Shown: positions 1-64,000 of the stretch, one piece after another
Layout: every line of letters starts with the position of its first letter
Position numbering within the stretch: position 1 is the stretch's first letter
From: Chamaelirium japonicum
Lineage: Eukaryota > Streptophyta > Magnoliopsida > Liliales > Melanthiaceae
Direction: 5' to 3'
Assembly (NCBI GenBank): GCA_947650365.1
Contig: OX393551.1
Location: forward strand, 702,001-766,000
Length of the DNA stretch: 64,000 nt
Position numbers and translations under genes: made by a program
The notes under the pieces: generated by a model
The model's database searches: none
What the model was told of the DNA's origin: nothing
The model's input: the letters and a program-made list of their open reading frames with translations, nothing else

Positions 1-714
1 TGCCGCACCTTCGCTGGGAGCCTCAATGAGCCATCTCTCGATTGGTACCATAATCTTCGAGCTGGATCCATCACCCAGTTCGGAGTCTTGGCTAACCACT
101 TTGTGCAGCACTATCAGCTCAACTTGAAGCCGGAGAAGAAGCTAGACTCCCTCTACAGGCTGAGGATGGGTGCTGATGAGAGTCTTCGCAGCTTCACGCA
201 AAGATTCCGCAACGAACACGCCGCTCTCTCGGAATGATATCTTGATGACGAGGCTATCATGCTAGCTTTCCAGAATGCTCTTTGTTTCGATCTGCACATC
301 TATAAAGACTTCATTCGTAATCCTCCCCCTTCCCTGGGTTCAATGTTCGATCGAATCGAAAGGGAAATCGAAGTTGAAGATGATCAAGTTGCCTGAAAGG
401 AGCGAGAGACAAAGCGACGACCCGCTGAAAGAGAAGCCCCGAAGTACGCCACCAAAGCTCTTAATGCAGAGGCGGTGATTCTCCCTGCACCCAAGTGGTC
501 AAAGAACGACGGACATAGATCCCCTCCAAAGAAGACTACATTCACCAATTGGACTCTACCAATCGAGCAAATCCTCAATCGAATTCAGCATGAAGAACTC
601 CTCCGAAGGCCTAATCCTCTGCAGCCCGATACGAAGGTCACAGCAGACAAAACGGTCTACTGTGATTTTCACCGCAGCCACGACCATTCTCCCGATCGAT
701 GCTATCGACTGTGA
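1..714 (+). pseudogene. gag region of the Tat-like element (fossil)
   Basis: The first frame of the window reads as a retrotransposon gag (capsid-like) domain with the pattern LNEPSLDWYHNL, then NHFVQHYQ, then a Leu-Tyr-Arg / Phe-Arg stretch typical of plant gypsy gag. Further along, a linker rich in Lys, Arg and Pro is followed by a segment with Cys-Asp-Phe-His-Arg and His-Asp-His spacing. That spacing resembles the end of Tat gag just before the protease. The region is degenerate and does not read as one open frame. Family assignment rests on the pattern and on the downstream protease and reverse transcriptase. Confidence 0.75.
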
Positions 715-945
715 TATCATCTCGAGGATTTGCTACGAGAAGGCCACCTTCAAGATTTCATCAAGGGCGGACCAGATCAGCGCCGACCTTCCGCAAAGGG
801 TAAAGAAGTTTGTTGGATCCATTAAATCTCTACCGATCAGTCACCCATCACCGTGAGTACTAACGTCTTTGGCATTCATAGGTCATTGCACAACCAAACA
901 TTGATGGGAAAAGAAGTCGATAGGCAAGTATGACGCATCTTCAAC

Positions 946-1347
946 ATGCGCTCTGCAGTGAAGAAGGAAGATACCTGGATCGAGAAGCCTATCAAGGGCC
1001 TAACTTGGCCCTCCATCATCTTTAACGACTCAGACCTTCAAGGAGTCCACACTCCACATCGAGATCCCCTGGTCCTGAAGCTCATCATCGACGAGAGCAC
1101 TGTCAACCGCATCCTCATCGACACCGGAAGCTCCATTGATATCATGTTCTCAGACTGCTTCAAGCGCCTGGGACATAAATATTCGAGTCTTGAAGTCGTC
1201 CTAACGGTGTTCACGGGCTTCAACGGGGAGCAAAGCATAACAATAGGGGAATCAAGGTTCACCCTCGACCTCAGCCGAGAGACTCGAGTCTCGGTAAGAT
1301 TCGTCATCGTCAAAGGGACATCCAACTACAACATCATCCTTGGATGA
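946..1347 (+). pseudogene. retropepsin-like protease region of the Tat-like element (fossil)
   Basis: The reading frame carries LIDTGSSIDIMFSDCF, the active-site Asp-Thr-Gly-Ser-Ser motif of retroviral-type aspartic proteases, about 60 residues into the segment. A hydrophobic Phe-Val-Ile-Val and Tyr-Asn-Ile-Ile-Leu-Gly stretch near its end matches the second conserved block of plant gypsy proteases. In the family this enzyme cuts the gag-pol polyprotein. It lies between gag and reverse transcriptase, as expected for Ty3/gypsy. The product is not expected to be functional as part of this broken element. Confidence 0.8.
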
Positions 1348-1885
1348 CTATTCCTTTATCAGATCAATGCCATCTCCTCCTTCTACCATCAGCTGCTCAA
1401 ATTTGCAACCGGAGAAGGTATTGTCTGCATTCGGGGAGATCAACAAACTGGGCGATCCTGCGAAGCAGCCGCTGCCAAAACAGATCGCAGGATAAACCTC
1501 CCTGCCCTAAAGCAACCTAGAGATGAAGCTGGTCCTTCTTCAAGATAGCAACTAAAGGAGATCCCACTGTCCAAAACCCCGCTGATCGAGTGGAAAGCCT
1601 TACCTTCAATCAAAGAGATCATTCTAATCAATATCGACAGCAAAGATCTCCCTCGAGAAACCTTCATCGGTACCGGTCTCAGCGATGCAGAAGCGCGAGA
1701 CATGGTATCCTTCCTTTAATCCAATATAGACGTCTTCGCCTGGTGTTTCGAAGATATGCCTGGGATTGACCCAGATGATGCGTGTTACCGCCTAGCAATC
1801 AAAGAGGGTATGAAGCCCGTCAAGCAAAAAACCATGCACAATCCGATCAGAACGATAAGTTGTAGTTCAAGAGGAGATTAGTAAG

Positions 1886-3060
1886 TTGCTCGCAACTGGC
1901 TTCATTCATGAAGTAAAGTATTCTACTTGGATCTCTAATATAGTTGCTATCCCTAAGAAGAATGGGAAGGTCAGAGTGTGCATCGACTTCACCAACCTCA
2001 ACAAAGCTTGTCCCAAAGATCCGTTCCCCATGCCAAGGATAGATAGACTCGTCAATGCCACTGCTGGCCACGAACTCCTATCTTTCATGGACGGATACTC
2101 GTGGTACAATCAAATTCCGCTACATCCGGATGATCGAGAGAAGACTTGCTTTGTGACTGACCGAGGTCTTTACTGCTACAACGTAATGCCTTTCGACCTC
2201 AAAAATGCTGGATCCACCTATCAAAGGCTAGTCACAAAGATGTTTGAAGATCAAATCGGATGTAACGTCGAAGTTTATGTGGACGATCTCCTCACCAAAA
2301 GTTCTAATCCAGAGAGCCACCTCTCTGATCTAGCAGAAACATTCCAAATCCTTCGAAAGTATCACATGAAGCTCAACCCGGCTAAATGTGCCTTCGGTGT
2401 TCAATCGGGCAAGTTCCTAAGACACCTTGTCACTAGGAGAGGAATTGAAGCCAACCCCGATCAAATTCGAGCCATCCTCGATATTCCATCGCCTACCAAC
2501 CGTAAGGAAGTGCAACGCCTTATCGGAAGATTAGCCGCCCTCAATCGATTCATTATGAAATCTTCTGACAAATGCAAACCGCTTTTCGATAAGTTGCGAA
2601 AGATAGATACCTCTGGGTGGAGTCCAACTTGCGAAGAAGCCTTTCAAGACATCAAGAGATATCTTGTGTGTACGCCCATCCTAACAGCTTCGCTTCTAAA
2701 AGAAGATCTCTGGCTCTATCTTGCCATCACCGATCAAGTAATCAGTGCGGTCTTGGTCAGCAGAAGAGAAGGCGTCGAACATCCGGTCTACTATATCAGT
2801 CATACGCTTCTTTCGGCAGAGACTCGCTACTCAAAGATAGAGAAGGTCATACTGGCCTTGCTCACCGCATCACGACGTCTTCAACCCTATTTTGTCTCCC
2901 ACTTGATCACTGTCGTCTCGGAGCACCCACTTAAAGATATTCTCGACAAGGTAGGTCGAGCGAGTCGAATGACCAAATAGGTAATCGAGATGAGTGCTCT
3001 CGGGATTTAATTCGAATCCCGTACTTCACTCAAAGGGCAGGCAGTTGTTGACTTCCCCGT
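1886..3060 (+). pseudogene. reverse transcriptase and RNase H region of the Tat-like element (fossil)
   Basis: Reverse transcriptase signatures are visible in order: a VAIPKKNGKVRVCIDF block, NKACPKDPFPMPRID, FMDGYSWYNQI, VMPFDLKNAGSTYQRLV and the catalytic VEVYVDDLL near residue 130 of the frame. Next come the KLNPAKCAFGV block and the connection region. An RNase H-like segment follows with LWLYLAITDQ, then PVYYISHTLL and the Glu-Lys / Pro-Tyr-Phe wording typical of Ty3/gypsy RNase H. Similarity to the plant Tat lineage is strong by eye. After RNase H the sense-strand coding signal stops. Confidence 0.9.
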
Positions 3061-3071
3061 AGAAGACCCCA

Positions 3072-4624
3072 TCACATAGGAGGAAGACATTGATATGCGC
3101 CTCGAAGATGAGGACGCCCTCTTGCCGTCACCCACCGTATCCATGATGCCCTCCATCCGACGGGCCTTAGCCTCGTCGATAGGGGTGGGCGGAACCTCCT
3201 CCTCACCACCGTCTCCTCCATCCTCCTCATCATCACCGTCGTCATCGTCGCCACCACCTTCGCCATCGTCATCGCCATCGTTGTCTTCATCCTCCTCCTC
3301 CTCTTCTTCTTCTTCTCCTTCTTATTCTTCTTCTTCTTCTTCTTCTTCTTCTTCTTCTTTCTTCTCTTCTTCTTTCTTCTCTTCCTCTTTCTTCTCCTCT
3401 TCCTTAAAGACCCTCCTCTTCTTCACTTGACCCCTATGGGTCACCACCAACTTCTCCTCCATTGGCAAGCGGCGTCTCGCCTCGAACGCCTTCTTCTCGA
3501 CCCGAACCGTTCTAACTATCTTGCCCGATTGAGGATCCTCCTCACAATCGGAGTACAAGACATTGTTATCCTCGTACCTGGCATGCAGTCGGTGGAGAAG
3601 GTTGACGTTGCCGTGCCGGACCAGGCATGCAGTTTGAAAACTGCTTCCATGATCGAGTAGCGCACGTCAGCTCCAAGAAGAGGTTGTCGAGGGACCCGAC
3701 CCGCTCCGTTGGCCATGCGAAGACCCCTCCTGCAGAGTACATGTCCACCTCTTTATGAACCTGAGAGCGCGGAGTCTCAGGCACAGAGAGGGGAGTCCAT
3801 GCCCCAGTGATGGAGATCGGCCAATCTGTGTATAGTTTGTCGGAGGGCACGGTGTCGATGATCGGGCGGAGCGCGGAGACGCCGGTCAGGTTGAAGAAGG
3901 GGCCGTCCTTCCTTGAAACCCACTTGTAGTGGTAGAAGAAGTACCCCAACTCGATTCTTGCCTCTTCACCTTCAGGGATGCTGGAGTAGCATGCCCTGAG
4001 TTCCTCCCTGAAATCTTACTCCACCCGGCAGAATACATAGATGATCCTCCATGCATTCCTCGATATTTGCCCCGGGCAAAGACCCGAAGTGTTCAGCAGC
4101 CGAGCAGCGAACGACAGCAGAGGGAGGCGTAGCCCGCAATTCAGCTGGCCGATAGTGACCACCATCCCCATCAATTGCTCCTTACTGGCGATCGCTGTGA
4201 AGACAGTCCGCTTGTCGATCCCGAAAGTGGATTGAAGTCCTGCTAGTGCTGGTCGGTGTTTCCCCTCCGTAAAGCAGGCGAGCAACTTCTGCCACTTCGC
4301 CCTCTTCACATCAATGAGCATGCCGCCAGTGTTGTATTCGTAAATGGGCTCCTCCGACAATGGCATGAGAGGTCCCAGAACAAAGCTCGCCTTCGGAATG
4401 TGCTCAGGCCTTGATGGTGCAGAAGCGAACCCCACTCCCATGTGCCTCTTTCCAAGCACACCAAGAGCACCTTTGCCCTTGCCCCGGCCAATAGGCTTGG
4501 GCGACACCGGTGCCTTCTCCTTCCCAGCCCTCTTGGACGGGACCACGTTCTTGATCTTGATGCTGCTGGAAGATGCCATTTCGATCGATCGAGAGAGCAC
4601 GGAGAACAGGAAACTCTGGAGCAA
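3072..4624 (-). pseudogene. antisense reading region of the Tat-like element, unknown product (fossil)
   Basis: On the minus strand a coding-like region lies between pol and the tandem repeats. Its upstream part (4016-4624) has a Ser/Lys/Gly/Pro-rich basic start, then a globular-looking stretch with ACFTEGKHRPAL and TIGQLNCGLRLPLLSFAA. A further part (3566-3949) has GYFFYHYKWVSRKDGPFFNL. The downstream end is a Glu/Lys-rich acidic stretch encoded by the CTT-type repeat. Several Tat-lineage elements are known to carry an antisense ORF at this place, which is the best explanation. The function is unknown. The region is fragmentary here, and a captured host gene cannot be ruled out. Confidence 0.55.
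3217..3412. repeat. TCN/CTT trinucleotide microsatellite
   Basis: About 195 bp of tcc, tcg and mostly ctt triplets. On the minus strand it encodes a Glu/Lys-rich low-complexity tail of the antisense reading region, so it may have been coding before decay. Confidence 0.85.
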
Positions 4625-4835
4625 AAGGTTCTGGACTTGAAAATTTTTTTGGAAGCGTGAGGCAAAAATGAAATCCAGAAAAGGCTTATAAACCCCGAAG
4701 AAACTGGTGCGAGAACCAAAGAGACATGTGGCGTTACCAGGTCAAAAGCTGTGTTTTCAGAAGGGACACATGGCGTCAATCCGAAGGAAGCGCTCTTCCA
4801 GGCGAACCGTCGAAACCAGACGAAATGTCAAATCG

Positions 4836-4905
4836 AATGAACCGCCGGTCCAAACGAACCGCCGGTTCAGAAGAATCGCCGATCCACATGAACCGCCGGC
4901 TCAAG
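4836..4905. repeat. short tandem repeat, ~20-bp units around AACCGCCGG
   Basis: Four imperfect copies of a unit of about 20 bp containing gaaccgccggt or a close variant. The stretch follows the antisense reading region and leads into the 118-bp array. The sequence between 4625 and 4984 otherwise shows nothing I recognise. Confidence 0.6.
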
Positions 4906-4984
4906 CAAAATAACAAAAGCTGAACAAACTATCGCTCCAACTTCAATCACCGTTCGAAGACTTTACTCGTTCGACAGGTAGACG

Positions 4985-6360
4985 ATCGGGTAATTTTCCA
5001 AAGGATCGGGCAGAAAATAGGCTCTTTTGCCCGATCGACTCAACCTCCACTGGGTGAATTTAACCAATCGGTCAAAATTTACCGATCGATCAAACTTGAC
5101 CGATCGGATAGATTCAACCGATCGGTTCGATTTCTACTGGATCGGGCAAAATACTTAGGTTTTTGCCCGATCATGCCAACCTCTACCGGTTGAATTTAAC
5201 CGGTCGGTCAAACTTGACCGATCAGATAGATTCAACCGATCGATTCGATTTCTACTCGATCGGGCAAAATACTTAGGTTTTTGCCCGATCATGCCGACCT
5301 CCACCGGTTGAATTTAACCGATCGGTCAAACTTGACGGATCGGATAGATTCAACCGATCGGTTCGATTTCTACTGGATCAGGCAAAATACTTAGGTTTTT
5401 GCCCGATCACGCCAACCTCCACCGGTTGAATTTAATCGATCGGTCAACTTGACCGATCGGATAGATTCAACCGATCGGTTCGATTTCTACTGGATTAGGC
5501 AAAATACTTAGGTTTTTGCCCGATCACGTCAACCTCCACCGGTTGAATTTAACTAATCGATCAAAATTGATCGATTGGTCAAAATCAACCGAACGGTCTC
5601 ATTTCTACTGGATCGATCGAAAAACAAAGTTTTTGGACCGATCATCTCGATCTCCACCAGTGAAATTTAACCGATCAGTCAATTTTGACTAATCGATCAT
5701 ATTTAACCGATCGGTCAAGTTTCTACTGGATCAGTCGAAAGACAAAGTTTTTTGACTGATCACCTCGATCTCCACTGGTTGAATTTAACCGATCGATCAA
5801 CTTTGGCCGATTGGTCAAATTCAACCGATCGGTCAAGTTTCTATTGGATCGGTCAAAAAACAAAGTTTTTTGACCGATCACCTCGATCTCCACCGATTGA
5901 ATTTAACCGATCGGTCAAATTCAACCGATCGATCAAGTTTCTACTGGATCGGTCAAAAAATAAAGTTTTTTGACTAATCACCTCGATCTCCACTGGTTGA
6001 ATTTAATTGATCAGTCAACTTTGACCGATCTGTCAAATTCAACCGATCGGTCAAGTTTCTACTGGATCGGTCGAAAAACAAAGTTTTTTGACCGATCACC
6101 TCAATCTCCACCGGTTGAATTTGACTGATCGGTCTACTTTGATCGATCGGTCAAATTCAATCGATCGGTCAAGTTTCTACTGGACCGATCGAAAAACAAT
6201 GTTTTTTGATCGATCACCTCGACCTCCACCGGTTGAATTCAACCGATCGGTTGAAATTTGATTGATCAGTCAAATTCAACCGATCGGTTGAATTTAACCG
6301 ATCGGTCGAATTTGACCGATCGGTCAAATTCAACCGATCGATCGAAATTGACCGATCAGT
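4985..6360. repeat. 118-bp tandem repeat array in the 3' region of the Tat-like element
   Basis: About eleven imperfect units. The motif tttttgcccgatc recurs at 5160, 5278, 5396 and 5513, a spacing of 117-118 bp. A sister form, ttttttgaccgatc, takes over from about 5630 to 6215 with slightly more variable spacing. Each unit is dense in accgatcggt palindromes. Each also holds a hairpin whose arms are gatcgggcaaaa and ttttgcccgatc, or the equivalent ggtcaaaa/ttttgacc arms in the second half, around an ~8-nt loop. Tandem repeats between pol and the 3' LTR are known in Tat/Ogre relatives and can seed satellites. Confidence 0.9.
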
Positions 6361-6459
6361 CCATCAGCACCGATACTCAAGGGATTTTTTACACTCGTAG
6401 CAGGGGGTTATTAATTTTGCCCCAAGAATTCAAGCCAGCCAGGATGATCTCTAGCTAAC

Positions 6460-6473
6460 TTGGAGGGGGTAAC
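6460..6473 (+). other. polypurine tract before the 3' LTR
   Basis: The sequence ttggagggggtaac lies directly before the TG that opens the LTR. This is the expected place for the plus-strand primer of an LTR retrotransposon. Confidence 0.7.
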
Positions 6474-6510
6474 TGTGGGTGCAAATTTGGGCAAGAAACC
6501 AACAGACCAC

Positions 6511-6853
6511 GGGGCCCGCCAGCCCTGCTTGGTGAGCCCATAGAGACTACTGCGGGACCCACCAGCCCTGTCTGGTGGGTCCATAGAGACTACCACAGGA
6601 CCCACCAGCCCTGCCTGGTGGGCCCATAGAGACTACCGCAAGACCCACCGGCCTTGCCTGGTGGGTCCACAGAGACTACCTCGAGACCCACCAGCCCTGC
6701 CTGGTGGGCCCATAGAGACTACCGCGGGACCCACCAGTCCTGCCTGGTGAGCCCACAAAGATAATCGCGAGACCCACCAGCCCTGCCTGTAGAATCCCCA
6801 GAGACGATAGCGGGACCCACCAGCCCTGCCTGGAGGATCCCTTGGATTTGACG
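6511..6853. repeat. 43-bp tandem repeats inside the LTR, each with a hairpin
   Basis: About eight units with a 43-bp period; the motif ggaccc or gggccc starts at 6512, 6555, 6598 and 6641. Most units carry CCCACCAG, a 6-nt GC-rich loop, then CTGGTGGG. In the unit starting at 6555 the stem extends to 11 bp (ggacccaccag with ctggtgggtcc). Later units are more divergent. The block lies upstream of the TATA box, in what would be U3. Confidence 0.9.
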
Positions 6854-6895
6854 GTAATAACCGCCATTTGCCCCAGATTTCCTCCTAGGAAATCC

Positions 6896-6904
6896 TATAA
6901 ATAG
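6896..6904 (+). promoter_or_regulatory. TATA box of the Tat-like LTR
   Basis: TATAAATAG lies about 420 bp into the LTR, after the 43-bp repeats, followed by a leader-like stretch. This is the usual position of the LTR promoter. Confidence 0.6.
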
Positions 6905-7304
6905 CAGAGCCTTCAAATGTAAAAAGATCGATTCCTGAAACCAAAAACCAGAGCTCTGGGATTCCAGCTTTCAATCCTTCAACTCTCCTCGATCTTCTTC
7001 TTGTCTCTGAAGAATTCGAAGAGATCAGTGACACTCGGCCTGTCGAGGTCACTTTGAGCAAAGTGTTATATAGTGAATTCAGGTTGCTCCCTATAGCACG
7101 GAGACGTAGGCTTCGGTTGAACTGCGAGATCACATCTTGTGTCAACATTCTCTCTGTTTGCATATCATAAGAGAAAACTCAAAGTCACCAAGATATCAAC
7201 CTTCAAACCTACCTTCCAATCAACAGATCGACCAACGATCTTCGACTCAACTTCAATTGACTGGTGAGGTGAAGTCTTCGGATCGGCATGAATATTTTCC
7301 GCCA

Positions 7305-8754
7305 TAATTCCTTTTAACTTCACCTATACCCGTGGCCAATACACTGGAGTAGGACTTCTTCTCTCTTCTCTTTTTGTTTATCTCTCCGTTCTCTTCTCTC
7401 TTCTTCTCTCTCTTCTATCTTTATCTCTCTCTGCTTTCTTGTGACTGGTCGAGTAGGATAGATATGTTCGTACTGATAACGTATTTTGAGATAGAAGAAA
7501 TAGAGAGATGTCAAATATGCCCCACACAAAAGGGGTCATATAAATATTGATAAGTAGAGTTTTGGAATTTAGATTCCTTCTTACTTTATGTCTATACCCG
7601 TGGCTAATGGACTGGAGCAGGACTTCTTTTCTCTTTTCTCATTATTTATTTCTCCGTTCTCTTATCTCTTCTCCTCTTTCTTCTGTCTTCGTTTCTCTTT
7701 CTATTTTATTGTGACTGGTTGGCTGAGCTTGATATGTTCGTGCTGATAACATGTTGTGAGATGGGATAAAAAGAGAGTTATCATGGGTATAGGTGTGAAG
7801 TAAGAAAGAATCTAAATTCCAAAACTCCACTTCTCATTAATATAATTAAATCTCTCCGTTCTCTTCTATCTTCTTCCATGGATTAGGGTTTTCCATATAT
7901 TGCTTAGGCCCTAAGTATGCTTACCCTATAAATAATATATGACCTCTTTAGGGTAGGGCACATTTGACGGCTTTCTCTTTTTCACATCTCACAACTCTTA
8001 CCCTATAAATAATATATGATCCATTTAGGGTGGGGCATGTTTGACGGCTTTCTCTTTCTCCCATCACACATTTACACCTATACCAGTGGCGAATGGACTG
8101 GAGTAGGACTTCTTATCTCTTCTATCTTTGTTTATCTCTCTGTTCTTTTTTCTCTTTTTCTCTCTTTTATGTCTTTATTTCTCTCTCTATTTTCTTCTGA
8201 CTAGTCGGTTGGGCTTTATATATTCATGCTGATAACGTGTTGTAAGAAGAGAGAAGAGAACTTAAATAAAATAATATAAATCTCTATAGTTTTAATAATT
8301 AAATAGAAGTCTATCCTTATTTTCTCTCTCTTTTATAGAGTTTTGAAATTTAGATTCCCTATTACTTCACACTTATACCCGTGGCCAATGGACTATTCTC
8401 TTCTCTCTTCTTCTCTCTCTTCTGTGTTTGTTTCTCTCTTATTTAAATAATTATATTATTTAATTAAATTATTTAGGTAGAAGAGAGAAGAGAACAAAGA
8501 GATAAACGAAGAGAGAAGGGGAGAAGAAGTCCTGCTCCAGTCCATTGGCCACGGGTATAGGTGTGAAGTAAGAAGGAATCTAAATTCCAAAACTTCACAG
8601 ACGAGAGAGAAGAAGAGAGAAGAGAACAGAGAAGAGAGAGAAGAATATAGAAGAGAACGTAGAGATAAACGAAAAGAGAAGAGAGAAGAAGTCCTGCTGT
8701 TTATCTCTCCTTTCTCTTCTCTCTTCTTCTCTCTCTTCTGTCTTTGTTTCTCTC
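7305..8754. repeat. mosaic array, first block
   Basis: Modules M and G run on the minus strand up to about 7760, then on the plus strand, then minus again from about 8065. The plus-strand LTR-like part at 7870-8060 has its TATA-to-end segment twice in tandem (TATA at 7921 and 7989). A motif opposite in orientation to 9085-9125 lies at 8260-8310, so this stretch forms a loose foldback with unit A. There is no gene. Confidence 0.8.
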
Positions 8755-10975
8755 TCAATTATATAATTATATTATTTAATTAAATTATTTAGGTAGAAGA
8801 GAGAAGAGAATGGAGAGATAAACAAAGAGAGAAGGGGATAAGAAGTCCTGCTCTAGTCCATTGGCCACGGGTATAGGTATGAAGAAAGAAGGAATTTAAA
8901 TTCCAAAACTCCAAAAAAGAGATAAGAGAAAGGATAAGAAGAGAGAAGAGAACAAAAAGATAAACGAAGAGAGAAGAGAGAAGAAGTCTTGCTCCAGTCC
9001 ATTGGCCACAGGTTTAGGTGTGATGTAATAAGAAATCTAAATTCTAAAACTCCACAGAAGAGAGAGAAGATGAGAAAAGACTTCTATTTAATTATTAAAA
9101 CTAGAGAGATTTAAATATTTTATTTAGGTTCTCTTCTCGCTTCTCATAATATATTATCAGCACGAACATGTCGAGCCCAACCGAACTGTCACAAGAAAAC
9201 GAATAAAGTAACGAAGACAGAGGAGAGGGAAAAAGAGATAACAGAACGAAAAGATAAATGAAAAGAGAAGAGAGAAGAAGTCCTGCTTCAGTTCATTGGC
9301 CACATGTATAGGTGTGAAGTAAGAAGGAATCTAAATTCCAAAACTCTACTTCTTAATATTTATACGAGCCCTTTAGGGAGGGGCACGTGTAACGGCTCTA
9401 ACTTTCTCCCATCTCACAACACGTTATAAGCATGAACATGTCGAGCCCAGCCGACCAGTTACAAGAAAATAGAGAGAGAAACAAAGACAGAAGAGAAAGA
9501 AGAAGAGAGAAGAAAACGGAGAGATAAATAAAGAGAGAAGAGAGAAGTAGTCCTACTCTAGTCCATTGGCCACGGGTTTAGGTGTGAAGTAAGAAGGAAT
9601 CTAAATTCCAAAACTCTACTTCTGTCTTCGTTTCTCTCTCTGTTTTCTTACGACTGGTCGGTTAGGCTTGATATGTTTATGCTGATAACATATTGTGAGA
9701 TGGGAGAAAGGAAGAGCCATCAAACATACCCCACCCTAAAGGGATCATATATTATTTATTATTTATAGGGTAAGCATACTTAGGGCCTAAGCAATCTATG
9801 GGAAACCCTAATCCATGAGAGAAGAGATAAGAGAATGGAGAGAATTAATTATATTATTGAGAAGTAGAGTTTGGGAATTTAAATTCCTTCATACTTCACA
9901 CCTATACCTGTGGCCAATAGACTAGAGCAAGACTTCTTCTCTCTTCTCCTTTCATTTATCTATCTGTTCTCTTTTCTCTTTTTCTCTCTCTTCTATCTTC
10001 GTTTCTCTCTTTAATTTCTTGTGACTGGTCGGCTGGGCTTGACATGTTCGTACTGATAACGTGTTGTGAGATAGGAGAATGAAAGAGTCATTAAATATGC
10101 CCCACCCTAAAGGGGTCGTATAAATATTGAGAAGTTGAGTTTTGCAATTTAGATTCCTTATTACTTCACATCTATACCCATGGCCAAAGGACTGGAATAG
10201 GACTGTATCTCTCTTCTCTCTTCGTTTATCTTTTAGTTCTCTTCTTTCTTCTTCTTTCTCTTCTATCTTTGTTTCTCTCTTCGTTTTATTTTCTCTCTTC
10301 TTCTCTTTTTTCTGTCTTCGTTTCTCTCTTTGTTTTCTTGTGACTGGTAGGCTGGGCTCGACATGTTTGTACTGATAATGTATAATAAGATGGAAGAAAG
10401 AGAGAGCCGTTAGACGTGCCCCACCCTAATGGGGTCGTATAAATATTGAGAAGTAGATTTTTGGAATTTAGATTCTTTCTTACTTTATATCTATACCCGT
10501 GGCTAATGGACTTAAGCAGGACTTCTTCTCTTTTTGTGCTGATAATGTTACGATAATTTTTTTAATTAAATTAATCATTTTATTAAAATAAAAAGAGTTT
10601 TGGAATTTACTATGATAATCATAATAATATTGAGATGATACTATTACGTAGTAGAGTTTTAGAATTTAGATTCCTTCTTACTTCACACCTATACCCATGA
10701 CGAATGGAAAGGAGTAGGACTTATTCTTTCTTCTCTCTTTGTTTATCTCTCCGTTCTCTTCTCTTTTCTTCTCTCTCTTCTGTCTTCGTTTCTCTCTCCG
10801 TTTTCTTATGACTGGTTGACTGGGCTCGATATGTTCGGGCTGATAATGTATTATGAGATGGGAGAAAAAAAGTATCGTCAAATATGCCCTACCCTAAATT
10901 GGTCTTATATTATTTATAGGGTAAGCATACCTAGGGCCTAAGCAATCTATGGGAAACCCAAATCCATAGGAGAAG
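8755..10975. repeat. higher-order unit, copy A (~2.2 kb)
   Basis: It begins with the AT-rich signature attatttaattaaatt followed by atttaggtag. Next come an agacttctatttaattatt block at 9085, an LTR-like copy with the doubled ttatttattatttatag motif near 9750, an AT patch at 10540-10650, and further minus-strand modules. The same landmarks in the same order occur in copies B and C. It carries dozens of small open frames, all shadows of the low-complexity modules. Confidence 0.75.
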
Positions 10976-13904
10976 AGGAAAGAGAACTGAGAGAGAAGAG
11001 AGAGAAGAGTCTTGCTCCAGTTCATTGGCCACGGGTATATATGTGAAGTAAGAAGGAATCTAAATTCTAAAACTCAACTTCTTAATATTTATACAACCCT
11101 ATTAGGGTGGGGACCATTCGATGCCTCTCTCTTTCTCCCATCTCACAACACGTTATCAGTACAAACATATCGAGCCCAACCGACCAGTCGCAAGAAAACA
11201 GAGAAAGAAACAAGGACATAAGTGGAGTTTTAGAATTTAGATTCCTTCTTACTTCACACCTATACCCGTGGCCAATGGACTGAAGTAGGACTTTTTCTAT
11301 CTTATGTCATCATTTATCTCTCCATTCTCGTCTCTCTTCTTTTCTCTTTTCTATGAAGTTTTAGAATTTAGATTCCTTCTTACTTCACACCTATACCCGT
11401 GGCTAATAAACTGGAGCAGGACTTCTTCTCTCTTCTATCTTTGTTTATCTCTTCGTTCTCCTCTCAATTCTGTCTTTATTTATAATATTAAATATAAGTC
11501 TATTCTATTTAATTATTTAAATATCATAAATAATTAGTTAATATACATTGAGATATTTAATTTGGTTTTTAAATTATTTAAGTCCTGCTCCTGTCTAGTT
11601 TTATTAATTTAAATAACTATTTAATATATTTAGACATTGAGATGATACTATTTTTAAATTGTTTTAGGTTTCCTATAGATTGTTTAGGCCCTAAGTAAGC
11701 TTATCCTATAAATAATATATGACCCCTTTAGGGTGAGGCACATCTGACGGCTCCCTCTTTCTCTCATCTTTTAACACGTTATCAGCACGAACATGTCTAG
11801 CCCAACCAACTAGTCGCAAGAAAATGGAGAGAGAAATAAAGACAGAGAAGAGAGAATAAGAGAGAAGAGAACAAAGAGATAAATGAAGAGAGAAGTAAGA
11901 AGAAGTCCTGATCCAATCTATTGGCCACGGGTATAGGTGTGAAATAAGAAGGAATCTAAATTCCAAAACTCCACTTCTGTCTTTGTTTTTTTGTCCATTT
12001 TCTTGTAACTGGTCGGCTGGGCTCGACATGGTCGTGCTGATAACGTGTTGTGAGATGGGAGAAAGAGAGAGCCGTCAAACGTACCCCACCCTAAAGGGGT
12101 TATATATTATTTATAGGGTAAACTTACTTAGGGCCTAAGCAATCTATGGGAATCCCTAATCCATAGGAGAAGAGAGAAGAGAACGGAGAGATTTAATTAT
12201 ATTATTAAGCAGTGGAGTTTTGGAATTTATATTCCTTTTTACTTCACACTAATAACCGTGGTGAGTAGACTGGAGCAGGACTTCTTCTCTTTTCTCTCTT
12301 CGTTTATCTCTTGAATCTCTTCTCTCTTCTTTTCTCTTCTCACAACACGTTATAAGCATAAACATGTCAAGCCCAACTGACTAGTCACAAGAAAATAGGG
12401 AAAGAAACGAAGAATGAAGAGAGAGAAGAAAAAAAAAGAGAACGAAAAGATAAATGAAGAGAGAAGAGATAAGAAGTCCTACTCTAGTCCATTAGCCACG
12501 GGTAGAGATGTGAAGTAAGAACGAAGCTAAATTCCAAAACTCCAATTTTCAATATTTGTACGACCCCATTAGGGTAGAGCACATTTGACGGCTCTCTCTT
12601 TCTTCTATCACATAACACATTATCAGCACGACAATGTCGAGCCCAGCCGACCAGTCACAAGAAAACGAAGAGAGAAACGAAGACAGAAGTGGAGTTTTTG
12701 AATTTAGATTCCTTCATACTTCATACCTATACCCGTGGCCAATTGATTGGAGCAGGACTTCTTCTTTATTCTCTCTTTATTTATCTCTCTATTCTCTTCT
12801 CTCTTCTTCTCTCTCTTTTGTGGAGTTTTAGAATTTAGATTCCATCTTACTTTACACCTATACTCGTTGCCAATGGATTGAAGCAAGATTTCTTCTCTCT
12901 TCGTTTATCTATCTGTTCTTTTCTTTCTTCTTTTTTTTTTTCTGTGTTCATTTATCTCTCCGTTCTCTTATCACTTTTTCTCTCTCTTCAATGGAGTTTG
13001 GGAATTTAGATTCCTTCTTACTTCATACCTATACCCGTGGCTAATGGACTAGAGTAGGACTTCTTATCTCATCTCAACTTTTCAATATTTATACGACCCG
13101 TCGAATCTCTTCCATGTTCATATATTATTTATACAACCCGTCGGATCTCTCCCATCTCTTTGTCCTATCTCACAACACGTTATCAGCACGAACATATCGA
13201 GCTCAGCCGACCAGTCACAAGAAAATGGAAAGAGAAACGAAAACAGAAGAAAGATGAGAAGAGAGAAGAAAACAGAGAAATAAATAAAGAGAGAAGAAAT
13301 CCTGCTCTTCTCCATTGGCCACGGGTATAGACAAGAAGTAAGAAGGAATCTAAATTACAAAACTCTACTTCTCAATATTTATATGACCCCTTTAGTGAGG
13401 GGCATATTTGATATCTCTTTATTTCTCCCATCTCACAATACGTTATCAGCACGAACATGTCTATCCTAGCCGACCAGTCACAAGAAAGCAGAGAGATAAA
13501 TAAAGATATAAGAGAGAGAAGAAGAGAGAAGAGAATGGAGAGATAAACAAAAAAAGAAGAGAGAAGAAGTCTTGCTCCAGTCCATTGGCCACGGGTATAG
13601 GTTTGAAGTAAGAAGGAATCTAAATTCCAAAACTTTACTTCTCAATATTTATACGACCCCTTTAGGGTGGGGCACTTTTGACAGCTCTCTTTCTCCCATC
13701 TCACAACACGTTATTAGTACGAACATGTCAAGCCCACCTGACTAGTCACAAGAAAACGGAGAGAAAAATGAAGACAGAAGAGAGAGAGAAAGAGAGAAGA
13801 GAACGGAGAGATAAACGAAAAGTAAAAGAGAAGAAGTCCTACTCTAGTCCATTGGCCACGAGTATAGGTGTGAAGTAAGAAGGAATCTAAATTCCAAACC
13901 TCCA
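10976..13904. repeat. mosaic array block
   Basis: Repeated modules G, M and truncated L in both orientations. Plus-to-minus joins of the cagaag/tggag type occur, for example near 12690. At 11460-11660 there is a degenerate AT-rich stretch. There is no gene. Confidence 0.75.
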
Positions 13905-14380
13905 CTTCATAATAGTATCATCTCAACGTTATTACGATTATCATAGTAAACTCCAAAACTCTCTTTATTTTAAACGATTAATTGAATTAAAAAAATTATA
14001 GTAATATTACTATGATAATCATAATAACGTTGAGATGGTACTGTTGAAAAGTAGAGTTTTGGAATTTAGATTCCTTCTTACTTCATAACTATACACATGG
14101 CGATAATTAATTAAATATAGTTAAATATTTATACGGTAAGCTTAATTAGAGCCTAAGAAATCTATGGGAAACCCTAATCCGTAGGAGAGATTCGACGATG
14201 GACAGCCATCCGATCGAATGATCTTATATCAGTTGTAATGTTTTATAATTAAATATTTAAATAATAACATTGAGATGATACTATTTAAATATTTAAAGAA
14301 ATTATATAGTTTATAATATTTAAAGAAAAATTAATTAAAATAAATAAAAAAATAAACAATCTCCTATATCACAATACGTT
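13905..14380. repeat. AT-rich module with foldback ends
   Basis: The arms agtatcatctcaacgttatt (from 13914) and aataacgttgagatggtact (ending about 14043) face each other around an AT-rich core, giving a ~130-bp foldback. A decayed LTR-like piece follows at about 14130-14245, then a further AT stretch that is nearly repeated at 49603-49720. Confidence 0.7.
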
Positions 14381-16609
14381 ATCAACACGAACATATCGAG
14401 CCCAATCGACCAGTCATAAGAAAACTGAGAGAGAAACGAAGATAGAAAAGAGAGAAGATGAAAGAAGAGAATGGAGAGATAAACAAAGAGAGAAGAAGTT
14501 CTGCTCAATCCATTGGCCATGGGTATAGGTGTGAAGTAAGAAGGAATCTAAATTTCAAAACTCCACCAAAGAAGAGAGAAGATAACGGAGAGATAAATAA
14601 ACATAAAAGAGAGAAGAAGTCATGCTCCAGTCCATTGGCCACGGGTATATATGCAAAGTAAGAAGGAATCTTAATTCCAAAACTCTACTTCTCAATAATA
14701 TAATTTAATCTATTCGTTGTCTTCTGTCTCTGTTCACTTCTCTCTTCGCCCGTGGATTAGGGTTTTCCATAGATTTCTTAGGCCCTAAGTAAGTTTACCC
14801 TATAAATAATAAACAACCCCTTTAGGGTGGGGAAAGTTTGATGACTCTTTTTTTCTCCTATCTCGTAATACGTTATCAGCACAAACATATCGAGCCCAGC
14901 CAACCAGTCATAAAAAAATGGAGAGAGAAACAAAGACAAAAGAGAGAGAAGAAGAGAGAAGAGAACAGGGAGGTAAATGAAGAGAGAAGAGAGAAGAAGT
15001 CCTACACCAGTCCATTGGCCATGGGTATTGGTGTGAAGTAAGAAAGAATCTAAATTTCAAAACTCTACTTCTCAATAATATAATTAAATCTCTCCATTCT
15101 CTTCTCTCTTCTGTCATATATTAGGGTTTCCTATAGATTACTTAGGTCCTAAGTAAGCTTACCCTATAAATAATATACGACCCCTTTAGGTTGGGGCATA
15201 TTTTACGGCTCTCTCTTTCTTCTATCTCACAACTTACCCTATAAATAATATATAACCCCTTTAGGGTGGGGCTCATTTGACAGCTCTCTCTTTCTTCCAT
15301 TTCATAACATGTTTCAGTACGAACATGTCAAGCCCAGTCGACCAGTCGTAAGAAAATTGAAAGAGAAACGAAGACAGAAGTGGAGTTTTGGAATTTAGAT
15401 TCCGTCTTACTTCACACCTATACCCGTGGCCAATCGACTAGAGCATGACTTCTTCTCTCTTCTCTCTTTATTTATCTCTCCATTCTCTTCTCTCTTCTTC
15501 TCTCTTCTCTGTAGAGTTTTGGAATTTAGATTCTATCTTACTTCATACCTATACCCATGGCCAATAGACTAGAGCAGGACTTCTTCTCTTATATCTCTTC
15601 ATTTATCTTTCCGTTCTCTTCTCCCTTCTTCTCTCTTATCTGTCTTCATTTCTCCCTCTATTTTCTTGTGACTGATTGGCTAGGCTTGACATGTTCATGC
15701 TGATATTGTATTGTAAGATAAGAGAAAGAGAGAGCCATCAAACATGCCCCGCCCTAAAGGGATCGTATAAATATTAAGCAGTGGAGTTTTGGAATTTAGA
15801 TTCCTTCTTACTTCACACCTAAACCCGTCGCTAATGGACTGTAACAGGACTTCTTTCCTCTTCTCACTTTGTTTATCCCTCTGTTCTCTTTGCTCTTCTT
15901 ATTTCTCTTTTGTCTTCGTTTCTCTCTCAGTTTTCTTATGACTAATCGGCTGGGCTTGACATGTTCATGAAGATAACGTGTTGTGAGATGGGAGAAATAA
16001 AGAGCCATCAAACGTACCCCACCCTAAACGGGTACTATTAATATTACGAAGTAGAGTTTTGGAATTTAGATTCCTTTTTACTTCACACCTATACCCATTG
16101 CCAATAGACTGGAGCAGGACTTCTCTCTTCGTTTATTTCTTCGTTCTTTTTTCTCTTCTTCTCTATTTTCTATCTTCGTTTCTCTCTCCATTTTCTTGTG
16201 ACTGGTCAGTTGGGCTCGACATGTTCGTGCTGATAACGTGTTGTGGGATGGGAGAAAGAGAGATCCATCAAGCGTACCCCACCCTAAAAAGGTTATATAT
16301 TATTTATAGGGAAAGCTTACTTAGGGTCTAAGCAATCCATTAGAAATCCTAATCTATGGGAGAGATCCGACGGTGGACTGCCATCCGATCGAACGATTGG
16401 TCAGCCCTAATTAGTTATTAAATAATTAATTAGTTATTTTAATTCATACCTATACCCATAGCCAATGGACTAGAGCAGGACTTCTTCTCTCTTCTCTCTT
16501 CGTTTATCTCTCCGTTCTCTTCTCTCTTCTTCTCTCTCTTTTGCCTTCGTTTCTTTCTCCAAATTCTTACGACTGGTCGACTGGGCTCGATATGTTCGTG
16601 CTGATAACG
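14381..16609. repeat. mosaic array block
   Basis: Modules G, M and L in mixed orientation. A tandem duplication of the TATA-to-end part of the LTR-like module lies at 15165-15300. A long, slightly divergent minus-strand LTR-like copy spans about 16220-16400. There is no gene. Confidence 0.75.
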
Positions 16610-16777
16610 TGTTATGAAATAGGAGAAAAAGGGAGCCGTCAAACATGCCCAACCCTAAAGGAGTCGTATATTATTTATAGGGTAACCTTACTTAGTGCCT
16701 AAGCAAACTAAGGGAAACACTAATCCATGGGAGAGATCCGATGGTGGACAGCTATCCGATCGAACAATCTCATAACA
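16610..16777 (-). repeat. 168-bp LTR-like module, full length
   Basis: Read on the minus strand it starts TGTTATGAGATTG and ends with CACAACA-type bases (here TTTCATAACA), so its ends are imperfect inverted repeats. The TATA-like segment ctataaata lies near base 98, followed by the G/C hairpin and a pyrimidine-rich 3' end. It is exactly 168 bp, as are three other copies. The flanking cgttatcagcacgaac-type sequence lies on the internal side and the AT-rich module on the other side. Confidence 0.65.
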
Positions 16778-17120
16778 GTTGTAATGTTTTATACTTAAAT
16801 ATTTTTTAAATAATAATTAAATATTTTTTTAAATTATTTAAATAATTTAAATCATTATTTCTTTATTTAATAATTTAAATAATTAAATAGTTATCAAATT
16901 TAATTATTAAATATATTTATAATAATAAATAAATAAAAAAATAAATTTATTTAAATAACTAGATAATTAAATAATTAAATTAATTAATTATTTTACTAAA
17001 AAATTTATTATTAAATTATTTAAATAATTTAATAACTGAATAAATAATTATTTTAATTTAAAAAATTATAGTAATATTACTTTGATAATCATAATAACAT
17101 TGAGATGATACTATTGAGAA
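16778..17120. repeat. AT-rich module (A), short copy
   Basis: Nearly pure A/T from the base after the LTR-like module. It ends with the conserved gataatcataataacattg and agatgatactattgagaagtgg block found at the end of other A modules. Confidence 0.75.
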
Positions 17121-18124
17121 GTGGAGTTTTAAGGCATATTTGACGGCTCTCTTTTTCTCCTATAACACAACACGTTATCAGCACGAACATATCGAGCCCA
17201 GCCGACCAGTCACAAAAAAACGGAGAAAGAAACAAAGACAGAAGAGAGAGAAGAAGAGAGAAGAGAATGAAGAGATAAATAAATAGAAAAGAGAGAAAAA
17301 TTTACGCTCCAGTCCATTAGCCACGGGTATTGCTGTGAAGTAAGAAGGACTCTAAATTTCAAACTCTACTTCTCAATAATATAATTAAATCTCTTCATTC
17401 TCTTATCTTTTCTTCCATTGATTAGGGTTTTCCATAGATGTCTTAGGCCCTAAGTAAGCTTACCCTATAAATAATATACGACCCCTTTTGGGTAGGGCAT
17501 GATTGATGGCTCTCCCTTTCTCCCATCTCACAACACGTTATCAGGGCGAACATGTCGAGCCTAGCCGACTAGTCGTAACAAAACTAAGAGAGAAAAAAAG
17601 ACAGAAGAGTGGGAAGAGAACGAAGAGATAAACGAAGAGATAAACGAAGAGATAAGAGAGAAGAAGCCCTGCTCAAGTCCATTGACCATGGGTATAAGTA
17701 TAAAGTAAGAATGAATTTAAATTCTGAAACTCTACTTCTGTCTTCTTTTCTCTTTCCGTTTTCTTGCGACTGGTCGGCTGGGCTCGATATGTTCGTACTG
17801 ATAATTTATTATAAGATAGGAGAAAGAGAGAGCCGTCAAACGTGCCCCAACCTAAAAGGGTCATATATTATTTATAGGGTAAGCTTACTTAGAGCCTAAT
17901 CAATCTATGGGAAACCCTAATCTATGGGAGAATAGGAAAGATAATGGAGCGATTTAATTATATTATTGAGAAATGGAGTAGAGCCGTCTAAGGCACCCCA
18001 CCCCAAAGGGGTCGTATATTATTTATAGGTTAACCTTACTTAAGGCCTAAGCAATCTATGGGAAACCCTAATCCATGGGAGAGATCCGACGATGGATAGC
18101 CATCTGATCGAACGATCTCATAAC
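17121..18124. repeat. mosaic array block ending in a near-complete minus-strand LTR-like copy
   Basis: Plus-strand L/G/M units come first (17160-17400, then 17430-17720), then a minus-strand unit. The last ~150 bp is an LTR-like copy reading on the minus strand from 18124, which lacks the usual last bases at its inner end. Confidence 0.7.
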
Positions 18125-18985
18125 AGTTGTACTATTTTAATTTTTTAAAGAAAAATATAAATTATTTCTAAAGCAAAAAATTTGAGTGTACCTTATCTTC
18201 CTTCTTTACTTCCTATTATTTAATTAATTTAATTAGTTTAATAAATTAAATAATTAAATAATTAAATAATTAAATAAATATTTAATTATCTATAAAATTA
18301 AATAATTAAATTAATTAAATAATTTATTTATTATTTAAATATTAAAATAAATAAATATTTATTTAATTATTTAAAAATATTAAGTTATTTAAAAAAATAT
18401 TTTATTATTTATATATTTATATAATTAACTAATTATTTAAATAATAAGATAATAGTTATTAAATTATTTATTTTATTTTATTACTTAATTAAATATTTAA
18501 TTATTTTTATTTTAATTAATATTTTATAATTTAATAAAATAATTTTTTAAATATTTAATTAAATAACAAATAATTAAAAATATTATTTATTTAACTATAA
18601 AATATTTTAATAATTAAATTATTTATTCCTTTAAGTAAATTATCATTTTAATATATTTCTTAACTAAAAAAGTTTTAAATATTTAAATTATTGACTAATA
18701 ATTTAATATTTAAAAATAAAATAATAATTATAAAAATAACTAATAAAATGAATTAAAAAATTAATTATATAATTAAATCGTTATTGAATAATATAAAATA
18801 ATAAATTTAATTAAATAACTAGATAATTAAATAATTAAATTAATTAATTATTTTACCAAAAACTTAATTATGAAATTATTTAAATTACTAAATTATTTAA
18901 ATTATTTAATAAGTTAATAAATAATTAATTTAATTAAAAAAATTATAGTAACATTACTATGATAATTATAATAACTTTGGAATTA
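18125..18985. repeat. AT-rich module (A), long copy
   Basis: About 860 bp, almost entirely A/T. It begins (plus direction) with gttgtactattt, has the conserved less AT-rich patch taccttatcttccttcttta near 18190-18225, and ends with the gatgatactattgag-type block. The same start, patch and end are found in the copies at 45360 and 50425. Confidence 0.8.
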
Positions 18986-20940
18986 TACTATTGAGTAGTA
19001 GAGTTTTGAAATTTAGATTCCTTCTTACTTCACACCTATACTTGTGGCGAATGGACTGGAGCAGGACTTCTTCTTTCTTCTCTCTTCGTTTATCTCACCG
19101 TTCTGTTCTCTCTTCATTTCTCAATAGATTACCAATGAATTTTTTGCAATAAAAATAATTTATATTTTTCTTTAAAAAAGTTTAAAACAATACAACTGTT
19201 ATGAGATCGTTCAATTGGATGGCAATGGACTAGAGCAGAACTTCTTCTCTCTTTTTCTTTGTTTATATCTCTGTTATCTTCTTTCTTCTTCTCTCTTTTA
19301 TGTCTTTGTTTCTCTCTTTATTTTCTTGTGATTGGTCGGCTGGGCTCGATATATTCATGCTGATAATGTGTTGTAAGATGGGAGAAAAAGAGAGTCATCA
19401 AACGTGCCATATCTAAAGGGGTCGTATATTATTTATAGGGAAGCTTACTTAGGGCGTAAGCAATCTATGGAAAACCCTAATCCATGGGAGAAGAAAGAAG
19501 AGAATGAAGAGATTTAATTATCTTATTGAAAAGTGGAGTTTTGGAATTTAGATTCCTTCTTACTTCACACCTATACCCGTGGCCAATAGACTGGAGCAGG
19601 ACTTTTTCTCTCTTCTCTCATTATTTATCTCTTTGTTCTCTTATCTCTTTTTTGTCTTCATTTCTCTCTCCATTTTTTTATAACTGGTCAGCTGGGCTCG
19701 ACATGTTCGTACTGATAAAGTATTATGAGATGGGTGAAAAAGAGAGTCGTCAAACATGCCCCACTCTAAAGGGGTCGTATAAATATTGAAAAGTGGAGTT
19801 TTGGAATTTAGATTATTTCTTACATCATACCTATACCCGTGGCCAATGGACTGGAGCAGGACTTTTCCTCTCTTCTTTCTTCATTTATCTCTTCGTTCTT
19901 TTCTCTTTTCTTCTTTCTTTTTTGTGGAGTTTTGGAATTTAGATTCCTTCTTAGTACATACCTATACCCGTGTGAGAAGAGACTATTTAAATAATTAATT
20001 CTCAGTTCTGTTCTTTCTTTTCTATATTCGTTTCTCTCTCTATTTTCTTATGACTGGTTGGCTGGGCTAGATATATTAGTGTTGATAACGTTTTATAAGA
20101 TGGGAGAAAGAAAGAGCTATCAAACGTGCCCTACCCTAATGGGGTCGTATTTTATTTATAGGGTAAGCTTACTTAGGGCCTAAGCAATCTATGGTAAACC
20201 TTAATCCATTGGAGAAGAGAGAAGAAAACAGAGAGATTTAATTATATTATTGAGAAGTGGAGTTTTAGAATTTAGATTCTTTCTTACTACACACCTATAC
20301 CTATGATGAATAGACTAGAGCAGGACTTCTTCTCTCTTCCCTATTCGTTTATCTCTCTGTTTTCTTCTCTCTTATTCTTTCTCTTCTGTCTTCGTTTCTC
20401 TCTCTGTTTTCTTATGACTGGTCAGTTGGGCTCGACATATTCGTGCTGATAACGTATTGTGGGATGAGAGAAAGAGAGAGCCATCAAATATGCCCCACCC
20501 TAATTAGATTTCTTCTTACTTCACACCTATACCCGTGGCCAATAGGTTAGAGCATGACTTCTATCTTCTCTCTTCATTTATCTCTGCATTTTCTTCTCTC
20601 TTCTGTCTTCCTTTCTCTCTCTATTTTCTTATAACTGGTCGGCTGGGCTCGACATGTTCATACTGATAACGTATTGTGTGATGGAGAAAAAGAGAGCCGT
20701 CAAACGTGCCCCACCCTAAAGGGGTCATATAAATATTGAGAAGTTGAGTTTTGGAATTTAGATTCTTTCTTACTTTATACTTATACCCATTGTAAATGGA
20801 ATGGAGTATGACTTCTTCTCTCTTCTCTCTTCATTTATCTCTTCGTTCTCTTCTTTCATCTACTCTCTCTTTTGTCTTCGTTTCTCTCTCCGTTTTCTTA
20901 TGACCGGTCAGCTGGGCTCGACATGTTTATGCTAATAACG
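18986..20940. repeat. mosaic array block, mostly minus-strand units
   Basis: Successive minus-strand M-G-L units with gatttaattatattattgagaagtgg-type joins, for example at 19515 and 20235. A short piece at 19150-19220 is a plus-strand fragment of the A/L junction. There is no gene. Confidence 0.75.
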
Positions 20941-21108
20941 TGTTGTGAGATGGGAGAAAGAAATAGTCATCAAACAAGCTCCACCCTAAAGGGGTCATAT
21001 ATTATTTATAGGGTAAGCTTACATAGGGCCTAAGCAATCAATAGGAAATCCTAATCCAAGGGAGAGATCCGACGGTGGATAGCCATCCGATTGAACGATC
21101 TCATAACA
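20941..21108 (-). repeat. 168-bp LTR-like module, full length
   Basis: On the minus strand it begins TGTTATGAGATCG at 21108 and ends CCATCTCACAACA at 20941. The two ends are inverted repeats matching at 11 of 13 bases. TATAAATA lies near base 98. The length is 168 bp. Confidence 0.75.
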
Positions 21109-21395
21109 GTTGTAATATTTTAAATTTTTTAAAGAAAAATATAAATTATTTTTAAAACAAAAATTCGGGTGTGCCTCATCTTCCTTCTTTACTTCCTATT
21201 ATTTAATTAATTTATTATTTAAATAATAAGTAAATAGTTATTAAATTATTATTTTATTTTATTACTTAATTAAATAATAATTTTTTTTATTTATTTCAAT
21301 TAATATTTAATATTTTAATAAAAAAAGTTTATTTAATTAATTACATAATAAATTTATTAAAATGATTAATTTTTTAACTATATCTTCTTCTCTCT
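21109..21395. repeat. AT-rich module (A), truncated copy
   Basis: It starts with the usual gttgtaatattttaaat and the tgcctcatcttcc patch, then runs into A/T. It ends abruptly into a minus-strand M/G unit without the usual conserved end block. Confidence 0.7.
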
Positions 21396-24300
21396 CTTCT
21401 GTCTTCGTTTCTCTCTCCGTTTTCTTATGACTGGTCGGTTGGGCTCGACATGTTTGTGCTGATAATGCGTTGTAAGATGAAAGAAAGAGAGATCTGTCAA
21501 ATATGCCCCACCCAAAAGGACTCATATATTATTTATTGGGTAAGCTTACTTAGGGCCTAAGAAATATATAGGAAACCCTAATCCATGGAAGAGATCCGAC
21601 GGTGGACAACTATCCGATCGAACGTGCCCCACCCTAAAGGGGTCGTATTAATTATTTATTTAAATAATTATTAAATCAATTCTCTTAACTAGTAAGCTTA
21701 CTTTATAAATATTTAATTATATATAATTGATTTTTGCCATAGTTATAGGTGTGAATTAAGAAGGAATCTAAATTCAGAAACTTCACTTCTCAATAGTATC
21801 ATCTCAACATTATTATGATTATCATAGTAATGTTACTATAATTTTTTTAATTAAATTAATTATTTATTTAATTATTAGATAATTTAAATAATTTCATAAT
21901 TTAATAATTTAATAATTAAATTTACTAATTAACGTGTTGTGAGATGGAAGAAAGAGAGAGTCATCAAACTTGCTCCACCCTAAAGGGGTCGTATAATATA
22001 ATTAAATTTCTCCGTTTTCTTCTCTTTTCTCTTATGGATTAGGGTTTTCCATAGATTGCTTAGGCCATAAGTAAGCTTACCCTATAAATAATGTACGACC
22101 CCTTTAGGGTGGGGCACATTTACAGCTCTCTCTTTCTCCCATCTCACAACATATTATCAGTACGAACATATCGAGCCCAGCCGACCAGTCGCAAGAAAAC
22201 AGAGTGACAAACGAAGACAGAAGAGGAGTTTTGGAATTTAGATTCCTTCTTACTTCACATCTATACCCAGGGTCAATGGACTGGAGCAAGACTTCTTCTT
22301 TCTTCTCTCTTCATTTATCTCTCTGTTTTTTTTTTCTTCTTCTCTCTCATCCCTCCGAAGAGAGAAGAGAAAAGACAGAAGAGAGAGAAGAAGAGAGAAG
22401 AAGAGAGAAGACAATGAAGAGATAAACAAAGACAGAAGAGAGAGATACGACTGGTCAGCTGGGCTCGATATTAAGAAGTGGCACACCCGAATGCTTAGGC
22501 CCTAAGTTCAATTATTAAGAGATACACCGTCGGATCTCTCCTATAGATTAGGGTTTTTTATAGATTACATAGGCCCTAAGTAAGCTTACCCTATAAATAA
22601 TATATAACCCCTTTAGGGTGGGGCATGTTTAACGGCTCTCTTTTTCTCCTATCTCATAACATGTTATCAGTACGAACATGTCGAGCCCAGCGACCAATCG
22701 CAAGAAAACGGAGAGAGAAACAAAGGCATAAGAGAGTTAAGATGAAAGAAGAGAATAGAGAGATAAAAGAAGAAAGAAGAGAGAAGAAGTCCTGTTCTAG
22801 TCCATTGGCCCCAGGTATATGTGTGAAGTAAGAAGGAATCTAAATTCCAAAACTCCACTTCTCAATAATATAATTAAATCTCTCCGTTCTCTTCTATCTT
22901 CTCCCATAGATTAGGGTTTACCATAGATTGCTTAGGCACTAAGTAAACTTACCCTATAAATAATATACGACCCCTTTAGAGTAGGGCATTTTTGATGGCT
23001 CTAACTTTCTTCCATCTCACAATATGTTATCAGCATGAATATGTCTAGCCCAACTGACCAGTCATAAGAAAACGGAGAGAGAAACAAAAATAGAAGATGA
23101 GAGAAGAGAACGGAGAGATAAACGAAAAGAGAAGAGAGAATAAGTTATGCTCCAGTCCATTCGCCATGGGTATAGGTATGATGTAAGAAGGAATCTAAAT
23201 TTCAAAACTCCACTTGTCAATAGTATCTTCTCAAAGTTATTATGATTATCATAGTACTGTTACTATAATTTTTTTATTTAAATTAATTATTTGATTAAAA
23301 CAAAGAGAGAAGAGAATTTACTATAATAATCGTAATAACGTTAAGATAATACTATTGAGAAAACTCAACTTCTCAATAATATAATTAAATCTCTCCGTTC
23401 TTTTCTATCTTGTCCTATGGATTAGGTTTTCCCATGGATTACTTAGGCCCTAAGTAAGATTACCTTATAAATAATATACGACCCCTTTAGGGTAGGGCAC
23501 ATTTGACGGCTCTCTCTCTTTCTCTCATCTCACAATATATTTTTAGCATGAATATGTCGAGCCCAGCTGACCCATCACAAGAAAATAGATATAAAAACGA
23601 AGACAGAAATGGAGTTTTGAAATTTAGATTCCTTCTTACTTCACACCTATACCCATGGCCAATTGGCTAGAGTAGGACTTCTTCTCTCTTCTTTCTTCAT
23701 TGATCTCTCCATTCTCTTCTTCTTTCTCTTCTGTCTTCGTTAAACTCTACTTCTTTTCTTCGTAAACAGAGAGAGAAATGAAGACAGAAGAGAGAAGAGA
23801 ATAGAGAGATAAACAAAGAGAGAAGAGAGAAGAAGTCCTACTCCAGTCCATTGGCCATGGGTATAGGTGTGAAGTTCCCTCTTCTATCTTTGTTTACCTC
23901 TCCATTCTCTTTTCTCTTCTTTTGTCTTTGTTTTTCTCTCTATTTTTCTTACGACTGGTCGACTGGGCTCGATATATTCGTGCTGATAATATATTATGAG
24001 ATGCAAGAAAGAGAGAGCCGTCAAATGAGAAACCCAACTCCATGGGAGAAGAGAGAAGAGAACGGAGAGATTTAACTATATTATTGAGAAGTGGAGTATT
24101 GGAATTTAGATTCCTTCTTACTTAACACCTATACCCATGGATAATGGACTGGAGCAGGACTTCTTCTCTCTTCTTTCTTCGTTTATCTCTCCATTCTCTT
24201 CTATCTTCTTCTCCTTACTCATAACAGTTATCAGCATGAACATGTCGAGCCCAGCCGACCACTATTTAGAATTTAACTAAATTATTTAAATATATTATTT

Positions 24301-27300
24301 AAATTATTTATCTCTCTATTCACTTCACTCTTCTTCTCTCTCTTCTGTCTTTATTTCTCACTCCGGTTTCTTGTGACTGATCGGTTGGGCTCAATATATT
24401 CATACTGATAATGAGTTGTGAGAAAAAAAAAAGAAGAGAAAATAGTAGAAAGAGATAAACGAAAAAAGAAAAGAGAAGAAGTACTACTCAAGTCCATTCG
24501 CCACGGGTATTGGTGTGAAGTAAGGAGGAATCTAAATTCCAAAACACCACTTCTAAATAATATAATTAAATCTCTCCATTCTCTTCTCTCTTCTCCCATG
24601 TATTAGAGTTTCCCCTAGATTGCTTAGGACCTAAGTAAGCTTACCCTATAAATAATATACGACCCCTATAGGGTGGGGCACGTTTGACGACTCTTCCTTT
24701 CTCCCATCTCATAACACTTTATCAGCACGAACATGTTGAGCCTAGCTGACCAGTCGTAAGAAAACAGAAAGAGAAACGAAGACAGAAGTGGAGTTTTGGA
24801 ATTTAAATTCCTTCTTACTTCACACCTATACCCGTGGCCAATAGACTAGAGCAGGACTTCTTCACTCTTCTCTCTTTGTTAATCTCTTATTTCTCTTTTC
24901 TCTTCTTCTCTTACTTCTGTCTATATTTTTCTATTCGTTTATTGAGAGAAGAAGAGGAGTTTAACAAAGGCAGAAGAGAGATAAGAAGCAAGAAGAGAAC
25001 GGAGAGATAAATAAAGAGAAAAGAGAGAACTACACACCTATACCCATGACCAATGGACAGGAGCAGGACTTCTTCTCTCTTCTCTCTTCATTTATCTCTC
25101 CATTTTCTTCTCTCTTTTTCTTTCTCTTCTGTCTTCATTTCTCTATCCGTTTATATAGAGAAGAAGTGGAGTTTAACGAAGACAGAAGAGAGATAAGAAG
25201 CGAGAAGAGAACAGAGAGATAAATAAAGAGAGAAGAGAGAAGATATCCTGCTCTAGTGCTTTGGTCATGGGTATAAGTGTGAAGTTAGAAGGAATCTAAA
25301 TACCAAAACTCTACTCGGTCTTCGTTTCTCTTACTGTTTTCTTTCGACTGGTCGGCTGGGCTTGACATATTCGTTCTGACAATATGTTGTGAGATGAGAG
25401 AAAGGGAGAGCCATCAAATATGCCCTACCCTGAAGGGGTCGTATATTATTTATAGGGAAAGCTTACTTAGGGCCTAAGCAATATATGGGAAACCCTAATC
25501 TATAGACGAAGAGAAAAGAAAACGGGGAGATTTAATTATATTATTACGAAATAGAGTTTTTAAATTTAGATTCCTTCTTACTGTACACCTATACCCGTGG
25601 CGAATGGACTGGAACAGGACTTCTTTTCTCTTCTCTCTTCGTTTGTCTTTCCGTTCTCTTCTCTCTTCTCATAACACGTTATCAATATGAACATGTCGAG
25701 CCCAACCAACTAGTCATAAGAAAACAGAGAGAGAAATAATGATAGAAGAGAGAAAAAATAACGGAGAGATAAATAAAGAGGAAAGATAGAAGAACTCCTG
25801 CTCTAGTCCATTGGCCACACGTATAGTTGTAAAGTAAGAAGGAATCTAAATTCCAAAACTCTACATAAGAAAGATAAGAAGAAAGAAGAGAAAGAAGAGA
25901 TAAATAAAGAGAGAAGAGAGAAGAAGTCCTACTCCAGTCCATTGGCCACGGGTATAGATGTGACGTAAGAAGGAATCTAAATTCCTAAACTCCCCTTTTG
26001 TCTTCGTTTCTCTCTCCGTTTTCTTGTGACTGGTTAGCTGGGCTATATATGTTCGTACTGATAACGTGTTATGAGATGGGAGAAAGAGAGAGCCGTCAAA
26101 CGTGCCCCACCATAAAAGGGTCGTATATTATTTATAGGGTAAGCTTCCTTAGGGCCTAAGCAATCTATAGGAAATCCTTATCCATAGGAGATATCCGACG
26201 GTGGATAGTCATCCTTCATACTTCACACCTATACCCATGGCCAATAGAATAGAGCACGACTTCTTTTCTCTTCTCTTTTTGTTTATCTCTTCATTCTCTT
26301 CTCTCTTTTTCTCTCATCTCACCACACGTTATCAGTACGAACATGTCGTGCCCAGCCGTCTAGTCACAAAAAAACGGAGAGAGAAACAAAGATAACAGAG
26401 AGAGAAGAAGAGAGAAGAGAACGAAAAGATAAATGAAGAAAGAAAAGAAGGATGACTATCCTTCATCGGATCTCTCCTAAGGATTTTGATTTCCTATAGA
26501 TTTGTTTGGCCCTAATTAATCTTACCCTACAAATAATATACGACCCCTTTAGGGAGGGGCACGTTTGATGGCTCTCTCTTTCTCCCATCTCATAACACAT
26601 TATCAGCATGAAAATATCGAGCCCAACTGACTAATCAGAAGAAAAAAAAGATAGAAACAAAGATAGAAATAGAGCTTTGGAATTTAGATTCCTTCTTGCT
26701 TCACATCTATACCCATGGCCAATGGACTGGAGTAGGACTTCTCTTTTTCCTTTATTTATCTCTCCGTTCTCTTCTCTCTTCTTCTCTCTCTTGTATGGAG
26801 TTTCGGAATTTAGATTCATTCTTACTTCACACCTATACCCATGGCCAATGGACTGGAGCATGACTTCTCTCTTCTCTCTTCATTTATCTCTCTGTTCTCT
26901 TCTCTCTTCTTCTCTCACTTCTGTTTTTGTTTCTCTCTCCGTTTTCTTATGACTCGTCGGCTGGGCTCGACATGTTCGTGCTGATAATATGTTATGACAA
27001 GTGAGAAGAGAACGAAAAGATAAATGAAGAGAGAAGAGAGAAGAAGTCCTACTTCAGTTCATTCACTATGGGTATAGGTGTGAAGTAAGAAGAAATCTAA
27101 ATTCCAAAACTCCACTTCTCAATAATATAATTAAATCTCTCATTTGTCTTCTCTCTTCTCCCATTGATTAGGATTTCCTATAGATTGGTTAGGCCCTAAG
27201 TAAGCTTACCCTATAACTAATATATGACCCCTTTAGGGTGGGGCACATTTGACGACTCTCCCTTTATCCCATCTCATAATACATTATCAGCACGAACATG

Positions 27301-28890
27301 TCAAGCCAAGCTGACCAGTCGTAAGAAAACGGAGAGAGAAATGAAGACAGAAGAGAGAGAAGAAGAAATAAGAGAACGGAGAGATAAACGAAGATAGAAA
27401 AGAGAAGAAGTCCTGCACCAGTCCATTGGCCACGGGTATAGATTTGAAGTAAGAAGGAATCAAAATTCCAAAACTCTACTTCTTAATTTTTATATGACCC
27501 TTGATGATAAGGCACGTTTGACGGATCTCTCTTTCTCCGATCACACAACACGTTATCTACACGAACATGTCGAGCCCAGCCGACCAGTCACAAGAAAACA
27601 GAGAGAGAAACAAAGACAGAAGGGAGAGAAGACAAGAAAAGAGAACAGAGAGATAAACGAAGAGAGAAGAAGTCCTGCTCCAGTACATTGGCCATGGGTA
27701 TAGGAATGAAGTAAGAAGGAATCTGAATTCAAAAACTCCACTTCTCAATAATATAATTAAATATCTCTGTTCTCTTCTCTCTGCTCCTATGGATTAGGAT
27801 TTCCTATAGATTGCTTAAGCCCTAAGTAAGTGTACCCTATAAATAATACATGACCCCTTTAGGGTAGGGCATGTTTAACTCCTCTATCTCTTTCTCCAAA
27901 ATCACAACACGTTATCAGTACGAACATGTCAAGCCCAACCAACCAGTCGCAAGAAAATGGAGAGAGAAACGGAGACAGAAGAGAGAAAAGAAGAGAGAAA
28001 AGAACGGAGAGATAAAAGAAGAGAGAAGAAGTCATGCTCCAGTCCATTGGCCATGGGTATAGGTGTAAAGTAAGATGGAATCTAAATTCCAAAACTCCAC
28101 TTCTGTCTTCGTTTTTCTTTTTGTTTTCTTGCGACTGGTCGGGTGGGCTCAATACGTTCGCGCTGATAGCATATTTGGTTTAATTAAGAAGGAATCTAAA
28201 TTCCAAAACTTCACTTCTTAATAATATAATTAAATTTCTTCGTTCTCTTCTCTCTTCTTCTATAGATTAGGGTTTCTCATAGATTGCTTAGGCCCTAAGT
28301 AAGCTTACCCTATAAATAATATTCGACCCCTTTAGGGTAGGGCACGTTTAATGACTCTCTCCTTCTCCCATCTCATAAGACTTACCTTATAAATAATATA
28401 CGACCCCTTTAGGGTAGGGCACATTTGATGGCTTTCCCTTTCTCCCATTATCTTTTGTTTCTCTCCCCGTTTTCTTTGTTTCTCTCTCTTTCTCTTATAG
28501 TATAAAATAAAATAAATAATTATTAATAGAAAAGAGATAGAAAATTATTTTAAACTAGAGAGAGCATGACTTCTTTTCTCTCCTCTCTTTGTTTATCTTT
28601 TCATTCTTTTTTTTTCTCCCATCTCATAACATATTATCAGCACGAATATATCGAGCCTAGCCGACCAGTCGCAAGAAAACAGAGAGAAAAACAAAAATAG
28701 AAGTAGAGTTTTTGAATTTAGATTTCTTTTTACTTCATACTAATACCCATGGCTAATGGACTGGAGCGGGACTTTTTCTCTCTTCTATCTTCGTTTATCT
28801 CTCCGTTCTCTTCTCTCTCTTCTGTCTTTGTTTCTCTCTCCATTTTTTTATGACTGGTCGGTTGGGCTCGATATGTTCGTGCTGATAACG
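21396..28890. repeat. mosaic array block (7.5 kb)
   Basis: Dozens of L, G and M modules in both orientations. AT patches lie at 21650-21930, 23215-23355 (an A-module foldback) and 24265-24310. A foldback of LTR-like pieces faces itself at 26185-26220 and 26450-26480. A tandem duplication of the TATA-to-end part of module L lies at 28300-28450. There is no gene. Confidence 0.75.
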
Positions 28891-29058
28891 TGTTGTAAGA
28901 TGGAAGAAAAAGAGGACCGTTAAGCGTGCCCCACCCTAAAGGTATTGTATATTATTTATAGGGTCAGCTTACTTAGGGCCTAAGCAATCTATGAGAAACC
29001 CTAATCCATAGGAGTGGTCCGACGGTGGATAGCAATCTGATCGAACGATCTCTCAACA
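28891..29058 (-). repeat. 168-bp LTR-like module, full length
   Basis: It spans from TGTTGTAAGATGG at its plus-strand left end to ATCTCTCAACA on its right; read on the minus strand this is an LTR with near-inverted ends. It is exactly 168 bp and followed by the A module, as at 21109. Confidence 0.7.
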
Positions 29059-29365
29059 GTTGAAATGTTTTTTATTTTTTTGAAGAAAAATGTAAAATAT
29101 TTTTAAAGCAAACAAATTGAGTGTGCCTTATCCTTTCTTTACTTCCTATTATTTAATTAATTTAATTATTTAATAAATTAAATAGTTAAATAATTAAATA
29201 ACTAAATAAATATTTAATTATCTTCTCTCTTCTCACTTTATTTTATTACAATAATAATTAAGTGGAGTGTTGTTACTATTAATAGTTTAATTAAAACGAA
29301 GAGAGAAGAGAATTTACTATAATAATCATAGTAACGTTGAGATGATACTATTGAGAAGTGGAGTT
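29059..29365. repeat. AT-rich module (A), short copy
   Basis: It starts gttgaaatgtttt, carries the tgccttatcc patch, then A/T, and ends with ataatcatagtaacgttgag and gatgatactattgagaagtgg. Confidence 0.75.
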
Positions 29366-29585
29366 TTAGAATTTAGATTTCTTTTTACTTCACACCTATA
29401 CCGGTGGGAATAGACTTGAGTAGGACTTCTTCTCTCTTCTCTCTTATTTATCGTCGTTTAAATTATTAAATAATTTAAAAAATTTATAAATTAAGTTTTT
29501 AGTAAAATAATTAATTTAAAAAAACAAATTTTTTGCTTTAAAAATAACTAATATTTTTTTTAAAAAAAAATTAAAATATTACAAC
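29366..29585. repeat. partial M module and AT stretch
   Basis: A short minus-strand M piece, then about 120 bp of A/T that reads as the plus-strand front of an A module (gctttaaaaataactaatat... into acattac-type bases) just before the next LTR-like copy. Confidence 0.6.
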
Positions 29586-29753
29586 TGTTATAAGATCGTT
29601 CGATCGGATGGATGCCCACCATCGGATCTCTCTAATGGATTAGGGTTTCCCATAGATTGCTTAGGCCCTAAGTAAAATAACCCTATAAATAAAATACGAT
29701 CCTTTTAGGGTTGAGTACGTTTGACGGCTCTCTTTTTCTCCTATCTCACAACA
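29586..29753 (+). repeat. 168-bp LTR-like module, full length, plus strand
   Basis: It starts TGTTATAAGATCG and ends CTATCTCACAACA, with inverted ends. A ctataaata TATA box lies near base 98. It is followed by cattatcagcacgaacatgt, the conserved internal sequence with the module G start codon. It is exactly 168 bp and is the only complete plus-strand copy of this length I found. Confidence 0.75.
29684..29692 (+). promoter_or_regulatory. TATA box of the LTR-like module
   Basis: ctataaata lies about 98 bp into the 168-bp module and ~70 bp before its 3' end. The same word is conserved in nearly all truncated copies in the window, which would be the expected promoter position of a short LTR. Activity is inferred only. 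Confidence 0.45.
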
Positions 29754-31239
29754 CATTATCAGCACGAACATGTCAAGCCCTATAGAATCTAATTAAATAA
29801 ATATTTAATTAATTACAGAACTTCTTCTCTCTTCTCTCTTCGATATGTTCGTACTGATAATGTGTTTTGAGATGGAAGAAAGTGAGAGCTATCAAACATG
29901 CCCCACCCTAAAGGGGTCATATAATCTTTAAAGAAAAGAAAAGAGAACGGAGAGATAAACAAAGAGAGAAGACAGAAAAACTCCTACTCTAGTCCATTGG
30001 CCACGGGTATAGTTATGAAGTAAGAAGGAAGCTAAATTCCAAAACTCCACTTCTCAATATTTATACGACCCATCAGATCTCGACCAACTCTTTATTTATT
30101 ATACTTATTTAATCTCACAACACGTTATCAGCACGAACATATCGAGTCTAGCCGACCAGTCATAAGAAAACGGAGAAAGAAACAAAGACAGAAGAAAGAG
30201 AAGAAGAGAACGGAGAGATAAACAAACAGAAAAGAGAGAAAAAGTCCTACTTTGGTCCATTGGCCAGGGTATAGGTGTAAAGAAAGAAAGAATATAAATT
30301 CCAAAACTCCACTTCTGTCTTCGTTTCTCTCTCTGTTTTCTCTTGACTGCTCGGCTCAACTCGACATGTTCGTATTGATAACGTGTTCTAAGATGGGAGA
30401 AAGAGAGAGCTATCAAATATGCCCTACCCTAAAGGGGTCGTATAAATATTAAGAAGTAGAGTTTTGGAATTTATATTCCTTCTTACTTCACACCTATACC
30501 CATGGCCAATAGACTGGAGAGGCCATAGGTATATTATTTATTAGGTAAGATTACTTTGGGCCTAAGAAATCCCTGGGAGATTACTTAGGGCATAAGCAGG
30601 ACTTCTTTTCGTTTGTCTTCTTGTTTATCTCTCTGTTCTTTTCTCTCTTTCTCCCACCTCATAACACGTTATTTGTACTAACATATCGAGCCCAGCTGAC
30701 CAGTCTCAAGAAAATAAAGAGAGAAGAGACGACAAAAGAGAGAGAAGAAGAGAGAAAAGAATGGAAAGATTTAATTATATTATTGAGAAATAGAGTTTTG
30801 GAATTTAGATTCCTTCTTAATTCACACCAATACCCGTGGCGAATGGATTGGAGTAGAACTTCTTCTCTATTTTCTCTTCGTTTGTCTCTCTGTTCTCTTC
30901 TTTCTTTTCTGTCTTCGTTTCTCTATCCGTTTTCTTTGTGACGGTCTGCTGGGCTTGACATATTCGTGCTGAATGGGAGATATTATTTAACTAATATTAT
31001 TTTTAGTCCTACTCTTTGTTTAATCTCTTTTTAGTCATGCCAATAAACTAGAATAGGACTTTTTTTCTCTTCCCTTTTCATCTATCTCTCCGTTCTCTTC
31101 TCTCTTCTTCTCTCCCTCTTCTTCTCTCCCTCTTTTGTCTTTGTTTCACTCTCTATTTTCATGCGACTGGTCGGCTGGGCTCGATATTTTCATGCTGATA
31201 ACGTGTTGTGAGATGGGAGAAAGAAAGAGCCATCAAACG
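29754..31239. repeat. mosaic array block
   Basis: Short plus and minus units with frequent orientation switches, including a scrambled patch of repeated ggcctaag pieces at 30530-30600. There is no gene. Confidence 0.7.
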
Positions 31240-32639
31240 TGCTCCACCCTAAAGGGATAATATATTATTTTTAGGCTAAACTTACTTAGGACCTAAGCAA
31301 TCTATAGGAAACCCTAATCTATGGGAGAGATCTGACGGTGGACAACTATCCTTCTTCACACCTATACCCGTGGTGAATGGACTGGAGCTGGACTTCTTTT
31401 CTCTTCTTCTCTTTCTAATTATCGGATAGTTATCCACTATCGGATCTCTCCCATGGATTAGGGTTTCGTATAGATTGCATAGGCCCTAAGTAAGAAGAAG
31501 TTCTGCTCTAGTCCATTGGCCACGGGTATAGGTGTGAAGTAAAAAGAAATCTAAATTCGAAAACTCCACTTCTCAATAGTATCATCTCAACGTTATTATA
31601 ATTATCATATTAATGTTACTATAATTTTTTAAATTAAATTAAAATTTTATTTAATTATTAAATAATTAAATAATTTAGTTTTTAGTAAAATAATTAATTT
31701 ATTTAATAATTTAAATATCTAATTATTTAATTAAATTTCTTATTTAATATATTTATTATTATTTAATTATTAAATAATTAAAGTAGGTAACTATTTAATT
31801 ATTTAATTATTTAAATTATTTAATAAATAAATAATAGTTTATTTATATAATTAATTTATTAATTTATTTTATTAGTTATTTCTTTAATTATTATTTTATT
31901 TTTAAATAATGAAAAAATTAGTTAATTATTTAAACGGAGTGAGAGAACGTAGCGATAAATAATAGTGCCCCACCCTAAAGAAAATTTATAATAACATTGA
32001 TTATTTTAGGTTCATGCTTAGAAAAGAGAGAGCCGTCAAATGTGCCCCACCCTAAATGGGTCCTATATTATTTATTGAGAAGTTGAGTTTTGGAATTTAG
32101 ATTCCTTCTTACTTCACACTACTTCATACTACTTCACACCTATACCCGTGGCTAATGGACTAGAGTAGGGCTTCTTCTCTCTTCTCTTTTTGTTTCTCTC
32201 TTTGTTTTCTTGTGACTGGTTAGCTGGGCTCGATATGTTTGTACTGATAACATACTGTGAGATGGGAGAAAGAGAGATCCGTCAAACATGCCTTACCCTA
32301 ATTCGATTTCTTCTTACTTCACACCTATATTTATGACCAATGGACTCGAGTAGGACTTCTTCTATTTCCTCTCTTTATTTATCTCTCTATTCTTTTCTCT
32401 CTCTTCTGAGGAGTTTTGGAATTTAGATTCTTTCTTACTTCACACCTATACCCGTGGCTAATGAACTGGAGCAGGACTTCTTCTCTCTTCTCTCTTCATT
32501 TATGTCTCAGTTCTCTTATCTCTTCTTCTCGCCCTTTTGTCTTCATTTCTCTCTTCATTTTCTTGCGACTGGTCAGCTGGGCTCGATATGCTCATGCTAA
32601 TAACATGTTATGATGTGGGAGAAAGAGAGAGTCATCAAA
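31240..32639. repeat. locally duplicated block, copy 1 (~1.4 kb period)
   Basis: Landmarks are a minus-strand LTR-like end (gatctgacggtggacaac at 31327), an inverted facing piece (actatcggatctctccc at 31435), the foldback A-module start at 31575, and a long A/T run to about 31930. The rest (31960-32640) is ordinary array. The same landmarks follow 1.4 kb later. Confidence 0.65.
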
Positions 32640-33660
32640 CGTGCCCCACTCTAAAATGATAATATATTATTTATAGGGTAAGTTTACTTAGGACCTAAAC
32701 AATCTATGGAAAACCCTAATCCATGGGAGAGATCCGACGGTGGACAGTCATCCTTCTTGCTTCACACCTATACCCGTGGTGAATGGACTGGAGCAGGACG
32801 TCTTCTCTCTTCTTCTCTCTCTAATTATCGGATCACGATCCACCGTCGGATCTCTCCCATTGATTAGGGTTTCCTATAGATTGCTTAGGCCGTAAGTAAG
32901 ATTACTCTATAAATAATTAGGACTGACCAGTCATATCTACATTATTATGATTATGATAGTAATGTTACTATAATTTTTTTAATTAAATTAATCATTTATT
33001 TATTTATTAAATATTTAAAATAATTTAATAATTTAAATAAATAAGTTTTTTGTAAAATAATTAATTTACTCAATTATTGAATTATCTAGTTATTTAATTA
33101 AATTTATTATTTTATTTTATTTATCATTATTATATTATTAAATAATTCAATTAAGCAACTAGTTAATTATTTAAATTATTAAATAAAGAAATAATTATTT
33201 AATTATATAATTAATTTATTAATTTATTTTATTAATTATTTCTGTAATTATTATTTATCTTTATTTAAAATATTATTTAGTGAAGAAATATGTTAAATAG
33301 ATTATTTAATTAAACAAATAAATAATTTTATTAAAAAAAATATTTTTTTATAATCATAATAACTTTGAGATGATTTAAATAACTAATTAAAGAAATAATG
33401 ATTATTATAGTAATATTACTATAATTTAAAAAAATTAAACTATGATAATTTAATAAATAGGGTTTCTATAATATTTCTTCGTATATTAGTTAAATTAATC
33501 ATCTATTCAATATTAAATAAATTATTTATTTTACTAAATACTTAATATTTAAATTATTAAATTATTTAATAAATAAATAATTTAATTAAAAAAATTATAG
33601 TAATATTACTATGATAATCTTAATAACGTTGAGGTTATTCTTTTTTAATTAAATTATAAA
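32640..33660. repeat. locally duplicated block, copy 2, with long AT-rich module
   Basis: It repeats the order of copy 1: gatccgacggtggacagt at 32731, inverted facing ccaccgtcggatctctccc at 32840, A-module start at 32938, then 700 bp of A/T. The A/T run ends in the tatgataatcttaataacg block. Confidence 0.65.
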
Positions 33661-36140
33661 TAAAGAGAGAAGAGAAGAAAAGTCCTGCTCCAGTCTATAA
33701 ATAAAATAAATAAGCAATCTTCTATCTCACAATGTGTTTCAGCACGAACATATCGAGCCCAGCCGACCAGTCATAAGAAAACGAAGAGAGAAACAAAGAC
33801 AGAAGAGATAGAAGAATAGAGAAGAGAACGGAGAGATAAACGAAGAGAGAAGAAGTCCTACTCCAGTCCATTGGCTATGGGTATAGGTGGGAAGTAAGAA
33901 GGAATCTAAATTCCAAAACTCCACTTCTCAATAGTATCATTTCAATGTTATTATGATTATCATATTAAATTAACTTCTTTCTTTGTTTTAATTTAATGAT
34001 TAACTTAATTAAAAAAATTATTGTAGCATTATTATGATATATGATTATTTAACTAATTATAATGTTGAGGTGAATGAAGAGAAGTAGAAGAAAAAAGACC
34101 TATATTTAATTGATTGTAGGTAGAAGAGATATAAATATTGATTAGGTATAAATATTATTTATAAGAGATATTTAAATTCCGATTAATTGATTGCAGGACT
34201 TCTTCTCTCTTCCCTATTCTCTCTTCTCTCTTCTTTCTTTAATATGTTCATACTGATGACGTGTTGTAAGATAATTTAATATTTAATAATTCTCTCTGTG
34301 TTTATCTCTCTGTTCTCTTCTCGCTTTCTCCCACCTCACAACACGTTATTAGCACGAACATATCGAGCCCAACTGACCAGTCATAAGAAAACAAAGAGAA
34401 AAACAAAGACAGAAGAGAGAGAAGAAGAGAGAAGAGAACAGAGAGATAAACGAAGATAGAAAAGAGAGAAGAAAACATAAGAGAACGGAGAGATAAAGAA
34501 AGATAGAAGAGAGAAGAAGTCCTGCTCCAGTCCATTCGCCACGGGTATAAGTGTGAAGTAAGAAGGATAGCTGTCCACCATCGAATCTCTCTCATGGATT
34601 AGGGTTTCCCATAGATTGCTTAGGCCTATCCTATAAATAATATATGACCCCTGTAGAGTGGGGCATATTTGACGGCTCACTCTTTCTCCCATCTCATAAT
34701 ACGTTATCAGCACGAACATGTTGAGCCGAGTCGACCAATCAAAAGAAAATGGGAAGAGAAACAAAGACAGAAGTAGAGTTTTAGAATTTATATTCTTTTT
34801 TACTTCATACCTAAATCCGTGGTGAATGGACTCGAACAAAACTTCTTCTCTCTTTTATCTTTGTTTATCTCTCTGTTCTCTTCTCTCTTGTTCTCTCTCT
34901 TCTATCTTTATTTCTCTTTCTATTTTCTTGTGACTGGTCGGCTGGGCTCAACATGTTCATGCTGATAATGTATTCTGAGATGAGAGAAGAAAAGAGAAGA
35001 AAGAAGTAAGAAGGAATCTAAATTCAAAAACTCCACTTCTCAGTATTTATATGACCCTTTTATGGTAGCACGCGTTTGACGACTCTCTCTTTCTCACATC
35101 TCACAACACGTTATCAGCACGAACAAATCGAGCCCAACCGATTAGTCATAAGAAAACAGAGAAAGAAATGTAGATAGAAGTAGAGTTTTGGAATTTAGAT
35201 TCCTTTTTACTTTACACCTATACTTCACACGGATATAGGTATGAATTAAGAAGGAATCTAAATTCCAAAACTCCACAGAAGAGAGAGAATAAGAAAAAAG
35301 AGAGAACGAAAAGAGAAACGAAGACAGAAAAGAGAGAATAAAAAAGAAAAGAACGGAGAGATAAACGAAGATAGAAGTGAGAAGAACACCTATACTATTC
35401 CATTGACTACGGGTATAGGTGTGAAGTAAGAAGGAATCTAAATTCCAAAAGTTCACTTCTGTCTTTGTTTCTCTCTCCATTTTCTTGCGACTGGTCAGTT
35501 GGGCTCGACATGTTCATGCTGATAACGTATTGTGAGATGGAAGAAAGAAAGAAGAGAACGGAGACATAAATATGATAAGCTTAAATTAAATGAAATTTAT
35601 TAAATATATTATTAATAATTTAATTTAATAAATAACATAAGAGATATTTAAATAATTTAAATTTATTTAAAATTTTTATTAACTAGTTATTTAATTATAT
35701 TTTTAGTATTAATAATATAAAATAAACTAATTAAATAAATATTAAGAGAGAAGAGAAACAAAGACCTGCTCCAGTCCATTCGCCATGGGTATAGGTATGA
35801 AGTAAGATGGAATCTAAATTGCAAAATTCCATAGAAGAGAGAGAAGAAAAGAGAAAAGAACGGAGAGATAAATAAAGAGAGAAGAAGTCCTACTCCAGTC
35901 AATTGGCCACGGGTATAGGTATGATATAGGAAGGAATCTAAATTCTAAAACTCCACAAAAGAGAGAGAAGAAGAGAAAAAAAAACAGAGAGAAAAACAAA
36001 AACAGAAGAGAGAGAAGAAGAGAGAAGAGAACATAAAGATAAATAAAGAAAGAAGAGAGAAGAAGTCCTGCTCCAGTCCATTAGCCACGGGTATAGGTGT
36101 GAAGTAAGAAAGAATCTAAATTCCAAAACTCCACTACACA
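33661..36140. repeat. mosaic array block
   Basis: Mostly plus-strand G/M units; AT patches lie at 33940-34190 and 35570-35740. A plus-strand truncated L copy lies at 34590-34720. There is no gene. Confidence 0.7.
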
Positions 36141-36750
36141 ATAGTATCATCTCGATGTTATTATGATTATCATAGTAATGTTACAATAATTTTTTTAATA
36201 AATTAACCATTTATTTATTTATTAAATATTTTAAATAATTTAATAATTAAGTTTTTAGTAAAATAATTAATTAAATATAATTGTTATAGTATAAATAGTT
36301 ATTTAATTATCTAAATAAAATAATTATTACAAATTAGAGTTTTTGAAATTTAGACTTCTTCTTACTTCACACCTATACCCTTGGCCAATGGACTGGAGCA
36401 TGACTTTTTCTTTCTTTATTTATCTCTTTGTTCTCTTTTCTCTTCTTTTTTCTTTTCTGTGGAGTTTTGAAATTTAGATTCCTACTTACTTCATACCTAT
36501 ACCCGTGGTGAATGGACTAGGCATGATTTCTTATCTCTTCTCTCTTAATATTTATTTAATTAGTTTACTTTATATTGTTAATATTAAAAAAATAATTAAA
36601 TAACTAGATAATTAAATAATTAAATTAATTAATTATTTTACTAAAAACTTAATTATTAAATTATCTAATTATTAAATTATTTAATAATTAAATAAATAAT
36701 TATAGTAATAGTACTATGATAATCATAATAACGTTGAGATGATACTATTG
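36141..36750. repeat. pair of facing AT-rich modules around a short M piece
   Basis: A plus-oriented A-module start at 36141 (agtatcatctcgatgttatt) and a minus-oriented A-module end at 36710-36750 (ataacgttgagatgatacta) face each other across 36340-36560, which holds two minus-strand M pieces. It is a ~600-bp foldback. Confidence 0.6.
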
Positions 36751-39476
36751 AGAAGTGGAGTTTTGGAATTTAGATTTTTTCTTACTTCACACCTATATCC
36801 ATGATGAATGGAGTAAAGAAAGACGTCTTCTCTCTTCTCTCTTCGTTTTTTTCTTCGTTCTTTTTTCTCTTCTTCTCTCTCTTATATCTTCGTTTCTCTC
36901 TACATTTTCTTCTCTTTTCTGTCTTTGTTTCTTTTTCTCATAGATTGTTTAGGCCCTAAGTTAGCTTACCCTATAAATAATATATAACCCCTTTAGGGTG
37001 GGGTATGTTTGATGGCTCTCTTGTTTTCCTATCTCAAAACACATTATCAGCATGAACATATCGAGCCCAACCGACCAGTCACAAAAAAACGGAGAGAGAA
37101 ACGAAGATAAAAGAGAGAAAAGAAGAGAGAAGAGAACGGAGAGATAAACAAAGAGAGAAGAAAGAAGAAGATAGAAGAGAACAGAGAGATAAACGAAGAG
37201 AGAAGAGAGAAGAAGTCCCACTCCAGTCCATTGACCATGGGTATAGGTGTGAAGTATAAAGGAATCCAAATTCCAAAACTCTACTTGTTAATATTTATAT
37301 GACCCCTTTATAGTGGGGCTCGTTTAACGGCTCTCTCTTTCTCCCATCGCATAACACATTATCAGTATGAACCTATTGAGCCCAACCGACCAGTCGCAAG
37401 AAAACAAAAAAAGAAATGAAGACAGAAGTGGAGTTTTGGAATTTAAATTCCTTCTTACTTCACACCTATACCCGTGGTTAATGGACTGGAGTAGGTCTTC
37501 ATCTCTCTTCTCTCTTTGTTTATCTCTTTATTCTCTTATCTCTCTTTCGTCTTTATTTTTCTCTCCGTTTCTTATGACTGGTCGGTTGGGCTCGATATAT
37601 TCCTGCTAATAACATGTTATGAGATGGGAGAAAGAAAGTGCCGTCTAACGTGCCCCACCCTAAAGGGGTCGTACATTATTTATATGGTAAGTGTTGTGAG
37701 ATGGGAGAATAAGAGAGCCATCAAACATGCCCCACCCTAAACAGGTCGTATAAGTATTGAGAAGTAGAGATTTAGAATATAGATTCCTTCTTACTTTACA
37801 CCTATACCCATGGCCAATGGACTAGAGCAGGACTTCTTCTCTCTTCGTTTATCTCTTCATTCTATTCTCTCTTCTTCTCTCTCTTCTGTCTTTGTTTCTT
37901 TCTCTGTTTTTTTCATAATCATATATTAGTTAAATAACATAGAGCCGGACTTCTTCTCTCTTCTCTATTTATTTATCTCTCCATTCTCTTCTATCTTCTC
38001 ATAACACGATATCAACACAAACATGTCGAGCCCAGCAGACAAGTCATAAGGAAACAAAGAAAGAAAAGAGAGAAGAAGAGAAAAGAGAATGAAGAGATAA
38101 GCGAAAAGAGAAGAGAGAAGTCATACTCCAGTCCATTGGCCATGGGTATAGCAGTGAAGTAAAAAGGAATTTAAATTCTAAAACTTCACTTTGCAATATT
38201 TATACGATCGTTTTAGGGTGGGGTATATTTGACGGCTCTCTCTCTCCCATCTCACAACATGTTATCAGCACGAACATGTCGATCCCAGCCGACCAGTCAT
38301 AAGAAAACGAAGAGAGAAACAAAGACAAAAGAGAAAAGAAGAGAGAAAAGAACGGAGAGATAAATAAAGATAGAATGGAGAAGAAGTCCTACTCCAATCG
38401 AAAACTCTATAGAAGAGAGAAAAGAAAAGAGAATAGAACAGAGAGATAAATAAAAAGAGAAGAGAGAAGAAGTCCTGCTCTAATCCATTGGCCATATATA
38501 TAGGTGTGAAGTAAGAAGAAATCTAAATTCAAAAACTCCACTTCTGTCTTTGTTTCTCTCTCCGTTTTCTTGGGATAGGTCGGTTGGGCTTGATATATTC
38601 GTGCTGATAACGTGTTGTGAGATTGGACAAAGAGAGACCCGTCAAACATGGCCCACCATAAAGGGGTCGTATAAATATTGAGAAGTGGAGTTTTAGAATT
38701 TAGATTCTTACTTACTTCGCACCTATACTCGTGGCCAATGGACTAGAGTAGGGCTTCTTCTCTCTTCTCTCTTTATTTATCTCTCTGTTCTCTTCTCTAT
38801 TCTTCTCTCTCTTCTGTCTTTGTTTCTCTCTTCGTTTTTTTACGACTGGTCGGCTGGGCTCAACATGTTCATGCTGATAACGTGTTGTGAGAAGAGAGAA
38901 GAAGAGAGAATAGAGAAGAAGTCAAAAACTCCACTTATTAATAATATAATTAAATATCTATATTCTCTTCTCTCTTCTCCCATAGATTAGGGTTTCCTAT
39001 AGATTGCTTAGGCCCTAAGTAAGCTTAACCTATAAATAATATACGATCCTTTTAGGGTGGGTCACATTTGATAGCTCTCCCTTTCTCCCATCTCATAACA
39101 TGTTATCTGTACGAATATGTCGAGCCCAACTGACCAGTCGCAAGAAAACGGAAAGAGAAACGAAGACAGAGGAGATAGAAGAGAACGAAGATATAAACGA
39201 AGATAGAAGAGAGAAGAAGACCTACTCCAGTCCATTGGCCATGGGTATAGGAATGAAGTAAATAGGAATCTAAATTCTAAAACTCCACTTCTCAATAATA
39301 TAATTAAATCTCACTAGTCTCTTCTCTCTTTTCCTATGGATTAGGGTTTCCCATAGATTGCTTAGGCCCTAAGTAAGCATACCCTATAAATAATATATAA
39401 CCACTTTAGGGTGGAGCACGTTTGATGGTGCTCACTTTCTTCTATCTCATAATACGTTATCAGCACAAATATGTCG
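36751..39476. repeat. mosaic array block
   Basis: Plus and minus units alternate every few hundred bp, with truncated L copies whose TATA words lie near 36972 and 39030. There is no gene and nothing beyond the array modules. Confidence 0.7.
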
Positions 39477-42400
39477 AGCCCAACCGACTAACTACAAGAA
39501 AACGGTGAGAGAAATGAAGACAAAAGAGAGAGATAAAAAGAGAAGAGAAAAGAAAGAAGAGAGAAGAGAGAAGAAGTCCTGCTCTAGTCCATTGGCCACA
39601 AGTATAGGTGTGAAGTAAGAAGGAATCTAAATTCCAAAACTCCACAAAAAAGAGAGAAGTAGAGAGAAGAGAATAGAGAGGTAAATAAAGAGAGAAAAGA
39701 GAAGAAGTCCTACTCCAGTCCATTGGCCACGAGCATAGGTGTGAAGTAAGAAGGAATCTAAATTCCAAAACTCTACTTCTGTTTTCGTTTCTCTCTCTAT
39801 TTTCTTACGACTGGTCAGATGGGCTCGATATTTTCGTGCTGATAACGTGCTGTGAGATGGGAGAAAGAGAAAGTCATCAAACGTGCCCTACCCTAAAGGG
39901 GTCGTATATTATTTATAGGGTAAGCTTACTTAGGGCCTAAGAAATCTATGAGAAACCCAAATCCATGGGATAAGATAGAAGAGAACGAAGAAATAAACAA
40001 AGATAGAAGAGAGAAGAAGTCTTACTTCAGTCCATTGGCTACAGGTATATGTGTAAAGTTAGAAGGAATCTATATTCCAAAACTCCACTTCTGTCTTCAT
40101 TTCTCTCTCTGTTTTTTTACGATTGGTCAGCTGGGCTTGACATGTTCGTGCTGATAATGTGTTGTGAGATGGGAGAAAGAGAGAGTCGTCAAACGTTCCC
40201 AACCCTAAGAGGGTCGTATATTATTTAAAAGGTAAGATTACTTAGGGCCTAAGCAATCTATAGGAAACCCTAATCCATATGAGAGATAAAGAAGAGAACA
40301 AAGAGATTTAATTACATTATTGAGAAATGGAGTTTTGGAATTTAGGTTCCTTCTTACTTCGTACCGATACCCGTGGTAAATGGACATGAGCAGGACTTCT
40401 TCTTTCTTCGTTTATCTCTCTGTTCGCTTCTCTCTTCATTTATCTCTCTGTTCTCTTCTCTCTTCTCACAATATGTTATCAGCATGAACATGTCAACCCC
40501 AACTGACTAGTCACAAAAAAACAGAGAGAAACGAAGACAGAAGAGAGAAAAGAACGAAGAGAACGGAGAGATAAATGATGTGAGAAGAGAGAAGAAGACC
40601 TACTCTAGTGCATTGGCCACAGGTATAGGTGTGATGTAAAAAGGAATCTAAAATCCAAAACTCTACTTCTCAATATTTATACGATCCCTTTAAGGTAGGG
40701 CACGTTTGACGGCTCTCTTTTTGACTCATCTCACAACACGTTATCAGCACGATCATTTCGAGCTCAACCGACCAGTCATAAGAAAACGGAGAGATAAACA
40801 AAAACAGAAGAGATAGAAGAAGAGAGAAGAGATCAGAGAGATAAATAGAGAGAGAAGAGAGAAAAAGTCCAGATTTATTCCATTGGCCATGGGTATAGGT
40901 GTGAAGTCAGAAGAAATCCGACAACGTGTTGTAAGATGGGAGAACGAGAGAGCCGTCAAACGTGCCCTATCCAAAAGGGGTCATATATTATTTATAGTGT
41001 AAGCTTACTTAGGGCCTAAGTAATCTATGGTAAACCCTAATCCATGGGAGAAGAGAGAAGAGAACGGAGAGATTATAATTATATTATTGAGAAGTAGAGT
41101 TTTGGAATTTAGATTTCTTCTTACTTCATACCTATACCCATGGCGAATGGATTGGAGCAGGACTTCTTCTCTCTTCGGTTATCTGTTTATTCTCTTCTCT
41201 CTTCTCAAAACACATTATCAGCATGAACATGTCGAGCCCAACCGACCAGTCACAAGAAAACAAAGAGAAAAATGAAGATAGAAGAGAGAGAGAAATGAAG
41301 ATTAAAGAGAGAGAAGAAGAGGGAATAAACCAAGAAAGAAGAGAGAAGAAGTCCTAGTCCAGTCCATTGACCACGGGTAAAGATGTGAAGTAGGAAGGAA
41401 TGTAAATTCCAAAACCCCACAGAAGATTAAAAAGAAGAGAGAAGAGAACAGAGAGATAAATAAAGAGAGAAGAGAGAAGAAGACCTACTCTAGTTCATTA
41501 TCCACCGTCGAATCTTTCTTTTGGAATAGGGTTTCTCATAGATTGCTTAAGTCCTAAGTAAGCTTACCATATAAACAATATAAAGGGTGGGGCACATATG
41601 ACGGCTCTCTCTTTATCCCATCTTACAACACGTTATCAGTATGAACATATCGAGCCCAGCCGTTAAATAATTCATTTATCTCTCCCTTCTTTTCTCTCTT
41701 CTCTCTTCTTATAACACATTATCAGCATGAACATGTCAAGCCCAGTCGACCCATCACAAGAAAACAGAGAGAAAAATAAAGATAGAAGAGAGAGATGAAG
41801 AGAAAAAAGAACAAAGAGATAAACAAAAAGAGAAGAGAGAAGAAGTCCTGCTCCAAGCCATTGGTCACGGGTATAGCAGTGAAGTAAGAAGGAATCTAAA
41901 TTCCAAAACTCTACTTCTCAATATTTATACGACCCCTTTAGGGTGGGGCATATTTGATGGCTCTCTCTCTCTCTCCAATCTCAGAACACGTTATCAGCAC
42001 GAACATATCGATCCCAGCTGACAAGTCCCAAGAAAATTGAGAGAGAAACAAAGATAGAATAGAGAAGAGAACAGAGAGATAAACAAAGATAGAAGGGAGA
42101 AAAAGTTCTGCTCTAGTCCAAAACTCTATAGAAGAGAGAGAAGAAAAGAAAAGAGAACAGAGAGATAAATAAAGAAAGAAGAAAGAAGAAGTCCTGCCCC
42201 AGTCTATTAGCCACGGGTATAGGTGTGAAGTAAGAAGAAATCTAAAATCAAAAACTCCACTTCTGTCTTTGTTTCTCTTTCTATTTTTGTACGACTGGTC
42301 GGCTGGGCTCGACATATTCATGTTGATAATATATTGTGAGATAGGACAAAGGAGACCCGTTAAACGTGCCCCACTATAAACGAGTCGTAAAAATATTGAG

Positions 42401-43380
42401 AAGTAGAGTTTTAGAATTTAGATTCCTTCTTAATTCACACCTATACCCGTGGATAATGGACTAGAGCAGAGCTTCTTCTCTCTTTATTTATCTCTCCATT
42501 CTCTTCTCTCTTCTTCTCTCTCTTCAGTCTTTGTTTCTCTCCGTTTTCTTATGACAGGTCAGCTGGGCCCGACATGTTCGTACCGATAATGTGTTGTGAG
42601 AAGAGAAAAGAAGAAAGAAGAGAATGGAGAGATGAATAAAGAGAGAATAGAGAAGAAGTCCTGCTCCAGTCTATTCGTTACGGGTATAGGTATGAAGTAA
42701 GAAGGAATCTAAATTCCAAAACTCCACTTCTCAATAATATAATTAAATCTCCCCGTTCTCTTCTCTTCTCTTTCATGGATTAGGGTTTTCCATAGATTGC
42801 TTAGGCCCTAAGTAAGCTTACCCTATAAATAATATACGACCCCTTTAGGATGGGGCACGTTTGACGGTCGCTCTTTCTCCCATCTCATAATACGTTATCA
42901 GCACGAACATGTCGAGCCCAGCCAACCAGTCGAAAGAAAACGGAGAGAGAAACGAAGATAGAGGAGAGAGAAGAAGAGAGAAGAGAACGGAGATATAAAC
43001 AAAGATAGAAGGGAGAATAAGTCCTACTCCAATCCATTGGTCACAGGTATAGGTGTGAAGTAAGAAGGAATCTAAATTCCAAAACTCCTCAAAAGAGAGA
43101 GAAGAAGAGAAAAAAGAATAGAGAGATAAATAAAGAGAGAAAATAGAAGAAGTTCTACTCCAGTCCATTTGCCACGGATATAGGTATGAAGTAAGAAGGA
43201 ATCTAAATTCCAAAACTATGCTTCTATCTTCGTTTCTCTCTCCGTTTTCATACGACTGGTTAGATGGGCTCGATATTTTTGTGCTGATAACGTATTGTGA
43301 GATAGGAGAAAGAGAAAGTCGTCAAACATGCCCCACCTTAAAGGGGTCGTATATCTATATAACATGGCATGGTGGTCTGC

Positions 43381-43457
43381 ATGCTGACTAGACAAAATGG
43401 TACCAAATGCTGACTAGACAAAAAAACGCTTACTAGATAATGCTGACAAGACAAAAA
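43381..43457 (+). repeat. Helitron subterminal direct repeats
   Basis: TGCTGACTAGACAAAA occurs at 43382 and 43408, with variants cttactagataa and tgctgacaagacaaaa following. The equivalent set is inverted at about 60090-60170 in the full copy. Short subterminal repeats close to a Helitron 5' end may be binding sites, but this is inference. Confidence 0.6.
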
Positions 43458-44319
43458 AATTAGAAAGAGAGAGTCTAGCTCATTTTTTTAAACAGAATTT
43501 TATTGCTCCTAAATAATAAAAAAGAAAACCCAATAACCCAACCCCCCCAAATCGGGAAACCCTCACCCTCGACCCGCCGTTCCCGCCCCTTATCGGACTC
43601 CTCAATGCACCCCCTTCCTCTCGAGCCGCCTTGCCTCTTCCGCACGAGATGATCGCCCACATCATTATCCGCCCTTCACGCCCCACCCTTCACGCCATCG
43701 TCATCGCGTGGCCTTCAAACCCCCCTTTACGCCCTCCTCTTCCCTAGATCAGCCCCCCCTTATCGCGCCGTCCTGAGCGACGCCATCCCGAGCGAGATGA
43801 TAGCCACCTTATCGCGCCGCCTACTTTTCACGCTCTCCTCTTACCCAGATCAACCCCTCATATCCCGTCACCCCTTAAAATCTCGAGCCCCCCCTTCACG
43901 CTCCCCTCATCACACGTCGTTCATGCCCCCCTCTTCCCTAGATCGGTCACCCCTCAAAATCTCGAGCCCAGACCATTGAAGGAAAGATCGTTCCATTCCT
44001 TTTTTGTCGTTCCCACAGATTACGATCGTGGGTCCATGGAAGGAAAGGTTCTTTGCTGATCTCAATCGTCCCCAAATCACATTCAAAACTTTCCGTTTTT
44101 AATCCTCAAAATTTAGGTTATTTTGCTCCCCTTTCATTGAAAAATCGATTCGTATATTTATGCCAATCTCATATGAATTTTCTTTCTTTTTTACTCCCCT
44201 AAATTCAGATGATTTTGCTCCCCTATTTCACCATGGAAGGGAAAATCGATTCCGTATCTTTTTTCCGATATCATTCATCCCCAAATCGATTTTGCTCTTC
44301 GATTTCGTCCCTACAACTG

Positions 44320-44400
44320 CGGCAACCCTTCTGAATTAAAGAAGGGAGAGAAGAGCTACCCTCGGAACACAAACCCATCACCACCAACACGGCCACAGGT
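44320..44400 (+). other. exon-like stretch with splice-donor-like end
   Basis: A leader-like stretch ends in ggccacag followed by gtaagccgc, a good plant 5' splice site (GT at 44399). Upstream, 43530-44320 is GC-rich and cytosine-rich at first, then holds repeated attttgctcccc pieces, without a convincing open frame. I read it as a captured host-gene promoter or 5' UTR. The same structure lies on the minus strand at 59163-59245. Confidence 0.4.
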
Positions 44401-45133
44401 AAGCCGCATCCTCTTTGGAAATCATACATTTCTGGAATGGCTCCAATTTTGTATCAGGTCTTTGATAAACTTTCTCTATATATAATCGACCAAAGCAATC
44501 TAAAACTCTCAGAATAGCTCCAATTTAGTTTTTCAATGGCAACGTTTTTGTTTGAAAAGGTCTTCTTAATCCATACAGGACGGGCCGGACATAAGCCCCG
44601 TTAGAATGGACTGGAGCAGACTTCTTCTCTCTTCTCTCTTCATTTATCTCTATATTCTCTTCTCTTTTCTTCTCTCTTTTCTGTGGAGTTTTAGAATTTA
44701 GATTCCTTCTTACTTTACACCTATACCCATGGCCAATGGACTGGAGCAGGACTTCTTCTCTCTTCTCTCTTCGTTTATCTCTCCATTCTCTTCTTTCTTC
44801 TTCTCTCTCTTCGATCTTTGTTTCTCTCTCTGTTTTTTTATGACTGATCGGTTGGGCTCGATATTTTTGTGCTGATAAAATGTTCTGAGGTGGAAGAAAG
44901 AAGAGAATGGATAGATTTAATTATATTATTAAGAAGTGGAGTTTTGGAATTTAGATTCCTTCTTACTTTATATCTATCTCCGTGGCCAATGGACTAGAGC
45001 AGGACTTCTTCTCTTTTCTCTCTTTATTTATCTCTTTGTTATCTTCTCTCTTCTTCTCTCTCTTCTGTCTTTATTTCTTTCTCCGTTTTCTTATGACTGG
45101 TCAGTTGGGCTCGATATGCTCGTGCTGATAACG

Positions 45134-45359
45134 TGTTATGAGATGAGAAAAAAAAAGAGTCGTCAAACGTGTCCCACCCTAAAAGGGTCATATATTATTT
45201 ATAGAGTAAGCTTACTTAGGGCCTAAGCAATCTATAGGAAAGGGGTCGTATATTATTTATAGGGTAACCTTACTTAGGGCCTAAGTAATATATAGGAAAC
45301 CATAATCCATGGGAGAGATCAGACGGTGGATAGCCATCCCATCGAACGATCTTAGAACA
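45134..45359 (-). repeat. LTR-like module with internal duplication (226 bp)
   Basis: The inverted ends are those of the 168-bp module, but a ~58-bp segment (ggggtcgtatattattta... to the taggaaa word) is tandemly doubled. The mirrored copy at 51315-51540 has exactly the same length. Confidence 0.75.
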
Positions 45360-46255
45360 GTTATAATGTTTTAAATTTTTTTTAAAAAAAATATAAATGA
45401 TTTTTAAAATAAAAAATTCAGATTACCTCATCATCCTTCTTTACTTCCTATTATTTAATTAATTTAATTAGTTTAATAAATAAAATAATTAAATAATTAA
45501 ATAAATAAATAAATATTTAATTATATTTATAATTAAATAACTAAATTATTTAAATAATTTATTTATTATTTAAATAATAAAATAAATAAGTATTTATTTT
45601 ATTACTTCAAAAAATATTAAGTTATTTAAAAAAATATTTTATTATTTATATATTCAAATAATTAACTAATTATTTAAATAATAAGTAAATAGTTATATAA
45701 TTTATTTTTAATTTTATAACTTAATTAAATAATTATATTTTTTTTAATTTAAATATATATTTTATAATTTAATAAAATAATTCTTTAATTATTTTATTGC
45801 ATATTAATTTATTTTAATATTATTTATTTAACTATAAAATTATTTAATATTTAAATTATTTATTTATTTTAGTAAATAATCTATTTAATATATATCTTCA
45901 CTAAATGAGATTTTAAATATTTCAATAATTGACTAATTATTTAACTATCTAAAAATAAAATAATATTTTAAGAAATAACTAATAAAATAAAAGAATTAAT
46001 TAATTATATAATTAAATCAATATTTATTTATTTAATAATTTAAATATTTAAATCGGTATATAATTTAATTATTTAATAATATAATAAAAAAAATTAAAAT
46101 AATTAAATAAGTTTAAAAAATTAATTATTTTATGAAAAATATAATTAATAAATTATTTAAATAATTTAATAATTAAATAAATTATTAATTTAATTTAAAA
46201 AAATTATAATAATATTACTATGATAAATCATAATAACATTGAGATGATACTATTG
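45360..46255. repeat. AT-rich module (A), long copy
   Basis: About 895 bp of A/T with the conserved cctcatcatccttctttact patch at 45425-45450. It ends in ataacattgagatgatacta. It is inverted at 50425-51314. Confidence 0.8.
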
Positions 46256-46909
46256 AGAAGTGGAGTTTTGAAATTTAGATTCCTTCTTACTTCACACCTA
46301 TACCCGTGGCCAATGGACTTGAGTAGGACTTCTTCTCTCTTCTCTCTTTATTTCTCACTCTGTTCTTTTCTTTCTTATTATCTCTCTTCTATGGAATTTT
46401 GGAATTTAGATTTTTTTTACTTCATACCTATACCTATGGCAAATGGAGTGGAGCAGGACTTCTTCTCCATGCGAGATGAGAGAAGAGCATAAAGAGATTA
46501 ATTATATTATTGAGAAGTGGAGTTTTAGAATTTAGATTCCTTCTTACTTCACATCTATACCCCTGGACTGCATCCGGCCTTTTTCTCTCTTTTCTCTTCG
46601 TTTATCTCTCTATCCTCTTCTCTCTTCTTCTCTCTCTTCTGTCATCGTTTCTATCTTCGTTTTCTTGTCTCACCTGGGCACGACATGTTCGTGTTGATAA
46701 CGTGTTGTGAGATGGGAGAAATAAAGGGCCATCACACGTACCGTACCCTAAAGAGGTCATATAAATATTGAGAAGTAGAGGTTTTGAATTTAGATTCCTT
46801 CTTACTTTACACCTATACCAGTGGTGAATAGACTGGAGTAAGACTTATACTATCTTCTCTCTTCGTTTATCTCTTTATTCTTTTCTCTCTTTTGTCTTCG
46901 TTTCTCTCT

Positions 46910-49262
46910 TGATTAAATAATTATATTATTTAATTAAATTATTTAGGTAGAAGAGAGAATAGAACGGAGAGATAAACAAAGAGAGAAGGGGAGAAGAAGT
47001 CATACTCCAGTCCATTGGCCACGGGTATAGGTGTGGAGTAAAAAGGAATCTAAATTCTAAAACTCTACAGACGAGAGAGAAGAAGAGAGAAAAGAAGAGA
47101 GAAAAGAGAGAAGAATAGAGAAGAGAACGTAAAGATAAACAAAAAGATAAGATAGAAGAAGTCCTGCTCCAATCCATTGGCCACGGGTATAAGTGTGAAG
47201 TAATAAGGAATCTAAATTCCAAAACTCCATAAAAGAGAAAGAAGATAAGAACAGACTTCTATTTAATTATTAAAAATAGAGATATTTATATTATTTTCTT
47301 TAGGTTCTCTTTTCTCTTCTCACAACACATTATCAGTACGAACATATCGAGCCCAACCAACTAGTCACAAGAAAATGGAGAGAGAAATAAAGACAGAAGA
47401 GAAAGAAAAAGAGAAAAAAGAACGGAGAGATAAACAAAAAGATAAGATATTAGAAGTCCTGCTCTAGTCCATTCGCCACGGGTATAGGTATGAAGTAAAA
47501 AGGAATATAAATTCCAAAACTCCACTTCTCAATATTTATACGACCCCTTTAGGGTGCGGCATGTATGCCGGCTCTCTATTCTCCCATCTCACAACACGTT
47601 ATCAACATGAACATGTCATGCCCAGCCGACCAGTCACAAGAAAACAGAGAGAGAAACAAAGACAGAAGAGAGAAGAGGACAAAGAGATAAACAAAGAGAC
47701 AATAAAGAAGAAGTCCTGCTCAAGTCCATTGGCCACGGGTATAGGTATGAAGTAAGAAGGAATCTAAATTCAAAAACTCCATAGAAGAAAGAGAAGAAGA
47801 GAGAAGAGAACGAAGTGATAAATGAAGAGAGAAGAGAGAAGAAGTCCTACTCCAATCCTTTGGCCATGGGTATAGGTGTGAAGTAAAAAGGAATCTAAAT
47901 TCCAAAACTTCACTTCTGGCCTCGTTTCTCTCTCTGTTTTCTTATGACTGGTCAGCTGGGCTCGACATATTCGTGCTGATAACGTGTTGTGAGATAAGAA
48001 AAAGAGAGAGCTTTAAATGTGCCCCACCATAAAGGGGTCATAAATTATTTATTATTTATAGGGTAAGCATACTTAGGGCCTAAGCAATCTATAGGAAACC
48101 CTAATCCATGGGAAAAGAGAGAAGAGAATGGCGAGTGTAAATTATATTATTGAGAAGTGGAGTTTTGGAATTTAGATTACTTCTTACTTCACACCTAGAC
48201 CCGTGGTTAGTGGACTAGAGCAGGACTTCGTCTCTATTCTGTCTTCGTTTATCTCTCCGTTCTCTTCTTTCTTGTTCTTTCTCCTCCGCCTTCATTTCTC
48301 TCTTCGTTTTCTTGTGACTGATCGGCTGGGCTCGACATGTTCATACTGATAACATATTATGAGATAGGAGAAAGAAAAAGATGTCAAATATGCTCCACCC
48401 TAAAGGGGTCGTATAAATATTGAGAAGTTGACTATTGGAATTTAGATTCTTCTTACTTCACATCTATATCCGTAGCCAATGGCCTGGAGCAGGACTTCTT
48501 CTCTCTTCGTTTATATTTTCATTCTCTTCTCTCATTTTCTCTCTCTTCTGTCTTCGTTTCTCTCTTCGTTTTCTCTTTTCTCTTTTTCTCTCTATTCTGT
48601 TTTCGTTTCTCTCTCTATTTTCTTGTGACTAGTAGGCTGTGCTCGATATGTTCGTGCTGATAACATGTTGTGAGGTAGAAGAATGAAAGATCCATCAAAT
48701 GTGCCCCACCATAAAGGTGTCATATAAATATTGAGAAATGGAGTTTTGTAATTTAGATTCCTTCTTACTTTATACCTATACACGTGGCTAATGGACTGGA
48801 GTAGGACTTTTTCCCTTTTTGTGCTGATAATGTTACTGTAATTTTTTTAATTAAATTAATTATTTAATTAAAATAAAGAGAGTTTTGGAATTTACTATGA
48901 TAATCATAATAATATTAAGATGATACTATTGAGAAGTGGAGTTTTGGAATTTAGATTCCTTCTTACTTCACACCTATTCCCATGGTGAATGGACTGGAGC
49001 ATGACTTCTTATTTTTTCTTTCTTTATTTATCTCTCTATTGTCTTCTTTTTTCTTCTCTCTTTTGTCTTTGTTTCTCTCTCTATTTTCTTGCGACTGGTC
49101 AGTTGGGCTCGACATGTTCGTGCTGATAACGTATTGTGAATTAGGAGAAAGAGAGAGCCATCAAACATGCCCCACCCTAAAGGGGTCGTATATTATTTAT
49201 AGGGTATGCTTACTTAGGGCCTTAGCAATCTATGGGAAACCCTAATCCATAGGAAAAGAAAG
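46910..49262. repeat. higher-order unit, copy B (~2.35 kb)
   Basis: It has the same landmark order as copies A and C: attatttaattaaattattt at 46925, agacttctatttaattatt at 47250, the doubled ttatttattatttatag at 48045, tgctgataatgttactgtaa at 48822, then minus-strand L/M units. Similarity to copy C continues to about 49600. Confidence 0.8.
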
Positions 49263-50204
49263 AAGAGAACGGAGAGATTTAATTATATTATTGAGAAGTA
49301 GAGTTTTGGAATTTAGATTCCTTCTTACTTCACACCAATACCCTTGGCGAGTGGATTGGAGGAAGACTTCTCTCTTCTCTCTTTATTTATCTCTCTGTTC
49401 TCTTTTCTCTTCTCACAACACATTATCAGCATGAACATATCGAGCTCAGCCGACCAGTCATCAGAAAACGGTGCGAGAAACGAAGACAGAAGAGAGAAAA
49501 GAAGAGAGAAGAGAATGGAGAGATAAATAAAGAGAGAAGAAGAGAAATAAAATATTTTTCATGCTCATAAATTTATATAAATTATTTAATAATTATGTAA
49601 TGTTTTATAATTAAATATTTAAATAATAACATTGAGATGATACTATTTAAATATTTAAAGAAATGATATTCTTTATAATATTTGAAGAAATATTAATTAA
49701 AATAAATAAGTAATCTCTAATCTCACAATACGTTATCAGCATGAACATATTGAGCCCAGCAGACCAATCACCAAAAAACATAGAGAGAAACGAAGACAGA
49801 AGAGAGAGAACGGAGAGAGAAGAGAACAGAGAGATAAACAAAGAAAGAAGAGAGAAGAAGTCCTGCTCCAGTCCATTCACCACGGGTATAGGTGTGAAGT
49901 ATGAAGGAATCTAAATTCCAAAACTCTACTTCTTAATAATATAATTAAATCTCTCCATTCTCTTCTCTCGTCTCCCATGGATTAGGGTTTCCTATAGATT
50001 GCTTAGGCACTAAGTAAGCTTACTCTATAAATAATATATGACCCCTTTAGGGTGCGACACATATAACGGTTCTCTTTTTCTCCCATCACATAATATGTTA
50101 TCAGTACGAACATGTCGAGCTCAGCCGACCAATTACAAAAAATGGTGAGAGAAATAAAGATAGAAGAGAGAGAATAAGAGAGAAGAGAACAAAGAGATAA
50201 ATAA
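49263..50204. repeat. mosaic array block with copy of the 14.24-kb AT patch
   Basis: The stretch to 49600 continues the similarity with copy C, including the rare gaaaacggtgcgagaaac word and gagaaataaaatattttt. The stretch 49603-49940 repeats 14239-14560, sharing taaatatttaaataataaca and the following cacaatacgttatcaac-type unit. Confidence 0.65.
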
Positions 50205-50424
50205 AGAGAGAAAAGATAAGAAGTCCAGCTCCACTCCATTCGCCATAGGTATAGGTATGAAGTAAAAAAATCTAAATTCCAAAACTCCATAGAAGAGAGA
50301 GAATAAGAAAGAAAAGAACGGAGTGAGAAATGAAGAGAGAAGAGAGAAGAAGTCCTACTCAAGTCCATTGGCCACGGGTATAGGTGTGAAGTAAGAAGGA
50401 ATCTAAATTTCAAAACTCCACTTC

Positions 50425-51314
50425 TCAATAGTATCATCTCAATGTTATTATGATTTATCATAGTAATATTATTATAATTTTTTTAAATTAAATTAATAAT
50501 TTATTTAATTATTAAATTATTTAAATAATTTATTAATTATGTTTTTCATAAAATAATTAAATTTTTAAACTTATTTAATTATTTTAATTTTTTTTATTAT
50601 ATTATTAAATAATTAAATTATATACCGATTTAAATATTTAAATTATTAAATAAAGAAATATTTATTTAATTATATAATTAATTAATTATTTTATTTTATT
50701 AGTTATTTCTTAAAATATTATTTTATTTTTAAATAGCTAAATAATTAGTCAATTATTGAAATATTTAAAATCTCATTTAGTGAAGAAATATATTAAATAG
50801 ATTATTTACTAAAATAAATAAATAATTTAAATATTAAATAATTTTATAGTTAAATAAATAATAAAAAAAAAAATTAAAATGCAATTAAATAATTAATGAA
50901 TTATTTTATTAAATTATAAAATTTATATTTAAATTAAAAAAAAAAATTAATTATTTAATTAAGTTATAAAATTAAAAATAAATTATATAACTATTTACTT
51001 ATTATTTAAATAATTAGTTAATTATTTGAATATATAAATAATAAAATATTTTTTTAAATAACTTAATATTTTTTAAATTAATAAAATAAATACTTATTTA
51101 TTTTAATATTTAAATAATAAATAAATTATTTAAATAATTTAGTTATTTAATTATAAATATAATTAAATATTTATTTAATTGTTTAATTATTTTATTTATT
51201 AAACTAATTAAATTAATTAAATAATAGGAAGTAAAGAAGGAAGATGAGGTAATCTAAATTTTTTATTTTAAAAATCATTTATATTTTTTTTAAAAAAATT
51301 TAAAACATTATAAC
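50425..51314. repeat. AT-rich module (A), long copy, inverted
   Basis: It starts agtatcatctcaatgttatt and ends at cattataac just before the LTR-like module. It is the inverse of 45360-46255 with a few percent difference by eye. Confidence 0.8.
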
Positions 51315-51540
51315 TGTTCTAAGATCGTTCGATGGGATGGCTATCCACCGTCTGATCTCTCCCATGGATTATGGTTTCCTATATATTACTTAGGCCTTAA
51401 GTAAGGTTACCCTATAAATAATATACGACCCCTTTCCTATAGATTGCTTAGGCCCTAAGTAAGCTTACTCTATAAATAATATATGACCCTTTTAGGGTGG
51501 GACATATTTGACGACTCTTTTTTTTTCTCATCTCATAACA
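51315..51540 (+). repeat. LTR-like module with internal duplication (226 bp), plus strand
   Basis: It begins TGTTCTAAGATCG and ends TCATCTCATAACA, with the same doubled ~58-bp segment as its mirror copy. It is followed by cgttatcagcacgagcatat. Confidence 0.75.
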
Positions 51541-52065
51541 CGTTATCAGCACGAGCATATCGGGCCCAACCGACCAGTCATAAGAAAACGGAGAGAGAAA
51601 TAAAGACAGAAGAGAGAGAAGAAGAGAGAAGATAACAAAGAGATAAATGAAGAGAGAAAAGAGAAGAAGTCCTGCTCTAGTCCATTGGCCACGGAGATAG
51701 ATATGAAGTAAGAAGGAATCTAAATTCCGAAACTCCACTTCTTAATAATATAATTTAATCTATTTATTCTCTTCTTTCTTCTACCTCAGAACATTTTATT
51801 AGCACAAAAATATCGAGCCCAACCGACCAATCATAAAAAAACAGAGAGAGAAACAAAGATCGAAGAGAGAGAAGAAGAAAGAAGAGAATGGAGAGATAAA
51901 CGAAGAGAGAAGAGAGAAGAAGTCCTGCTCCAGTCCATTGGCCATGGGTATAGGTGTAAAGTAAGAAGGAATCTAAATTCCAAAACTCCACAGAAAAGAG
52001 AGAAGAAAAGAAAAGAGAATATAAAGATAAATGAAGAGAGAAGAGAGAAGAAGTCTGCTCCAGTC

Positions 52066-52320
52066 CATTGTCCACAGGTATAGGTGTGAAGTAAGAAGAA
52101 ATCTAAATTCCAAAACTCCACTTATATCTTTATATATCTCTCTGTTATCTTTTCTCTTCTTTTCTCTCTTCTATGTAGTTTTAGAATTTAGATTCCTTCT
52201 TACTTCACACCTATACCTATGGCTAATAGACTGGAGCAGGACTTCTTCTCTCTTCTCTCTTTATTTATCTCCCTGTTCTCTTCTCTCTTCTTCTTTCTCT
52301 TCTGTCTTAGTTTCTCCCTC
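52066..52320. repeat. mosaic array block between inner arm and copy C
   Basis: The end of a plus-strand M piece, then two minus-strand M pieces. There is no gene. Confidence 0.65.
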
Positions 52321-54660
52321 AATTAAATAATTATATTATTTAATTAAATATTTAGGTTGAAGAGAAAAGAAAACGGAGAGATAAACGAAGAGAGAAGGGC
52401 AAAAGTAGTCTTGCTCCAATCCATTGGCCAAGGGTATAGGTGTGAAGTAAGAAGGAATCTAAATTCCAAAACTCCATAGAAGAGAGAAAAGAAGTGAGAA
52501 GAGAACGGAGAATGGAAAAAAAAGAGAAGAATCGAGAAGAGAATATAGAGATTAACGAAGAGAGAAGAGAGAAGAAGTATTGCTCCAGTCTATTGGCCAC
52601 AGGTATAGGTATGAAGTAATAAGGAATCTTAATTCCAAAACTCTACAGAAGAGACAGAAGATAAGGAAAGACTTCTACTTAATTATTAAAACTAGAGAGA
52701 TTTATATTAATTTATTTAGGTCCTCTGCTCTTTTCTCACAACATGTTATCAGCACAAACATATTGAGCCCTACCAACTAGTCACAAGAAAACGGAGAGAG
52801 AAACAAAGATAAAAGAAAGAGAAAAAGATAGAAGAGAACGGAGAGATAAATGAAGAGAGAAGAGAAAAGAAGTCCTGCTCCAATCCATTGGCCATGGGTA
52901 TAAGTGTGAAGTAAAAAAGAATCTAAATTCCAAAACTCCACTTCTTAATATTTATATGACCCCTATAGGGTAGGGCATGTGTAATGGCTCTCTCTTTCTC
53001 CCATCTCATAACACGTTATCAGCACGAATATATCGAGCCCAGTCGACCAATTATAAGATAATAGAGTGAGAAACGAAGACAAAAGAAAAAGAAGAAGAGA
53101 GAAGTGAACGGAGAGATAAATAAAAAGAGAAGAGAGAAGAAGTCTTGCTCCAATCCATTGGCCACGGGTATAGGTGTAAAGTAAGAAGGAATCTAAATTC
53201 AAAAACTCAACAGAAGAGAGAGAAGAAGAGGAAAGAGAATAGAGAGATAAATAAAGAGAGATGAAAGAAGAAGTCCTACTCTAATCCAAAACTTCACTTA
53301 TGTCTTCGTTTATTTCTCTATTTTCTTAGGACTGGTCTGCTGGGCTCGACATATTCATACTAATAACATGTTGTGAGATGGGAGAAAGAGAGAGCTGTCA
53401 AACATGCACCACCCTAAATGGGTCATATATTATTTATTATTTATAGAGTAAGCTTATTTAGGGTCTAAGCAGTCTATGGGAAACCCTAATCCATGGGAGA
53501 AGAGAGAAGAGAATGGAGAGATTTAATTATATTATTGAAAACTGGAGTTTTGGAATTTAGATTACTTCTTACTTTATACCTAGACCCGTGGCCAATGGAC
53601 TGTAGTAGGACTTCTTCTCTCTTTTCTCTTTATTTATCTCTCCGTTATCTTCTATCTTATTCTTTCTCTTTTGTTTTTTCTCTATCTCCGTTTTCTTATA
53701 ACTGATCGGCTAGGCTCGATATGTTCATACTGATAACGTGTTATGAGATAGAGAAAGAGAGAGCCGTCAAATGTGCACCACCCTAAAGGGGTCGTATAAA
53801 TATTGAGAAGTTGAGTTTTTAAATTTAGATTCCATCTTACTTCACACCTATACTCATGGCTAATAGATTAGAGCAGGACTTTTTCTCTCTTTGTTTATCT
53901 CTTCATTCTCTTCTCTCTTCTTTTCTCTCTTATGTCTTTGTTTCTCTCTCTGTTTTCTCTTCTCTCTTCTTCTCTCTCTTCTGTGTTCGTTTCTCTCTCT
54001 ATTTTTACTTGACTGGTAGGCTGGGCTCAATATGTTTATTCTGATAATATATTATGAGTGGAAGAAAGAGAGAGCCATCAAACGTGCACCACCCTAAAGG
54101 GGTCATATAAATATTGAGAAGTAGAGTTTTGTAATTTAGATTCCTTCTTACTTCATACGTATACCCATGGCCAATGGACTGGAGCAGGATTTCTTCTCTT
54201 TTCGTATTAATAATGTTACTATAATTTTTTTAATTAAATTAATTATTTAATTAAAATGAAGTGAGTTTTGGAATTTACTATGATAATCATAATAACTTCG
54301 AGATGATGCTAATAAGAAGTGGAGTTTTGGAATTTAGATTCCTTCTTACTTCACACTTATACCTATGGCGAATGGACTGGAGTAGGACTTCTTTTCTCTT
54401 TTCTCTTTATTTATCTCTCCGTTCTCTTCTCTTTTCTTCTCTTTTTTATGTTTTTGTTTCTCTTTTCGTTTCCTTATGACTGGTCGGCTGGGCTCGATAT
54501 GTTCATACTGATAACGAATTATGAGATAGGAGAAAGAGAGAGCCATCGAACATACCCCACTATAAAGGGACCGTATTTATTTATAGGGTAAACTTACTTA
54601 GGGCCTAAGTAATCTATGGGAAACCCTAATCCATAGGAGAATAGGAAAGAGAATGGAGAT
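52321..54660. repeat. higher-order unit, copy C (~2.34 kb)
   Basis: Landmarks are attatttaattaaatattta at 52335, agacttctacttaattatta at 52668, the doubled ttatttattatttatag at 53430 and ttactataatttttttaatt at 54220. Order and spacing match copy B closely. B and C stay similar through the gaaaacggtgcaagaaac word to about 54955. Confidence 0.8.
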
Positions 54661-55091
54661 ATTTAATTATATTATTGAGAAGTCAAGTTTTGGAATTTAG
54701 ATTCCTTCTTACTTCACTCCTATAACCTTTTTATTATTCTTTCTGTTCTCTTCTCTCTTCTTCTCTCTTCTCACAATACATTATCAGCACGAATATAACG
54801 AGCCTAGCTGACCAGTCACAAGAAAACGGTGCAAGAAACGAAGACAGAAGAGAGAGAAGAAGAGAAAAAAGAACAGAGAGATAAATAAAGAGAGAAGAAG
54901 AGAAATAAAATATTTTTTGTGCTTAAAAATTTATATAAATTATTTAATAAATATATAATAATTTATGATAATAAGAAAACAGAGAGATAAACGAAGAGAG
55001 AAGAGAGAAGAAGTCCTACTCCAGTCCATTGGCCACGGGTATAGGTGTAAAGTAAGAAGGAATCTAAATTCCAAAACTCCACTTCTCATAA
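54661..55091. repeat. mosaic array block
   Basis: To about 54955 this continues copy C, including gagaaataaaatattttttg. Then a plus-strand M piece meets a minus-strand one at 55080-55095 in a tight foldback (cacttctcata/agaagtg). Confidence 0.65.
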
Positions 55092-55845
55092 GAAGTGGAG
55101 TTTTGGATTTTAGATTCCTTCTTACTTCACACCTATACCCGTGGCCATTGCACTGAAGCAGGTCTTTTTCTTTCTTCTCTCTTCATTTATCTCTCTGTTC
55201 TCTCTGTTCTTTTTTGTCTTCTTCTCTCTCTTCTGTATTCGTTTCTCTCTCCGTTTTTTTGTGACTGGTCGGTTGGGGTCGACATGTTTATTCTGATAAC
55301 GCGTTGTAAGAAGAGAGAAGAAAAGAGAAGAGAACGAAGAGGTAAACGAAGAGAGGTGTCTTGTTCATGTCCATTTACCATGGGTATTGGTATGAAGTAA
55401 GCAGAAACCTAAATTCCAAAACTCTATTTCTCAATAATACAATTAAATCTCTCCGTTCTCTTCTTGATATCTTATATGGATTAGGGTTTCCTATAGATTG
55501 CTTAGGCCCTAAGTAAGCTAACCTTATAAATAATATACGATCCTCTTGGGGTGGGGAACGTTTGACGGCTCTCTCTTTCTCCTATCGCACAACACATTAT
55601 CAGCAAAAACATATCAAGCCCAGCCGACCAGTCGTAAGAAAAGGGAGAGAGAAACAAAGACAGAAGTGGAGTTTTAGAATTTAGATTCCTTCTTACTTCA
55701 CAACTATACCCGTGGCCAATAGAGTGGAGCAGGACTTCTTCTCTCTTCTCTCTTTGTTTATTTCTCCGTTTTCTTCTATCTTCTCCTATAGATTAGGGTT
55801 TCACATAGATTGCTTAGGCCCTAAGTAAGATTACCCTATAAATAA
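55092..55845. repeat. 3.37-kb tandem unit, copy 1, left part (before the Helitron)
   Basis: It matches 62806-63573, sharing the variants ttttggattttag, ggttggggt and cataccatttaccatgggta-type words. The unit continues on the far side of the Helitron at 60195-62805. Confidence 0.75.
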
Positions 55846-55849
55846 CTAG
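55846..55849 (-). other. Helitron 3' terminus CTAG
   Basis: CTAG followed by T of the host site on the minus strand; the bases before it are GGCACGGGCATGCA. A ggcacgggc core close to CTAG resembles plant Helitron tails, though I see only a poor stem for it. Confidence 0.75.
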
Positions 55850-55861
55850 TGCATGCCCGTG

Positions 55862-55970
55862 CCTGTCGGCTCTGCAGTGGGCCGCCTTCGGTGACAAAAC
55901 ACAGTTGGACTGCCTTCGATGGTAACACACCTATCGGCACTGCAGTGGGCCACCTTCGGTTGCAAAGACA
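55862..55970. repeat. direct repeats near the Helitron 3' end
   Basis: tgtcggctctgcagtgggcc then gccttcggtgacaaa recurs about 68 bp later as tatcggcactgcagtgggcc and accttcggttgcaaa. A decayed piece (actgccttcgatggtaac) lies between. Confidence 0.65.
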
Positions 55971-56234
55971 TCCCCTAGATATCACCACTACCACCCACAA
56001 CGTCGTATTCGAAAGCCCGTGTCCAAGGGCATAAAAAAGATTTCGAAAGCGGCAAAAAATATTTCGATGGCAAGAACTATATTTTGAGGGAGGTGACAAT
56101 AATTCAAAGGTGACGACATAATTTCGGGAGATGTGATAATATTTCAACTCTTTCGGCATCACACATTCAATAGCTCATAAAGAATTTTAAAATTTTGAAT
56201 ATAATTTGATTGATTCTTTAAAACAAACAAAACT

Positions 56235-56600
56235 ATAACTTGAATGAGTTGAATCTGGCAAGCTAAAAAAAACAAAAACAAAACGGAAAGAACAAAAAAA
56301 CAATAAAAAGGGAAAAATAAATAACAAAACAAAAATAAAAACAGAGCTGAAAATAAAAAAAAAAGGGGAAGGAAAAGAAAAGAAGAATCGGTAAAAGAAC
56401 AAAAAAAAAGGAAACCAAATAAAGAAGGAAAAAATTAACTATATATATAGAGAGAGAGGGCAGGGAAGAGCCACTGGCCAATCTTGCCCTCCCCTGAACA
56501 TATAGAAAAAAATTGTAAATGAACAAAAAGAACAAAATAGAGAGAGAAAAAAAATTGAAAAGAATAGGACAGTACAGAGTAAGAGAGAGAAAAAGTGGGA
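56235..56600. repeat. A-rich / purine-rich low-complexity tract
   Basis: About 360 bp dominated by aaaaac, gaaaag and gagaga words, with a cagggaagagcc island at 56460. It has no coding signal; the frames across it are low-complexity. Confidence 0.7.
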
Positions 56601-56626
56601 GTGCAGGGAGGAGACACCGGGTGTTA

Positions 56627-56925
56627 TCGGTGTGTCGGATCGGAAAAAGAGGCGGCAGAGCAGAGGGATGGATCTGACAACCCTGTATGCTCCAACTGTT
56701 GTGTCGATTCAAGTAACCCAGCGCGTCGGCTTGGAGGAGGCGGCGAGGGGCCGGATCTGACACCCCCGCACACTCTCGCTGTTGTTTTGCACCGGAGGTG
56801 TCAGGGCACCGATTTGTGCAGCTCGACGTGTCGGATCGGAGGAGGCCACACAACGCCAGATCCGGTACCCCCGCACGCTGCTAGTACTGCTATGCGCCAG
56901 AGGAGGGGCTTCAGGGAGAATATCA
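56627..56925. repeat. three ~100-bp GC-rich imperfect tandem repeats
   Basis: gtgtcggatcggaa at 56632, gcgtcggcttggagg near 56722 and gtgtcggatcggagg at 56828 open units that each continue to gatctgac or gatccggtac and a ccgcac-type word. A plus-strand frame of 151 codons crosses them (56595-57050), but its composition simply follows the repeats and I do not call it a gene. Confidence 0.6.
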
Positions 56926-57050
56926 TCCTGCAACCCATTAATCAGCTATTTTTTGATAATAGTTTGAGAAGATTTGATGTTCAGAATTGCTTAGACAGAA
57001 TGAAAAGAAAAAAAATAGTACTGGAAAACAATGCAAAGGTAGATATTTAA

Positions 57051-57740
57051 GACATATTCAGATCATGCACTGTCATCATCTATAGCTTAATGGGGCAGGT
57101 TCATCTCTAATTTTTATCACTCAGAGGGAATGGAAAACTATAAAAATGGCACTAAGCATCCACCAATTGATTCATCAAGTGCAACCGAATAAGGTAGGGA
57201 AATCTCCATAAAATTGTGTGGATATTCAATCATATTATGAAACTTGGAAATTTTAAGCTATATAGGGACTACATACCTATAACTTAAGGTTTGAATCAAA
57301 ATTCATAACAGCCGATTCTTCATTAAAGTTTCAGATCATGCAATGTCATCATCTTTATTCTAAGGACTAAGAACAACATTATCTTGGCTGTGTTCTAAAT
57401 GCACTTGTTACATCAAAGCAGCACAATCTGGTCACCACACCATTAGTCTGCTTTGGAAATCAAAAGGTTCAGTCAATTAGGTCTCCTTCAAGTTTTGGAT
57501 CCTACCGTGATAGAAGAGGAAAAAAAAAGGGGAAAAAATCAAGGCCATCCACAATACCAATGATAGGTGACTAATTCCCTAAATTTCATTAACAAATAAT
57601 CAAAGCTACAACATTAGTATAATGTAGAGATTATAGCAAATAAAAAAAAACTAAAGTTACAATCTTAGCTTGTAAATCTCCATGACTATCGAGCAAAGCT
57701 GATCGCCCAGGGGAAAAGGGATAGGATAAATATGACTGCA

Positions 57741-57742
<2 letters not shown>
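57051..57742. other. single-copy-looking Helitron interior, nothing recognised
   Basis: About 690 bp of moderately AT-rich sequence with no open frame of note. One short repeated phrase (ttcagatcatgca then gtcatcatct) occurs at 57056 and 57331. It could be captured intron or intergenic DNA. Confidence 0.5.

Positions 57743-57776
<34 letters not shown>
57743..57776. repeat. (GA)n microsatellite
   Basis: About 16 uninterrupted GA units inside the Helitron. Confidence 0.9.
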
Positions 57777-57778
<2 letters not shown>

Positions 57779-57782
57779 CCAG

Positions 57783-58013
57783 CTAAGACAACCTCCCTTT
57801 AAAAGCATACAAAGAAACAAATGCAAATAGGGAAATAGAAAGAAATAGGGGGAGAAAAAATAAGAAGAATTTTGCTCGAAAAAATTGCTGAAAAAAAAAT
57901 TAGATTGATTTTGCCAAAAAAGACAACCTCCCTTTAGAAGCATACAAAGAAACAAATGCAAGTAGGGAAATAGAAAGAAATATGGGGAGAAAAAATAAGA
58001 AGAATTTTGCCAT
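57783..58013. repeat. ~97-bp direct duplication inside the Helitron
   Basis: aagacaacctccctttaaaa starting at 57784 and aagacaacctccctttagaa starting near 57918 each run about 97 bp, to taagaagaattttgc, with only a few differences. Confidence 0.8.
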
Positions 58014-58068
58014 TTTTTTTAATTTGTCATCGACCAAATCAACATGGTTTCTTAGAAAAAAGTATAAA

Positions 58069-58292
58069 AGAGATGGGTCTCTCAGCGGTGCACCGAGAGA
58101 CCCTTTGCATGTCAGTGGCAAAAGGAGATTGTAGTTTTCAAAATATGATTAGATTTTAAAAAACACTTATCACCCACATATATAAATTTTGATTTTGAAA
58201 AACACTTATCGTTTCTTAAATAAAATTACAATAGAGATGGTTCTCTCGGTGGTGCACCGAGAGACCCTTTGCATGTCAGTATCAAAGGGACA
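58069..58292. repeat. pair of duplicated GC hairpins
   Basis: At 58069-58128 and 58232-58291 the phrase agagatgg, then tctctc, then ggtgcaccgagagaccc and tttgcatgtcagt occurs twice. The second copy has a perfect 10-bp stem (tctctcggtg with caccgagaga) around 3 nt. Confidence 0.75.
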
Positions 58293-58429
58293 CTGTTGTT
58301 TTCAAAATATGATTTTGAAAACAAAGGCATCTTTTTAGAAGCATAGAAATTGAATTTTATATAGATATAAATACTTTGTTTTCTTGGCCAAAGAATATCC
58401 CACCTCGGTTTGATACATGCGTTGGTGTT

Positions 58430-58970
58430 GTATAATCGCTGCAAAAAAACCAAAACAAAAAATCAGGGATTAAAAACAATGATTTCTGCACAGACAAAGA
58501 GAACCAAGAGATAAAAAAAAGCCAAGACACAAATATCAAATTTCTTCTAAGAAACCAAGAAAAAAAAATCAGCAAGAGAGAGAGATTGGAACGGGATTTC
58601 TGACGGGGCTTACATACAATGTTTTTTGCAGGAGCAATGCTATTAAGCCCGAAGGTTTTCCCAATCACACTCAGCCCGATTGACGTGGCAGCGTGCAACT
58701 GGTGGTGTAAAGAACTTTAAGGTCGCTACTGGTTTTCAGCCACCAGTTGCACGCTGCCATGTCAATCGGGCCGCCGAAATAAAAAAAAACCTTCGGGATG
58801 AGTTGCATTTCTCTTTCTGCAGACAAAGAAAACCAAGATAACAAAGATCTCACCTTGGTGTTGAATAACTGCTGCAAAAAAACCAATAAAACCATTGATT
58901 AAAAACAAAATCATCCAAAAAAAAAATCAGCAAGAGAGAGAGATGGGTATGGGAATTCTGACGGGGCTTA
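58430..58970. repeat. duplicated flanks around the long hairpin
   Basis: 58430-58615 and 58855-58970 share gctgcaaaaaaacca, gattaaaaaca, atcagcaagagagagaga and ttctgacggggctta in the same order. The hairpin at 58648-58797 lies between them, as if the flank was duplicated around it. Confidence 0.65.
58648..58797. repeat. long hairpin (32-bp inner stem)
   Basis: The inner arms at 58674-58705 and 58740-58771 are complementary over 32 bp with a single G-T type mismatch and a 34-nt loop. An outer pair, cccgaaggtttt (58648) and aaaaccttcggg (58786), extends the fold after an internal loop. Such a fold could be a small foldback element or an inverted duplication; transcribed, it would make a double-stranded RNA stem. 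Confidence 0.85.
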
Positions 58971-59162
58971 TGTCCGGCCCGTCCTGTATGGATTAAGAAG
59001 ACCTTTTCAAACAAAAACATTGCTATTGAAAAACTGAATTGGAGCTATTCCGAGAGTTTTAGATTGCTTTGGTCGATTATATATAGAGAAATTTTATCAA
59101 AGACCTGATACAAAATTGGAGCCATTCCAGAAATGCATGATTTCCAAAGAGGATGCGGCTTA

Positions 59163-59245
59163 CCTGTGGCCGTGTTGGTGGTAATGGGTTTGTGTTCCAA
59201 GGGTAGCTCTTCTCTCCCTCCTTTAATTCACAAGGGTTGCCGCAG
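59163..59245 (-). other. exon-like stretch with splice-donor-like end (full Helitron copy)
   Basis: The minus-strand counterpart of the 44320-44400 stretch: aacacggccacag followed by gtaagcc, GT at 59163. Further downstream on the minus strand, tttttttgcag acceptor-like sites are followed by a short piece and a gtgag donor-like site (near 58850-58875). This fits captured exon and intron pieces of a host gene that I cannot name. Confidence 0.4.
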
Positions 59246-60194
59246 TTGTAGGGACGAAATCGAAGAGCAAAATCGATTTGGGGATGAATGATATCGGAAA
59301 AAAGATACGAAATCGATTTTCCCTTCCATGGTGAAATAGGGGAGCAAAATCATCTGAATTTAGGGGAGTAAAAAAGAAAGAAAATTCATATGAGATTGGC
59401 ATAAATATACGAATCGATTTTTCAATGAAAGGGGAGCAAAATAACCTGAATTTTGAGGATTAAAAACGAAAAGTTTTGAATGTGATTTGGGGACGATTGA
59501 GATCAGCAAAGAACCTTTCCTTCCATGGAGCCGCGATCGCAATCTGTGGGAACGACAAAAAAGGAATGGAACGATCTTTCCTTCAACGGTCTGGGCTCGA
59601 GATTTTGAGGGGTGACCGATCTAGGGAAGAGGGGGCCATGAACGACGTATGATGAGGGGAGCGTGAAGGGGGGGCTCAAGATTTTAAGGGGTGACGGGAT
59701 ATGAGGGGTTGATCTGGGTAAGAGGGGAGCTTAAAAAGCAGGCGGCGTGATAAGGTGGCTATCATCTCGCTCGGGATGGCGTCGCTCAGGACGGCGCGAT
59801 AAGGGGTGGCTGATCCGGGGAAGAGGAGGGCGTGAAGGGGGGTTTGAAGGCCACGCGATGACGATGGCGTGAAGGGCGGATAATGAGGTGGGCGATCATC
59901 TCGCGCGGAAGAGGCAAGGCGGCTCGAGAGGAAGGGGGTGAATTGAGGAGTCCGATAAGGGGCTGGAACGGCGGGTCGAGGGTGAGGGTTTCCCGATTTG
60001 GGGGGGTTGGGTTATTGGGTTTTCTTTTTTATTATTTAGGAGCAATAAAATTCTATTTAAAAAAATAAGCTAGACTCTCTCTTTCTAATTTTTTTGTCTT
60101 GTCAGCATTATCTAGTCAGCGTTTTTTTGTCTAGTCAGCATTTGGTACCATTTTGTCTAGTCAGCATGCAGACCGCCATGCCATGTTATATAGA

Positions 60195-62805
60195 TATACG
60201 ACCCCTTTAAGGTGGGGCATGTTTGATGACTTTCTCTTTCTCCTATCTCACAATACGTTATCAGCACAAAAATATCGAGCCCATCTAACCAGTCGTATGA
60301 AAACGGAGAGAGAAACGAAGATAGAAGTATAGTTTTGGAATTTAGATTCCTTCTTACTTCATACCTATATCCGTGGCCAATGGACTGGAGTAGAACTTCT
60401 TCTATTTTCTCTCTTTATTTATCTCTCTATTCTTTTTTCTCTTCTTCTCTCTCTTTTGTGGAGTTTTGGAATTTAGATTCCTTCTTACTTCACACCTATA
60501 CCTGTAACCAATGGATTGGAGTAGGACTTATTCTCCCTTCTAATTATGTTTATATCTCCGTTCTCTTCTCTCTTCTTCTCTCTCCTCTATCTTCGTTTCT
60601 CTCTCCATTTTCTTTCGACTGGTTGGCTGGGCTCGACATGTTCGTGCTGATAACGTATTATGAGATGGGAGAAAGAGCGAGCCATCAAACGTGCCCCATC
60701 CTAAAGGGGTTATATATTATTTATAGGGTAAGCTTACTTAGGGCCTAAGCAATCTATGGAAAACCCTAATCCATGAAAGAGAAGAGAAGAGAACAGGGAG
60801 ATTTAATTATATTATTGAGAAGTGGAGTTTTGGAATTTAGATTCCTTCTTACTTCATACCTATACCCGTAACGAATAGACTGGAGCAGGACTTCTTCTCT
60901 TTTCTCTCTTTATTCATCTCTCCATTCTCTTCTTTCTTCTTTTCTCTACTCACAACACATTATCGGTACGAACATGTCGAGCCCAGCTGACATGTCGTAA
61001 GAAAACGGAGAGAAACAAAGACTGAAGAGAGAGAAGAAGAGAGAAGAGAATGGAGAGATAAATAAAGAGAGAAGAAGCCCTGCTCTAGTCCATTGTCCAC
61101 GGGTATAGGTGTGAATTAAGAAGGAATCTAAATTCTAAAACTCTACTTCTCAATATTTGTACGACCCCTTTATGGTGGGGCACGTTTAACGGGTCTTCTT
61201 TGTCCTATCTCACAATACATTATCAACATGAACATGTCGAGCCCAGCCAACCAGTCGTACAAAAATAGAAAGAGAAACAAAGACAGAAGTGGAGTTTTTG
61301 ATTTTAGATTTCTACTTACTTCACACCTATACCCGTGGCTAATAGACTGGGGCAGGACTTCTTCTTTCTTCTTTCTTTATTTATCTCTCTGTTCTCTTTT
61401 CTTTTCTTCTCTCTCTTCTATAGAGTTTTGGGCTAGAGCAGAACGTTTTCTCCCTTCTATCTTCGTTTATCTCTCTGTTCTCTTCTCTATTCTATCTTTG
61501 TTTCTCTCTCAATTTTATTGTGACTTATCAGCTGGGATCGATATGTTCGTGCTGATAACGTGTTGTGAGATTGGAGAGAGAGAGAGAGCCGTCAAATATG
61601 CCCCACCCTAAAGGGGTCGTATAAATATTAAGAAGTGGAGTTTTGGAATTTAGATTCCTTCTTACTTCACTGCTATACCCGTGACCAATGGCTTGGAGCA
61701 GGACTTCTTCTCTCTTCTTTGTTTGTTTATCTCTTCGTTCTTTTTTCTCTTTATCTCTCTCTTCTGTCTTTATTTCTCTCTCTGTTTTCTTATGACGGGT
61801 TGACCGGGCTTGACATGTTCATGCTGATAACGTGTTATGAGAAGAGAGAAGAGAGAAGAGAAGGGAGAGATAAATGAATTATTTAACGACTAGGCTCGAT
61901 ATGTTCATACTGATAACGTGTTGTAAGATGGGATAAAGAGAGAGCCGTCATATGTGCCCCACCCTTTATATTATTTATATGGTAAGCTTACTTAGGACTT
62001 AAGCAATCTATGAGAAACCCTATTCCGAAAGAAAGATCCGACGGTGGATAATGAACTAGAGTAGGTCTTCTTCTCTCTTCTCTCTTTATTTATCTCTCTG
62101 TTCTCTTCTCTCTTCTTTTTAATCTTCTGTGGAGTTTTGGAATTTACATTCCTTCCTACTTCACACCTTTACCCGTGGTTAATGGACTGGACTAGGACTT
62201 CTTCTCTCTTCTTTCTTTGTTTGTTCCCTCTTCTTCTCTCTCTGCTTTCTTCGTTTCTCTCTCTCTCTTCTATCTTCATTTTTCTCTTTGTTTTCTTGTG
62301 ACTGGTCGGCTGGGCTCGACATGTTCGTGCTGATAATGTGTTTTGAGAAGAGAGAAGAGAATAAAAAGATAACCGAAGAGAGAAGAAGTACTGCTCTAAT
62401 CCATTCTCCGTTCTCTTCTCTCTTCTCCCATGGATTAGGGTTTACTATAGATTGCTTAGGCCCTAAGTAAGCTTACACTATAAATAATATATTACCCCTT
62501 TTGGATAGGGCACGTTTGACGGCTCTCTTTTTCTCCCATCTAACAACACGTTGTCGGATTTTTTCTGACTTCACACCTATACCCGTGGCCAATGGAATAA
62601 AGCTGAACTTTTTCTCTCTTCTCTCTTTATTTATCTCTCTGATCTCTTCTCTCTTCTTCTATCTCTTATGTTTTTGTTTATCTCTCCGTTTTCTTATGAC
62701 TGGTCGGTTGAGCTCGAAATGATCGTGCTGATAACGTGTTGTGAGATGAGTCAAAAAGAGAGCCGTCAAACGTGCCCTACCTTAAAGGGATCGTATAAAT
62801 ATTGA
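60195..62805. repeat. 3.37-kb tandem unit, copy 1, right part (after the Helitron)
   Basis: It resumes with tatacgacccctttaaggt. The first part matches the stretch after the empty site: gatgactttctctttctcc and aaaatatcgagcccat here, gatgactttatctttctcc and aaaatgtcgagcccat there. The rest is ordinary array, inverted at 40745-43353. Confidence 0.75.
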
Positions 62806-64000
62806 GAAGTAGAGTTTTGGATTTTAGATTCTTTTTTACATCACACTTATACCCGTGGCCAATGCACTAGAGTAGGTCTTCTTCTCTCTTCTCTCTTCTC
62901 ACATCATTTATCTCTCTGTTCTCTTCGTTCTTTTCTCTCTTCTGTCTTTGTTTCTCTCTGTTTTTTTGTGACTAGTCAGTTGGGGTTGACATGTTCATGC
63001 TGATAATATATTGTGAGAAGAGAGAAGAGAACAGAGAGATAAATGAAGAGAGAAGCGAACAGAGAGATAAACGAAGAAAGAAGAAGTCCTGCTCATATCC
63101 ATTTACCACGGGTATAGGTACGAAGTAAGAAGGAACCTAAATTCCAAAACTCCATTTCTCAATAACGTAATTAAATCTCTTTGTTCTCTTCTTTATCTCT
63201 CATATGGATTAGGGTTTCCTATAGATTGCTTAGGCCCTAAGTAATCTTACCTTTTAAATAATATACGACCCTCTAAGGGTTGGGAATGTTTGACGACTCT
63301 CTCTTTCGCCCATCTCACAACACATTATCAGCACGAACATGTCAAGCCCAGCTGACCAATCGTAAAAAAACAGAGAGAGAAATGAAGACAGAAGTGGAGT
63401 TTTGGAATATAGATTCCTTCTAACTTTACACATATACCTGTAGCCAATGGACTGAAGTAGGACTTCTTCTCTCTTCTATCTTTGTTTATTTCTTCGTTCT
63501 CTTCTATCTTCTCCAATGGATTTGGCTTTCTCATAGATTGCTTAGGCCCTAAGTAAGCTTACCCTATAAATAATATACGACCCCTTTAGGGTAGGGCACG
63601 TTTGATGACTTTATCTTTCTCCCATCTCACAGCACGTTATCAGCACGAAAATGTCGAGCCCATCCGACCAGTCGTAAGAAAATAGAGAGAGAAACGGAGA
63701 CAGAAGTAGAGTTTTGGAATTTAGATTCCTTCTTACTTCACACCTATACTCGTGGCCAATGGACTGGAGTAGGACTTCTTCTCTTTTCTCTCTTTATTTA
63801 CCTCTTTATTTTCTTCTCTCTACTTCTCTTTTTTTTGTGGAGTTTTGGAATTTAGATTCCTTCTTACTTTACACCTATACTTGTGGCCAATGGACTGGAG
63901 CAGGACTTCTTCTCTCTTCTCTCTTCTTTCTTTTCTCTTCTCTTTTTATCTCTCTCTTTTGTCTTCATTTATATCTCCGTTTTCTTGTAGTTAGTCGGTT
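62806..64000. repeat. 3.37-kb tandem unit, copy 2 (cut by the window end)
   Basis: It matches 55092-55845 followed directly by 60195-60620, that is, copy 1 without the Helitron. The unoccupied Helitron site lies between 63573 and 63574 in ctataaataatatacgac. Confidence 0.75.

Follow-up and report, generated by a model that had tools for sequence, protein, structure and literature searches.

A non-autonomous Helitron in a satellite of Chamaelirium japonicum and the head-to-tail joins of its family

The Helitron and its satellite surroundings

The window, a stretch of 64,000 nucleotides from contig OX393551.1 of Chamaelirium japonicum, contains a Helitron that splits one unit of an abundant satellite (Table 1). 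The element reads from TCTATATAAC to CATGCACTAG and is preceded by a host A and followed by a host T. Its boundaries are ...GGGGTCGTATA / TCTATATAACATGG...GGGCATGCACTAG / TTATTTATAGGG on the minus strand and ...CCCTATAAATAA / CTAGTGCATGCCCG...ATGTTATATAGA / TATACGACCCC on the plus strand. From the window alone the ends could be shifted by one base, as the A can be counted on either side, and they were fixed as A/TC...CTAG/T because of copies elsewhere in the genome. A sharply bounded Helitron with TC and CTAG ends had been proposed from the sequence alone, and the boundaries, the seamless empty sites and the family copies elsewhere agree with this; the strand is corrected to minus. The surrounding palindrome has three pairs of matching arms, 41142-44607 with 58955-62409 (96.3% identity), 44605-46467 with 50215-52069 (96.8%), and 39482-41070 with 62405-64000 (96.9%), and the inverted arm has no counterpart of 52070-58954.

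Table 1. Features of the Helitron locus (positions in the window).
Feature	Position	Strand	Basis
Non-autonomous Helitron, 4349 bp	55846-60194	-	Ends, empty site, family copies elsewhere, 7 ORFs without Pfam match
5' terminus TCTATATAAC; preceded by minus-strand host A at 60195	60185-60194	-	Boundary reading and family copies
3' terminus CTAG; followed by minus-strand host T at 55845	55846-55849	-	Boundary reading and family copies
3' subterminal hairpin GAGCC-GACA-GGCAC, 4/5 pairs left	55859-55872	-	Stem comparison across family ends
Left flank: satellite sequence holding the Helitron	55533-55845	+	Window alignments
Right flank: rest of the interrupted satellite unit	60195-60493	+	Window alignments, 371-base joined query
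Satellite paralogue lacking the insert, with the empty point between 63573 and 63574	62806-64000	+	Flank alignment
Second, partial (truncated) copy of the Helitron at the same satellite site, in the inverted arm	43354-44607	-	Sequence matches
Large imperfect palindrome	39482-64000		Window self-comparison

When the two flanks are joined and aligned with 62600-64000, 798 identities, 115 mismatches and 10 gap columns result, with no gap at the join. The unoccupied paralogous site described in the sequence-only reading therefore exists, but it is not the only one in the window: 60 + 60 joined flank bases find 54 window matches across the join, 41 of them gap-free. Across the genome, a 39-bp pattern of the empty site has 28,556 matches at up to 3 mismatches, and a 371-base joined query (55680-55845 plus 60195-60399) is covered over 370-371 of its bases, at 92-94% identity, in all 40 places scored among 11,396 first-look candidates. 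The window copy provides a clean internal proof of Helitron ends.

The features of the insert can be compared with those of the Helitron1 type. Its TC and CTAG termini follow the 5'-TC and CTRR-3' pattern, it lies between A and T without target duplication, as seen from the empty site and the family flanks, and comparison by eye of TCTATATAACATGG with the reverse complement of the 3' end, CTAGTGCATGCCCG, revealed no terminal inverted repeats. A hairpin at the expected distance of some 10-15 nt from the 3' end is present in the family, and four of its five pairs remain in the window copy. The TC/CTAG ends and the A/T site fit Helitron1, Helitron2 (Helentron) elements being marked by terminal inverted repeats that are asymmetric and by a hairpin at each terminus. 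The insert is a canonical, non-autonomous Helitron of the Helitron1 type.

Copies in the satellite and across the genome

At up to 3 mismatches the genome contains 5,911 3' ends and 4,987 5' ends of the family, counts that take in duplicated blocks; patterns read backward as controls matched 0 and 4 times, respectively. At retrieved loci beyond the satellite site, TC is preceded by A in all 14 with intact first bases (L078 and L086, where these are altered, are left out, and joins to another Helitron are counted apart), and T follows the 3' end in 12 of 13; the terminus of the one exception, L094, is altered. Together with the empty site, these flanks bear out the proposal that the element inserts between A and T and leaves no target duplication. 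Copies with the same ends and different flanks, which the sequence-only reading had suggested looking for, thus exist as thousands of ends, and at the loci read the flanks are unrelated: pairwise comparison of the 13 outside 3' flanks gave one similar pair only, L068 and L089. These two have a TA repeat in common and may not be independent.

The copies at the satellite site behave differently from those at unrelated sites. All 27 retrieved 3' ends are followed by TTATTTATAGGGTAA, TCGTATA is common to all 28 retrieved 5' ends (including that of the truncated second window copy), and in the eight full copies compared, among them the window's own, 1500 bp of flank on each side match the window at 94-100%. 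These shared flanks indicate duplications of one insertion. Within blocks the copies lie about 18.8 kb apart in direct orientation. This spacing and the shared flanks would also be expected if the segment were an original part of a repeat unit of roughly 18.8 kb and the "empty" units were precise deletions. However, these ends recur at thousands of positions, the flanks read there are unrelated, and empty sites number 28,556, so that we regard this deletion reading as having a negligible probability. Copies running unbroken past 55846 or 60194 had been named as evidence against the Helitron. At the satellite site such copies do formally exist, since the filled site itself was duplicated, whereas those at unrelated sites stop at both ends. 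Multiplication of one insertion by satellite duplication inflates copy counts and mimics activity.

The 3' hairpin

The family hairpin has a 5-bp stem, GTGCC-GACA-GGCAC, and lies 13 nt from the 3' terminus. Away from the satellite site, 21 family 3' ends from 18 loci were compared; counting G-T as a pair, 98 of their 105 potential stem pairs form. As the stem is part of the pattern used to pick these ends (8 mismatches tolerated in 30), paired stems are somewhat favoured. One end, L111, carries a compensated change of a stem pair from G-C to A-T. The window copy has a single inner mismatch (GAGCC in place of GTGCC), and the folds of its last 30-80 nt vary with the length taken. Both observations would be in line with a variant family of Helitrons able to move with no 3' hairpin, as had been considered from the sequence alone, where the element appeared to have almost no hairpin. 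The stem pairing across the family speaks against this, however, as do the copies at the satellite site: of 27 retrieved, the window's included, 24 have GAGCC, one has GAGCT, and two are fully paired (one with a G-T pair). A hairpin-less variant was therefore rejected as very improbable; the family possesses the stem, and one mismatch masks it in the window copy. Given the family stem and the two fully paired satellite copies, the damage most likely came after insertion.

Coding content and a possible autonomous partner

Captured genes or a RepHel inside the element were looked for in seven of the 34 stop-to-stop ORFs of at least 60 aa that overlap it, and none of the seven matched Pfam. An Rfam match to mir-16 inside the element is probably a chance match on an inverted repeat. 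Helitron_like_N (PF14214) has 150 scored matches in the genome, among 315 candidates, and none of the 150 falls in the window. A same-strand Rep match lies 5.4 and 5.9 kb upstream of two among 100 listed head-to-tail joins (489 in total; see below) and 4.5 kb upstream of one among 100 listed family 3' ends (5,911 in total); the numbers expected by chance for a Rep match within 3-8 kb are 0.025 and 0.026, respectively. The candidate RepHel elements lie at C9:27.20 Mb, C12:31.80 Mb and C1:14.86 Mb. The C9 candidate was followed for 4.6 kb upstream of its Rep domain, where no 5' end of the family occurs, and a complete autonomous element bearing these ends was not delimited.

Taken together, the element is almost certainly a non-autonomous Helitron1 that was inserted once in the satellite by a RepHel from elsewhere and was then duplicated, as a filled unit, with the satellite. 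In this scenario, a RepHel transposase from another genomic locus would copy a single strand, starting at the 5' TC and ending at the 3' CTAG, where the subterminal hairpin probably gives the stop signal, and the copied strand would be joined between the A and T of one satellite unit. This would have happened only once. Later duplication of the filled unit with its satellite surroundings, also as inverted pairs, would have multiplied this site, of which at least 27 copies were retrieved, and the stem mismatch may have been acquired during this process.

The Helitrons of maize (PMC2267711) and DHH_Mothra of rice (PMC4683698) have the same TC/CTAG ends, A/T site, near-3' hairpin and non-autonomous copies. 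DHH_Mothra also resembles this family in its high copy number and in a hairpin 13 bp from the end, whereas the maize elements have a 16-20-bp palindrome near the 3' end. The comparison covers structural features; the stem found here is shorter (5 bp, GACA loop), and the window copy differs in that it sits in a satellite and was amplified along with it. Helraiser and Helibat1 of bats (PMC4778049, PMC5876387) likewise have TC/CTAG ends, A/T insertion and a near-3' hairpin, which acts as terminator in Helraiser and is a 19-bp palindrome instead of a 5-bp stem.

Head-to-tail joins of family ends

Throughout the genome, exact joins of family ends are head-to-tail in 489 cases, head-to-head at one place, and tail-to-tail in none; the head-to-head figure may be too low, since perfect palindromes are unstable and difficult to assemble. 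Chance adjacency at random AT sites was rejected, with 0.1 joins expected (based on the AT frequency at 11 loci only). Head-to-tail Helitrons as such are already known. In bats such copies are taken as support for rolling-circle copying, and the Helraiser circles have precise head-to-tail junctions like the joins of this family (PMC4778049, PMC5876387). By analogy, the family's joins, as distinct from the window copy, could be rolling-circle concatemers. The exact CTAG/TC joins, their strong orientation bias and the joined-end circles of Helraiser (PMC5876387) are consistent with this. The elements read in array L111 are, moreover, short and related, with 76% likeness over 379 bp in one pair, which might be expected of old concatemer units. 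However, the six joins of the three arrays read include no near-identical neighbours, and similarity between neighbours is mostly confined to the ends in L066 and L110. Over their final 100 nt, the upstream and middle elements share 67, 74 and 76% identity in the respective arrays, compared with a median of 81% (range 64-100%) in 105 pairs from other loci. Concatemers thus are possible but rather doubtful.

The unlike neighbours in the three arrays instead suggest serial insertion at the resident copy's own end. Tentatively, and with somewhat less than an even chance of being right, we propose that the family uses resident termini as insertion sites, in the same orientation and with no spare base, at the A/TC start (or the CTAG/T end), because A/TC and CTAG/T may represent the transposase's own cleavage site. 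If so, strings of unlike Helitrons would form head-to-tail, resembling concatemers but built by serial insertion. Among literature titles and abstract openings, with most subscription journals outside the coverage, there was no report of hundreds of exact joins between unlike Helitrons. Exact CTAG/TC joins occur in maize too, also between unlike elements, and the many tandem copies of rice are described as tandemly arrayed and truncated, whereas here 489 joins fall within one family. With their neighbours and ages, these joins offer material for distinguishing concatemers from serial insertion.

Insertion Site and Termini

On the minus strand, host sequence ending in GGGGTCGTATA is followed by the Helitron, which runs from TCTATATAACATGGCATGG to CAGGCACGGGCATGCACTAG, and host sequence resumes with TTATTTATAGGG. 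Joining the flanks without the Helitron segment regains the satellite unit CCCTATAAATAA-TATACGACCCC, and in an alignment to window positions 62600-64000 the joined flanks are identical at 798 positions and mismatched at 115, with 10 gap columns that all lie away from the join. The 120-base joined site has 54 join-spanning matches in the whole window (41 of them gap-free), a 39-base pattern of the empty site is matched 28,556 times in the genome when as many as 3 mismatches are allowed (0 for the backward control), and all 40 scored places for a 371-base joined query, the best 40 of 11,396 candidates, cover 370-371 query bases at 92-94%. The unoccupied site thus exists and is highly abundant in the genome. 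The sequence-only reading had reported one unoccupied paralogous site; this was confirmed, but the site is not a lone paralogue.

With up to 3 mismatches, the end patterns of the family, i.e., Helitrons sharing the ends of the window copy, occur in the genome 5,911 times (3') and 4,987 times (5'; backward controls, 0 and 4), counts that take in duplicated satellite blocks. The expected insertion between A and T, with TC and CTAG ends, was borne out at retrieved loci outside the satellite site: A precedes TC at all 14 loci with intact first bases (L078 and L086, whose first bases are altered, are left out, and joins to another Helitron are tallied apart), and T follows the 3' end at 12 of 13 loci, the exception (L094) having an altered terminus. 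These flanks also resolve a one-base ambiguity of the window insertion site. The suggested search for copies with the same ends and different flanks succeeded as well; among the 13 3' flanks compared, only those of L068 and L089 are alike, via a TA repeat, and these two loci may therefore not be independent of each other. Where features that define canonical Helitrons gave a clear outcome, the window element has them; its transposase would probably come from an autonomous relative.

Probable Duplication of the Satellite-Site Copies

A whole-element genome search returned 25 full-length rows including the window's own, one copy from which a short stretch is missing, and one copy in two parts about 13 kb apart. 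One common flank is found in all 27 retrieved 3' ends at the satellite site and one in 28 retrieved 5' ends, counting the truncated second window copy. The window copy's flanks are matched at 94-100% over 1500 bp per side by each of the eight full copies that were compared, L001-L008, of which the window copy is one. Judged by position, most copies belong to repeated blocks that hold a pair in direct orientation, spaced by about 18.8 kb, and an inverted copy at a distance of about 15 kb (19.5 kb in the block on contig C14); two stand-alone copies occur at C4:0.26 Mb and C33:0.24 Mb. A palindrome of this block type lies inside the window (Table). The satellite-site copies are best read as a single insertion multiplied by duplication and are uninformative on mobility. 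In the most probable course of events, a transposase from elsewhere would have copied the window element from TC to CTAG, the copy would have entered between A and T of a satellite unit, and the satellite would later have carried it along. By copy positions, blocks similar to the window palindrome recur on C33, C4 (twice), C12, C36, C43, C80, and C14.

The 3' Hairpin

The family stem, GTGCC-GACA-GGCAC (14 bases, 13 nt before the terminus), forms 98 of the 105 pairs possible at 21 3' ends from 18 loci, with G-T scored as a pair; 20 of these ends were selected with a pattern that included the stem and tolerated as many as 8 mismatches in 30, a choice that somewhat favours paired stems. At one L111 end (GTACC-GATA-GGTAC) a single pair is altered on both sides and pairing is kept. 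The window copy, GAGCC-GACA-GGCAC, has one inner mismatch. The earlier impression of almost no 3' hairpin therefore applies to this copy but not to the family. Among the 27 satellite-site copies, 24 (the window's included) carry GAGCC and one GAGCT; the two fully paired stems, one with a G-T pair, are those of both stand-alone copies (L061, L065). Stem damage after insertion is most likely. The 5-bp arms (GTGCC/GGCAC) are short compared with the palindromes given for maize Helitrons (16-20 bp; PMC2267711) and Helraiser (19 bp; PMC4778049).

Head-to-Tail Joins

CTAG is immediately followed by the TC of a next element at 489 genome places, of which 245 are forward and 244 reverse, when as many as 3 mismatches are allowed (control, 0), against about 0.1 expected at random AT sites (AT frequency from 11 loci). 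Head-to-head joins occur at one place, with 3 mismatches and a palindromic pattern, hence seen on both strands; the genome pattern search gave no tail-to-tail joins. Exact matches number 5 with 1-30 bases separating the ends and 62 without spacer, the latter among the matches listed.

These joins may be rolling-circle concatemers reshaped by later events, an explanation that we consider possible though less likely than not. In the three arrays read (L066, L110, L111; 6 joins), which may be atypical and of which L110 and L111 were chosen for short units, no near-identical neighbours were found. Likeness between adjacent elements is confined to end regions in L066. In L110 it extends over parts of the ends, with 59 terminal bases at 92%, and some short internal stretches. 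Of the two L111 pairs, one shows 76% likeness across 379 bp, and the other is alike at both ends (75-78%). Over their final 100 nt, the upstream and middle elements show identities of 74% (L066), 67% (L110), and 76% (L111), each lower than the 81% median found among 105 pairs taken from 15 other loci, whose values span 64-100%. We infer that a new element may have inserted at the resident's own terminus, a site cut by the transposase itself, because strict orientation, the lack of spare bases, and unlike neighbours fit this.

Published work reports head-to-tail Helitrons from bats, from maize, and from plants in general (PMC2267711, PMC5876387), and likewise CentHel arrays from rice (PMC10095026). 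Such joins are already known, and the Helitron itself is of known type; worth following are the number of joins and their uniform orientation, together with unlike neighbours in the arrays read.

Coding Content and Autonomous Relatives

At E 0.01, no Pfam match was found in 7 of 34 stop-to-stop ORFs of at least 60 aa overlapping the element, and none of the 150 Helitron_like_N matches scored (the best 150 of 315 genome candidates) lies within the window. Elsewhere, a same-strand Rep match is located 5.4 and 5.9 kb upstream of 2 of the 100 listed head-to-tail joins (489 in all) and 4.5 kb upstream of 1 of the 100 listed 3' ends (5,911 in all). As chance would place about 0.025 within 3-8 kb of a Rep match for each list of 100, this points to autonomous relatives carrying the family's 3' end. 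The family likely has an autonomous partner; for the one Rep candidate followed, no family 5' end was found within 4.6 kb upstream. The Helitron also contains internal direct duplications and, on an inverted repeat, an Rfam mir-16 match that is probably due to chance.

Surrounding Sequence

Among the Gypsy-like remains, a Transposase_28 match falls below its cut-off. The 100 satellite site-pattern places listed of 28,556, all on C1-C5, are clustered; some lie less than 0.5 Mb from contig starts (C2-C5), and others are internal (C1:116-117 Mb; C4:23.7-24.1 Mb, where a spacing of about 18.8 kb is frequent).

Table. Features of the window and their positions
Feature	Window position	Description
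Gypsy-like retrotransposon remains	946-2980 and 4016-4624	aspartyl protease, reverse transcriptase, RNase H
Tandem repeats	5076-6833	periods ~118 bp (CCGATCGGT-rich) and 43 bp; unlike main satellite
Main satellite	~7300-55845 and 60195-64000	scrambled, TATA-like CTATAAATAA motif, AT-rich stretches interspersed
Large imperfect palindrome	39482-64000	arms 96-97%, spacer near 46468-50214
Second copy of Helitron	43354-44607	3' part lost in deletion matching 52070-58954 of other arm
Internal direct duplications	57785-58010 and 58044-58314	91 nt at 97%, 107 nt at 86%
mir-16 match	58677-58768	39.1 bits (gathering 36.5)
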